From contig NC_092568.1 in NCBI RefSeq assembly GCF_037975245.1, positions 12,363,501-12,427,500 of the forward strand: a stretch of DNA of 64,000 nt, given 5' to 3'. Made by a program: the position numbers and the translations under genes. The notes below the pieces were generated by a model. That model saw only the letters and a program-made list of their open reading frames with translations, was not told where the DNA came from and did not search any database. Of this stretch, positions 1-64,000 are shown piece by piece; the first letter of the stretch is position 1; each line of letters opens with the position of its first letter. The stretch comes from Apostichopus japonicus. Lineage: Eukaryota; Echinodermata; Holothuroidea; Aspidochirotida; Stichopodidae.

Positions 1-71
1 TTGAAAATATCCAGAATAAAGAACTTCTGATTAAAGATTTGGAGACATACTTACAAGCCAAACGGGATCCA
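1..71 (+). CDS. CFAP61: CFAP61 visible exon 1 (cut by window edge)
   Basis: Reading frame 3 is open from base 3 and gives a charged segment ending [10 protein letters not shown], followed by a GTAAGT donor at 72. It ends on a codon boundary, matching the phase of the next exon. Short, so called mainly by phase and position. Confidence 0.7.
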
Positions 72-3000
72 GTAAGTAAACGGCAGAGTTACATCATCAC
101 TAATCGCTTACTTGTCTCCTCACAACTGTTGCACCCCTCTCTCCCTAATGCTCTGTTTATTACTGTTTACATTGTTTCCTACTTTGCCATCTTACTGAAT
201 TACTCCTCCCTTCATTTACATCTCCATACCTCGGAAACCACATTAATTTTTACTAGACATGAAATTTTATTATATTACATCCTTAGATGTGTTCTTTTCT
301 GCCATTAAAAGTGTATTAGTGCCACCATTTTATGAATTACAATGTGCTTGATCCATATCCTTGCAATTTGAGAATGTCTGTTTGGAAATCCTTTGAACGT
401 TTTTGGGTGTTTTAAATGTTATATTCTCTTCAAGAAATCCAGATCAGCTGCTGTTATTTCTATTAAGTGTGTTATGTCAATCTACAAGTGGTTATTTGAT
501 TATTATTTCATCTTTTGTCTTATAAGGACGGTACGCCAATCCAAGCGTTAGTGGCCACATGTTTGAACCAGATCGTAGGGATCTCTATCACCAGACAGGA
601 GGAGGATATTGAGTACGTCCGCTCACACTACAACGTTGAGGATTTCATCTACTTCAACCACCATCGACGGGACCAACACGGCCATCTTCATCACTTTGCT
701 CTCAATCCTGTCTTCCAGCATTGGTCAAAGCATTTCCTGAAGGAGATCCTACGACAAGCCCATTACACCTGTCTGTATTATCCGGTTTACCCTGGCAACA
801 CTGAACAGGTAAGGACATTGGAAGGGACAAGCTTAAAGATACATGCTTACTTTATCCAGTCTACCCTGATAACACAGAACAGGTAAGGACATTGGAAGGG
901 ACAAGCTTAAAGATACATGCTTACTTTATCCATGCAGTCTACCCTGATAACACTGAAGACTAGGTTATTGGTAAGGAACAAGCTCAATATACATGCTTCT
1001 AGTATCCAGTCTACCCTGATAACACAGAACAGGTAAGGACATTGGAAGGGACAAGCTTAAAGATACATGCTTACTTTATCCATGCAGTCTACCCTGATAA
1101 CACTGAAGACTAGGTTAAAGGTAAGGAACAAGCTCAATATACATGCTTCTAGTATCCAGTCTACCCTGACAACACTGAACAGGTAAGGACATTGGAAGGG
1201 ACAAGCTTAAATTTACATGCTTTCTTTTTCCAGAATACCCTGATAACACTGAAGAGGTAATAAACAAGCCCAACATACATGGCTTACCTTATGCAGTCTA
1301 CCCCGATAACACTAAACAGATAAAGGACATTTAGATTACCCTACAGAAACATGCTTACTTTTTCCAGTCTGTTGTGATATCACTGAAGAGGTTAGGAACA
1401 AGCCCAATATACATGCTTATAGTATCCAGTCTACCCTGATAACACTTAACAGATAAAGGATATTTAAAAAGAGAAGCCTGCAGATACATGCTTACTTTAT
1501 CCAGTCTACCCTGATAACACAGAACAGGTAAGGGACAAGCCCATCATACGTACTTATAGTATCCAGTCTACCCTGATAACACTGAACAGGTAATGAAAAA
1601 ATCAGATGGATGGTTTTCTTCTCCTTTAAATAGGAGACTTTCATCATTGGTTAACAATTATAAGGATATTGTTTCATTTTCATCATGATATTAAAGTTCA
1701 CTACAAATAATGTTATTTTTCTTTTGCTTATTAGATGCTGGAGACTCAGTCACTGGTCACATGCTTGAACTTTATGGTTCCAATCAGAGCACGGAGGCAG
1801 ATTGCTTATCCATTGGATCAGCTGGGTCAGAATGCTCCTTCTCATCGGATCACAATTAAGCAGGTAATGGTACTCAAAAACTAATCACAACTCTAGTCAT
1901 ACCCTTCCTATCAGATTTGATCTGTTCTCACTCGAGTTATGGTACAAATGCTTTGAAGTATTCTTTGTGAAAGGAAGTGAAGTCATTACCTAGGTTATGA
2001 CTTGCTTCACCTTTGTAGAGTGTTCAAGCCTCCCTCCTCCCCCACAGGCTCCTTCCTCCCTCCTCTCCCACAGCCTAGGTCTCCTCCCCACAGCCTGCCT
2101 CCTCCCCCACCGCCTCCCTTTCCTCTCCCACAGCCTCTCTCCCCCTACTGCCTCCTCTTCTCCCCCACTGCCTCCCACTTCCTGTCCCACAGGCTTCCTT
2201 CTTCTCCCACCCCCCCCCCCTTTCACAGTCTCCTTTATCACATAAAAGTTGCTTTGTGTCATATGTTGATGTTTGTTTTGAAAGTACCAGAACTTATTGA
2301 GGTTTGCAGTCTCATGCAACCGACTGAAATATATTTTGTTTTAATTCATATGGATAGCAAGAGATATGACATTGTGAAAGAGTGCAACCAGCTGTTCTTA
2401 GGTCAACCATCTGATAACATAAGTAACATATTCACTTTCATTTTAAATATATTTTTCAGTATTGAATATTCATAAAAACTAAATATGTGTTGTTTGTTTG
2501 TTCATACAGGAACCCTATGCATTATGTCACATCAATCGTAAACTAAGCCTGGAGCCGAAGGTAACAGTGAATGCCAGGGTTGTGGTGGTCGGTGCTTCAG
2601 ATGTTGCTATTTCATTTCTAAACACTTTAGTGTTTTGGTAAGAACATCCCTTTTTTTTCCTTTTTTTTTTTCTTTTTTTTTTCTTCTTTTTTTTTCTTTT
2701 GTTTTGTGTGAAGAAAGATGATTTTGCTCTTTTCAAAGTAGTTTTCAGACTGAACAAATTGTTACAGCTATGGATGTTAACGTGCCAGGAATATTTACAC
2801 AAATGGTCGTAACATTTCTTCACCCTTATTTTCAGCCCTCATTTGAGGTTCAATAATCTGGTTTTAATCTCACCTCATGGATCACCCGGTGAATACATTA
2901 GTTCCTTTCTGTCGAGCCAGGAGTGCTTCACCCATGAAGAGATGGCACAGATCTCTCTAAGGACTTGGGTCAATGTTGTCAATGCTAAGATGATGGCTAT

Positions 3001-6000
3001 CAATAGGTGAGTACTATTAAAGAATGATCTGCACCTCTCCTGCACACTCTCCTCCCCCCCTCCCACTCCCTCCCCTTTACCTCCTCCACACCACTAATTG
3101 TCATAAATAAAGGAAACCTTCATATACCAGATTTTTAAAAGATGCAACTAATTACATCATCAAAACCTCAATCCTTTCTGCAATTCTGATTGTCATTATT
3201 ATTTGTTTCTAAAATTATTATCTTTAATATTAATACTATTTTATTTTATCATTTTTGTTATTCTTATTCTTATGATTGAATGTAAAGTTGATGCACAACC
3301 ACTAACTTGCAACACGAGATTCTTATTCTTATTCTTCTTCTTATTATTATTATTTTTATTATTATCATTATTATTATTGTTATTATTATTATTATGATAC
3401 TTGTTGTTGTTATTATGATTATTTTAAGAGAGAAGTAGGTGATACACAGCTAAATTTGATTCCAGCCATCACTTGTTTGCATATTTAAGCGAATACATCT
3501 CATCCAGTGCTTGAAATGACCATCACCTCTTCACGCTCTTGTCAGGTCAAGCAAGTACGTTAAGATCACTGGGGGCAAGAAGGTCCCATACGATCACCTA
3601 ATCCTGTGCACTGGGAAGCAATATTTCATCGGTGCACCCTCGGGAGTTGATATCAGCAACACGAGCAGTGCACCCACGATACCTGGTGTTTCCAGTAAAC
3701 GACTGATGGGCATCGTTCCGTCCAACGTCTTCACCATCAACGACCATTACGATGCTGTCCTGCTCACAAAATGGATGGATTTAAACTTCAAGGACACCGC
3801 AGGTACATTTCCTTAGAGGTTTCTTCCTGAGATTATTTCCTCACCATCCCTATTGATATGTCAAAGAGCTATAAATATTTTAGGTCAGTTTTTTTTGGAT
3901 GTGTGTATTAAACTCAAGCAGCAAGAGGTCACTTACCATATGTGTTTTAATTCCCAAGGTGTGTTTAACTGTTTAATTATTAATAAAGGTTTTCTTTACC
4001 TGGAAGGATAAGCAGTGATCTGTAGTATATTCAATTTTCAAATCTAAGAAACTTTATACATTTGAAATAGAGCAGAGATGGATCTCTATGTTGTCGTCGT
4101 AGATAGTAGATACAAAATGATCACCAGCAGCTTCACACGATCCTATGAGTGAGAAGAATTGTGTGGTTGTGATATTATTCAAGGTGGAAGGGAGTGAGGG
4201 GTGGGAGGGGGGGGAAGTGGACTGATTTGAAAGAGCGCAACACACACACCGCATGTGATAATCAGGATGTAATCGGTCATTTGTAAAAAGAAAACTTGGA
4301 TAAGATTTTTTTCTCTTCCAGTAAATCCAGTTAAAAATAAAGATTATGGAGTCATTTTTTTTTAAATATTTGTAAAAAAAATAAAGATTATGGAGTCATT
4401 TTTTTTTTTAAATATTTGCCTCAGTCAAATGTACTCTTTATTTTCCCATAGTCTAATTTACTGTTTCTTATCCAACGTCAAATTTACTATTTCTTTTCCC
4501 GAAGTCAAATTTACTCTTTGTTATTCCTAAATTTAATCTTTTACATTTTGTTATTTTGTAGTCTCTACTAGCAATATTTTTTGTGATAAATTACATTCTG
4601 TTTTGTTCATCAGAAAGGAATGTCACCCATGTGATACAATTTTTGTCACTGACTTTTAACTCTCTCGATTTTCCAGGTAAAGCCATAGTTTACGGCAGCA
4701 CCATTGATGCATACACAGCTGTGCAGGGTCTTCTTGACTTTGGGATCCCTGGGAATAGATTGGCCATGGTCCAACCACCCCTTGAGACTGGGATCACATG
4801 CTTCAACAATCCTACAGTGGAAGAGGCATGTCACGCTGCCATGAAGGCAGCTGGCGTAGAGGTGTACCAGGGGTACCAATTAGCCCAGTGGAACGATGGC
4901 AAAGATACCTCCGAGGTCTACTGTGCGTCGTTCACGTCCAGTACTAAGCCGTTAAAACTGGAATGCTCTCTCTTCATCTGCCTGCAGAAGAAAGCTGTAG
5001 ATTATGAAACTTTTAAAGGTCAGTGCTCTCTTTTACCACTGAAAGAAGAAGTGCAGGCTATATAGAAGAAAATCTCTTTCTAATGTAATTACCTCATATG
5101 GGTAGATATGTAGAAATGTCTGTAGTGTATGCCAGGGTATGGTGTGTTGTAGGATTAGTTGACTTCTTAATGTAAAGTAAGAAAGACCAGGTACAATACT
5201 TTTTTGGGACATCCTTTCTGGATATAATTGTACTGTATTTCGTAGATCCTCCTTCAAGCAAGAACTCGTGAAGAAGCCTCATTGGCTTATCAAAGCCGCA
5301 AGCTGACCGAAGTCAGTCTCTTAGATTCATATTTAACGTGCATGATTATCAATTGTCAACCACTCTGTAACTGGACGACATACATTGATCTTGGAGTGAC
5401 TCAAACCGGGGACCTTATGATTGGAAGGCACCGGTGTTAACCACTGAGCTAACACTCCTAATTGTTAAGTCTATTGCAATAGTTTTGTTGATATCTTCAG
5501 AGATTGCATCAGTTAAATGTGAGGAGCAGGGGAAGTAGTTTGAATTACCTAAATATCTTATTTGGAGGATACTTTGATGTATTTATACACCTTTTACTTT
5601 CCTCTCTTTACTCTCAGCCATCAATGACAGCTGCCTGGTCTATGACGGCAGTCTCGTCATCGATGCTAACTTTCATACCAACGATCTGTCCATCAGAGGA
5701 GCCGGTCCGCTGACAAAATTCAAGAGAAAGTATCATGCTGAACCATGGTAGGTGTTTATCATGTCCACATGTAACCATTTGTATGCTGAACCATGGTAGG
5801 TGTTTATGACCACATTTAACCATTTGTATGCTGAACCATGGTAGGTGTTTATCATGTCCACATGTAACCATTTGTATGCTGAACCATGGTAGGTGTGTAT
5901 AATGTCCACATTTATCCATTTGTACACTGAACCATGGTAGGTGTTTATCATGTCCACATTTAACCATTGTACACTGAACCATGGTAGGTGTGTATAATGT

Positions 6001-9000
6001 CCACATTTGACCATTTGTACACTGAACCATGGTAGGTGTTAACCATGTCCACATGTAAACAATTGCATGCTGAACTGTGGTAGGTGTTTATGACAACATG
6101 TAACCATGTGTATGCTGAACCATGGTAGGTGTTTATCATGTCCACATTTAACCATTGTACACTGAACCATGGTAGGTGTGTATAATGTCCACATTTGACC
6201 ATTTGTACACTGAACCATGGTAGGTGTTAACCATGTCCACATGTAAACAATTGCATGCTGAACTGTGGTAGGTGTTTATGACAACATGTAACCATTTGTA
6301 TGCTGAACCATGGTTGGTGTTTACCATGTCCACATGTAGTAACCATTTCCTCCTCCATGTTAAGTTACCCCCTGACAGGGTTATGTCAGTATTTACATTT
6401 AGACTTTCTTAATACCATACCTTATTCATTCTTTCATAGTTAACCCTGATAAATTGATTTTATTGTGACTATTATGATCAAAGCACAAAGAACAGCATCC
6501 CACTTTGAATGCGTTCTTGTCACCTGATGAGTCGTTAAAATACAGACCAGTTCTTTTTATGAGGAATTTGTTTAAATGAATCACTTGGGTTAAACTTAGT
6601 AAACAGTTGATGATGTTAAACCTTCATTGATATAAAAACCATTTGAGTATTTCTTGAGCTACTCATCGGGCAAGTTTGCATCGAGTTCCAGTTAAGGTCC
6701 ATTAGTTGTTGTGGATTTTGTTTTTCAAAGGTCCATTGATACACGATGCCAGCGACAAACTCTATCATACATGCAAAGATTTTATATTTCCATTACTCTC
6801 AGTGCTACAAGCACAACTACTATATAAATCTACTCAAACCTGTCTAACTCTATTTTCCAACACTTTGAAAGCTACCATTTTGTTGTTATCATGTGATGTT
6901 TTTTTTCTCAAACCAGTGACTTAAGGAAAAAGCTTGTTTGTTGTACTATTGTCAATATTTATGTTTGTCCACTTAACATTTTCACAGCCGATGTTCCAAG
7001 ACCTTATGTTTTATTGCAAATTCAAACTCGAAGCAAACATGGTCTTTGTCATAAATCACACTTGTTAAGTAACAGCTCACTGTAACCTTAAAGGGCTTAA
7101 AGAGATTGTTGTTAGCCTTCATCAGGAACAGAGCAGCAGTTCATTGAAAGAAATGTGTGAAAGATTGAAATTAATAAAGAATTGAATGGATAAATCTAGG
7201 AGAGAGTTGTGTTTTGTTGGCAAGTTAAGAAATATAAAAAAAGGCAACCACCTTTGTAAGGTTATACAAAATCCTTTCTTCTTTGCATGATTCGTTTAGG
7301 AGCCATGCAAACTTCAATTCCGTGGAGGTGGGCATATCTCTGGCCTCGACGATGCTGCGCCTCTTTGACCCGACCATCGAGAACGATGTCGATCCACCTG
7401 ATGAACCCCTCAACCTCATCCCCCTCTATGGCCAGTCAAAGGCCCAGAGTGGTGTCCTGCCTGGAGGGTATCACTACTTTCATTTTACCAAACCAAACCT
7501 GCCGGTTCCCTTAGAAGCTCAAACAGCACAGCTTGATTATGTAAGTCTCTTTCCTTGGATTATAAATGTTAGTCTTTCTAGTTTGGTTATAATATCTGCC
7601 AGCATTTGTCAAATATATTGATGATTGATATCATTGAATGATAGCTAAATAATAATTTTGACTTTTTGCCCATCCCACTGCTATCCTACCTGAATCTCAA
7701 TGATGAACAGATTCAAATTGGACTCATCTAATGTAACAAAAATTCTTTTAATGAGCTTTGAGATCGTTCAAATATTAAATTGAATGCGTAGGTATGCTCG
7801 TCAGTTAGTCGTCTGTAAACGTTCTGCTTTTTACTTTAGTAGCTGCAGTAAGGGCTTTATGTACCACGACATGCATGTATGTGTGTATGCGTGTATGTAT
7901 TTTAGATCCTCCTGCTCGCAGCAAATTGCGAAGAAGCCATCACTGGCTCATCAATGCCACAAGCTGACCGAAGTCAGTCTCTTAGATTCATAATTAACAT
8001 CCATGATTATGAATTGTCAACAACTCTGTGACTAGACGACATACCTTAATCTCGGAGTGACTCCAACTCGGGACCTTGATTGAAAGGCACCGATGCTGGC
8101 CAAAGGTGTTGGCCAAAGGTTTTCAGTCTTAAAAGCCATTACATTTAATCCATTTGGTTTATAATTCCCTGTCATATAAAGACAACTTTATGTAAACTGG
8201 ATTGCTTGTTCATTCATGAAACAAACCATTTTCCATTTTCAGGGCAGACAATTGGTGACTGGTTCTGCTGACGGCCCAGATCCTGACTATTTCAGGATCC
8301 ACGTGAATCAGTACAGTAGCATCGAGACCCTGACCTGCCTCTCTAAGAAAGTAAGTCAATTTGCTGAATTTTGCTTTTTTTTACATCTTGCTCTTAATGA
8401 CACTTTGACGAACAAAAGTCCATATGCATGAGAGCATGTGTGGATACACCCACTTATCCACACCCTCGCTAGGAAATATCCATAGGATATGTCCTTGTTT
8501 GTGAAGGATATACGCCTAGGAAGTATGTACTGTTGTTCATCAATGGCGGAGCGTCCATACAGTCAGGGGGGTGCGGATGCCCCCCTCCCCCTGACGGACT
8601 CAAATGGACTGCTGGTGCCCTTTTCAGCATTTGACCAGTTTGTACTTGTTCGCGATTATTGACTTTTTCATTGCGCTCTCATCTACCTATTGACATATGT
8701 CACATTTTGTTGGTGTAATTTTCTGACAAAATGCTCTAACGGCTGTCTTTAATTTATCGGCACTTCCGTTGTACGAAACTTTTTCCAAGAACTGTATGGA
8801 GGGGGGGGGTCCAGAATACCCAATAGGCACAACAGGCATTGTGTCAGGGCTCCGCTTAGATAGTGTCGAAAGCGCCCATGCAGATCATTCTCCACCCCCT
8901 CCCTGACCAATACCCCTAGCTCCGCCACTGTTGTTCTTGGAATCGAACATTCTATAGGATATATCCTTAAAATTAAGGCTAATGGAGATAATTAGGTGGT

Positions 9001-11268
9001 GGATAAAGATGTGCAATCACAGAACACACTAGCTTTGTGTACACAATTAAGAACCTATCTTCAATTGTCCGAGAGAGTGTGGTAGGTGTTTCAGGAGAAA
9101 TATTGCCCAATTGCCACCCACCCCTTTGCACAACCCCCCCTGGCCCTCCACCAGTAGTCAGGGGATGATTGTACAATGCCTCTAATTTGTGTTTTATAGA
9201 CTAGATGTCACTTGGAACTATCCTACTAGTGTTAAAAGTACCACAAAGGATGTCAATTTGTTAATCTGTCTTCAAGTCATCCATTTCTATCAAACAGAGG
9301 TAAACCAACAATTTACATGGTCTGATTAGATTATAAGAGAAAGTAGACCACACACAGAATCTTCTATCTGTTCTAAATCCAGTATTTTGTAAAGCATTTT
9401 GTGGTTAACCAAAGCCATGGGTATTTTTTCTCCTTCAGCCATTTGAGAAAAGCAATTACAAATGTCTGTACAACATCCACGAGAGATTCCTGAACAATAT
9501 GATCTCTAGGTTTGACGAAGGTCTCATCAAATCCTTCTACGAGTTCTTCAAGGAGAACTGGTGTTTGGCCATCTTCCATGACCGTTTCCAAGATTTCAGA
9601 CAAGAAGTTAGAGAGCTGTTGATTGAGAGACCCGTAAGTAATCGGAAGTAATATTCTATGCTCTCCTGTCCTGCTTCATAATTCTTCATTATAGGCATTA
9701 TTAGTAACGTTATTTGCAGTTATAAAACGATTATATATATGTATTACAAAATGTCTCATTATTTGCAACATGTGGGGTCAACAGTGGTTAAGTTTGCTTT
9801 TAGTTGAAAACGAATATCAAACACAATGCATTTATTGTATAAAAAGAAGGAAAAAATTTGATTACTTGGGGTAAGGAGAACATAACTTTACAGTCCAGTT
9901 CAAACTTATGTAAGTTTTGACTGATATGCAATCCCCACCAAAATCACTCAGATTAATTTGGACATTTTTTGCTAATTATTTCTATCCCTTCCCCTCCCTT
10001 AAAAAAAAGTGATATTTGCTGATCATTATCCTCAATAGTTAAGAATGTAACAGCTTTAGCCCTGATTCAATAAACAATGCAGACTAGGCTTAGTGGCTTA
10101 ATTCATCTGCTATGACAGTGCAGTGGGTGTAGATTAACGACTGATGTTTATTTTGGAAATGAACATACTTCCATAAGATCATGTTATGCATCTGTTGAAA
10201 CATTAATGCAACAATTATATAGCACACTACTTTCTTGTTCACGTGTATTTGGTGATAGCGTGAATTATGCTGTAAGTTCAATATTTGTGGCAGCATTATA
10301 TTAATCGATGTCCAGTGTAAAATGTTTGTGAGTTTGTTTTCGAACCTGTTTCCATACAGATTTGCTGTATCAATTTATTCTGTGTTTTTTACTTTACAGT
10401 CGGCAGATGTCGCTTCACTCGAAGAAAAAATCCAAGAGTTGATTTCCCAGGATCTTGAGGTAAGTCGTGACACTGACAGTCGAATGTTCAAACAGTGACA
10501 GGTCACACACCGTCAGTTTCACACCTTTGGTACTCGCAGCTGCAGAACATTGTAATTCTCACAGGATGAGTTAACTAGTCCACTTTGAAACCTCCCCCAA
10601 TTCCCGAGAGTAATATTAGATCGTGTAGCCCTCAGGAAAACACTTCACAGGCAATTTTAGCAAGGCTCCAATTCTGGGATGAGATAGAGAGAGAGGAAAT
10701 TGAAAATTGGATCCATCTAAAGGAAAGAAATTTGTGGATGATAGATTTTGCTGTTGGGCTCCTTTTTCTGACCTTTCATTTTAAATATTTGTTTAGTATT
10801 TTTTTTGAGCATAAAGTTAAGTTCCTATCTATTGCTGTAAAATTGAAAAAATTTACTTTTTTTTTTAATTTTATTTTAAATTTCACTCTCTTTAATTAGG
10901 AATCACAAAAATTCTGTTGGCAAATTGCTTGCAAACTCAAAGCACTGTTTACGTAAAATGTTAATCTGTAGAAGTTTCTAAATAGTACGATCTTCTGATC
11001 CAAGCGATATCTATTCTCAAGGAGTGTCTGCAACTTTAAAGATATTTCAGATCCTCCTCTCTGTGAATTTTTCTGTATGATTTTTGCTTGGTTGTAATTA
11101 ATATTCACATTTTTTAATATTTTACAGTTGGAGCAAAGAGACAGAAAGTACTTGCTAGATGAGTTTACAAAGACTGGAACCAAGAGATCAGTTGAGACAA
11201 GACTTTTGAGTTTCTTGAGTTATAATTACTATCATCTCCCTATGTATGCCAAACCTGGCATGGTGTAA
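1..11268 (+). CDS. CFAP61: CFAP61 (cilia- and flagella-associated protein 61), C-terminal 13 exons
   Basis: Thirteen coding segments join in frame with GT-AG borders: 1-71, 527-808, 1735-1863, 2510-2637, 2836-3006, 3546-3802, 4677-5018, 5618-5747, 7300-7540, 8243-8350, 9439-9633, 10400-10459, 11128-11268 (TAA at 11266). They encode about 750 residues, roughly the C-terminal 60% of the family's usual length near 1,200. Recognised by conserved blocks such as [48 protein letters not shown] and the C-terminal [24 protein letters not shown] (visible residues about 184-191) and ILCTG resemble dinucleotide-binding motifs of a Rossmann-like fold. In the family, CFAP61/FAP61 belongs to the calmodulin- and spoke-associated complex at the base of radial spokes and is needed for ciliary and sperm motility. 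The 5' exons lie left of the window. Introns 2 and 8 contain minisatellites that copy the exon end and donor; introns 7 and 9 contain SINEs; intron 10 holds a hAT MITE. Confidence 0.95.
527..808 (+). CDS. CFAP61: CFAP61 visible exon 2
   Basis: Acceptor TTATAAG precedes 527; donor GTAAGG at 809. Ninety-four codons, phase 0 at both ends, with [13 protein letters not shown] and [20 protein letters not shown] typical of the family. Its last 12 codons and donor are the template of the tandem array that follows. Confidence 0.93.
797..1592 (+). repeat. Minisatellite A: about 11 copies of a 72-78 bp unit built on a CFAP61 exon end plus donor
   Basis: The unit holds a copy of the exon tail that reads [10 protein letters not shown] in the exon's frame (the exon reads [10 protein letters not shown]), then GTAAGG and about 45 nt of intron start. 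GTAAGG donors recur at 809, 883, 971, 1033, 1121 and 1183, among others. Unit lengths alternate near 78 and 72 bp over much of the array, giving a 150-bp higher period. Distal copies are more divergent. Confidence 0.9.
1735..1863 (+). CDS. CFAP61: CFAP61 visible exon 3
   Basis: Acceptor TTGCTTATTAG, donor GTAATG. Forty-three codons, phase 0 to 0. Contains [19 protein letters not shown], close to the human PVRPRRQIVYPLEKLG block as recalled from memory. Confidence 0.93.
2028..2232 (+). repeat. Degenerate pyrimidine-rich tandem repeat with repeated CACAG
   Basis: Imperfect repeats of a CTCCTCCCCCACAG-like unit on the + strand inside a CFAP61 intron. CACAG ends fall at about 2047, 2073, 2093, 2133, 2192 and 2228. 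Each resembles a polypyrimidine tract plus 3' splice site, while the real acceptor lies at 2509. Long open frames here (Pro/Ser-rich on +, Gly/Arg-rich on -) are compositional. Confidence 0.75.
2510..2637 (+). CDS. CFAP61: CFAP61 visible exon 4 (Rossmann-like glycine motif)
   Basis: Acceptor TTCATACAG, donor GTAAGA at 2638; phase 0 to 2. Encodes [16 protein letters not shown] followed by [14 protein letters not shown], a strand-loop-helix resembling the start of a dinucleotide-binding fold, with a GxS turn in place of the full GxGxxG. Confidence 0.93.
2836..3006 (+). CDS. CFAP61: CFAP61 visible exon 5
   Basis: Acceptor CTTATTTTCAG, donor GTGAGT at 3007. The split codon joins TG and C to give Cys. 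Encodes [18 protein letters not shown] and [10 protein letters not shown], continuing the Rossmann-like domain. Confidence 0.93.
3546..3802 (+). CDS. CFAP61: CFAP61 visible exon 6
   Basis: Acceptor CTCTTGTCAG, donor GTACAT at 3803; enters in phase 2 and leaves in phase 1. Carries [14 protein letters not shown], which resembles the second conserved motif (ATG-like) of FAD/NAD-dependent oxidoreductase folds. Confidence 0.93.
4677..5018 (+). CDS. CFAP61: CFAP61 visible exon 7
   Basis: Acceptor GATTTTCCAG, donor GTCAGT at 5019. About 114 residues: [20 protein letters not shown] is a further strand-turn-helix, followed by [16 protein letters not shown]. Phase 1 at both ends. Reading past the donor continues open only by chance to about 5065. 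Confidence 0.92.
5243..5461 (-). mobile_element. tRNA-derived SINE, copy 1
   Basis: On the - strand the element starts at 5461 with a tRNA-like head: TTAGCTCAGTGGTTAACAC resembles an A box and GGTTTGAGTCACTCC a B box of the internal RNA polymerase III promoter. The body contains GACTGACTTCGGTCAGCTTG and the 3' end is near GGAGGATCTA at 5243. A second copy at 7903-8100 shares the body. Confidence 0.75.
5618..5747 (+). CDS. CFAP61: CFAP61 visible exon 8
   Basis: Acceptor TTACTCTCAG, donor GTAGGT at 5748; phase 1 to 2. Encodes [20 protein letters not shown] and ends KYHAEPW. Its last 17 nt and donor seed the 48-bp minisatellite downstream. Confidence 0.92.
5731..6345 (+). repeat. Minisatellite B: about 13 copies of a 48-bp unit built on a CFAP61 exon end plus donor
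   Basis: The first unit straddles the exon 8 / intron border. Every copy repeats a TGCTGAACCATG-like exon tail followed by GTAGGTGT. Donor-like GTAGGT occurs at 5748, 5796, 5841, 5889, 5937, 5985, 6032, 6080, 6125, 6172, 6220 and 6268, with GTTGGT at 6313; spacing is 45-48 bp. Because 48 is divisible by three, long repetitive reading frames appear on the - strand; they are by-products of the repeat. Confidence 0.92.
7300..7540 (+). CDS. CFAP61: CFAP61 visible exon 9
   Basis: Acceptor TTCGTTTAG, donor GTAAGT at 7541; first base completes the Trp codon of the previous exon. Encodes [40 protein letters not shown] and [16 protein letters not shown], all strongly family-like. Confidence 0.94.
7903..8100 (-). 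mobile_element. tRNA-derived SINE, copy 2 (degraded head)
   Basis: Shares with 5243-5461 the 3' GGAGGATCTA end, the GACTGACTTCGGTCAGCTTG core and the GAGTTGGAGTCACTCC-like B box. The A-box part of the head is eroded. Same - strand orientation, in a different CFAP61 intron. Confidence 0.7.
8243..8350 (+). CDS. CFAP61: CFAP61 visible exon 10
   Basis: Acceptor CCATTTTCAG, donor GTAAGT at 8351; 36 codons, phase 0 to 0. Encodes [20 protein letters not shown] and [12 protein letters not shown]. Confidence 0.94.
8541..8930. mobile_element. hAT-type MITE, 390 bp
   Basis: Imperfect terminal inverted repeats: CAATGGCGGAGC at the left, GCTCCGCCACTG at the right. Direct 8-bp flanks TTGTTCAT (8533-8540) and TTGTTCTT (8931-8938) match at 7 of 8 positions, the target-site size of hAT transposons. 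No transposase frame. Related sequence recurs at 55329-55602. Confidence 0.8.
9439..9633 (+). CDS. CFAP61: CFAP61 visible exon 11
   Basis: Acceptor TTTCTCCTTCAG, donor GTAAGT at 9634; 65 codons, phase 0 to 0. Encodes [20 protein letters not shown] and [20 protein letters not shown], a highly conserved block of the family's C-terminal region. Confidence 0.95.
10400..10459 (+). CDS. CFAP61: CFAP61 visible exon 12
   Basis: Short exon of 20 codons ([20 protein letters not shown]), probably helical. Acceptor TTTACTTTACAG, donor GTAAGT at 10460; phases fit both neighbours. Confidence 0.88.
11128..11268 (+). CDS. CFAP61: CFAP61 last coding exon
   Basis: Acceptor AATATTTTACAG. Encodes [13 protein letters not shown] and the conserved terminus [18 protein letters not shown], then TAA at 11266-11268. 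The match to the human C-terminus recalled from memory fixes both the gene identity and the stop. Confidence 0.95.
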   Translation: MEQRDRKYLLDEFTKTGTKRSVETRLLSFLSYNYYHLPMYAKPGMV

Positions 11269-11278
11269 ACACTGAAAA

Positions 11279-11284
11279 AATAAA
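11279..11284 (+). promoter_or_regulatory. Candidate polyadenylation signal of CFAP61
   Basis: AATAAA starts 11 nt after the stop codon. Cleavage 10-30 nt further on would give a very short 3' UTR. Other AATAAA hexamers occur further downstream in this AT-rich region, so the assignment is only a candidate. Confidence 0.35.
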
Positions 11285-14200
11285 CAAGTGCTCTGGAAAT
11301 GAAACCCAAAATTGAATTCATAACTCTAATGTCTACTTCTTCAAAGAGGTGTTAATTTACTGGTCGCAATAGGTATAAAAATATATATTGGATGTATAAG
11401 AGATCTTGGGATCTGAAAAAAAATTGTTGCCTTTTTTTTTTTCATTTTTGTTGCTATGATTTTGGAAATTTAGGAGCTACACCAACAAATTTGTTTGTGG
11501 TTTTTAATTTTTTTGTTGATTGCATTTTGGGGCAGTTGATGCAAATTCTTCACCAAAGCTGTCCAGAAAATGACAAGATGTTACAGGTATTCTATTTACC
11601 ATACTATTTAAGCATTCAAATTTCAGAATAAGTGTATATATTTTTTGTGCAGTACCAAAATGACATTACAGATTATTGTACCAATTTACGAATTTAATAT
11701 TTAATATTGTTTGTATTCAAACTGTATTGAAATCTTGTTATTCGATACCTTATGGAGATGAGAATTTTGAAATTAGCTCCATTTTCTTTTTTCTGTTTGT
11801 CATATGTATGCAAAGATGATGTATAGTTTTTCTCTTAATTTTCTGGCAGTTGAGATGTTGTTTCCCCCTTAAAGTTTGTAATATGTACATATAATTTATA
11901 GAATATAACTGCACTATACAGTGAAAGTTTACTTTCCAATCACCTTGAACAATTGTGCAAAGAATTGCTGAGATGCAGAAACCTTTGTACAGTCGATATA
12001 GAGTTACAAATACATTTCTAAATATCAGTTGTCATATTTCATAATTTAATGTCAACACTTTTGTTTGAATTGGTTCAAGGACTCTTTAGTCATAGGTATA
12101 GGCACAGCAGTTAATGCTCTCAAACTAGTTATTTTAAACCAGTTTATTGTTGAAGCCTTCAAGGAGTATGAAGTGAAGATGTAAACTGTTGATCTGACAA
12201 TAGGTTCCTGTGTATAAACCAGTGTTGTTACTCTCCCCATGATGTAACTTATATTTTCCAATAATTTTATGTGAAGCATATAAAAACCATAAGTATTTTT
12301 GCTTTATCTACAAGAAATTCAATTAGATTATCGTATGATGAGAAGTGTAGAGATTTAGTGCAGAGATATTGTGGAAAATTCAGCATGGATTTATGTATAC
12401 AGCTTATTCTTTTGGGGCAATCAATATAACTTATGTATATGTGGCGGGGGTTGTCTGGGTTACGGTAGGGAGAGGCTTGCATTCGTTCTTATTTTGCACT
12501 GTATTTTTCAGCACTTTACTTAGATTAACAGTTATCTTAAAGATGTTTGGTCTTTTAAAAACTGATGAATTCATTATATAATAGAGAAACTGTTGACTTT
12601 ACAAATTCTGTCTTGACTGAATTTTCTCTTGTACTTTCATTACATGGAAACCATAAAACACATGAAATGCTGTTGTTCTTTTATAGACATTCTGTTTGAA
12701 TTTATTTTTGGGATTTAGAATTTAAAGGGTACATGCACCAATGATTTAATGCCGTTAATGTGTATAGTCTGAAAACAATATCTCAGTACTATGCAATGGA
12801 GAAGGGAAGAAGTGGTGTGTGTCGAGAGAGGGGGAGGGGGGGTGCTGAAGAAATTGTAGAACACTTATAAATATTCATATGTTGCTTTTGTTATGTAAAA
12901 AGCAATGTGTTTCACATTTTATATCAATTTAGCAAATAGGTAAAATAGATCAATTTGTTCAAGTCATGACTGCCTGATACATTGCATAACCCACTTCAAA
13001 GGCCACAATCACAGGTATACTACCCAAAACATCCTGGTTTGTTTCGTAAGATATTCATCATATTAACATGCACAGGCATACACAAGTCATCATTATATGA
13101 CAGCATGTACTCTGTTTGGCAAGGAAGGGAAAAAACATCAAATTCCATTGTTTGTTCTTTTTCAATTTAGTCTGATTGAAATACATACAACATGAAATAT
13201 CTATTTCTTTAACATCAATTTTCTTCATCAAATATTTATTTTTGTATTTCACAAAAAAAAGGAGAGCATGGTTGAATATCTTCATGAAAGTTTGATTTAC
13301 AATGAATAACACAAAAGATTAATTTTAAGATTAATTTTATGATTGAACCAACATAATTATATAATCTATAAAGTGAGATATGAGTGTGTTTCTTATATCA
13401 TAAACACACTGTTTATCTCTCAGACAACCTCAAGGAAGAGGTTTGATTCATGTCTAAATAAATACTGAAAACTCAAACCGCTGGTCAACCCATAAAATCA
13501 GCCAGACCCCTGAAATACAATACATTCACCTAATAATGAAGAAGATGAAAGTAGGTATGGATATAGTAGTTTTAAAGTTCTTCTAGTCAAAACAAAAGAA
13601 GGCTGCCTTCATAATTTTTTATATTTTTGGGGTACCTTCTAGTTTCTGGCTTTTTCTTCTCTCTTAATTCATTTGCCATACACACACTGACCTGCCCCAA
13701 TGACATTTGCCGTAATGCTTTCTCAAAAGTGCTTCAAAAATGTCAGCAGGGTTAATTTTAAATGTGTTTACTTATTGTCTCTCCTTAACATAGCATGAAA
13801 TGTGGTCAACAGGTATGTTGATCAGTTTCACTCTGTTACAGCTCTTACTAAACAGATTGCAGATAACAAGAAAGAAGCAATACCTTAAATATTTCGGTCA
13901 GGGCTTTGCACTGGACTGGCAAGGACCGAGGTAAATTATGTAACCAATACGGCTAAGGCAATTCAACCATCGCCGTGGTAATTGTTTCTTCATTTTTGTA
14001 TTTCAACAAAATTATTTAAAGCGAAAAATACTCAAAAATACATGAAAGATATTAGAGCACTGATAAACATTGATCCATCGCAAATCTCATTTACGTGGAA
14101 TTGAGATGTCATGAATTGTTATGAGTGAAGTACTTTGATGAAAAGATAAAATAATGACATAAATTATAAAGCATACAATGGTTAAATATGGAATGAATAG

Positions 14201-14809
14201 TAAATAGAGACAGGGGGGGGGGGAGAAAGTTTGGGTTTTGTTTTCTTGGTTAATTAAAAGTCATAACATGAATAATGTATAAATTTGGAAAAAAAGTAAA
14301 ACAAAATGGCATAGATGAGAATGAAACTGATCATGTGAAGAGAAAATAACATCTCACACTAATTAGAAGCAGCTATTTATGTTAAATATTTAAAGTTAAA
14401 TATTTTATTTTAATGCTAGCATTTGATAATAAACTCCACTAAATATGAGAGTTGTTTGTAATTAACAATTAAAAGTTGTCTTTCAGTTAATAAACAAAAG
14501 TCCAACATGAATGAAAATTCATGGATAGCTCTCTTTTATGTATTTGATGAAATATTTGATATGGTTCCCTTAGTTTGATGGATTGTAACTTTTCATCAAA
14601 TTGCCTGAAATTGATGAACAAACAGCTGATTCAATCACACGTTTAATTAAATTTGTTCGTTGTACAATGTTTCTTTATGTGGTGATCATTCCAGTTAAGG
14701 CAAACTAAACCACCTCAGTTACATGAGTATGAAATAACAATATTTCTATTTGAATAATTCTAGCCTCTAACAGTTCTTATAAAACATGAACTAGAAAATT
14801 AAAAATAGT

Positions 14810-15170
14810 TTCTTAAGATTTTATTGTAAAGAAGAACATGTAAATGTAAACATGTAAAATATGAAAAGTATTATTTAAAAAAAAACACCAAACAAAAAAG
14901 GTAAGAAAAAAATAGCATATTCGGGTTAAGAATTCAAATGGAACAATTTTAATTAAGCACATATTATTTGCTATTTGACACAATTGAATTTCTGATAGTT
15001 TTTGAGATTTTATTATAAAGAGGAGCATGTAAATAAAGATATGAAAAGTATTATTTCAAAAGAAACAACAAAAAAGAGAGTAAGAAGAAATAAGCATATT
15101 CGGGTTAAGAATTAAAATGGAACAATATTAATCAAGTACATTTTATTTGCTTACAAATTTGCATTTCTGA
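14810..15170. repeat. Tandem duplication of about 190 bp
   Basis: Two adjacent diverged copies begin at 14815 and 15005 (AGATTTTATTGTAAAGAAGA against AGATTTTATTATAAAGAGGA). Both contain GCATATTCGGGTTAAGAATT and TATTTGCT. Confidence 0.75.
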
Positions 15171-16038
15171 TCCTTTGATTTACCACAAATAAGATCACAA
15201 ATAATTTCAACAACAAAAAATCCCTACTGGTTGTGAATCATCCTTTTTTACCTCCTTATTCAAGTTAAATTGATGTCCTACCAAAGGAATTCTAGAACTC
15301 ATTAATACCTTTGTGCCATTTTCTGTACAACCATGCCTTTGTCTTAGTTTTTTGGCCACCTATTACAAGAGATTGGATCATTAGAGTTCCATCTTTTCAC
15401 TGTTCACACAAAGTCAATGTCAGAAGTTGGAATTTGAAAGAAGTTAATGATTTAATTAATAAAAACATTTGAGAGTTTCAACTTTAAACAGCGTCACTTC
15501 CAACTGAGAAGATACTTTCTTTGATGTTTAGTTGACACACAGAGAAAAATTGCTTTTAGCAATCTTGAGGTTATGAAAGTATTTCTACTGTTTTCCTCAA
15601 AGGTACCAAACGGTCTATAACATCTTTGTATGTGTACAAGGTTTATGAAAGTCTAACTACTCTATGGGAGTAAAAAACGTACTGATCATTCTGAATAAAA
15701 ATTGAAAACAATGCTTCAAGGTTACTACGCCATTCTCACTTTCCATTTCTAAAAATAACATAGGTTGTTTAACAGAAGTTTACATGAAAGAGCAGCACAT
15801 TTTACCATACAGCTTCAAAATTTAGCTGAAAGTAGAATAACTAAATAATGCAATTTGACAGCTATAATCAGGTTTTCTTGCAAAATAATACAAAACAAAT
15901 ATATGACTAGAAAAAGTAAGGGATGGTATATGTGTGGGTGTGTGTGTGTATGACCTGCAATACACAAGTCTCATTCATCGACAGAATAATAATATACTGC
16001 AACAGAGAGGTAGAGAGAGTTACTCAGAGGCCTGACAG

Positions 16039-16143
16039 AATACGTACTGGGATGTTCTGATGGGCAGACGTCTCACCTAATACGTACTGGGATATTCTGA
16101 TGGGCAGACGTCTCACCTAATAAGTACTGGGATGTTCTGATGG
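16039..16143. repeat. 40-bp tandem repeat, about 2.6 copies
   Basis: AATACGTACTGGGATGTTCT starts at 16039 and recurs with one change at 16079 and 16119. The first two copies end in GGGCAGACGTCTCACCT. Confidence 0.85.
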
Positions 16144-16682
16144 CTCAGGTATGCTCATGCTTGATGTGCCTTATTTTAATATCACGAAACAAATGCACCT
16201 ACTCCGTAAATAGTAGAAATTCTTTAAAAAGTGTTTCTAGGAAGTTTCTTAATATCAGGTTACCTTACCACAACCAGATTTATGCATATCTGAATGCTAT
16301 ACAATAATTAAAACTTGTTTATCAATTTTAAACAATTTTTGTGAAAGTAAATTAAGTTTCCTCAGAGTACCATTAAAGAACCCTTCGGATCCATTTTCAA
16401 TTATTAAACAGTGCAGCATCCCAATCAAAAGTACCTAAATATGATTTTATAGAAATAATCCACTAAAGAATACCAAATAATAGAATAGGTACTAAACAGA
16501 AGAATCTTATATAACTTCCCTAATTTAGTATCAGATGAGTTAAAATTTATGTCTGTGATTTCTTGGATTAAAAATTAAACATTTACTTGTGTACTAACTT
16601 TATGCACTCCCAATATGTAAAACTATTCATTCCTGCTTACAACTGTATAAATTTCTGTATAAAACAACACACAAGAGGTGGC

Positions 16683-16688
16683 TTTATT
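16683..16688 (-). promoter_or_regulatory. Candidate polyadenylation signal of GALNT7
   Basis: AATAAA on the - strand about 700 nt after the GALNT7 stop. Further - strand AATAAA hexamers occur lower in the AT-rich region, so this is only a candidate. Confidence 0.25.
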
Positions 16689-17384
16689 CTGTTGAAAAAT
16701 TTGCCTTCCAAGCCAATTTCGCACATACTGCTCTGTGTCCCTACGAAAGACCTGTTGTACTGTTGGGCACGTTTTGCACTATTGTGCAAATTTGCACTGT
16801 TTTGCACTGTTGTGCACTATATTTAGGTTTTGCTTTTAGTCTAAAACAAAAGTATCTCTCGTTTTGTAAGTTTTAACAGTTTTCTTTAATAATCATCTTA
16901 TTTAAGTTCTACATGACCTGCTAACTAAAATACCAACCTCCATAATACCCCACTCCAAACTTCAAGAATTCCATAAGTTGTACAACTACACAGTTCCCTT
17001 CCTTGTTGGCATTAGTTTCCATCACTGGGATTCTTTTAAGCTCTCCTAGTTAAAGAAACTGGATATTACAGAGTGAGTAGCATAGTAATAAAATAAACTG
17101 CAAACATCTGAGTTGATATAATCACAATATTTCAAATCAGAACAAAACGTTATCATCATATAAATTCTTTCTCCCTCTCTCTCTCTCTCTCTCTTTATCA
17201 AATATTTCATTGGTATGTCCAATGTTCGGAAGCTGATTTTCACTCTCTTAATTACAGATGGGCTACTCGTGCTCTCTCGAACTGATCATATTTTCAGCCT
17301 CCTTTCTTGCCTCTCGTTCTGGATAAAACTCCCCTGTGCCGTGTACGGACGGACATTTGAGTCTTCACTCGCGGTGTGAATCCT

Positions 17385-17540
17385 TCATCTGTTCTGATTC
17401 ATTTTAGCTATGAACAGATTCTCGTATGTGAAGTCCCATTTTTGTGACGTTTTTGTTGTGTCACACGGAGCCATCGATAAAATGTTCTTGTTTACTTCGA
17501 TACAGCGGTTGGTATCTGTGAGGAATATTGCACCTGTTTC
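17385..17540 (-). CDS. GALNT7: GALNT7 exon 10: lectin gamma repeat and stop
   Basis: Acceptor GTTGTTGCAG. Encodes [29 protein letters not shown] and a short basic tail; TGA at 17387-17385. Cys and QxW spacing fit the third ricin-type repeat. Confidence 0.92.
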   Translation of the reverse strand, partial: ETGAIFLTDTNRCIEVNKNILSMAPCDTTKTSQKWDFTYENLFIAKMNQNR

Positions 17541-17663
17541 CTGCAACAACAAAAAATATAAAGACAGTTATCCAACCTGTCAAATCAAGGAATGTATAAT
17601 ATTTAGACAGAATGACATAATCATGCATGACTAATGTGGCTCTCTGGTAAGGAACAAAATCAA

Positions 17664-17708
<45 letters not shown>

Positions 17709-20700
17709 TTTCTTATTGTAAACCCAGTGATATTGTGCATCTTTATCGCTTATTACTAACCTTATTGCAATCCCAGTGATACTGCGCATCTTTATCCTTT
17801 AGTACTAACCTTATTGTAATCCCAGTGATACTGTGCATCTTTATCGTTTATTACTAACCTTATTGTATTCTCAGTGATACTGTGCATCTTTATCGTTTAG
17901 TACTAACCTTATTGCAATCCCAGTGATACTGTGCATCTTTATCGTTTATTACTAACCTTATTGCAATCCCAGTGATACTGTGCATCTTTATCGTTTAGTA
18001 CTAACCTTATTGCAATCCCAGTGATACTGTGCATCTTTATCGTTTAGTACTAACCTTATTGTAATCCCAGTGATACTGTGCATCTTTATCGTTTATTACT
18101 AACCTTATTGCAATCCCAGTGATACTGTGCATCTTTATCGTTTATTACTAACCTTATTGCAATCTCAGTGATACTGCGCATCTTTATCGTTTATTACTAA
18201 CCTTATTGTAATCTCAGTGATACTGTGCATCTTTATCGTTTAGTATTAACCTTATTGTAATCCCAGTGATACTGTGCATCTTTATCGTTTAGTACTAACC
18301 TTATTGTAATCCCAGTGATACTGTGCATCTTTATCGTTTAGTACTAACCTTATTGTAATCCCAGTGATACTGTGCATCTTTATCGTTTATTACTAACCTT
18401 ATTGTAATCTCAGTGATACTGTGCATCTTTATCGTTTAGTACTAACCTTATTGTAATCCAAGTGATACTGTGCATCTTTATCGTTTAGTACTAACCTTAT
18501 TGTAATCTCAGTGATACTGTGCATCTTTATCGTTTAGTACTAACCTTATTGTAATCCCAGTGATACTGTGCATCTTTATCGTTTAGTACTAACCTTATTG
18601 TAATCCCAGTGATACTGTGCATCTTTATCGTTTAGTACTAACCTTATTGTAATCCCAGTGATACTGTGCATCTTTATCGTTTATTACTAACATTATTGTA
18701 ATCCCAGTGATACTGTTCCTCTTTATCGTTTAGTACTAACCTTATTGTAATCCCAGTGATACTGTGCATCTTTATCGTTTATTACTAACCTTATTGTAAT
18801 CCCAGTGATACTGCGCATCTTTATCGTTTTGTACTAACCTCATTGTAATCCCAGTGATACTGCGCATCTTTATCGTTTAGTACTAACCTCATTGTAATCC
18901 CAGTGATACTGTGCATCTTTATCGTTTAGTACTAACCTTATTGTAATCCCAGTGATACTGTGCATCTTTATCGTTTAGTACTAACATTATTGTAATCCCA
19001 GTGATACTGTTCCTCTTTATCATTTAGTACTGACCTTATTGTAATCCCAGTGATACTGTGCATCTTTATCACTTAGTACTAACCTTATTGTAATCCCAGT
19101 GATACTGTTCATCTTTATCACATCTTCGTAGATGTAATTCAGAGGACTTTTCATATGCACACTGTTCATTCACTCGGAACTGTCCATCCATTGTCAACTT
19201 AAAGAGCTGATTACCGCCGGCACCGTGACAGTAACTGACCCCTAATTGACCCCCATCTCGTCTACCCATAGAATCGATGCAACGCCTTTGGTCCATGAGT
19301 CGCACCTTCAATGAAGAGAATAGATATGAAAAATGAACCAGACACTTAGAAGTTGAGGATATCCACACAGTGCAATGTATTAGGAAAGAATCCTACCAAA
19401 GCAAAAAGAATTAAGCCACCACTTAGCCTTGAAATATGTATTTCCATTTGCTTTAGACACGGATATAGCCCGATGCTATCCACTGCAATATCAAGATAGA
19501 GGGGAACCTTTAGAAATAGATTTTGTTCATAAGAATTTCTATGAAGAGGAACAGACAACCAATCACCTGTGCGACAGTTCCAGATACTGCTAGCCCTCTC
19601 TGAGTGCAGAATGCAGAGAAATCAATTAGCATGGGTGAAGCCAATTTAATCAGAAGGCTGTGTTAAAACCACTTTAGAGGTTGCCTACCACCATTTTGTA
19701 GTTTTGTTGTTTCTAATGTTAGTGTTTTTATACATATTAAACTTTTGTTTTTGCTCTTGGGCAAGGTGGAGAGGGGATAGGCAATGTAGCCTCCCCCACC
19801 CCTTCCCCCCCCCCCTCCCCCACCACCGATTCTACCACCGACATACTCCATGCCGCTCAAATGATGCAACAGCTCTATAGCAGTAAATTTGAAGAGATAA
19901 GATCTTGTCACAGAGTAAATGCTACTTTATGGCACTCCAAGGCATTAGATGCTTCAGCAGATTTGACAGTTTGTGGGACTTCCCAGAAGACTTCTCTCAT
20001 GTCAATTCCCGTCATAACGTATGACAAGAAGAAGAAGAAAAGAACGGTCTCAAAGGAAGAAGAGATGGTAGTCATGAAAAGTATTACTGACTTCGACACA
20101 AAATAAGTCAGATTTATGAAATCACAATTTCATTTTAAGCATAGAGACACTTAACCAGGTTAAGCTACATGTACATAGGGCTTCAGATACAGTTGAGAAA
20201 GGTCACCAAACACTCATTGGCCTCCAGTGTCAAAGGTGATCTGTTTGCCCTCCTCAGAATGTTGAAACTGCTGAAAAACTGCTAAAAAAACTGCTAAAAA
20301 GTTTTGATATTAAGCCCCATCATGGAGGTTGTGCCCCCTTCAGGTTAAAGCTAGATACTGAGAAGTGTGCAATTAGAACAATCACATACCTCAGTGAAGT
20401 CAAAAGAATCAAAGGTGCTACCAAAAATGGGGGGGGGGGTATGATGCAAAACTGGAAGGGTAGTGTAACAGTTTGTAATTAGTGATGACACCAACATACA
20501 TGTTTGGCAAAAAATATGATTTGGGACATTTTATGACCATAAAATTATAATTGGCACAGGTTGTTCAAACTTACCTCCCCCCAAACTTTATTCTTTGCTG
20601 GAAGAGGATACTTGATGGTGATGTCTGGAGCGACTTCTTTCATAAACCAATCAAATGACTTGCAATTGTGGCTTTGCCTAAATTCAAGCTGTTTCTTGAT

Positions 20701-23700
20701 ATTTCCGGTCGGTATGAAAGTCGCCTCCGGTTTGCTTCTATAAAAGTATTCTTTGTAATCGTCCATCCAAACTTCGACCACCCTTTTTAAATTCTTTTTA
20801 AAAGAGAGAGAAAGTTACATGAAAAAATAAAATGGTCTCTTTGAAATAACCATGAAAATGCATCAGGGAAGAAATAGGCTGTAAGTGTAATACATATGGC
20901 CAAAGTAACCAGCTGGCATAGTTTTTTTTTGGCTGGTTATGAAAAAACCTTTCAAATTAACACTTGATCTCATTTTGAGTGGCAAGCCTTGTTGTATTAT
21001 TCAAACCTTTAGCAGAATGACGCATACATTGATCTACATTCAGACTTAATCAACTTGAAGCTATCCTTCTCACTCATCATTACATTCAGCATCGAATCCA
21101 CGGATGGATCGTCAACTTTAATACATCGTTGTGGTATTTGCCCCTGAAAATGAATTTCAGGATGACTTGATACTGACAGCTTCAGAATTTGTAACTAATT
21201 GGAACACTCTTTTATGAAGCTTAGAAACAGACAATTTCAAAAGTAAAGACAAAAATGAAAAACTGTTGATATTTTTCTATTTTAGTACTAATTTGGGTCA
21301 TTTTGTGCAGGCCTGTTTTTATTAGAGACTTTCAGATATGTTGCCTATCATGAACTCTAAACTGCTGCTAACTAATATCAAAATGAAATCGTTCCTAGTT
21401 AAAATACAAATGCTTACTTTTCTTCAAAATTTTTATGATGACTGTCGCTTGAAACCACATGGGTAAGAGATAATCCAAGTACACGTGTAAACATGCAACT
21501 GTATACAAATGACCCATATTTCATATTTTTCATATATTTTCAAAAATTTCATGACCCATATGGTTCATTTCGTGAACACTAATAGGCTTCCAGAGCTTTT
21601 AACTGGACAAATTTTATGTTAACCCATGTGACCAATGACTCACCAATTCAAGCACCCAGGGGAATTGAATAACAAATAACAAAATGTATCCAACAAGAAT
21701 TCTCACTAAAGAATTGACAAAGTTTGAAAATGACAGTGTTGTGAAAGGGAACTAGAATTTGTTACTAGTGACCCCATGTTACTCTACTCTTGCTTGGAGT
21801 TTAATACAGTTAAAACATGTAACAACTGAGCTAACCAGACCTTAAAAGGTCAGCTATTAAGGCCAATTGATTTTAATATTCATGTCCAATCACACAAAAG
21901 CTAATTCTGTTGGCACGCATGGTTTCATCCATGCTCGATATACTGTAAACGACAGCCGAATGATCGCGACGGCTCAAATTATTAATAGGCTAGGGGAGTT
22001 TGTCTCCGAAGCGGTGAGACTTTGAATCCATTTACCAATCTCTTTACTGTGTGATTTCACACTACTGTACTTCTGTTCTTTACATGTAAACTATATCAAT
22101 GAGTCAAATGATCAAACCAATATGTAGCTGTTAAAACAGTGACCAAAACATTTGTACCCAAAGGCAGATCTCAAAATGCAGATGCTTGGTGGTTTTAAAC
22201 TGTCTGCCATCAAATATGATCTCTTTTATTCAATTATTAATAAGTCTCAGATAACAGATGGTTTCATCAAGTGATTTAAGAAACTGGGTAGACTTGCAGC
22301 TGCATGTGCTGGAAAACAGTCAACAAGCACCAAATTTCTGAATTACAGCTCTACACAGATTATTTTTGCCTTCTTTAGCACTAATACTCGTGTCAAAGTA
22401 AGAGAGTAAAGCATTTGAGGTATAACACATTTATACGCTGGTAATTCTGTGGAACGATTGCCAGTGTAGCGTGAAACTGAGTCGATAACAATAATAATAA
22501 TCAGGCAGTTATTTTCACGATTCTCATGGGACCAAGAATATGGGAGAAACCCGGAAATGGCTTATGGATTACAACTTTCATGTCGTGTGGCTTCCAATTC
22601 AACATTTTTATCTCAAATTTTGGAAACTTTTCAATTTAGATTATAATAATTTCAGATGGGAAAATGTTTCTGAGAATCTGGATCTTTTAGTAAACCTTAC
22701 ATGTGACATTGCAATCAAAGGTTTTTTTACATCACAATCGGTAAACGTAAAAAAAAACATCTCAGCATCTCTGTCATCTACGTTATAAAGATAGGAAAAG
22801 TGTAAGAATTTGTCGTGAAGGTTTTTACTCACACGGTCAGCAAGCCCCATCGTACTTGTGCCGTTAGGACCACCGTAGGGAACTTTACCGAGGATTCGAT
22901 AGATGTGACCGACTCTTGAGCAGGGGACCCACAATAAAGAGCCACCGCACATCCAAATCTGTCGAGATAAACAAACAAACGGTTGAAAGCTTACATTGGT
23001 CTGGAAGGATGACTTTACAAAAACGGTTATTTGGGTATGCAAATTCAAAGTGGATCACTCCTTTATGAGGGCATACCAGATACCTCTCAATACCATTCGA
23101 GTCTTTGAGACTCATAGACCCTTAACAAATTTCTGAGACTCATCTATCAAAGTGGCTTATTTGATCACAAACAGAATTTAAGGTCCACAGTGTTGCCTCC
23201 AAATATGTTAGACCACATTTGAAAGAGTATTTTACTGGCCCTGTAAAAGTAGTTATCCACACTGAGATATTTTAATTGTATAATATTTTATATAATATTT
23301 TATGTATTATATTGTATGTATAATATTTTAATTGTAATAACCTTCAATGACTGAGACTGAATGTGAGGAGCAGCAGCTCTAAGACGTTACAATTGTAAAC
23401 TTATAGCAATTTTGTCTTCTTTTCAATGATTTATAGAATAAAATTGATAATGATTCTACAGCACAATAAACAGTTGAAAAGGTAAAGTTGTATTTGGATC
23501 CTGATCAAACATAGCTGAACTAAACTTTAATGGGTAAACATTTCAATTTATGTTAATAATGTATTTCATGGTGTTTATATCATTTACTCAGAAAAATCAA
23601 TTACCATTTCCGTGAAGTGTTTAATCAAATGAGATTTGCAAATATATACACAAAGATTTATTAAAACACACTTGATAAAACCACCTGCATAGAACGTGGG

Positions 23701-26700
23701 ACACTCCCAGTGTTTCAATGAGCTGAATGGTGTTAAATAGTAAGAATGTGTTTGAAGCGTGTCACACAGGCAATTATCCTCCGATTTTGGTCTGTCTGAT
23801 AAAGCTTGGACCAAACTCTGAGAAGCATCTTAGAGACTTCTGACTGGGTACATTTGGAAGGAAGATTGACCCTAGAGAGGGTCATTGCAAAGAAAAGTTC
23901 AAAGGTCTTGTGTATAAAGTGTTAACATATTTTGGCATTTGTGTAGCAATTTGGGTCAATTTTAGTAGCATTTTGCATCTGTAATACCAGATAAAGCATA
24001 CCCAGTAATTGGTTCTTATTCCAAAAAATGAGAAACTTTGTAAGTGTCAGATTTATCCTTTACATTTGGACATGGGCTAACTCTACTACAGACTACAATC
24101 TCAATTACAAAATTATTAAAAATTGTATAAAAGACATGAAAGCAGATTCATTGCCTTTAACGAATCACAGAATAACAAAATTTCTAAATTTTGTGAATAC
24201 TTTGATGCAAAGTTATGAGATTGTTGAATTGATACGGTTTTAAAAAAGTTATCAAATTCAATGCAAGAAACTGCTGTAAAAACTCTCAAATTAACCCTTT
24301 ATTTGGATGAAAACCTTCCACAAGGTCGATGAATTATAATCTTTGCTTTGCATTATACCGGCTGGCTCATTTAAGGTTATTTGTATTACTGTCCAAATTT
24401 GTGGACCAAAATAAATTTAGACAGCTGTTGTCAAATACATATTTGTTTAACAGGATTTTGAAGACCAGACCCCCAGATTAATGATTTACAAACTCGTTTT
24501 AAATTTACCTGATGTTAGTCATCCACTCAAAGCTAAATGGTTTCCTGGGACCAGATGTCACTAAGTAATCACGCCTTTACGAAGTGAACACACATCGCTA
24601 TGTTTGTTTTAATGGTATGTGACTCTCTGCATGAGATCAATAGTCAATATATCACTGTTTGTATCCAATACTGCACAAGAGGTTTGAACTTGAAAACAAC
24701 TCCTCTGTAGTTGAAGCGAGGAAGAGGTGATGTGTCAGGTGGATTGGTACTTGAAGGTAGGCGCCCTTCACATCTACCGTCCATGTCAACATTCTCCCGT
24801 TGAGGGATGGTACGAAGATGGCGAGCATCTCCATCCTGAAGTCTTTCAGTTTGATAAATGCTCTGTTTAATGGCCAGAAGTTCAGAATTGGCTTCCAAGA
24901 CTTTTTTTGGGGGGTGGGGGGGAGCGGGGTAAGGAAGAATGACAAACGGATGAGAGAGGTCCCTCCATTCCCATCATCCTCAGTACCAAGCCCTTGTCCT
25001 ACAATGCCGGGATTTCTGTCTCCAGGGCCCGACCTTGGTCCAGGTTCTTGGGTATTGGTGTGATTTTCCTTCCTTCACCCTCTGGAGGTGTAGAGGTGAA
25101 CACTATTTGGTACCTACAGTTACCACGTCCAAAACCCAAGCACCTGGGGCCCAAGATTTCCCATCTATGGGCATACTGTAATAATCTCCTCCCTACATTG
25201 GGTAAAACTTGGCAGGGTGGTCACCCTAGAGCAGGGTATCGAAGAAGGACTTGGAGGGCTGTTTAGTCCTACCGCATCTCATCCTCGGTCTGCAAGTACT
25301 CCAAGGTTGTGTAGAGCCCTGTGTTCCCCAGACTGATGATTGGCTTTGCCTATATCTTGGCGGTGTTGGCCTATGACATTTGCGGCGTCTGTCGGCTGGT
25401 GGTGGAGTATTGCTGCAACCACGGCTGCGACCCGATAGGTCTGGGTCTGGTGGGACGCCCCTTGCTGACGTCGGTCAACGAGCTCGAGGTCTCTGTCTGC
25501 TCAGCGTTGAGAATGTCTTCTCTCTGGGAGAACTCACCCTGCCTCCGTGAATTGGCCCACCAAAAGGTCCTCGGCCACTATCAGAAGATGAACCAGTCTC
25601 TCCATGGCATCCTCCTTCAACCATCTCATCGCCCATAGTACGTTGGAGCACCTAGATTTGATCAGCTTGATGAACATCCTAGTGAACTGGTCATAAATGA
25701 GTCTCGCTAACGGACCAAGAAGCCACATGAGTGAGACGCCTTCCCGGTCTGGGATCTGCTCATCATCCTCTGGAAGTTGTTGGTGATGTCTCATAAGCAG
25801 TTCCTCCGGACATCTGTTCTAGCTTCTACCTAGCGGATCTTTGAAGGTGCCTGTGCTTATCCCCTGTCCTTCACCTCCATTAAAGATCTGTTTCCTGGTC
25901 TCGTCTTGTACCTTGAGGGATCTGTCTTGTTTGGCAGGGAAGGCAGACCATTTTCTTCTGGCTTGCAGGCTTTCCGTCCTGTCAAAGCAGACTACATCCA
26001 CAGGGACACACGAGGAGGAAGATTGTGACGCTTCAGTGGTCGTCCGCAGCTTGGATGCCCATTCCGATGGCTTGGGTGCCAGTGGGTGTTCAAAGTCTAG
26101 TCTCTTCGAAACAATATCGACGGCTTTAGCGATGAGGTCTGCAGGTAAATCTATTGACGTCCACCTCCTCATTGTCCCCTCCTCTGCTTCCTGTCTGGGA
26201 ACTGCAACCTTCCGAGCAGGTAGTCCCATCCCCACACTCGAACCACGTCTTCGAGGCCAACAGCTCAAGGGCATCCATGCCCTGGTCCTCCACAAGTTGG
26301 TCTCTAGGGATCTGTGACAGTCACCTCCGGGCGTCTCTGGCTGGACTGGTAGTTGCGGCACTTCCGCCAGGTTGGTCCGAGGAGGGTTCTTGTTGCAGCA
26401 ATCTGTTTGACTAGTGGTTGAAACATCCTGGACAGTTGCGAGAGTAACCACTACCGGTCCGCAGGAGGTTGCTGGGGATGTTGCTCCCGAGGTGCTTCCC
26501 TGCTTCTGGACGGTCTGCAACTATCACCCCATCTGAACCCCTTGAGTCCTGGGAAGACTTGTCCTGGACCGATAAAAAATTCCTTTGGACGCTGAGATCT
26601 ACTCCTGGTCTGTGGTCTGGCTGTCCGGTCTCTAGCCAGTCTTTGGCCGGTCTCTGGCCAACTGCATCTCGGGGAGATTCAAGTTGAGTGAAAACGGAGA

Positions 26701-29700
26701 ACAGACCTGTAACACTACAGGGAGCCACAAGGTGGACAACCCTGCCCCAGCCTACCAGTTGCCAAGGCACCGAACTTGGCAAGCCCGAGCAAATAACCGG
26801 GACCCTACTGGGACATGGGGGGGGAACTACCCACGGGTTAGCTCCCCAGCATGACAAAGATGATGGTCCTAGGCCAACAACACAACTCCAGTGGGGAGTT
26901 TTGGTCTACGTGAGGGGAAAAAATCACCAAACAACGGTCCTACAAAAGACCTGCGGCCTAGCCTCGATTCAGAGAGGATCGACACTGCAGCTAGTGATGT
27001 GCCTAGATCAAACCCCGCAAGCAGGAACTTAGCCAAGGAGCCTAACACACATAAGCTCCAAATCTAATTTTAGGCCACACCTGAACTATAGAGCACAAGA
27101 AGCCCCCCAAACACTGTTGTCCAGTAGAACCTGGTGCAAGAGACGTAATAAAGGGATATCTAGGAACCTAGGCCGAGAGAGCCTACCAGCTAATGGTGGG
27201 GGCTAAGCGACAGTGGCCCGAGAAAAGATGTTTCAGTATACGTAGATCCAAATCCAATCCCGAAACTTGTAAAAAAAAACTTTACAGCAAATTTTGCTCA
27301 TGAAATGCGTTGTGTTCTTCCTAAATGGTACTTTCAGAAGGAGGTGTAAATGGGCGGTACCCAGGAAGCGGGGGCGCAGTGCTAAAACATGCCAATGTAT
27401 TGTTAGGTAGATGGGAAAGTACAGATGTGGAGTGGAAGACAGCTAAGAGAGAAGCGAAGTTAAAGTTTTGTGGATTTGTAAGATTAGTGGACCAAAATTG
27501 ACAGCTATTTTCAAATATGTATTTGTTAAACATGATTTTGAAGTCCAGACCACGGATTAATGATTTTCAAACTCCTATATATTTACCTGCTGTTTGTCAT
27601 CCACTCAAAGTTCAATGGTTTCCTGGGACCAGATGTCACTAAGTAATCACCCCATTACAAAGTGAACAAACATCGCTATTGTTCAACCTGCGTGTGACTC
27701 TCTGCATGAGTTCAATTAATTATAAATCTCTGATTGTATCCAAAAGTGCACAAGAGGACTGTACTAAAAAAAAATTTTTTTAAAAAGAAGCTTTTTCACT
27801 GATAAAAAAAAACCATATTGGGATTGATCTTGGTATGAAGATGACGCCCTCTCTGTAGTCTTGATCAACAGCGATCTTCTTCTGAATAGTACTCGGAATG
27901 TTTGTTGAATGTTGAATGTTGAACGTGGAATGTTGAATGATGAACCTGCCGACCCTTTGCAAGACGCTGCTCCAATACACCCTGTCATGCACTGCTTAAG
28001 TCTTTCACGGGGTGTGGTGGTACAGGATTCTAAATTAAGCATTTCAACATGAAATTTTATCACACAACCAACCTTGAAAGACAATTCAAAGTTTTCTCCT
28101 CCCCAGATCTCCAGTCCCTCGTCGTAAGCACCCAGTTCGAAGAAGAATTCTCGGCTCATAGCGAAGAGTCCTCCGGCCATTGCAGGTGAACTGAAGCATG
28201 TCACAAAAAAACAAACAAAACAAAAATGGAAAAACAAATTATGGATAAGTAATCACTGATATAACAGGAGAAACTTATTCAAGTACACCTCTGAAGAGAT
28301 TGACCAAAAAAAATGAGGCAATTTACGAAGACGACTTTATATTGCAAAACTGACAGTAATGACTTATAGGTATATTAAAGGTATATATGATGGACCGAGG
28401 AGCATCCATTCTATGACTGCAGCCAACAGAAATACTGGATATTAGATAAAATCATGTAAACAAAATTGATCGAGTCTCATCAAATCTACATAAAAACTAA
28501 AGAAACATCATCATACTGTACAACAGTGCCCTTGAAGTTTGTATTGATAGAACTTTTACTGTAATTTCCTATTAAAAACATTGATAAATGCATCCTTAAC
28601 AAAAACAACTATGTTAACATGCTGAGCTTAAAACTACTGCAGCAGGGAAGGAATAGGGTACAGTGTACAGTATCTTCAAGAACAATGAGACAGTTCAATA
28701 CACCTTGACACTACATACCGAAACCGACTTAGACCATTCGTACACAACATTTCATAAACTACCACTGATATCATTGGGTGAGCTCAAATGATCTCAACAT
28801 CATACAATATTCACTATATTTTCAATCCTCCAAACCTGACCACTAATTCATGCCCGAGAATTTCATTGTAATCAAATACAACTCCGCAGACAGAAGCACT
28901 TGATAAGTTCTCCTCACAGAACTTTTTTTACAGTTCAAGAACTAATTTTTGACTGAAAAAATTGTCTGTTACAATATCATCATTCTCTGGTCTTGAGACC
29001 TACTTATTATTTACTTCTTCATATCGCTTTAAATGAGACTAATTAACTGCCTATCCCACTTGGATGGCATGATCGAGGCATTTCGAAAGAATGAATAAAT
29101 TTGACAGAAAATTGACTTGCAAATGACTAAAATAAGTACTACAAAAATGTCAACCCTCATCTTCTCGCCCAACTTTTCATACCGTCATACCATTATCCAT
29201 TTCTCTTTTCAAATTTCGGCGAGAAATTTTTACGATGACAAACAGACTGCCTCAAGGGCATATCTATGATTACCAATGAATAAGTCATTGGTTTGGCCTA
29301 TCAAAGAAACTTCAAATATTGCTGAAGTGAGTTCAAGGAAAAAAGAGCTTTCTTCTGAATGGAGTTTTTAATAACTTTGTGCTGCATACATACAGCTAAA
29401 CAAATGGGTGCCATATGAATCTTTGCTTGTGCTGTAGACAAAAACCAACCACAGAGGTAACCCCATTGCTCACTAAATTAGAAGCAAACACCAAATCCTC
29501 CAAGGGCCACTGTTCATAATAAGAAAAATAATGATAAAACAGTTCTTATAAGGCGCAACACAACAAAGTCTCGATGCGCTGTACACAAAACAAAAATGTA
29601 TACAAAATATAATACACTACAACAGAGAAAACATACGAGTCTTGAGTACAGCTTTAAAGTTATTAACATATTGAGCACATTTGACATGCTCTGGGAGAAC

Positions 29701-32700
29701 TATTCCAAAGAAAAGCCAAAGCATATTGAAAGGAATGTTGGCCGTATGATTTTGTGGATACCGGGTGTGATACCAGTAATGCATTTGCACTAGACCTTAG
29801 ACGGCGCACATACATCACGTACACCCACATCACAGTGAGAGTTTTTTTTCCCCAAGCAGCAGAGGTGTCCGACCAAGGTTTACCCTGAGGACATACCTAT
29901 GCAGCTATAGCGAAACCTTGACTGACACAGGAGACTTGAATTTTGAATTGTTCTGGTTTTAGTTCCAGTGATTTGTTACCAAATTTGTGAAAAACTCAAG
30001 ACTGACACAAGAAGCTTTATTCCAACAAAAGCTCCTGAATTCAAGTATAAACCTCGGCTGTGGAGGCCCAAAAGCAGGTGTACAACGTGTACACTGACGA
30101 CGCATTAAACATTGATGTGTCCGCCTGGCTAAGAGAGGCTGGACACCTGGCTGGACACTTGGCTGGACACCTGGCTGGACACCTACTGTACAATTTATTG
30201 GATTTCCTACAAAGTAAGACTTGTGTGCAGAAAATTAGACACACACCATGCCAAGTGAGATACTGTACAATTAGTGAGATATTGTTTTTGCACCGATAGG
30301 ATGTTTAATACCTGTATGGTTCCGTCTCATGCAGTCTGCGTTTCTTTTCAAAGTCCGGCAATGGGAAATGTTTCCAAAAGAGACTCCAGTCGAACCCTCC
30401 CCTGGATAAAGCCCCGCTTCCTTGCGGATGCAACCCAAAATCCATGTTTCCGATGACATCTACCAATGGACAAACCGCTGTCGTTCTGTAAAATAGATGG
30501 AGAAAGATAAAACAAAATATGAATCAAGTTCAACAGCCCTTAGGTTTACTTCATGGTAGGTTAATTAACGCTTCAGACAGTTGTTACATGTTTGAAAACT
30601 GCACTGATTCCCATTTTGGCTATGTTCTACAATACAATGGTCTACTGCAACAAACAATATTGTACAAAATTTTGTCAGTTTCAATGTTTGGCAAGCATAT
30701 GGTCATGAACTTTTTTTGACCAAAAGTGCAAAATAGTTCAAAAGTTGATCAAAGTTAAATATTATAGTCATTCTTTGTTCATAGCCTCAAGTCAATGCCC
30801 TGATCAAGAAATTTATATATTTTGCCAACTGTAAACCGGACATAGATTCAAACATTGGTTGGGTTTTCCAAGAATTGAGATTTTGAATATTTCCATATTA
30901 TGTTAGCTGGCACACAGTACAGTAGTTGTCATTCAGTATGTTAATTTGCACAGTCAGTATGTAAATTGTGCAATGAAGTACCAGGCAAACACTTCATAAA
31001 TTCAAAACCATCTGCTCAATTTTCCCAATCATTGAGAGGATTGAGAAGAACCCTGCTTATTCTACAACTTTTTAAAACATCAAACATTGCTACTGATTTC
31101 AAAAGTTGCCTTTGTCAAAATATTGACATACAAGGAACCCTCTGAGGCACCCTTTGAACAACAATATTAATTTGATATATTGTTCAATAATAAAGTTAAA
31201 TATCACACAATGTGTAAATGAATGTAATCTCAGTTTATATCAAATATAACTGATGCAATTTACAATTCATCATAGATGATTATTAATATTGATAATGACA
31301 ACATCATTTTATTCAATGAAGTTCTAAAAGCCTTGTCAAATGTCAGTCTCTCAACTACAGTAGTTTATAAGCGCCACTTGCGTCATCTTTCAGGCATACC
31401 AACCGCCAATGAAAAATGGAATGCGACCTTCACCAATATTAACGTCCAAAGACTGGCATCGTTTTTTCAAAAATTATCAGTATAACAATGTCTCTGAGGC
31501 TAGAATTCAATACTTTCAGTTCAAATTTATTCATAGAATTGTTGCGATGAATAGGCTTCTTTCATTGATGGGTAAAAGTGATTCCGATCTTTGTACCTTT
31601 TGTAACATTGAAACTGAGAATATTGAGCACTTGTTTTGGAAATGTCCTGTTACTGCCTCTTTCATTTTAGATGTTGAAAATCTGTTCCTTAAGAAGCAGT
31701 TCTTTTTTTCAAAGCAGGATATCTTTTTTGGTTACAACAACCGAAAGAACATTCCTTCAATTTTCTCATACAGGGTACTTCATATGAAATACCATATTTA
31801 TGATTGCAAACAAAATGAACAAAATCCAATTATCTATGAGTTTTTCTTTAAAGTTAAATTCATAATTAGTATTGAAAGGTTCAACTATTTAAGAACTTGC
31901 AGATTAAGAAAACATTTGAGTTACTTTTGTGGAACTGTGGAACGCCTTTTCCTTTTGTCCTGATTTATTCAATTAGGCTTTTTTTCTATTATATTTCCTT
32001 TTACCCTACAGTATCTGTTTGCTACTTGTACATGTACTCGCAAAGTGTTGTTCCGTGTAATATACTTAAAAAATGAAGAATTGATGTTACAAATCATATG
32101 CTAGTTTCTGATCACAGTGATGATAAACGATAAATAAACCGAGGGAAAAAAAATCATAGATGATTACAGGCACCGTAATGGTTACCCTTGGTACTGTATA
32201 AATGGAATACATATATACTGTACATGTATAGTACTGTAATCAAACAATACATCAGAAATTTCATGATGTAATTATTATTTTGCAATATCAACAAAGCAAT
32301 GTAAAACAATGATATTGTATCACCTTTTGTTATGTCAAACACTTATAGTGTCGTGAACCCTCATGTATATTTAATATATGCAGATGTATGTAAATACTCT
32401 ATTAACTTTTCCCTCATTTGATTTCCAGGAATTAAATATATATAGAGTGTGATTGGCTGCTGCTGTCTTGTGACAGAAACATTAAGTTATGATTGGATAA
32501 AAGTGAAATGTCTTTTATCTCGTGTATGGCAGTTTTGTAAGCCAATTCAGTCTTACTGTATACTTTTACCGGGTAAGGTCTCCGTGTATTAAAGGCATGT
32601 TAAAACATATTATTATCACTAATTATATAGTTGTATCACCTTTATAGAGACATTTTTATTAAATTATGATCACTGTAATTTTCTTATAACGTAATTTCTC

Positions 32701-35700
32701 ACATTAACCATCATCATACTCACTGAAACTGTAATCTGAATCAGAACAAGTTTCCTGGCTTTAGATAAATATATTAAATAGATAAGATAGAATCTGCATG
32801 TTAAATAATACTTTCTAGAAATCAACATTATAATATCTATGAATAATGTCATCTATATCAGATAGTAAATGATTTAATCTAATATTTCCCACCATCTATA
32901 ATGAAATATACACCATACGTTCTATGAGTTTTGTGGCTATAGATAACTACATTATACATACTGAAATATGTTAAAGAATACTACAGTATCTAGTAATCAA
33001 CATTATAATATTTATGGACGTGTCATCTATATCAGATAGTAAACGATTTATTCTAATATTTCCAACCATCTATAATGAAATATACAACATAGATTCTATT
33101 ATGAGTTTTGTGGCTATAGATAACTACAATATAGATACTGAAATATGTTAAATAATACTATCTAGTAATCAACATTATACTATTTATGGATAATGTCATC
33201 TATATCAGATAGTAAATGATTTATTCTAATATTTCCAACCATCTATAATGAAATATACAACATAGATTCTATTATGAGTTTTGTGGCTATAGAGTTCTAC
33301 ATTATAAATACTGAAATAGTCATGTTAAATAATACTATCTAGTAATCAACATTATAATATTTATGGATAATGTCATCTATATCAGATAGTAAATGATTTA
33401 ATCTAATATTTCCCACCATCTATAATGAAATATACACCATAGATTCTTTTATGAGTTTTGTGGCTATAGATAACTACATTATACATACTGAAATATGTTA
33501 AAGAATACTACAGTATCTAGTAATCAACATTATCATATTTATGGACATGTCATCTATATCAGATAGTAAACGATTTATTCTAATATTTCCTACCATCTAT
33601 AATGAAATATACACCATAGATTCTTTTATGAGTTTTGTGGCTATAGATAACTACAATATAGATACTGAAATATGTTAAATAATACTACAGTATCTAGTAA
33701 TCAACATTATAATATTTATGGACATGTCATCTATATCAGATAGTAAACGATTTATAATTCTAATATTTCCTACCATCTATAATGAAATATACACCATAGA
33801 TTCTTTTATGAGTTTTGTGGCTATAGATAACTACAATATAGATACTGAAATATGTTAAATAATACTACAGTATCTAGTTATCATCATTATAATATTTATG
33901 GACATGTCTTCTATATCAGATAGTAAACGATTTATTCTAATATTTCCTACCATCTATAATGAAATATACACCATAGATTCTTTTATGAGTTTTGTGGCTA
34001 TAGATAACTACAATATAGATACTGAAATATGTTAAATAATACTACAGTATCTAGTAATCATCATTATAATATTTATGGACATGTCATCTATATCAGATAG
34101 TAAACGATTTATTCTAATATTTCCTACCATCTATAATGAAATATACACCATAGATTCTTTTATGAGTTTTGTGGCTATAGATAACTACAATATAGATACT
34201 GAAATATGTTAAATAATACTACAGTATCTAGTAATCATCATTATAATATTTATGGACATGTCTTCTATATCAGATAGTAAACGATTTATTCTAATATTTC
34301 CTACCATCTATAATGAAATATACACCATAGATTCTTTTATGAGTTTTGTGGCTATAGATAACTACAATATAGATACTGTAATATGTTAAATAATACTACA
34401 GTATCTAGTAATCATCATTATAATATTTATGGATAATGTCATCTATATCAGATAGTAAACGATTTATTCTAATATTTCCTACCATCTATAATGAAATATA
34501 CACCATAGATTCTATTATGAGTTTTGTGGCTATAGATAACTACATTATAGATACTGAAATATGTTAAATAATACTATCTAGTAATCAGCATTATAATATT
34601 TATGAATAATGTCATCTATATCAGATAGTAAACGATTTATTCTAATACTTCCCACCACCTATAATGAAATATACAACATACGTTCTATGAGTTTTATGGC
34701 TATAGATAACTACATTATACATACTGAAATATGTTAAAGAATACTACAGTATCTAGTAATCAACATTATAATATTTATGGACATGTCTTCTATATCAGAT
34801 AGTAAACGATTTATTCTAATATTTCCTACCATCTATAATGAAATATACACCATAGATTCTTTTATGAGTTTTGTGGCTATAGATAACTACAATATAGATA
34901 CTGAAATATGTTAAATAATACTATCTAGTAATCAGCATTATAATATTTATGAATAATGTCATCTATATCAGATAGTAAACGATTTATTCTAATACTTCCC
35001 ACCACCTATAATGAAATATACAACATACGTTCTATGAGTTTTATGGCTATAGGTAACTACATTATACATACTGAAATATGTTAAAGAATACTACAGTATC
35101 TAGTAATCAACATTATAATATTTATGGACATGTCTTCTATATCAGATAGTAAACGATTTATTCTAATATTTCCTACCATCTATAATGAAATATACACCAT
35201 AGATTCTATGAGTTTTGTGGCTATAGATATTAGATATAACTACATTTTAGATACTGAAATATGTTAAATAATACTATCTAATAATCAACATTATAATATT
35301 TATGTATTATTTCATCTATATCAGATAGTAAACGATTTAATATAATACTTCCCACCATCTGTAATGAACTATACACCATAGATTCTATGAGTTTCGTGGC
35401 TATAGATATTAGATAACTACATTATAGATACTGAAATATTCATGTTAAATAATACTTTCTAGTAATCAACATTATAATATTTATGGATAATGTCATCTAC
35501 TGTATATCAGATAGTAAACGATTTAAGCTAATTCTTCCCACCATCTATAATGAAATATACACCATAGATTCTATTATGAGTTTCGTGGCTATAGATAACT
35601 ACATTATAGATACTGAAATAGTCATGTTAAATAATACAATCTAGTAATCAACATTATAATATTTATGAATAATGTCATCTATATCAGATAGTAAACGATT

Positions 35701-38700
35701 TAATCTAATACTTCCCACCATCTATAATGAAATACACACCATAGATTATATGAGTTTTGTGGCTATAGAGTTCTACTTTAAAGATACTGAAATAGTCATG
35801 TTAAATAATATATACAATCTAGTAATCAACATTATAATATTTATGGATTCTATGAGTTCCGTTGCTATAGACAACTACAGTACATTATAGATATTGTCAT
35901 CTCAGCTAGTACTGTACTCGTATCTGTATTGTATTCAACACTGAATCTGAACACCAAAGATACTGTAACACTTTGCGTAACCTAGCATTTGCCACAGTGA
36001 TACTCGTGGATACTACAATCATAGACACTGTAATACTGTGGATTTAACACTATATAATAGTCCACTCCAATCCTCATTTACTGTAACCCGAGGCACACAG
36101 TGTTTCAAAACAGAAATGTGTCAGAAACAATTTGTCATGTGTCAAACCTGCCACAGAGTTTTTAATTCCCTCGTGAAAACGGAGCCTACCTGTAAGATCA
36201 TATGAGCGCGATAGAGGCAACCGTGCGTAACGTAGATAAAGTGGACGCCACCTTCCCTTCCCACTTGATGTTACCATAGGGAATAATTACGGGTACTAAA
36301 TAAATTGGATGAAATTATTGGGGGGGTAACTTGCCATGTTGAAGGGGGTACATCATAAAATCACATCATGTGAGGAATCTAGCTGTACATAAACACTTGG
36401 GAATTCAAAAACTTAGACATTTGTTGTCCTTCCCCATAGCAATCTTTTCCATTAAGACCATAAACAGTGATGGTGGGAACACATACACGAAACCAGTATC
36501 AATTTACATAAAGTAACGCACAGAGCAGAACGGTTGAATTTATATAAAAATTCACTGTTGATAGCACTGTGAGGTACAAGCAAAATGTCACTGGAAAGTA
36601 AAGTATTGATCACATTTTGTCTGGGAGAGTGGTCTGTAAAGTAATACCAAACTTATTTACATGTATATTTCAATTGTACTTAAAGATCTATTTGATACTG
36701 CAATGTGGAGATAGGTAACAACATCATCTGCGATTAATTTCATGATTACCTTCATATACATGTATACAGGAACAATGTAGGGTACTGTTGTCAATACAAT
36801 GCAGTATGTTGCATTAAATTCAAATTTCAAGTATTACTGTATTAGTGTATATTTGACATTGTGATCACCTTTTTCTTTTAACCTAAAACTACAGATGGGA
36901 AGGAGATTTTAAAACTAATCAAATAGTTTTAAAAATTGCTGTGGTCAGTAGTTTGCTCAAGTTCTTTCACAGTGATATTCATACAGGATTCTTGATCAGA
37001 GTTCTATTCTACAACTAATTCCAACTCACTAAAAGATTGCTTATCTGAAAAAAACTATGCTATAATTTCATAGCAGCTGGTTCATATTTCCGCAACTATA
37101 GACTTAACATATCGATTGAGCAGTTCAACTTGCTCTGAGGTATCACAACTTTGATTATGGTTGCACTACCAGCATAAAAAGAGGACCACCTCTCTCTTTC
37201 TTTATTGTAGTCTTGAATAGGAAAGATAATCACTATGATAACACCATTTATTTTAACCATTATGTACAACAATAATTTAAGTCATCACAAAAGTGGTGAT
37301 GACATAAATGTATCCTTAAATATAATATCCCTATGCTGCTTCTCTTTTGTACGTACAAATATTTTCTCAAGATTTTGAATGCGATATTTTAACAGAGGAA
37401 GCTGGTTGGATCAGGAGAGTAGGATTCATTTTATTTGGAGTTATGGAGTACCAATGGAACATAGTGTGCACCAGTAGAGAAGAGACAGGTAAGTTATGGG
37501 ATAAGGGGAGAAACCTCTTGTTTATATCCTAATTAAATATTAGCTTTAAATTGCTTTACATTGCATTCCCTCTCAATACATCAACCCTTTCCCTCCCCCT
37601 TCCCCTCTGGGTAGGTGGAATGGGAAAGGGGAGGTCAAAGGTCAGAATGTTTTAGGAGGTGGAGAAAGTGGCTGCAAAGAGATGTTGAGATTTTTTTTTT
37701 ACCTATTTGCAGCAATCGGTGCTAGAAGAGGAGGCAGCCAATTATAGCCGGGTTCACAATGAGCGTCCAACCAGAGGAGTACCTCTCCTGTAGCATGTTG
37801 GGCACCGATGATTCTCGTTCTGATCAGACCTTCTCTTTTCGCGTTGCGATGCAGTAGGACCTTCCCTAAGAACTTTGGTTCCCTGATGTAGTCTTCCAGT
37901 GGTTGTTGAAGATGACCTAGTTTAAACAAAACAGAGAGAAACAAAAAGATGAAAGAAATCCACCTACATGCATATATATATATACTGTACGTAGAACACA
38001 GATATGAGGCTATTAGACTGGCATCCCTGGACAGCTTCACTCAAAGCAAGGTGTTGCAAGATGCCAGTACTTAGAGGTCAGAGGTCAAATTAAGTGAAAA
38101 TGACATGAAACCTTCACAGAAATGATGAGAATGTCAAGTGCTATCAATTTACTTTAACATGGTAACTGATGTGAAATATTATGTGATCTAACGTCAAATG
38201 CATATCTTTAGTGTAGTTTTGCTAGCGATGAGATATGCAACTCTGTGGATTGCCCTCTTGTTTTGTTTTTTTGTGTTTTTGGTTTTGTGTTTTTGTGTGT
38301 GCATGCAGTCAAGCATTCAACAATAGAGCTATATATTATGCTACATCCTATTTACCCCCCAAGGTTTATGTCATTGTCAGGAATCAATGCAAGAACATTG
38401 CTGTCCATTTCACAACAAGAATTAGGAAAAGAATGAAAGTGAATAATGAAAGCAATAACTCAAGTATTTGACTATTATTGTCAAGTATTTGTCTAGTATT
38501 TGACTATTAGTAGTCAAGTCAAGTATTTGTCTAGTATTTGACTATTATTGTTAGTTTGTACTGAGCAAGCTAAACATAGCTTCCCTATAACTAGTCTGTA
38601 ATTTCTATAACAGAGCAGACCGTGAAGAGGAAAACAAACTACTTGAATTAGAAAGTGCTGGGAAACAATCCTTTTAATGCTGCTTTTCAAAATTTGCAGT

Positions 38701-41700
38701 AAACCATATAATACATGCCACTATGGGATATTATAATCCATAAACCTGTTAAAACAAGAATTGAAATTTAAGGAGAGAACATATAAGGCCTACCTACCAT
38801 AACCTAACACTGCGAAAACAATCCCTAAATGCTTCATTTCAAACATGCAGTAAACACTATTACAAGATATTATGGGATATCTAAAGTGCATATAAACATG
38901 TTAAACAAGAAATTTAAGAAGAAACCTTGTACCTTGCCCCAAAACTGGGAAACACAATCCCTGATATTACATTTCAATTATGAAATCAACTGTTATTACA
39001 TGCTACTATGGGATAACATCAAAATATCATAAAAATCTGTTAAATAAGAAATTTAAGCAGAAATCAAGTACTTTCACCTTAGACTGGGCAACAACCCCTG
39101 AATGCTATTTCAAGCACACAATCCACCACAGAAAAATAAAAAGCAAACTTACGGGGGAATCAATAATCAATATTTTGTGGCATATAAAATAAATAATTGA
39201 GGCCAATCCATGTTTACATAGTAGCAATGTATAAACTGTTAATACTATAAAAGTGAAATATATGTTTTAATAATTTGCTTTTTGGTTGGTTGGGTACAAA
39301 TCGTCAAATTTCAAGAGCTGTGTATACAGTAATATTGATCTGTTAACTATGCATGCTCATGTCATCTTTACTCTCAACTACAGTCCTCTCTGCGTTAAGA
39401 TATGATTTTGAATGAATTGTTATGCAGGGTCGGTATTCAAAGTGTGTTCCTGCATGGAAGGAAAGGATGAGGGGTGGCGGGGTGGCGGGGTGAAAGACAC
39501 TTCCATATATCAGACTGCAGTAGCTCAAGAGGTGAGGATCAAAACAAAGAAATGCTGGAGTTATCAAAATTTCTTACATGCATATTAATATATTTTTTAG
39601 TGTTTTTTTCCTTTCTTTTCTTTTCTTGATAATGACAATGTTTTATAGGGTTATTTTTAAAATTAAAGCTGGACTTCAAGTTAAGTATATAATCAAATGT
39701 TATGTTAATCTGCTTGAGTCACACTTAGTGCATTACTGAGTGACAATTCATCCAAACCAATGGGAAAAATCCACTTTTATACTGTAATTAACAAAACACA
39801 AATGAAGAGAACAAAATTGGTAATTAACGCTTATCTAAGTCTACAAACGCCTGTGTAGGTAAACATATCGATTAATTTAAATAGAAGACTTGAGAATAAT
39901 TAGAAATCCAACTCCACATGCTCTTTTAAAGTGAAATGAAATCACCAGTGATATACATATATAGTGGACATATCCATACACACAATTTTTTACACCGTAT
40001 TCCAACTGTCTGTACCAAAACCATTGTCAGCTGGTGTGGTATTACCAAGCATATTAAATTATCTCCGCTAGAGCGACAAGGAAACTGTATAAGAGACACA
40101 ATAGGATTACTACAGAGTGCTTTCAGAGAAGAGATGGTTAGGTGTGATCCAATTGTTCAATGACCAGCTGTGTCCTTATTAGTATACTAATCAATGGCAG
40201 CTGAAATGAATAACTTCCACAGCAGTGATTGAATCACATACAGTATATATACGTAAACTAAAGCGGGAAAAGGTCTCGGATATCCGAGCTATGGGTTATT
40301 TTCTGCCTTGGATGAGCTGGCAGCAACCAGCACTGACAATTAACGACTCCATTTATATGCATGAAACTGAGGGGCAATATTTTTGGGTATGTTCACTCAT
40401 TTCGGAGACATGTCAAGAAGCAAGAAGGGAGAAAATTTTACAAATATTCCATTCCAAAGAATATCAGATTGGAATATTTCTATTAATAATGTTCTGAAAT
40501 GATGAGGTGAATTTTCAGCCCTTCTTACAATGAAGCATACATAGCATATAAGTGATGCACATTTTGTAAATTGCAATGACTCAAACATGTACATCGCTTT
40601 TCACACGAAGGAGTTCAATGTGCGAGAATCTGTGTGTCAAAACCACACTGTGTATCAGCAAAACATGTTTTGTGTAATAATAACATCTTACGGCTCGCAA
40701 AAGTACAAACCAACACAAATGATAAAACTAACATCTTATATTTCTGCATGGTATAAGACAACAACAACAAACAACAAAAATAAAGGAGAAAAAAGGATTA
40801 CCTGTTGCTTTATATAAAAGTTTGTCTGAGCTTTGACAAAATTCACCAAATATGGTAAACATCAAATGATGTTCAAGTATTATTATTTTTTCTCTAACTT
40901 CTAGCTATATGACTGTTTGAAGATCAAGTTTCTTCCACTTAAAAATTAAAGAATTGGTACGAAACCATAACAAAGGAAGAAAGCCAAAAAAGTATCAGAT
41001 AAACTTTTATTATCCTTGGCGTAGAAAACTCTGGTTTCTTATGCTTACAAAAAGTTATCTTTTTTTTATAATTTTTATAAAATTATATATTAATTGGTAC
41101 TTTTAATAATATCTCAATATATAATATATATGTCCATATATATATATATATATCCATAAAATATATCATATGTAAATTATACTTACAAAATTTATACTTT
41201 TGGTACGATAAAATTATATATTAATTAATACTCTTAATAATATCTCAATATATAATATATAAATATATATATATAAAATATCATAGTTTCAAATTTATAC
41301 TATTTATACGATAAAATTTATACTTATATTTCGTTGTGAAACTGAAGCCCTCCCCCCCCCCCCCCACAATTTGTCAATGTCTTGGAATACTTTTAATGTT
41401 GAGAACCAAAGTAATTTACTATCGAGAAGGAAAAGAAAAAAAGCAGAAATTGGATCATGTTAAACGTTGGAGACAATACTCCGGCCCTTGAAATGTTCAT
41501 GCCATATTGCATGCTGACTACATTCACACCAAGATCCCACAGGTGATTTGATCAGAACACTCAGTCAACAGTTTTTCCGAAATTGCTTTTTGATTTTAAT
41601 TTACATAATAATGCATTAAATTGACAGGGCCATTGTAGCCATTTTGAAAACAACATTTACACAATTGTTGCAAAACAAGCAAAAGACAAAAAGAACAGAA

Positions 41701-44700
41701 AAACTCTTTCCATGATTTTTCTTTGCCTTTTCTTCTTTCCATTCCAGTGCAGGAAGAAAAGAAAAGATTATAAAACAGGCAAACCAAGACTTGTTGCTCC
41801 TTGGGGTATAATTTAGTTTTTTCTTTATTCAGCAAGAGAGAGAGAGGTCCAATTTATGAGGCTTGAAACATTTAAAACTCATAAAAACAAAAACCAATGT
41901 TCTCCTCCAAAACTTTTTAAAATTTTTTAAAAATATCAAATTTCTCACATCTTCCAACAATTTTGTGCAGAAGATCTCTACCTCCACACAAAGTTTCAAA
42001 TTCTAGCAACAGAAAATACTGCTGTAACAGTTTTGCACAGATCAGGTGCTAAACTTCACATATTTGAAGTTTCTCGATAACTTCTATTGCATTTTATCGT
42101 CGTTATAAATTCTTCCATCTTACCAGCTGTCGCGGTTGAACAGACAGAGAGAAAACAGAGTTGTGTGATCATCACAGGGATTGAAGAAGAACAAAAAGGG
42201 ACTGGCCCTTGTCTCATCTTATTTGATAGTTTTGCATCATCATAAAATGCAGGACAATTCTTAAAGGCATTGAAGACTCGCCCCAAACCGTGTGCAGCGC
42301 TCTGAAAAAGTTAACTTTCCATTGCTTGCAAGTGAAGTTTTCTTCTTGTCGCTACAAAATGCAGACAGTAATGAAACGTAATACCTTGTTTTCTTTTATC
42401 TAGACCTGAGATGTCCATCCCTGCTATGTTCACTATGTTGTGGGTATTGACCGTAGCTGTATGTGTTGACTGTACACTAGTGTCTAATTACCGACAGTAG
42501 CAAGCTGTGTGTGTATTTTCTGGGATCGATGGTGGTGTCTAACACTTCTGTTACACCTCATTCGAAACTAGGTCAGATTACCTGCATGAGACGTTTCTTT
42601 GTACGTGAGTCTTCACACCCTTTATAAAAGATGGTTTGTAATAAAAAAAAATTATATTCAATATTATAATATTTCAATCAATGTCAGACTGAGAAGAGAG
42701 AGTGGATGTTGACCTCAGAACTTGGTCAAAGCTGGGGAGGGCTAAAACAAATGTTACAAATTTCTATACATTAAGGTATATCGGAGTGCATATGTTGTTT
42801 GGATACGAAATTGTATCTCTTTCAATTGCATAATCTTGTTTCTCGATATCAGGACTTAGAATTCACGGTTTGATTCGACCTCGTCCTGAACTATTTCACC
42901 AAGGTCTTGAATAACTGTGATGTTTAAAACTTTTGTCGTCAGCTTTGCTTTAAGGCAAGATCCATAAATTTATATATTTACCAAAACAAACTAAAGGAGG
43001 ATGCCATGGCAAAAAGTTACATAATTTGAATTTTGCATCAGAAATCAAACTCTTAAAGTCTAAAAAGTTTGGAAAAATCAAAGAATATATTGAACTTCCA
43101 GAGTGAATAAATGTACTAAGATTACCCTTAAGCCAAGTTTCCTCCCCCCCCTCCCCCCCCCCCAATGCTACAAGGGCTGCCGTGAGTCTGGATGACACTT
43201 CCCACTGTGATGATCCTGTAATTATCTCTGCATCACCAACAGTCATGGTCCATTGCCCAGCCATGCATCCAAGCATAAACATGGTTTTTATATCTATGAA
43301 AGCTTTACCTCCCAATCTGTAAATCCAATTAACATGCCCGAAACTGTAAACTGTAAACAAAATTGCCTTCGACACACCAATAACCGTCATCATATTTATA
43401 ATTTACGAGATTAGACACGCCAGATATAATGGGTGCGACACATTCTGGTATCGTGACTTCATAGTACTCACTGTAAGACTCCACCACAGAGGATGCTACC
43501 GTGAGACTCGTTGCTGCGACGTAATTCTAGAAATAAGTGACACTTCTGTACATGTTTAATGTTGTTTTTTCTTGGAAGCTTTCATAGCAAATAAATAAAA
43601 ATTTAGGAGACATACTTTAATTACTCGATCTTACCACAACACACCCCAAAGCTAAACCAATTTATACTTTTGATTTACAAATGCAATTCAAGTATGCTGT
43701 AAATGTCATAGTGAGTAATCTGGTTTGTCTTAAAATTGAGAGCCTGGGTAAAAAATTATGCCTACAGTAGGATTGAAAATTTTGGCTAGTGGCTGTTTTA
43801 GCGTCTAAGTTTGTGTCAGGAACAAACATGAAATATGTTTTAGATATTTTATTACTATAATTAATTCACTGGAATATATATTTATCACATTACCATGAAA
43901 AGCGTTAACTTTTTTTCAAGTTTCTATTCTGCAATTCTCTACTATTTAAAGATGTTCCTATGCTGTAATCTATCTGTTGTTCTATAAGGTATTTTGCCCC
44001 CCCCCCCACACCAACCTCCCCCACCTACCCCCTGCTAACACTCTGCAAATGCTGCATGAATGCAGCATAGAATCTGAAAAACATCCATTGCTGAGTTATT
44101 CACACTTTACTCAACTTGAGTCAACATTTTTCTACACCCAAAACTTGAAGCTCAAAGTTGTTGACCAATCAAAATGCAATGTTACTGACAGTATGAATAT
44201 TCAGTGCAAACAGTTTTGTTGCAGTTGAAGTCTACTTCAGTTAAAAACAAATCGACTAAGACACAAATAAATTACAGAGTGAATATATAAATATATTTTC
44301 ATTCTTGTCATATCAATCTCAGATGGCCATTACAGTACATCATTTGATTCTGAGAGAGAATTCAAATACAAACAATCAATTCGACCTTGATGGATTATGT
44401 CATCTATAAAGACTTCTGAGGTCAAACTAGTTTTATTTATCCTATTCACCCTTGCAACTGTATGTTAGAAGTTATTCCCACATACCAAATATACAATATT
44501 TCAGTCAATAACACCTCTATCAACAAAAAGAACAAAAGTAAAGATTAAAAGAAAAAATTAAACTTTAAAGCCTAATAGTATGGTGAAGCCATCTTTAGAC
44601 TTAGATGAAGTCTTCAGTCTAGAAGGAAACAATTTAAAACGTGATATCTCTTGACTGGAAAAAGTGACCATTTCTATTGTAAGTTTTCTGGGGTACTCGA

Positions 44701-47700
44701 GCATCCTAAGCACTTCGGTTTCACATAGGTTGTGTTGAAGACTGGGCACGATACTCGTTTAAATAGGGGGTTAATCAACGGTCTAGAGTGCGTTACTCAC
44801 AGGATTAATGCACGATCGGGGGATAATGCAAGCGATGCACGAGGATGGAGCCCGAGTGCATCCAGCGATAGCATTAACACCCGGAGTGCATTAATCATGT
44901 GAGTAACGCACGCTAGACCGTTGATTAACCCTGTTCATTCATACACTACCATTTGTGTGGGGGAAAAATCATAAAACAAAACATTTTTGGTTACATATAA
45001 CCAAAGATTTATTAAAAAGATGCCCCGTAATTTTACCGTGCGTTACTCACAGGATTTACCACGATCAGCTGACCTGAATGGACCAATAGGATTTAGGAAT
45101 CTTTACTAAGTATGAATGAACCACTTATTAACTGGGATCTTTTCATGCGCCATGATTATTTTGGAGATATATACAACTTACAAGGACATTAACAATGCTT
45201 CAGTGAAGTGTAGGCGTATGTTTGTAGCAGCAACATGGAATCTTTTCTTATCACTTGCTAATTTATAGCATTTGAGAAAACAAAAGAGGCCTTGCATGAA
45301 GATTGGATGATTAATGATAATTCACATGTGAACAAAGACATGGTACCTTAATGTGGCAAATACTGCACCGTGATTAATCACCTGAAACTTCACATGTAGC
45401 TTTGAACTCAACGTTTTAATTGTGTGCTAACAATTTCTGACAGTTTTCAAAGCTCTTTCCTGGATGTTGAAAAATTTCAAAAATATTTCCAAACATTGCA
45501 AAGTGTTTGAATTAGACAATTGAACATTTCAGTGCTTACAGTAGGTGAAATATGAAGAGAGTTACAGAAACATCGTTAAGTGACAGCTGATTTCAAAGCA
45601 TCGACGTCGATTCTTGTCTATTCTGCCGTAAAGTCATATTTCAAATTACATAAATGTTTACCAAAGATATGCTGGAAACATCAACATAAGTTACCTATAG
45701 TCAAGACAATACAGTTTATCACCCTCGCCACCCCCCTAACGGCCCCTTCCTCTCCCACAAACAACCTCCTAGCCTTCCCTTCTTCATTTGCACTTTTAAT
45801 AAAATGTGTAGAATGTATTTCAAACATTCTTGTTGACTCTATAAGAATATTAACACACTCTTTTGTGTCTTCTCATTCTCATTAACTTCAAAAACAGAAA
45901 GCAATTTTAAATCATTAATCAAACACTTGAAGCACAATACAACTTGCGGTTACTAACAGTACTACTTCTTCGTGATCAGAAACCGAAAGTTTGTAAAAGA
46001 AAAATGGTTGAATTTTTAACAACAAACCTTTGGTACTGAAATCATCGACTAGTAGTATCTCTTTAAGAAGATGAGGAGGCGATCTGTTGAAGACGCTGTG
46101 AACCGTCCGTAGCAAGGTAGACCAGCCCTCGTTATGAAAGACAATAATGACACTAGTTGAAGGCAGGTTCTTTGGATAATGCCAGTACTTACATCTGATG
46201 CAAGAAAAAAAGGACAGAGTAAAATAAAAATTACATTCAAGTTATAGAATGTTCAAGGTATTTCAGATTCAGGAAAACAAAGTGTTCCAGACAAAACTTG
46301 TAAAAAAAAGAGTATTTGAAGGAACAGATTTTGAAAGGGCAGTTCTAGATGTAAATTTATATGCTGCACTCAGTCAATACGACAGCAACTAAAACACTAC
46401 ATTTAAAGGTGCACGTTTTTAATGGGGAGAAATCAGGACTTTGGGGTCTCTGAGTTTTGAGATTATTTCCACACAATATAAATGGTACAATGGTATTTAA
46501 TTTACATAAATACAAGGTTGAGGAGGAGGACTGAAGAAGCATGGTTTTAACAAGCAGTCCCCTACTATCCACCACCCCCCCCCCCCCTCTCCTTTTTTTA
46601 GCAAATAACTAGAAAGAAAGAGCAATGAAAAAAAAACAGAAGAAGATAAAAAATTAACAGAAGCCTCTGTAAGTCATTATTTAATGGGGAAAAATCAGGA
46701 CTTTGGGGTCTATCCATGTGCATGAGCAAGACTTGGGCAAGTCTAAAAATGACATTATGGAGTCAATAGTATTTGAATTTGTAACTTTTATCTTTATCCA
46801 TTACTGTGCTTCCATACTTAAATTGACAGGACTGTTTTGTTGTTTGTATTTTGCTTTTAGGCTTTTATTTTATTTTTATTATGGAAGGTACAGATGGGGG
46901 GGATGGTTGCAAATGTTGTCCGTTAAATCTTAAAAGAGATTTTAATATAAGCTACTACTAATATTGACATCATCATTACCCTCAATAATTCATATCAATC
47001 AAAAGCATATTAAATAAAAAAACAACATTTGAGCAGCTTCAGTATGTAAGCTCCTTGTGGCACATATCATTGCACAATATGGCACCTACAGTATGAACTC
47101 AACAGTGCAATTTATTTTACTTGAGATATTTTATACAGCATTGTGTCCTTATCCTTCTATCCTCATATGATCTGGCTATTTTAGTCCTTTAACACTACAT
47201 TCCCACAGTCCTGTAAATGATGTTTGCTTCTCCCATTGACAACAGTTATTAACTTTTGGCAAGTCAAGGCACCCTTTCACTGCCTCACTGCAGTCATGCA
47301 CCACTTCACAATCCCTTCATCAATCAAGTGACACCAAATCAGGGTCTTATTCCACCTCTTTCTAAGACAAAATATGATGAGTCCCTTATGAATTAACAAT
47401 GTCTCCAGCATTTAGTGGATTTGAGTTTTGAGTTTATTTCCACACAATATAAATGGTACAATGGTATATTTATATATTTACATAAATACAAGGCAGTGGA
47501 GAAGCATGTTTATTACAAGCAGTCCCCCTACTAACCACCCCCCCCCCCTCTCTTTTTTTTAACAAATAACTAGAAAGGAATAGCAATGAAAAACAACAGA
47601 ATATGGAGATACATAAGTTACAGAAGCCTCTGTAAGTCATTATAAACATATCTAGCTGCACTGCACTTGCTGGATCTAACGATTAGGTGATAATTGGACA

Positions 47701-50700
47701 TTTCAACAACACTAGTGACTGCCGTATCATCAAAATCACACTTTATACAGGGCTAAAGTCATATTTTCAACTACATATTTTTACCTTTTATCTGCAAGTT
47801 ATCCTATAAGAAGCATCTGAAGTATTACTCAAAGTAAGATTTCAATAAGTCAAATTGTAAGAGACTGTATCCACCCAGATTTTTCTAACATCCTGGTAAA
47901 GGTTAACGGGCGAGTAGAAGATCTCGTCGCCTGGACTCTGACGCTTTTCTTAATGTTGCATATATATATCACAGTTGAAAGTGCAAATCGCAAATTGCCA
48001 CATTCTTGACTTTTACTAGGTTATTAAATTCAAAAGTGATCAAGTTAAACTAAAAGAACACACAGGTTAACTTACGAATGGTAGATAGATATGGAAGGAG
48101 GAGAATGTAAGCGTCCTAGATGTGCTCTAGGGGGTGGGAGGGGGGTGCAGTGCTAAACCAGTACCAATTCATGAGGTAATAGGTAGATGGGAAAGTGTAT
48201 ACCAGTAGACTGAAGACAGGCGTGAGAGGAACAAAGTAGTAAACTATCAGTATCCAATAGATGCTACCCACAAACAGACCCAAACAGTGCAAGATTTGCT
48301 AAATTATTGTGGCAATTGCTTATTATCAACAACACCTTTTTCACACATGGTAAAAACTTATTTCTTACCCAGTATTGACTTAATTATTACTCATTGTGAT
48401 CAGTTTATCCAAAATTAACATATACACTTCTAAAGGCCTATTTGATGTCTAAATTGTTAACCTTTACCTTTGGCACTTTTGGCATTCCATGGAGTGAGGA
48501 GCCATCTTGTGAAGATACCGTTTTGTTTTATAGTGAAGAACACACATGCATGAGGAAGATTATTTAAAGTCAGACCAAATTTTCATGGTAGCAGAGGGAA
48601 GTTCTGAAGAACAAGGACAATGGCTCAATCCTACAAAGTTCCGCCTCGTTTGACTGAACAAATGAGCTGTGAGATGGGGATAAATGAAATGAAAATGTGG
48701 AAACTAGTGACGGACCTGGACAAAAAGAAGCAGTCATTGACAATTGCACTAAGCCGAAGGGCAAAGACACAGGAGAGCGCATTGCAGATAGCAGTGGAAA
48801 ATTTGAATTCCGACGATGTGTGGAGCAGCTACTAGAAAAAACTTGACGTGGTATTCAAGATTCCATTAACAGTGCCTACGAAGCCTACAAGACTTTTGAC
48901 AACTACTACCAAATTGGGTCTGTTCCAATTTCTGACGACATCACTTAATTTGAATTACTGTACCATCAAATGGAAAAGTATTTATGAAATTGCCTGAAAC
49001 TGTTTTGGCATTGAGATTGCTCAAAAAGGCCAGCTTGCGAAAGAACGATCGCCAAATGGAACTTACCGCATGCAGTGACATCAATTTGAGACGATGAAGT
49101 CTGCCCTTAAAAGAATTTGGGGGGATCAACACAACAAGCAAACAGGAATAGACTTTAGGCCTCGACATGAACTACCACTCTCAGGCCAGATAAACATTAG
49201 GCTCATCAAACATCAGTTAACTGAGGAGGTGCTTGTCCCCCCCCACCCCCCCCCCAGCCAGCTGTTTGTCTTCCTCTTGGCAATGAATTCGACAAAGTTG
49301 TGGCTTTTGGACTTAAACAAAATATCACCAAATTTGTAAGGACCAAATTTTTATTCATATATTCAAGGTATATTTGCTCTTTAATTTCACCAATAAATAT
49401 TTGACCTCAGATTTTGTTTTTTTATCATATTTGTCCAATATAACATATTAACAGATTGTTGTTGATTGTAGTCACACCCTCAAATAAAGGTTTGTGGCTT
49501 TTCATGACTCATACAATGCAAGACAGGTGTACAGTAGCAATGATTCAATAATATGCCATTTTTCTCATCTTCATCAAACTGCCATGAAACCACAATTTCC
49601 ATTTTTACCACAAATTCCCCCCAAAAAATGAGTACATTCTCAACTCTTTCATGAAACGGTACTTGAATAATACGTCAAGGGTAAATTTTACATTTCAAAT
49701 AACCAAGACGGATAGAAGTCATGAAATATTCAACTTTGAAAATTAGCAATCCTCCAAGGTTACTGCATGTAACAAATTCAAGAGCACAATATGAGAAGAC
49801 AAAAAGACAGATACAGTAGACAGACAGATAGATATTAGGCTCACTTATTTTGCTAGTGTTTAGCTAAATAAATTTACATTCTCTACTCTTGCAAATGGTT
49901 ACCACAAACGCCTGCCTGAAGGATATCTAAGCCGGGTCAATGGACATCATTTTGTGAACAATATTCAACTTCAGGTCAAACTATGTCTAAATACTGACCA
50001 ATCTCAACAGCCTGCAATGGGAGTGAAAACATAAACCATGAGCTACTATTTCAAAGTTCAATCAAATGATTTACAGGACTGACTATGATAAGGACGATTC
50101 AACTTTTGGATTCTCTTTGTTCAAAATTTGGAGCAATGAAGCTAATTTCCCTCCTGAAGGATATACTAAATATTGTGTGTAAATTGCCCAACCAACATTT
50201 AAGGTGGGAGTGGTTCATAGTGTATGAACGCCAAGCAAATGGTAATGCTAAATGTCACTTGAATACAAACAAAGGCTAGAACCAAAAGTTGACAACACTG
50301 TGAATGAGGTAACTTTCAGAGAAATTTGGATCGATGCTTTGCCCAAGAGAACTAGTGTATCCATGACAAATAAAACTTTTTATGAACGATCACGGCAGTT
50401 TGTACAAATTTACTTAAGGGCTAAGATTAGAGGGATTGAGGGAGGGGCTGGCACTCTCAATGAACTCTCCTTTTCATAATTGATCTGACATTAATAGCTT
50501 GCAAGAGAGAGAAGGAGGAAGGGGCAGGGGAGGATGCTTGGATGTACTTACTGATCTTTTCTAAGGTCCTGGATGTTTCTGTCCAGTGAAATTTTATCGC
50601 TGACGTACTGATTAAAACCGTACTCATCGATTAACCTGTTGACATCTTTTTGTTCTTCTGGTTTAGTGGAGACTGGTTGACCTCCCTCTCCTGGTCCTGG

Positions 50701-53568
50701 AACTGGCTGTATCGGACCAGGCTCAAAGTTACCCACAGTTTTACTCAGAAATGGTTTCAGTGACTCTTCTTGCAAATCTTTTCTTCCTTTTGCATTTTTA
50801 CCATTTGAATTTATCACTGCACCTTTCCTCTGTGTGAGAGAAATAAAAAACAAGATGGATAATCTCCTGCATAAAGACCAAGCTAAAAGAAGATTTTCAG
50901 ATGCAAAATTTTAGAGCCAAAAATAAAGAAAATTCAAACACAATTTAGTACTGTTAAATAGGGTTGGGCGATATTTGCTTTTTAATGTCACGATAAATAG
51001 TTCAAAAATTATCGCGATATTTCGATAATTACGATAATTGTTTCTTGTTGTTTTTAGTGTGTTCGCAAACACACTAAAAACAACTGCCGATTTCCCACCG
51101 GTGTTTTCGCGCAGCAAACACACCGAGCATAATGGCGTGGGGTTCAGAGCCCGCCTTAGAGCCCCGTTGGGGTCAAGGGGTGGAACCCCTTGGGGGGTCC
51201 AGGGGCGAAGGCCCCCGGAAAAGTTAAGTATATTTGCGTGTCTGGCGATAAAAAAAATCGCAATTGAGGATTCAAAATACTGACTAACTTTATAAATTTA
51301 AATTGTCACGAAACTGATGAAAGTTTTAAAATGACAAGTTAGAGTAGCTATATTATGTGATAAAATGAAAAGAGAATTAATCTGTCTTACAATCTTTATA
51401 AAGTTTAACTTACAAAACTGTCGATATTATGAAACAAACTACGTTCCGCATAGCCCCGTTTCTAGACTGCCTAACAATCAGTTTACAACTGCAGTGTTTA
51501 ACCGTACTTAAATATCACGGTAGGCTACAATGTGCTTCAAATTTTCTCAGGTACCTTGCAAAACAACCCCCCTGTCTAACACCTGTTTGTTAACATTTTT
51601 GGCACGGTTCCAAAAAACTTTTCATGGAGTAAACTTTTTTGGGTCCACTCTAGAATTAATTAGGTCAGTCAGTAAAAGGATCCGTAAAGTTATGCGAAAT
51701 ATTATCTTAGACGTTCAAGGAAAGTAGGTAAATATCCCCGTAACATTAAGGTAAGTAAAACACACCTCAAGCCAACCGACTCCTCCTCATGAACAAAACA
51801 ATCTATTCCCCATGATACACGAGACACAGTCTATACCATACAGACATACTGTAGCATGATATCAAGGCCCTAATAGCTACAGTATGGCCATCTTTATGAA
51901 GGTAAACCTTGTAATTCCATGTTTTAGGCCACCAGGCGTGATTAACTTAATGCTAAATATTGTTTCCATGTCCTTGTAGAAATCGTCAACTTCGCAAAAT
52001 ACAATTAGTTGTGTTTTTGTTGTTACCTGAATTCCGTAACCGACGAAGTGGTTAGGCTATTTACTATACACTTAACTATGGTAGGATATTATTATTATTA
52101 TTTTTTTTTTGGAAATTCTAGAAAATACTTTCTTTCCCCCGCTTTACACCAAATGTGGTCTTCTGGTTTATTCATAAATGGGTGTACTAGAGCCTTGTTT
52201 ACATGACACTTGTTGAATTTAGCACGATATGCCAGTTTCGCGTGAATTTTTCGAAAGTATTTTGCTCGATCTTTCGTAAAATTAGAAAGGTGTACCAACT
52301 TACTTTTCGTACACAGTTGGTAATTTACTGATTTTCAGAGTTTTGTTCTCTATACAGTCAATGTTGTAAAGAACGGGTTTTTACGAAGTTCAAAAGTCAG
52401 TAAATGAAGTTGATAAAATATTTCTTTTCAACTTTCTTAACCATGGAATGCTAGAATAACATTTACACATAAAACGGAGAATTTTTTTGTTCTACATATT
52501 TCAAATTTCTTTCACAAGAAATTATCGTCATTTGTTCAATCCTCCAAAAATATCGTCTTGAAAAAAAATTATCGCGATAATAATAATTTTCGATATATCG
52601 CCCAACCCTACTGTTAAAGCAGAATTCAGTCTTAAGTGGTTCTTTAAACTTACTAATTCTAATAACCATGGTACATAGACTAACCTCTATATATATATCA
52701 TACATTCAACTATTGGGAGCAGGGGGAGGGAGGGAGCGGGGGAACACATGGAAGGACTAGAGCAATTTAAAAAGTAGGCAACCAAGATTATAAAGTATCT
52801 AATGTCAGTTAATCTGCTGTTGATTTCATCATAAATCATCCAGTGCCACATGGATATAACACATGGCTATGTTGGGACTGTTAGCAGGCCTGACAAGGAA
52901 GGTCATTGGTCAGGGGCAACTGGAAGTATGAAATAGGCTTTGGTCTATAATGGTTTACTCTCCTTATTCATAATTCAATTACTTCATGAAAAATAAAAAC
53001 TACATCAGGGGACTGACATATTTTCCTTGTGCCTGACCTGGTTCTTGATGCCTGGTTCTTAGCGTTACGCTCATCCTGACATTGCAACCGAGCAGCCTAG
53101 ATATTCACTTTCCCAGCATGACCAGGCATCGGTTAACTAATCAAATATCATGCAAGCATGCATGCCTTACAATTAGCCTAGTAACTATTCTAGTTAGCCT
53201 ACAAATTCAGCATATTTCAAGTTGTATAATACATCAGGTCCTAAGACATGGCATTAATTATAGCTTGGCTATGCCTAATTGGGAAACTAATTTGCGTACA
53301 ACCATTCTGATACGCTAACTTAGCCTAGAACACATCTTCTGAGTGATAGTTCACCATCACCTTACAATACTACCTTAGAATTTTATAAGTTATTAGTGCT
53401 AGCCTGGGCCCTAACGCATCTTACCTTCTGAATACGGTGCCCTTCCTCCACGAAAGATCGGGTGTCATTTGTAACTTCATGAATTAAAGTGAAAGATCTA
53501 ATTAAGAATACAGTTATTATGCATATTGAAGCTGTAACTAAACATTTCTTCAACTTGAATCGAGGCAT
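17385..53568 (-). CDS. GALNT7: GALNT7-type polypeptide N-acetylgalactosaminyltransferase, complete 10-exon gene
   Basis: Ten exons join in frame on the - strand: 53425-53568, 50552-50829, 46028-46194, 37703-37916, 30312-30485, 28073-28190, 22833-22958, 20575-20793, 19084-19305 and 17385-17540, totalling 1,818 nt or 605 residues plus stop (human GALNT7 is near 657). The family adds GalNAc from UDP-GalNAc to Ser/Thr in the Golgi; GALNT7 prefers acceptors already glycosylated. The order is a type II membrane anchor (about residues 9-29), a stem, the catalytic domain with [14 protein letters not shown], the DAH metal site (about 247-249), WGGEN (355-359) and SRVGHIYR (His about 383), then a ricin-type lectin domain (about 481-605). 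The GALNT7 subtype is inferred from [11 protein letters not shown], the CIDSMG lectin start and [11 protein letters not shown] in the stem. An in-frame stop 11 codons upstream supports the ATG at 53568. Introns reach 8 kb and hold most of the mobile elements. Confidence 0.95.
17665..17707 (+). repeat. Homopolymer of 43 G
   Basis: An unbroken run of G on the + strand at the distal edge of the 49-bp array. In the GALNT7 transcript it is a C run about 125 nt upstream of the last acceptor. Length may be a sequencing or assembly estimate. Confidence 0.9.
17708..19121 (-). repeat. Minisatellite C: about 28 copies of a 49-bp unit built on a GALNT7 exon end plus donor
   Basis: Read on the - strand, each unit holds a near-copy of the last 37 nt of GALNT7 exon 9 (encoding [12 protein letters not shown] where the exon reads [12 protein letters not shown]), then GTTAGTACTAA, the start of the intron. 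The exon end at 19084-19121 is the first copy. The array fills nearly all of the 1.5-kb intron. Copies are very uniform, differing mostly at scattered single positions. Confidence 0.95.
19084..19305 (-). CDS. GALNT7: GALNT7 exon 9: ricin-type lectin domain, first part
   Basis: Acceptor CTTCATTGAAG, donor GTTAGT; 74 codons, phase 0 to 0. Encodes [36 protein letters not shown] and [13 protein letters not shown], the alpha and beta lectin repeats. The last 37 nt and the donor are the template of the 49-bp minisatellite that fills the next intron. Confidence 0.94.
20575..20793 (-). CDS. GALNT7: GALNT7 exon 8
   Basis: Acceptor CTTTTAAAAAG (purine-rich end, weaker than its neighbours), donor GTAAGT; 73 codons. 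Encodes [36 protein letters not shown] and [13 protein letters not shown], very like GALNT7 and GALNT10. Ends at the linker to the lectin domain. Confidence 0.92.
22833..22958 (-). CDS. GALNT7: GALNT7 exon 7
   Basis: Acceptor TTATCTCGACAG, donor GTGAGT; 42 codons, phase 0 to 0. Encodes [20 protein letters not shown], with the His that completes the metal/UDP site in this family, then a loop [15 protein letters not shown]. Confidence 0.94.
24400..24685. repeat. Direct repeat flanking the DIRS-like remnant, left copy
   Basis: Matches 27480-27757 in the same orientation, including GGACCAGATGTCACTAAGTA, GTGACTCTCTGCATGAG and GTATCCAA..GCACAAGAGG, with roughly one difference in eight by eye. The two copies bracket the retroelement remnant about 3.1 kb apart. 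They could be LTR-like or an older intronic duplication into which the element fell. Confidence 0.75.
24690..27270 (-). mobile_element. DIRS-like retrotransposon remnant with gag and partial reverse transcriptase
   Basis: A GC-richer block inside GALNT7 intron 6, on the same strand as the gene. The 3' part (24690-24930) encodes a truncated reverse transcriptase with [19 protein letters not shown] and [16 protein letters not shown], the first RT strands with the catalytic-type Asp-containing motif; the rest of RT is missing. Upstream, 25534-26520 holds gag-like pieces ([34 protein letters not shown], a Ser/Pro/Arg-rich stretch) in different frames. Assignment to DIRS rests on the PLNRAFIK...[13 protein letters not shown] style of RT; a Gypsy-related element is the alternative. 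No tyrosine recombinase or RNase H was seen. Confidence 0.65.
27345..27460. repeat. Dispersed repeat, copy 1
   Basis: GCAGTGCTAAAACATGCCAA and TAGGTAGATGGGAAAGT recur at 48130-48240 as GCAGTGCTAAACCAGTACCA and TAGGTAGATGGGAAAGT. No coding potential; family not recognised. Confidence 0.55.
27480..27757. repeat. Direct repeat flanking the DIRS-like remnant, right copy
   Basis: Partner of 24400-24685, same orientation; shares GGACCAGATGTCACTAAGTA and the GCACAAGAGG end. Lies about 315 nt inside the intron from the exon 6 donor. Confidence 0.75.
28073..28190 (-). CDS. GALNT7: GALNT7 exon 6: Gal/GalNAc-T motif
   Basis: Acceptor CATGCTTCAG, donor GTTGGT. Encodes [20 protein letters not shown] and [15 protein letters not shown], the second signature block of the family, which contributes to donor-sugar binding. 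Confidence 0.95.
29540..29800. repeat. Possible dispersed repeat
   Basis: TTATAAGGCGCAACACAACA..TCTCGATGCGCTGTACA followed by a block with CTCTGGGAGAACTATTCCAA resembles a repeat commonly seen in marine invertebrate genomes. Recognised from memory only; there is no second copy in the window. Confidence 0.3.
30139..30184 (+). repeat. Short 12-bp tandem repeat
   Basis: About four copies of GGCTGGACACCT. It creates a repetitive open frame (AGHLAGHL...) that has no other sign of being coding. Confidence 0.8.
30312..30485 (-). CDS. GALNT7: GALNT7 exon 5
   Basis: Acceptor CTATTTTACAG, donor GTATTA. Encodes [40 protein letters not shown] and ETEPY. Matches the PLIDVI...GAWDWSMLWK region of the family. 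Phases 2 and 2 fit the neighbouring exons. Confidence 0.93.
31283..32152 (+). mobile_element. 5'-truncated LINE with 14-bp target duplication
   Basis: Flanked by the direct repeat ATCATAGATGATTA at 31269-31282 and 32153-32166 and ending in an A-run after GATAAATAAACCGAGGG. The coding part ends at 31963 and matches the zinc-binding region that closes many LINE reverse transcriptases: [16 protein letters not shown] then [19 protein letters not shown]. The upstream piece ([18 protein letters not shown]) is in another frame, so the reading frame is broken near 31440. The insertion lies in GALNT7 intron 4, antisense to the gene. Confidence 0.85.
31409..31963 (+). pseudogene. LINE reverse-transcriptase C-terminal region (zinc-binding), broken
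   Basis: Holds the Cys-x2-Cys and His-x4-Cys pattern (LCTFCN...EHLFWKC) of the zf-RVT region and a basic C-terminus. There is no RT catalytic domain because the copy is 5'-truncated, and a frameshift separates it from the preceding 120 nt of related sequence. Not expected to be functional. Confidence 0.75.
32840..35870. repeat. AT-rich satellite, about 17 copies of a 177-bp unit
   Basis: ATCAGATAGTAAACGATTTA or close variants recur near 32855, 33031, 33204, 33381, 33558, 33735, 33915, 34092, 34269 and onward to 35688, mostly 173-180 bp apart. Each unit also has ACCATCTATAATGAAATATA and GAGTTTTGTGGCTATAGA. A variant with ACCACCTATAATG and TTTTATGGCTATAG appears twice, about 350 bp apart. Lies in GALNT7 intron 4. 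The short open frames inside are chance. Confidence 0.92.
37703..37916 (-). CDS. GALNT7: GALNT7 exon 4: DxH metal-binding motif
   Basis: Acceptor TTTAAACTAG, donor GTAAAA. Encodes [20 protein letters not shown] and [23 protein letters not shown] is the DxH motif that binds Mn2+ and UDP. The [10 protein letters not shown] stretch resembles GALNT10 as much as human GALNT7 (NWYAPLVAPI). Confidence 0.95.
38640..39130. repeat. Diverged tandem repeat, about 137-152 bp unit, roughly four copies
   Basis: ACAATCC-type starts at about 38666, 38818, 38954 and 39091, each followed by a CATTTCAA-like block; the first three copies also have GCAGTAAAC-like, ACTATGGGATA-like and TGTTAAA..AAGAAATTTAAG-like blocks, and the last is partial. 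Confidence 0.65.
41035..41340. repeat. AT-rich duplicated stretch
   Basis: AAAATTATATATTAATT...AATAATATCTCAATATATAA occurs at about 41080 and 41209, about 130 bp apart, with (TA)n runs between. Low-complexity DNA. Confidence 0.7.
44768..44931. mobile_element. Foldback (palindromic) element, about 164 bp
   Basis: The left arm GGGTTAATCAACGGTCTAG..GTGCGTTACTCACAGGATTA is the near-perfect inverse of the right arm ending CTAGACCGTTGATTAACCC. The arms extend almost to the centre. A partial second GTGCGTTACTCACAGGATTT lies at 45038, and GTTCATTCATAC (44933) has an inverse near 45110, so a larger element of about 360 bp is possible. Confidence 0.75.
46028..46194 (-). CDS. GALNT7: GALNT7 exon 3: start of catalytic domain
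   Basis: Acceptor CTTGCATCAG, donor GTTTGT. Its first base completes the Gln codon left by exon 2, then [37 protein letters not shown] and [11 protein letters not shown]. These are the hallmark first strands of the GT-A fold of family GT27. Confidence 0.94.
46450..46682 (-). mobile_element. LINE-like 3' end, copy 1
   Basis: On the - strand ends ACCATTTATATTGTGTGGAA then ATAATCTCAAAACTCA, the style of a CR1-like 3' tail. A related copy lies at 47408-47650 in the same orientation. Both contain a C-rich run and CAGAGGCTTCTGT. Confidence 0.55.
47408..47650 (-). mobile_element. LINE-like 3' end, copy 2
   Basis: Shares TGACTTACAGAGGCTTCTGT, AACTAGAAAG-type blocks and a GGAAATAAACTCAAAACTCA tail (- strand) with 46450-46682. 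No coding part survives. Confidence 0.55.
48130..48240. repeat. Dispersed repeat, copy 2
   Basis: Partner of 27345-27460, same orientation, sharing TAGGTAGATGGGAAAGT and a GCAGTGCTAAA block after a G-rich run. Confidence 0.55.
48600..49170 (+). pseudogene. Degenerate retroelement gag-like sequence
   Basis: The first frame (48620-48835) encodes [20 protein letters not shown] and [12 protein letters not shown], a pattern familiar from gag-like proteins of invertebrate retroelements, then stops. Further matching pieces follow in other frames (an AYEAY-like segment near 48880; [12 protein letters not shown] near 49094). Several frame breaks show it is dead. It lies in GALNT7 intron 2, antisense to the gene. 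The element class is not clear from this fragment. Confidence 0.6.
50552..50829 (-). CDS. GALNT7: GALNT7 exon 2: stem region
   Basis: Acceptor TCTCTCACACAG, donor GTAAGT. Encodes a Lys/Pro/Gly-rich stem with [19 protein letters not shown] and then [19 protein letters not shown], which parallels the human EFGFNMVASDMISLDRS segment as recalled from memory. Ends in phase 2. Confidence 0.93.
50959..52610. mobile_element. hAT-like TIR element, 1.65 kb, no transposase seen
   Basis: Termini TAGGGTTGGGCGATAT and ATATCGCCCAACCCTA are inverted repeats, and CTGTTAAA flanks both sides exactly (50951-50958 and 52611-52618), an 8-bp target duplication. Sub-terminal TTATCGCGATA-type palindromes lie at both ends. 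Inside is a perfect 17-bp-stem hairpin (51047-51084) and a GC-rich GGGG/CCCC block near 51150-51225. Only short frames, so non-autonomous. Inserted in GALNT7 intron 1. Confidence 0.85.
53425..53568 (-). CDS. GALNT7: GALNT7 exon 1: start codon and membrane anchor
   Basis: ATG at 53568-53566 begins MPRFKLKK followed by a hydrophobic run [15 protein letters not shown]: basic cytosolic tail then a signal-anchor, as in Golgi type II enzymes. In-frame TGA at 53601-53599 bars a longer start. Donor GTAAGA after AAG; 48 codons, phase 0. Confidence 0.9.
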
Positions 53569-54007
53569 CTTTTCATCAGTCCGAGATCGCGGAACCACTC
53601 AGTGCATGTACAATTTACAAAGTAATTGGTTCAAGGTAGTCTACCATGATCTTAGCTTGGGCTGGTAAGTTGTGACTGCTGTTAGAAAACAGGCTCGTCA
53701 AAAAGTAACAGATTCGGTAGTAATGATTCTGTGAAAGGTTATAAGGCAATTGATGGCGCTGATCATAAACAACCTCCAGAGGTCTTACAACCACCAGTGC
53801 CGTATATACGGCTCTGACAATCCCATAGATTAATTCACAGTAGAGGGTATTTCATGAATGAAAGACCAAAACGCGTATAAATACAATCAGTGACGTGCCA
53901 GAGGGGGGACAGAGAGAAAGGGGGTGGGGGAGGGGGAGAATGGAAGTTCTCACAGAATTCGAAACCTGGACAGCAAAAAAAAAATTGGCAAAAGCAATAT
54001 AAATAAA

Positions 54008-55649
54008 CAGGGCGTATCCAGGATGTTCTAACCCGGGGGTGCGAATGACTATAGCGCAGCGTACAAGAAAATTTCTGGTTTTGACACCCCTCAGATCACC
54101 GGAAATGGCACATCTCGGGCTTGAAAATGACCAACTAGATGTTCACTTTTGCCTGAGTGAACCAAGTATTTTCCCAATATATTTTTTTTTGAAGATTGTC
54201 ACCAGTCACATCATGTTCGACCTCATCGCATCTCCTGTGGATCATTGCTTTTGTAGGTGATTCTACATCGCGGCCCACAATACCCGTCAGCCCCACTTTT
54301 CAAGGTTTTAAGCCCATTATTCGTCCAGAATTTGAAAATCACACTTCTCGTGAAATAAATTCACTTCAAAACATACCCATAATGTTGCACAAAATTTCAT
54401 CTATATACAGCCAATACAGAAAAACCTCCTTCAACCCCTAACAGACCGGTCAAAATTGCACGAAAAGAGGTAAGAATGTTTAGGAATGTTTTGGGAAAAT
54501 TTGAATATTCAGACACACTTAATTTATTGGTGCGTGGGAGCAGATCAGACTGGATAGTGGTGGGGAAGCGTGTCTGTTCTCTGATACTATCTAAGCTGAG
54601 CGCGACCATGGGTTCGCGCGTAGCGAACAAGAAAATTTGGGCAAATATACCTCCCAGATCACCGGAAATAACACTTCCCAGACCCAATGATGCTCCCAAA
54701 CCTCCTTAAGTTTTAGATCTCATGGCCTAGAAATTTAGTTTGGGGAAATGCATGGGCATCTGCAGAAAAAAATCTGGGGACAAATAATCAAAGTAGACTT
54801 TTGTATACGATGGGTCTGGTTTCGTAACTCATCAGGAAGCGATTAGAGGGGTGGGCGTAGGAATGTGGGGCGCGTTTTCATGCAGGCGGGAACAATCTCA
54901 AGAAGTGGTGGGTGCGTCCGCCCTGCCCCCCCCCCTCCCGCCGGCAATGATACACCTTTGGATCCACTACATGATATTCACAGGAAATGTGCTCAATTCT
55001 CAAATCGCATGCAGAATTTTTATTTTCTATTTTTAGATTCCTTGTATGAGTTACGGTACTAGGGTTCGCGTTGTATAACAGTTTATCTCTGGATGGCAGT
55101 GTTGCATCGAAGGACATATGTCTAGTGCAGTTCGCATGTAGATCCTGGGCTAATACCGTACCGAAATGCGTCATGTTCCCCGACGACTCGGTCGAGTTCA
55201 AGACCAGCCTCAATTGGTTTCATGGAACAATTTTACAATTGTTTAAGGCGTCCATACACACGCACGCGCCATGATATATTATATATAGTGTATATATATA
55301 TATATATTTTATTTTTTATTTTTTTTCGCGATTATTGAATTTTTTATTGCGCTCTCATCTACATATTGACATTTGTAACATTTTGTTGGTATAATTTGGC
55401 GATGACACCTATTTATTCTTCGTTTATCTGCAAATTAGCCAGGCCCGGAAAGGGTAATTTCCGGCGATCTAGGGAGTATCTTTACTCAAAAAGTTTCTGT
55501 AGGCTACGCGCCAACCTGTGGTGGCGCTCCGCTTAGATAGTGTCGAAAGCGCCCCTACAGACCATTCCCGCCCTTCCTGACCAATACCCCTAGCTCCGCC
55601 ACTGGGGGTGCGCGCCCCCAACGCCCCCCCCCCCCCTGGATACGCGCCT
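54008..55649. mobile_element. Composite TIR transposon region, about 1.64 kb
   Basis: Left end CAGGGCGTATCCAGGA and right end TGGATACGCGCCTG are imperfect inverted repeats. Flanking 8-mers (TAAATAAA, GTACAAAA) match poorly. Inside, GCGTACAAGAAAATTT and CAGATCACCGGAAAT recur about 560-570 bp apart (54056-54105 and 54624-54669), and the right third contains a truncated copy of the MITE family seen at 8541-8930. Confidence 0.6.
55329..55602. mobile_element. Truncated copy of the 8.5-kb hAT MITE family
   Basis: TTATTGCGCTCTCATCTACA, ATTTTGTTGGT and CTCCGCTTAGATAGTGTCGA, ending CTAGCTCCGCCACTG, match the same blocks at 8650-8930 in the same order. The left terminus is absent, replaced by TA-rich DNA. 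Confidence 0.75.
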
Positions 55650-58187
55650 GGTACAAAACGTTAGCATAACATTTTTAAAGAGCCTCTAAAATATGTTTGT
55701 ATATCGTTAAATGTGTTGTTATGAAACGTCGGCATAACGTTTTTATGAGATATTAATGTTATTAATGTTATATTAATGTTTTCACGGAAACATGTTTTGA
55801 AATAATAGCCTGAAAACGTTTTCATGACATTTTTATTACACCACAAATAACGTTATCAAAACAAAAGACGAAACGTTTTAATAACTTTTTAAAAACGTTT
55901 TTGTGTTTGCTGATATAGTTATGGGATATACAAGTTCTGGATAAACTACTTGTCTTTATAGCACGGTGTTATAGGTTCTCAGAAAGGTTTCCTCAATGAG
56001 CCATGCACACCAAGCAAAGAACGAGACTTCTCTGAAAAAGTAAAATTTGATTCAGCGATTGATCATTTTTGTCAGTTTAGTACAGCATTTGTACGGAGAA
56101 GCGCTACTGCTCGATTGAGTTGTTCCCCCCTGACGTCATCAAGATGGAATTTGCGTAATCAATGGAGGCTTACTGTGCATTGTGGTTAGGCCCTATAGGA
56201 GCCACTTTTCAAAACGAGCGTATTCTGTCCAACAGAAAGCGGTTAACATAAAAATCGAATATTAGAGAGTTTTGAGTTTACTGAATCATTTAAATTGTCT
56301 TTGATCCCTGCCTTTGTAATTCCTTTAAAGACATGTATATTATATATTAGATATTAGATATGATACCAAAGGTCTAGGGTTAAAAACGTATCGTATATGC
56401 AGAGTAATTAAAACGAGTGACTTAATTCAGTTGCTCATTTGTTTATTTTAATTGGGTAAGTTGCAAAATATTGGCATGCCATATACATGCACAACACATG
56501 ACCTTTTCCATCGGTCCGGCGGGGTGGGTGGCCAGGAGTTCTTACAAGGGAGGTAAGCAAATGTTACAATAAAGCAATTCCTTATGGGAGAGATGGAAGA
56601 TTTCCAAGTACTATATCCAGGTAGGCTATGCGGAAAGCAACTCACAGTCTCGGAATGTCACACGTACGTCACATGTTTAACTCAGAAACGCGAGTCGTTC
56701 TCTTGGCTCACTTGTTGGCCCTCGGAACAATCGCCAACGCGTATAGCTTACTTAGAGGACCCCCCGGATGCGATAACCGAAAATGAATGTTGTATCTCTG
56801 TTTTTCCCTAAACAGCTCTTTCCTATACGTTGCACTATTAAGTCAGACACGTAGACAGACTCCTTGCTGTGAGAATGAGAGAAAAAAAATGAACGAACAT
56901 CCTTTTTGATTACTTTTCATGTCAGGATATAGGCAAGCCCCTTTCTTTGTGGCGAAGGTAGGATGCGGCGGCGTCGAGGGAAGGGTAGAAAAATTAATAA
57001 AAGAATAAATTTGCTGATTAAGCTTGTGGTTTCCTATCATGCTTGTGTAGGCCTTTTCATTTTTAATGGCGAATAAGTATACATTGTTGAAATAATTTCT
57101 TTTGGTATGTAAATTAAGTCAAGACAAACTTCGAAGAAAAAATGCAAAATTTGAACTTTTGAGATAAACATGTTGACGATTTTTATGTCCCGTCCGGGCC
57201 ACCCGAGTAGCATCAACAAAAGTAAAAATTGTCTGGTGAAGATACCTAATTCTAGTCGCCAGCTTTCTCCATCCCTTCCCCTCTCCGTCCCGTAAATGAT
57301 TCCATTTGGCGTTCCATATTTAACCAAAGCAGTGTGACAACTGGATTGCATCATTTGTGATCACTGATCTTGTACACTTAGTGTACAGATCAGTGTTTGT
57401 GATTCACAACATTTACAAACAATTCACACACATTACTATCGCTATGTAACGTAGCTGCAGTATAGAACACTACAGAAGCGGCGGTCAGTGTAATCCACAC
57501 GAAGTTATGAAGTCAAAACGTGTTCTCCTTAAACAAGCACTAAGACGATTTATCGATGAGGGAAAGACTTACTTATGTAGGCTCACATACACATGTGCTT
57601 TCAAAGTTGTAGTAAACATTAATAAATAATTATACGTCCTACTGTAGAGTAGGCTAGTGTAGCGCTTAGCACACTGGTCCTCATGTTAGGCCTAAGGTCT
57701 AGGCTAGGCCTAACCAGCCTTTGCCAACACGTTAAACTTTATTTGAGAGGCTATGACTGGGTTCTAGCAATATACAGTAAGATGACTCAGACTGCCGCAA
57801 ATACATATTGAAATGCTCAATTGAGACTGACCCATTTTAGGCATGAAAGCTTACATTATAGATCACCTTTCGCAGACATTACCAATCAACCTAGGCCTTC
57901 CCTGTTACTTGTTACTGTTAGTATCATCACACAAATTATGTTACAGGGGCTCAAACTCCACTGTTTGTTTAGGAAATGTTGTTTGGCATCATAGGGTTAA
58001 GTGACTTAATTTGGTTTATTGAATTTTGTTTAAACTTTGCCCAAGGGTTGTTAGAGGAAGTGTGAGTTAGCTTCAACACACGTGTACTGTACATGTGACA
58101 ATTTAAAAAAAAAATTTTTTAATATTGTTAGCTTACATTGAGATATATTTCTGCTTGATACATAAATATTCATGTTTTAACTAACAG

Positions 58188-58633
58188 GACACAATGAAAT
58201 CGAGGAAAGTGTCAATTGCAGCATACCATGAATACACCCTCCTCGTCATCAAGTGGTAGAATGCCAGTCCCGAGAAGAGGAATAATCTCCTTTCTCCAGA
58301 ACACCATTAATCCATCCTTGCCCAGGTCCTCTTTTCGCTGCAACCCAAATGTTCCTAGACTTCTTGTTCCAAGCAGACCATCCTCATGGCAGCCAGATTA
58401 TCATTTCTACCGACCGTATCAATCCACTCGTGAACTACAAATTGTGAATGTTGCACATGGATATCCAAGAGTTGCAGTGAGTGATAATTACATGGCAAGT
58501 GTGAAGAGGACTTTTGAGCAGATTTTCAGTGAAGAGAATGGGAAGGAGAAAAAATTTAAGCCAAACAGTGATTCATCTTCTGTTGATAAATTTCACAATG
58601 AAAGAAGAGGAGAAGAACATAAAGGGAATAAAG
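58188..58633 (+). CDS. ANGEL2: ANGEL exon with start codon
   Basis: Acceptor TTTTAACTAACAG ends at 58187; coding starts at ATG 58228 because TGA at 58195-58197 blocks the frame upstream. Encodes a Ser/Pro/Arg-rich N-terminus and a basic KKFKPNS stretch; donor GTAAAG at 58634, phase 1. An earlier out-of-frame ATG at 58194 opens a 21-residue uORF overlapping the main start. Confidence 0.75.
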
Positions 58634-61600
58634 GTAAAGATAAATTCTTTCCCACATTCTTCTACTTTCACAGTTGATTTTGCACCAAAGTTCATGAAAG
58701 AACAGCTTAACCAGAGTTTATTTATTTATTGAACATTGAAGGGTATACTCGGTTAGCGTAAAGCTTATCCCCCAAAGGCCCTGAAAAATACAAAAAAAAA
58801 CAAGAAGAACAAAAAATAATGTAATCATAATAAAAATACTATAGAATGCAAAAAGTAAACAATAAGACAACGAGGAAAAAGGAACAAAAATAAATACAAA
58901 ATTGACCATGGCATAAAATACAAGATGGAACAATCAGTGAATTGAAATTAAGAGCATAAGAAATTAGTTTAAGTCCTGGATAAAGCATATATAGGTAATT
59001 AAAAGTTGGCATTCTTACACTCCTTTGAGAACTGGAGTAATGTACAGGTGAGGCATTTCCAAGAAAAACAGTTCAGAGGTAATACTTGTAAAAATAAATT
59101 AAGTAAATATAAAGTTTATATAAAGTAAATATAGTGCAATTATGTTGCATGGTTTTGGAAAATGTATCTGTTTCATATGTCAGATCTCTACAATATCAGA
59201 GCCAATGTACAATGTTTGCTTATTAGAATCATGTTGGCCATTGTTATTGATAGTACCCTGTTCATCTGCTTGCTTTGTGTCCATGCTAAGTACTTGTTTG
59301 TCTTAGAATAAGTACTTAGAATTAGCATGAACAAAGAAAAGAAACAAAAGTCAATACTGTACACTTTTTTTTAGAACCAAGAACTGGATCAATTATTTTG
59401 CAGTCAGTAGAATTAGCTCTTGAGAGAGTTCCAGTATAGTAGTTATAGAGTCTGGTAGATCTAAACACAAACAACAATTATGGATACTTAATAGGTGCTG
59501 ATGAGTGTGATGTTATTGTTCCATATAATCTGGACAGTAATCTGTACCTTTATTTTAATATCAGTTTTTTATTAAATTTTGGGAAACTCTTGATTTCAGA
59601 CCTATCAACATTCAAAAGGAAGTGGAGACATGTAGAATCCAAGGATGCTGCCAAGAGGAATCTAAAGGATTTTCAATTTTCTGTTCTCTGCTATAATGTA
59701 CTTGCTCAGGGACTGCTAGATGGCAACAGTTATTTATATAAACAGGTGCACCCACAATTCTTAGACTGGAATTTCAGAAAGGCAAACCTCCTGCAGGAAA
59801 TGCGATGTCTGAACAGTGATGTAAGTACTGCATATTCATTGGGCATTGCTCAAACTGGAAGCAGTGCTTTGATAATGATTTTATATGAGAGTACTGTATA
59901 CAAAATTACTTTACAATTAATGAATGTATGTAAGCGTACATGTAAACATTGCAGGCCAACTTTTTCTATGATAATCTGGTCATCCAAGGTGACCAATTTT
60001 CGTTTGGGCGACCAAAATCAGCTTTAGTGATCGTTCCACAGACAACTACATGTTTAACATCAAATTCAGATTGCATTCTTTCTAAATATAAAGATTACAT
60101 CTTAGTGTAAAGGAGCTACTTGTAAGAACTTTGCTCATATTTCTCATCAAATAAATAATTAATGCCAATGGTTTAACTTACTCACTTTTATCTATTTTTC
60201 TTTGGTCTTAGATCATATGTCTGCAAGAGGTGGAAAGTGAACATTACCAAAATTTCTTTCAACCTTCATTGGCTAAGAATGGTCAGTATCTATCTATAGT
60301 GTTGTAGTAACAAGAAAAGACAATACATTGATCGACAGTATTTAAGTTTGGAAAACATTCTCTCATAATATTCAGTAATTTTCTTTTCTACAAAGTCTGC
60401 AATGCAACTCCACCATCCAAGATACAAGTTCCATGTTTATCTCCAAGTCTGTCATTTAAGGGCAAACCTCGCCCACCCAGATCTCAAATTTACTACATTG
60501 ATAGGTGAAAACAAAGTCCATCTGAATATCTGACCTCATTCTATGAATTGTCATTTAGAAAATCTTGAGTGACAAATCATCACAGGAACCTGATATTTTT
60601 TCTCTATAAATATGCAAATCAAATTAGTTCCTAAACAGATCAACGCCATGGAAAAAAAATAACATAATCTTCATACAGTCTGGACTTCATAGCTCACAAC
60701 AAATCTGGAATTTAATGTGGAAAAAATTTGTAAAAAGAAATGACTTTGTAACACCACATACCATAAACTTTAAGACATGTAGTTCTATTAATTACAAATG
60801 TCTGTAGCAACTATACACATTTTTGCTTTAATTTTTTTCCACATCCACCAGCAACAGTAGTGTGAAGTATTTGTCTTAGATGTAAAGCACCACATTGTCC
60901 ATTACTGTCGCATGTTCTGACTAGGTTGTGATTCAATGAATTGCTGGCTATTAATCCAATCACAGACAAGAGATGCTTTTGATAGATTGGCTGGGTATAT
61001 AGATGTAGTCATTAGGAACCATACAGTGACAAACTCCCCCCTTTTGCATCTCTGAGCTTTCTCTTTGCTCAAGTTCATTGTTCTGTTTGTATTGTTAGTT
61101 TGTTTTTTTGTATTTGTATGACACAGAGACAGCAGTACCTGCCTAAATTTTTTTTATTTTTTTTTTTATACCAAGAAATGTGCTTTTATATTGTTTGTTA
61201 AATGTTTTTTTTATAGTAATGGTCTTGTTTTTTCCCAAATCTTCCAGGATACACCGGCATCTACAAAAAGAGAACCGGTAACAAGTCAGACGGTTGTGCG
61301 ATTTTCTTCAAAAGCAATAAATTCCAGCTAGTGGTCAGTAGAGTTGTATCCTACTACAGGAGACATATACCTCTGTTAGACAGGGATAACGTAGGCATCA
61401 TCGTATTGTTAAAGTCTGTGGACGAACCCCAACTGAACCTCTGTGTGGCCACCACACACCTCTTATTCAACCCACGACGTGGCGACATCAAACTCGCTCA
61501 GTTGGGAGTCTTTCTCGCCGAAATTGATCAGGTCAGTCATTATCGATTGGAAGACGGGACCTTCGCTCGATGTCCCGTCGTTCTCTGTGGAGATATGAAC

Positions 61601-64000
61601 AGCGTTCCGCAGAGTCCTCTCTCGGAGTTTATACAGAAGGGCACGTTGGACTTCAAAGATATACCTTGTGGAGATATTTCTGGGCAGACGGAGGGCCGAA
61701 GAGGTGCTGTGAGGTTCTTAAATAGACCTGCAATACCCCAAGCTTTGAAAATTACCAAAGACTGCCAATATATGAGTGCTTTAGAAGAACGGGGGGAAGG
61801 AAGATCAAAACAAGAGGAAAGTAAGTCGGCCGAGAAGTCCCAGGGAGAAAGGGAAGAAAAGAACGAAGATGGGGAAGAAGGTGAGATTGCTTTGAAGAAT
61901 TTTGATATGTTAAGAATGATAAGCAGTTGTTACAGGAAGATCAGAGTACATGTGTTTAGGAGACAGGTAAGTCTCGTCATCAGTAGATACCCAAACCAGT
62001 AAGTTTGGAATATTCAATGAAAAACGTAAATCTGAACATATTCCAAGTATTGTTTTAAGACCATTTTATTGTGTCGCCATTGTGGATTGTTTATGGTTAC
62101 ACCTGTTGAGAGATGGTTTGTTTCAAACTGAGTCCCTCTAAGCCAGGGGTGGGCAACCTTTTTGAATGAATGGGCCAAATATAAGGGGTGAAAAATTGAC
62201 TGGGCCGCACCTAACCAACGACCTGCTGTTGATTTCAAACCTTTGATTCTGAGGAATTTCAAGCAATAGGTGTGTGTACTTAATCTGTATTCACAAAAAC
62301 GTAATGTCAATACAGTACAGTTGATAATTAATGGGGATAGTAGGCCTACCTGACAGCATCATTAGTGACAATAAATTCTAAGCAGCTAGCACGTTTTTTG
62401 TAATGATGTAAAATAGATTGATATTTTTTCTTTTTCTGGAGACATCTCACGGCTGCAAAAAAATCACTGGCGGGCTGCATGTGGCCCGCGGGCCGTAGGT
62501 TGCCCACCCCTGCTCTAAGCTGTAGTTTATAGGTACTCACACCATCTGAATCACAAAATTTAATTCGGGGAGATAGAAAGATGTGCAAAAAGTCAACAGC
62601 TTGTCAACATTGAGTTACTCACGAAGCTTTCAACATGAAATATTATGTATGGAGCATACAGTATCAGGGTGAAATATATATTGAATGTTCTAAGTGTAGG
62701 AGGAGGAAGCACTGTTTGGCTGTGTTGCAGTGATTGTGTAACATATATGTGTTATGATGTTTTCAAGTTCTGTCACAGCTAAGTGAAAGTGTTTGTTAGC
62801 CTCTACATGAACTCATACTTGTTAGGTTTAGCTTCATGGATCATTACATAAACTGAAAGCATAAGACCAATGAAACGTAAGAAAAAAAGTTTTAAAAACT
62901 TTTTCTGCAAAAAATTATTTACCTAGCAATGCATAGCAGAATGCACACATATTGCTTTACCAGTGCAGTGATGTATATATAATTCTTTTTAATGCACAGA
63001 TATCGTATTACATAAGAGAAAAAAATTCAGAATCTTCAAAAAGTTTCTGTGCCACAAATTTTGAACACTGAATGATTTCCCTAATACTCAATATAAATTC
63101 AATATAAATCTCATAGAGGCGAACCATCAGCATCATGTGAGGTGTCACTATGAAACATGTGTCTGTACGTCATGTATATGTACTCTAATGACAAAAGTGA
63201 CCATGTAATGTAAAGTAATTTAATTTGAGCATGAGGAAGTAAGTTTACAGTTTGCAGATTAAAGATACAGGGAGGGGTTATAATTTAGTTGTTTCCTGTT
63301 GTTGAGGCATCAAGGAGGTTGGGACTAAATTAATGTTGATATAATTGCTGCATGGGGACTTTCAAAATGTTATTCTTTTTTATTTTGTGACAACAAAAGT
63401 ACCATTTTCTGTAGATCTATCAAAGGTTATTGCTGCCAAACAAGTATCTGTAGAGTGTAGTACACAAAATAAAAAAATTACAAGTGTTCTGTCTTGCATA
63501 CATTTCATTCCTAATACTTTTGACGATAGAACTGTAATTTAATTGAAGCATTTTTCAAAATAGTTTGCTGCCAATTTTAATACAATGATGAGACTATTAA
63601 ATATTAAATTAAATATTATTAAATATAAAATATATGATGATACTATTAAAAGTAATGTGTGAAATTAGGGGGAAAACATCATCCTGTTGTGAAATGAACG
63701 AAGATATTGGTTATTTTTGGTTGATTTCTCTCTATTTTAGAGGAGGAAGAGCCCTGGAAAGAGGTTGCGTCGTCCAATGGAAGAGGACGAAGTGAGATAA
63801 TCAGACACCCCTTCTCTTTTTCGTCTGTGTATTCCTTAGACAGAGACAACAGAGAAATAACATCAAATCACTCACGGACTAACTGCATGGTAGACTACAT
63901 CTACTATTCGTCATCTTCAAATTGGCCATCCGTTAAAACGAGAGGTGGCTTAGAACTTCTATCGACCCTGCGACTCTTTACGGACGACGAAGCAACAGCG
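58188..64000 (+). CDS. ANGEL2: ANGEL-family protein (CCR4/nocturnin-like EEP nuclease), 3' end beyond window
   Basis: Exons 58188-58633 (ATG at 58228), 59600-59820, 60212-60281, 61248-61820 (or to 61966) and 63741-64000 give about 510 codons; human ANGEL2 has 544 residues. The endonuclease/exonuclease/phosphatase fold is clear: SVLCYNVLAQ (Asn about 168), ICLQEVE (Glu about 215), DGCAIFFK, ATTHLLFNPRRGDIKLAQLG, CGDMNSVP (Asp about 348, Asn about 350), then FSFSSVYS and NCMVDYIYYS. The last catalytic His (SDH motif) would lie just past 64000. Family members are related to CCR4-type deadenylases; vertebrate ANGEL2 is reported to act on 2',3'-cyclic phosphate RNA ends. ANGEL1 and ANGEL2 cannot be told apart firmly here, so the symbol is provisional. 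Confidence 0.88.
58194..58259 (+). promoter_or_regulatory. Overlapping upstream ORF of ANGEL
   Basis: ATG at 58194 begins a 21-codon frame (MKSRKVSIAAYHEY...) that stops with TAG at 58257-58259, 30 nt beyond the main ATG and in another frame. If the transcript includes this exon from 58188, scanning ribosomes meet it first, which would lower ANGEL translation. Depends on the acceptor at 58187. Confidence 0.45.
58714..58930 (-). mobile_element. LINE-like 3' end
   Basis: On the - strand reads GGGGGATAAGCTTTACGCTA then TTCAATAAATAAATAAACT, the style of a CR1/L2-like 3' tail ending in ATAAA repeats. The hydrophobic open frame upstream on the same strand is AT-driven, not a gene. Confidence 0.5.
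59600..59820 (+). CDS. ANGEL2: ANGEL exon: start of EEP domain
   Basis: Acceptor CTTGATTTCAG, donor GTAAGT at 59821; phase 1 to 0. Encodes DFQFSVLCYNVLAQGLLDGN, the first EEP strand with its metal-site Asn, and LDWNFRKANLLQEMRCLNSD. Confidence 0.93.
60212..60281 (+). CDS. ANGEL2: ANGEL exon: LQEVE motif
   Basis: Short exon, acceptor TTTGGTCTTAG, donor GTCAGT at 60282; phase 0 to 1. Encodes IICLQEVESEHYQNFFQPSL; the Glu of LQEVE is a catalytic metal ligand in the EEP superfamily. Confidence 0.92.
61248..61820 (+). CDS. ANGEL2: ANGEL exon: central EEP domain, with two possible donors
   Basis: Acceptor AAATCTTCCAG. Encodes GYTGIYKKRTGNKSDGCAIF, IPLLDRDNVGIIVLL, THLLFNPRRGDIKLAQLG and PVVLCGDMNSVPQSPL. 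GTAAGT donors occur at 61821 (phase 1, fits the next exon's natural acceptor) and at 61967 (phase 0, would add a 49-residue acidic Lys/Glu-rich segment and need a shifted acceptor). The earlier one is preferred. Confidence 0.85.
62144..62512. mobile_element. hAT (Charlie-like) MITE, 369 bp
   Basis: Ends CAGGGGTGGGCAACC and GGTTGCCCACCCCTG are perfect inverted repeats, and CTCTAAGC flanks both sides exactly (62136-62143, 62513-62520). The TIR is of the type seen in hAT elements, which make 8-bp duplications. No transposase frame; lies in the last visible ANGEL intron. Confidence 0.9.
63741..64000 (+). CDS. ANGEL2: ANGEL exon: late EEP domain, cut by window edge
   Basis: Acceptor CTCTATTTTAG ends at 63740. 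With the upstream phase-1 donor the frame reads EEEPWKEVASS, RHPFSFSSVYSLDRDN, NHSRTNCMVDYIYYSSSSNW and RGGLELLSTLRLFTDDEATA. HSRT..VDYIYYS matches the ANGEL block around the late catalytic Asp. Open to the window's last base. Confidence 0.88.

What the first reader, a model, noticed from the sequence alone, without database searches (positions are those of the whole stretch)
797..19121. Three intronic minisatellites are each built from an exon end plus its own splice donor
In two CFAP61 introns (808 onward; 5747 onward) and one GALNT7 intron (19084 downward on the - strand), a tandem array begins exactly at the exon's 3' border. Each repeat unit contains the exon's last 15-40 nt followed by the donor and early intron. 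Units differ in sequence and length (72-78, 48 and 49 bp), so these are three separate events on opposite strands in unrelated genes, yet with identical architecture. Chance tandem repeats would not be expected to be registered to exon/intron borders three times among some 26 introns. This suggests a recurrent process that amplifies donor junctions, or tolerance or selection favouring arrays that preserve a donor at every copy. It gives each intron 11-28 competing donors and raw material for new micro-exons.
Basis: partly seen in the sequence, partly recalled or inferred. Interest (0 to 1): 0.9.

Follow-up and report, generated by a model that had tools for sequence, protein, structure and literature searches.

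The report
Exon-border minisatellites in sea cucumber genes
In this genome, probably a sea cucumber's, short DNA repeats often start exactly where a gene's coding segment ends and copy the splice signal many times; such repeats were known one gene at a time in lancelets and people, and here they look like a common and mostly harmless class at the start of introns.

Summary
Three arrays, two in CFAP61 and one in GALNT7, start inside a coding exon's last 13-38 nt and repeat exon tail, splice donor and intron start. In whole-genome pattern scans, 22 of 44 resolved donor-motif arrays begin at a coding exon end by my unblinded reading, against 11-18 of 79 lone donor motifs; by Pfam, 11 of 44 against 4 of 79. 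Acceptor-motif arrays abut a coding exon in 0 clear and 1 uncertain of 20. In the window arrays every later donor tested gives a premature stop, and selection for the extra donors is not clearly supported. Best reading: duplications across a donor are tolerated because the most upstream donor is used, as reported for human F7 intron 7. The class is known: amphioxus "mirages", human F7 and CBS repeats. New here: abundance in an echinoderm (inferred Apostichopus japonicus), a moderate excess over lone motifs, and a donor bias. Known kind, new member.

The parts
527..808 (+). CFAP61 coding exon whose 3' end seeds array 1
   Evidence: open frame of 94 codons; no Pfam match of its own; CFAP61 named from neighbouring exons
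779..1593 (+). array 1: 12 unit starts spaced 62-78 bp, each with exon tail (about 31 nt), donor CAG|GTAAGG or a decayed form, and intron start; TRF also gives a 150-bp period
1735..1863 (+). next CFAP61 exon; of the donors tested only the first (808/809) joins to it in an open frame
5617..5747 (+). CFAP61 coding exon whose 3' end seeds array 2
5735..6338 (+). array 2: 13 units mostly 45-48 bp with 13 exon nt and donor ATG|GTAGGT; TRF also gives a 188-bp period
7300..7540 (+). next CFAP61 exon
   Evidence: Pfam CFAP61_dimer 6.3e-8 on 7301-7540; frame test
19084..19305 (-). GALNT7 lectin exon whose 3' end (19084) seeds array 3
   Evidence: Ricin_B_lectin 8.1e-12 on 19087-19302
17712..19119 (-). 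array 3: about 28.7 units of 49 bp, 95% match, exon tail 36-38 nt plus donor AAG|GTTAGT; the 26 places listed with exon-end DNA as query all lie at this locus
17388..17540 (-). last GALNT7 exon; of the donors tested only the first joins to it in an open frame
   Evidence: Ricin_B_lectin 2.8e-4, below Pfam's cut-off

Best explanation
These are exon-border minisatellites of the 'mirage' type. A tandem duplication, by replication slippage or unequal exchange, covered the end of an exon, its donor and the start of the intron, and was then amplified, also as multi-unit blocks. The gene stays intact because the spliceosome uses the most upstream donor, the one still joined to the real exon; all further copies are just added intron. 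The same rule (upstream site first) would tend to make copies of an acceptor harmful, since an upstream acceptor copy would add sequence to the exon; so donor-spanning arrays survive and acceptor-spanning arrays are rarer. Shown: anatomy, genome-wide recurrence, excess over lone donor motifs, donor/acceptor difference, premature stop with every later donor tested in the window. Inferred: the duplication route, use of the first donor, and purging at acceptors.
For: 22 of 44 donor-motif arrays start at a coding exon end by reading against 11 (strict) to 18 (lenient) of 79 lone AGGTRAGT sites (p=3.3e-5 and 0.0027). Pfam E<=0.01: 11 of 44 against 4 of 79, p=0.0027 (hits mapped back to loci). Acceptor arrays: 0 clear and 1 uncertain of 20, while lone acceptor motifs start a coding exon in 6-8 of 40 by reading and 2 of 40 by Pfam; 22/44 against 1/20 p=0.0005. 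Only the first donor leaves an open frame: 0 of 8, 0 of 11 and 0 of 21 later donors tested. Donor 9-nt windows are unremarkable in two of three arrays. Human F7: in the 37-bp repeats only the most upstream donor is used normally (PMC6627357, passage). Amphioxus mirages are said not to disturb splicing (PMC3087553, PMC3902484, passages).
Against: No RNA was available, so donor use is unproven. The reading of exon ends was not blinded. Six of the 22 (L013, L131-L134, L138) share only 0-6 nt with the exon and may simply start at the donor; without them p=0.14 against the lenient count. Acceptor arrays are not significantly rarer at exons than lone acceptor motifs (1 of 20 against 8 of 40, p=0.25). 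Against the acceptor rule: the human CBS 844ins68 allele duplicates an acceptor junction yet makes normal mRNA because the more distal site is strongly favoured (PMC2630376, passage), and amphioxus globin BflGb6 has acceptor-side mirages with 150-160 bp units (PMC3087553), a size my patterns could not see. Mean donor-column conservation is above that of the other columns in all three arrays (0.889/0.829, 0.974/0.870, 0.976/0.967), and in array 2 the donor window is in the top 6%. More arrays in transcribed DNA generally could explain part of the excess.
Confidence: 0.63

Rival explanations
1. Ordinary minisatellites that land on donors at the rate of uniform placement; nothing about donors matters.
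For: Real donors are a sizeable share of donor-like 8-mers (11-18 of 79 lone sites), so many donor-motif arrays must lie on them anyway. Restricting to 8 or more shared exon nt removes significance (p=0.14). The exon share of the unit varies widely (0-38 nt).
Against: Odds ratios 3.4-6.3 against lone motifs by reading and Pfam; 22/44 at donors against 1/20 at acceptors although lone donor and acceptor motifs have similar coding shares (18/79 against 8/40).
Confidence: 0.22
2. Array birth is directed to working donors, for example by R-loops, pausing or U1 binding that promote slippage there.
For: Excess over identical motifs that are not exon ends; three further arrays start roughly 50-110 bp past a likely coding donor (L008, L137, L143).
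Against: No direct evidence of such a mechanism; tolerance alone could explain the donor/acceptor difference; general enrichment of arrays in genes was not excluded.
Confidence: 0.15
3. Arrays are kept because many donors help: stronger exon definition, U1 occupancy, or supply of new micro-exons.
For: GT intact in 13 of 13 and 28 of 28 units of arrays 2 and 3; donor columns slightly above the mean of the rest in all three arrays and in the top 6% of windows in array 2; array 1 units carry an acceptor-like TTATCCAG or similar before the exon tail.
Against: Donor windows of arrays 1 and 3 rank only at 51% and 43%; GT lost in 2 of 11 units of array 1; later donors give premature stops.
Confidence: 0.06
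4. Assembly artefact.
For: Tandem repeats can be misassembled; one amphioxus mirage was judged aberrantly assembled in a draft genome (PMC3087553).
Against: The assembly that G000 appears to be was made from PacBio HiFi reads (PMC10344927, passages), which are usually longer than these 0.6-1.4 kb arrays (recalled); units differ from each other.
Confidence: 0.02

Closest known systems
Amphioxus 'mirages' (Adh3, globins BflGb6/9, TnC, PGBD5)
   Different: Described in cephalochordates gene by gene and at both borders; here an echinoderm (inferred), many genes, and donors only among the small-unit arrays sampled.
Human F7 intron 7 37-bp repeats
   Same: The first repeat holds the real donor, homologous repeats follow, and only the most upstream donor is used normally (PMC6627357, passage).
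   Different: Single human locus with splicing data; none here.
Human CBS 31-bp VNTR, c.1444_1467+7(16_21)
   Same: By its coordinates the unit is 24 exon nt plus 7 intron nt, 16-21 copies (PMC2630376, passages).
   Different: Polymorphic human locus; its link to enzyme activity was seen only as a reference title (Lievers 2001).
Human internal tandem repeats at exon-intron boundaries in segmental duplications
   Same: Repeats at borders alter intron structure (PMC2812944, passages).
   Different: There they form novel introns in recent paralogs; here the ancestral junction is inferred to be kept.
Intron gain by tandem duplication of AG/GT (Rogers model)
   Same: The duplicated segment contains AG/GT (cited in PMC3087553; primary papers not seen).
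   Different: There a new intron arises inside an exon; here an existing intron is extended.

Membership tests
mirage (exon-border minisatellite) | tandem repeat unit spans an exon-intron boundary | tested here: met
   exon tail, donor and intron start in the units of all three window arrays
mirage (exon-border minisatellite) | many copies keep AG/GT splice signals | tested here: met
   GT in 9 of 11, 13 of 13, 28 of 28 aligned units
mirage (exon-border minisatellite) | unit length in the 10-160 bp range | tested here: met
   45-78 bp
mirage (exon-border minisatellite) | does not interfere with regular splicing | not testable with these tools
   no RNA; of the donors tested only the first keeps the frame open
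mirage (exon-border minisatellite) | copy-number or somatic instability | not testable with these tools
   one assembly only
F7-type: most upstream donor wins | later donors are not used in normal splicing | tested here: inconclusive
   every later donor tested gives a premature stop; use not measured

The most novel reading that the evidence does not exclude
Working 5' splice sites in this echinoderm are preferred birth places of minisatellites: something tied to donor function seeds tandem duplication there several times more often than at identical motifs elsewhere, giving perhaps one to a few thousand introns a donor-anchored array, while small-unit arrays across acceptors are lost because splicing tends to take the upstream site.
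Probability: 0.17. Interest if true: 0.8.

Novelty: new member of a known kind. Interest (0 to 1): 0.5.

Why it matters
It moves a phenomenon described gene by gene in amphioxus and at two human loci to a class with many independent members in one genome, with a measurable donor bias. Each array is a natural experiment with many near-identical donors in a row, so long-read RNA could directly test whether the most upstream 5' splice site always wins, an old question about splice-site choice. It also shows one cheap route by which introns grow and raw material for new exons accumulates.

Tried and rejected
Reversed-motif controls printed by the search tool: place counts (1100 against 770, 254 against 78, 127 against 111, 730 against 892, 42 against 402, 22 against 67) are dominated by long arrays and dispersed repeats, so I dropped them as a test and used lone motifs instead. 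A first, longer acceptor pattern gave 0 places against 37 for its control.

A codon-usage exon score trained on 667 codons was too weak, and its automatic first-copy finder failed on several loci; not used for counts. Pfam and reading were used instead.

Selection on donor columns: not clearly supported.

A fourth array in the window (16039-16143) carries AG|GTGAG in its units on the - strand but lies past the GALNT7 stop codon with no exon seen; not counted.

Rows dropped or unresolved: L141 and L074/L147 (array longer than the fetched flank); L040 dropped from the lone motifs because it lies in the L056 array. Family copies L059/L060, L075 and L009 were kept; dropping three of them gives 22/41, p=0.001. 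A mismatched comparison, the 15 firmest of 44 against the lenient 18 of 79, gives p=0.21. The lone motifs were all AGGTRAGT, also for the AGGTATGT arrays; the AGGTRAGT arrays alone by Pfam are 8 of 30 against 4 of 79, p=0.003. Pfam alone, acceptor against donor arrays: 0 of 20 against 11 of 44, p=0.013; the five CTTTNCAGG arrays in that 20 were judged by reading only.

Papers: one search found none; some searches were seen as listings (10 of 14: 10 of 59: 15 of 315 shown). No echinoderm report of such arrays appears in those listings, which is weak evidence of absence. The original amphioxus Adh paper was not held; it is known here through PMC3087553. PMC4039745 (C. elegans minisatellites near alternative exons) was seen as outline and abstract only; PMC3778950 passages had nothing on this.
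Full report
What is there. The window holds part of CFAP61 on the + strand and GALNT7 on the - strand. Three minisatellites begin inside the last nucleotides of a coding exon and run into the intron: CFAP61 779-1593 (exon ends 808), CFAP61 5735-6338 (exon ends 5747) and GALNT7 19119-17712 (exon ends 19084). Units are 62-78, 45-48 and 49 bp with different sequences. Exon nt in the unit are about 31, 13 and 36-38. TRF also gives periods of 150 bp in the first and 188 bp in the second, a sign of multi-unit amplification. With DNA of the GALNT7 exon end as query, the 26 matches listed all lie at this locus.

Which donor can work. I joined each exon, extended to each later donor copy found by motif, to the next exon. 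Only the first donor leaves the frame open: later donors open in 0 of 8 (first array), 0 of 11 (second) and 0 of 21 (third); each gives a premature stop. The motif search missed some decayed copies. The first donor is no stronger than the rest: its 9-mer recurs unchanged in 5 of 11, 10 of 13 and 22 of 28 units. So position must decide if the gene is to work.

Is it more than chance? Listings stop at about 100 places, so the sample comes from the first contigs. From I fetched flanks of 46 arrays (the 11 arrays I count's listing, the 15's, and the new arrays, with one of six loci of a G-rich dispersed family). Two stayed unresolved. In 22 of 44 a coding exon ends at the first donor by my reading; this was not blinded. 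Pfam at E<=0.01 supports 11 of 44: Yju2, glycosyltransferase, tyrosine phosphatase, Kri1, C2H2 zinc finger, Fy-3, NAP, Ldh_2, RWD, EF-hand and Bcl-2 exons (mapped; RWD, EF-hand and Bcl-2 are below Pfam's own cut-off). As the null I took lone AGGTRAGT sites spread over the genome: 80 fetched of 100 listed, 79 used. By reading, 11 (strict) to 18 (lenient) are coding exon ends; by Pfam 4. Odds ratios are 3.4-6.3 with p between 3e-5 and 0.003. If only the 16 arrays sharing 8 or more exon nt are counted, p is 0.14.

Donor against acceptor. Tandem TTTTNCAGG (complete list: 14 independent arrays and one dispersed family by my count) and CTTTNCAGG (complete list: 5 arrays) were checked on the 3' side at the last exact motif, with decayed ends re-read for some. 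None of 20 clearly abuts a coding exon; L190 lies close to a likely exon and is uncertain; L188 and L191 end about 100 bp or less before likely exons. Lone TTTTNCAGG sites (40 fetched's list) start a coding exon in 6-8 of 40 by reading and 2 of 40 by Pfam. Donor arrays 22/44 against acceptor arrays 1/20: p=0.0005; acceptor arrays against lone acceptors: p=0.25. So the donor/acceptor difference is clear, while depletion at acceptors is only a trend.

Selection. In the three window arrays, which were not chosen by motif, mean conservation of the donor columns is above that of the rest (0.889/0.829, 0.974/0.870, 0.976/0.967), but the donor window ranks only at 51%, 6% and 43% of 9-nt windows. This does not clearly support upkeep of donors.

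Species. Total length and contig sizes (671.58 Mb; 46.04, 18.20, 29.64 and 20.39 Mb) lie very close to the HiFi assembly of Apostichopus japonicus (671.6 Mb, 34 scaffolds, chromosomes of 18.21-46.02 Mb, N50 29.65 and N90 20.40 Mb; PMC10344927, passages). This is an inference.

How common. Six donor-spanning AGGTRAGT arrays in about 33 Mb and eight AGGTATGT arrays in about 110 Mb extrapolate to about 120 and 50 genome-wide. If AGGTRAGT donors are 5-10% of all donors (my assumption), the class would number one to a few thousand. This is rough.

What is known. Tandem repeats spanning exon-intron borders were named mirages in amphioxus Adh3 and reported in globins, TnC and PGBD5, without disturbing splicing (PMC3087553, PMC3902484, passages). 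Human F7 intron 7 carries 37-bp repeats in which only the most upstream donor is used normally (PMC6627357, passage), and the CBS 31-bp VNTR is c.1444_1467+7 (PMC2630376, passages). The listings (10 of 14 and 10 of 59 papers shown) hold no echinoderm case that I could recognise. The finding is thus a known kind in a phylum where I found no report of it, with new evidence of abundance and donor bias.

Mechanism. Best supported: ordinary tandem duplication, kept because the upstream donor is taken first. The same rule would explain why acceptor arrays are missing, but it is not absolute: in human CBS 844ins68 a duplicated acceptor junction is tolerated because the distal site is favoured (PMC2630376), and amphioxus has acceptor-side mirages with larger units. 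Donor-directed birth remains possible, since tolerance does not fully explain the excess over lone motifs; general enrichment of arrays in genes was not tested.

Noticed in passing
window 16039-16143: 2.6 copies of a 40-bp repeat; on the - strand its units carry AG|GTGAG, but it lies past the GALNT7 stop codon and no exon is visible.
   Followed up: partly
window 17665-17707: A run of 43 G (C on the - strand) just after the last GALNT7 array unit.
   Followed up: no
window 32802-35848: A 177-bp satellite, about 17 copies at 90% match, with a 347-bp period as well.
   Followed up: no
window 779-1593: Most array 1 units carry an acceptor-like CCAG or GCAG just before the repeated exon tail, so a unit could act as a micro-exon of about 23 nt.
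   Followed up: no
window 5240-5460 and 7900-8110: Two similar dispersed elements (shared CTGACCGAAGTCAGTCTCTTAGATTCATA) in CFAP61 introns.
   Followed up: no
window 31364-31960: Open frame matching zf-RVT (2.2e-7), a retrotransposon remnant.
   Followed up: no
L143 700-860; L008; L137: Arrays that start roughly 50-110 bp past a likely coding donor; in L143 the intron start itself looks like a diverged first unit.
   Followed up: partly
L074 and L147 (G000 C12:65220 to beyond 71400): A 43-bp array with AAGGTGAGT in most units, over 6 kb long; its start was not reached.
   Followed up: partly
L188, L190, L191: Acceptor-motif arrays lying roughly 40-100 bp upstream of likely exon starts.
   Followed up: partly
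G000 C15:12449232-12554536: Satellite of about 197-bp spacing carrying TTTTCCAGG, which fills much of the acceptor-motif list.
   Followed up: no
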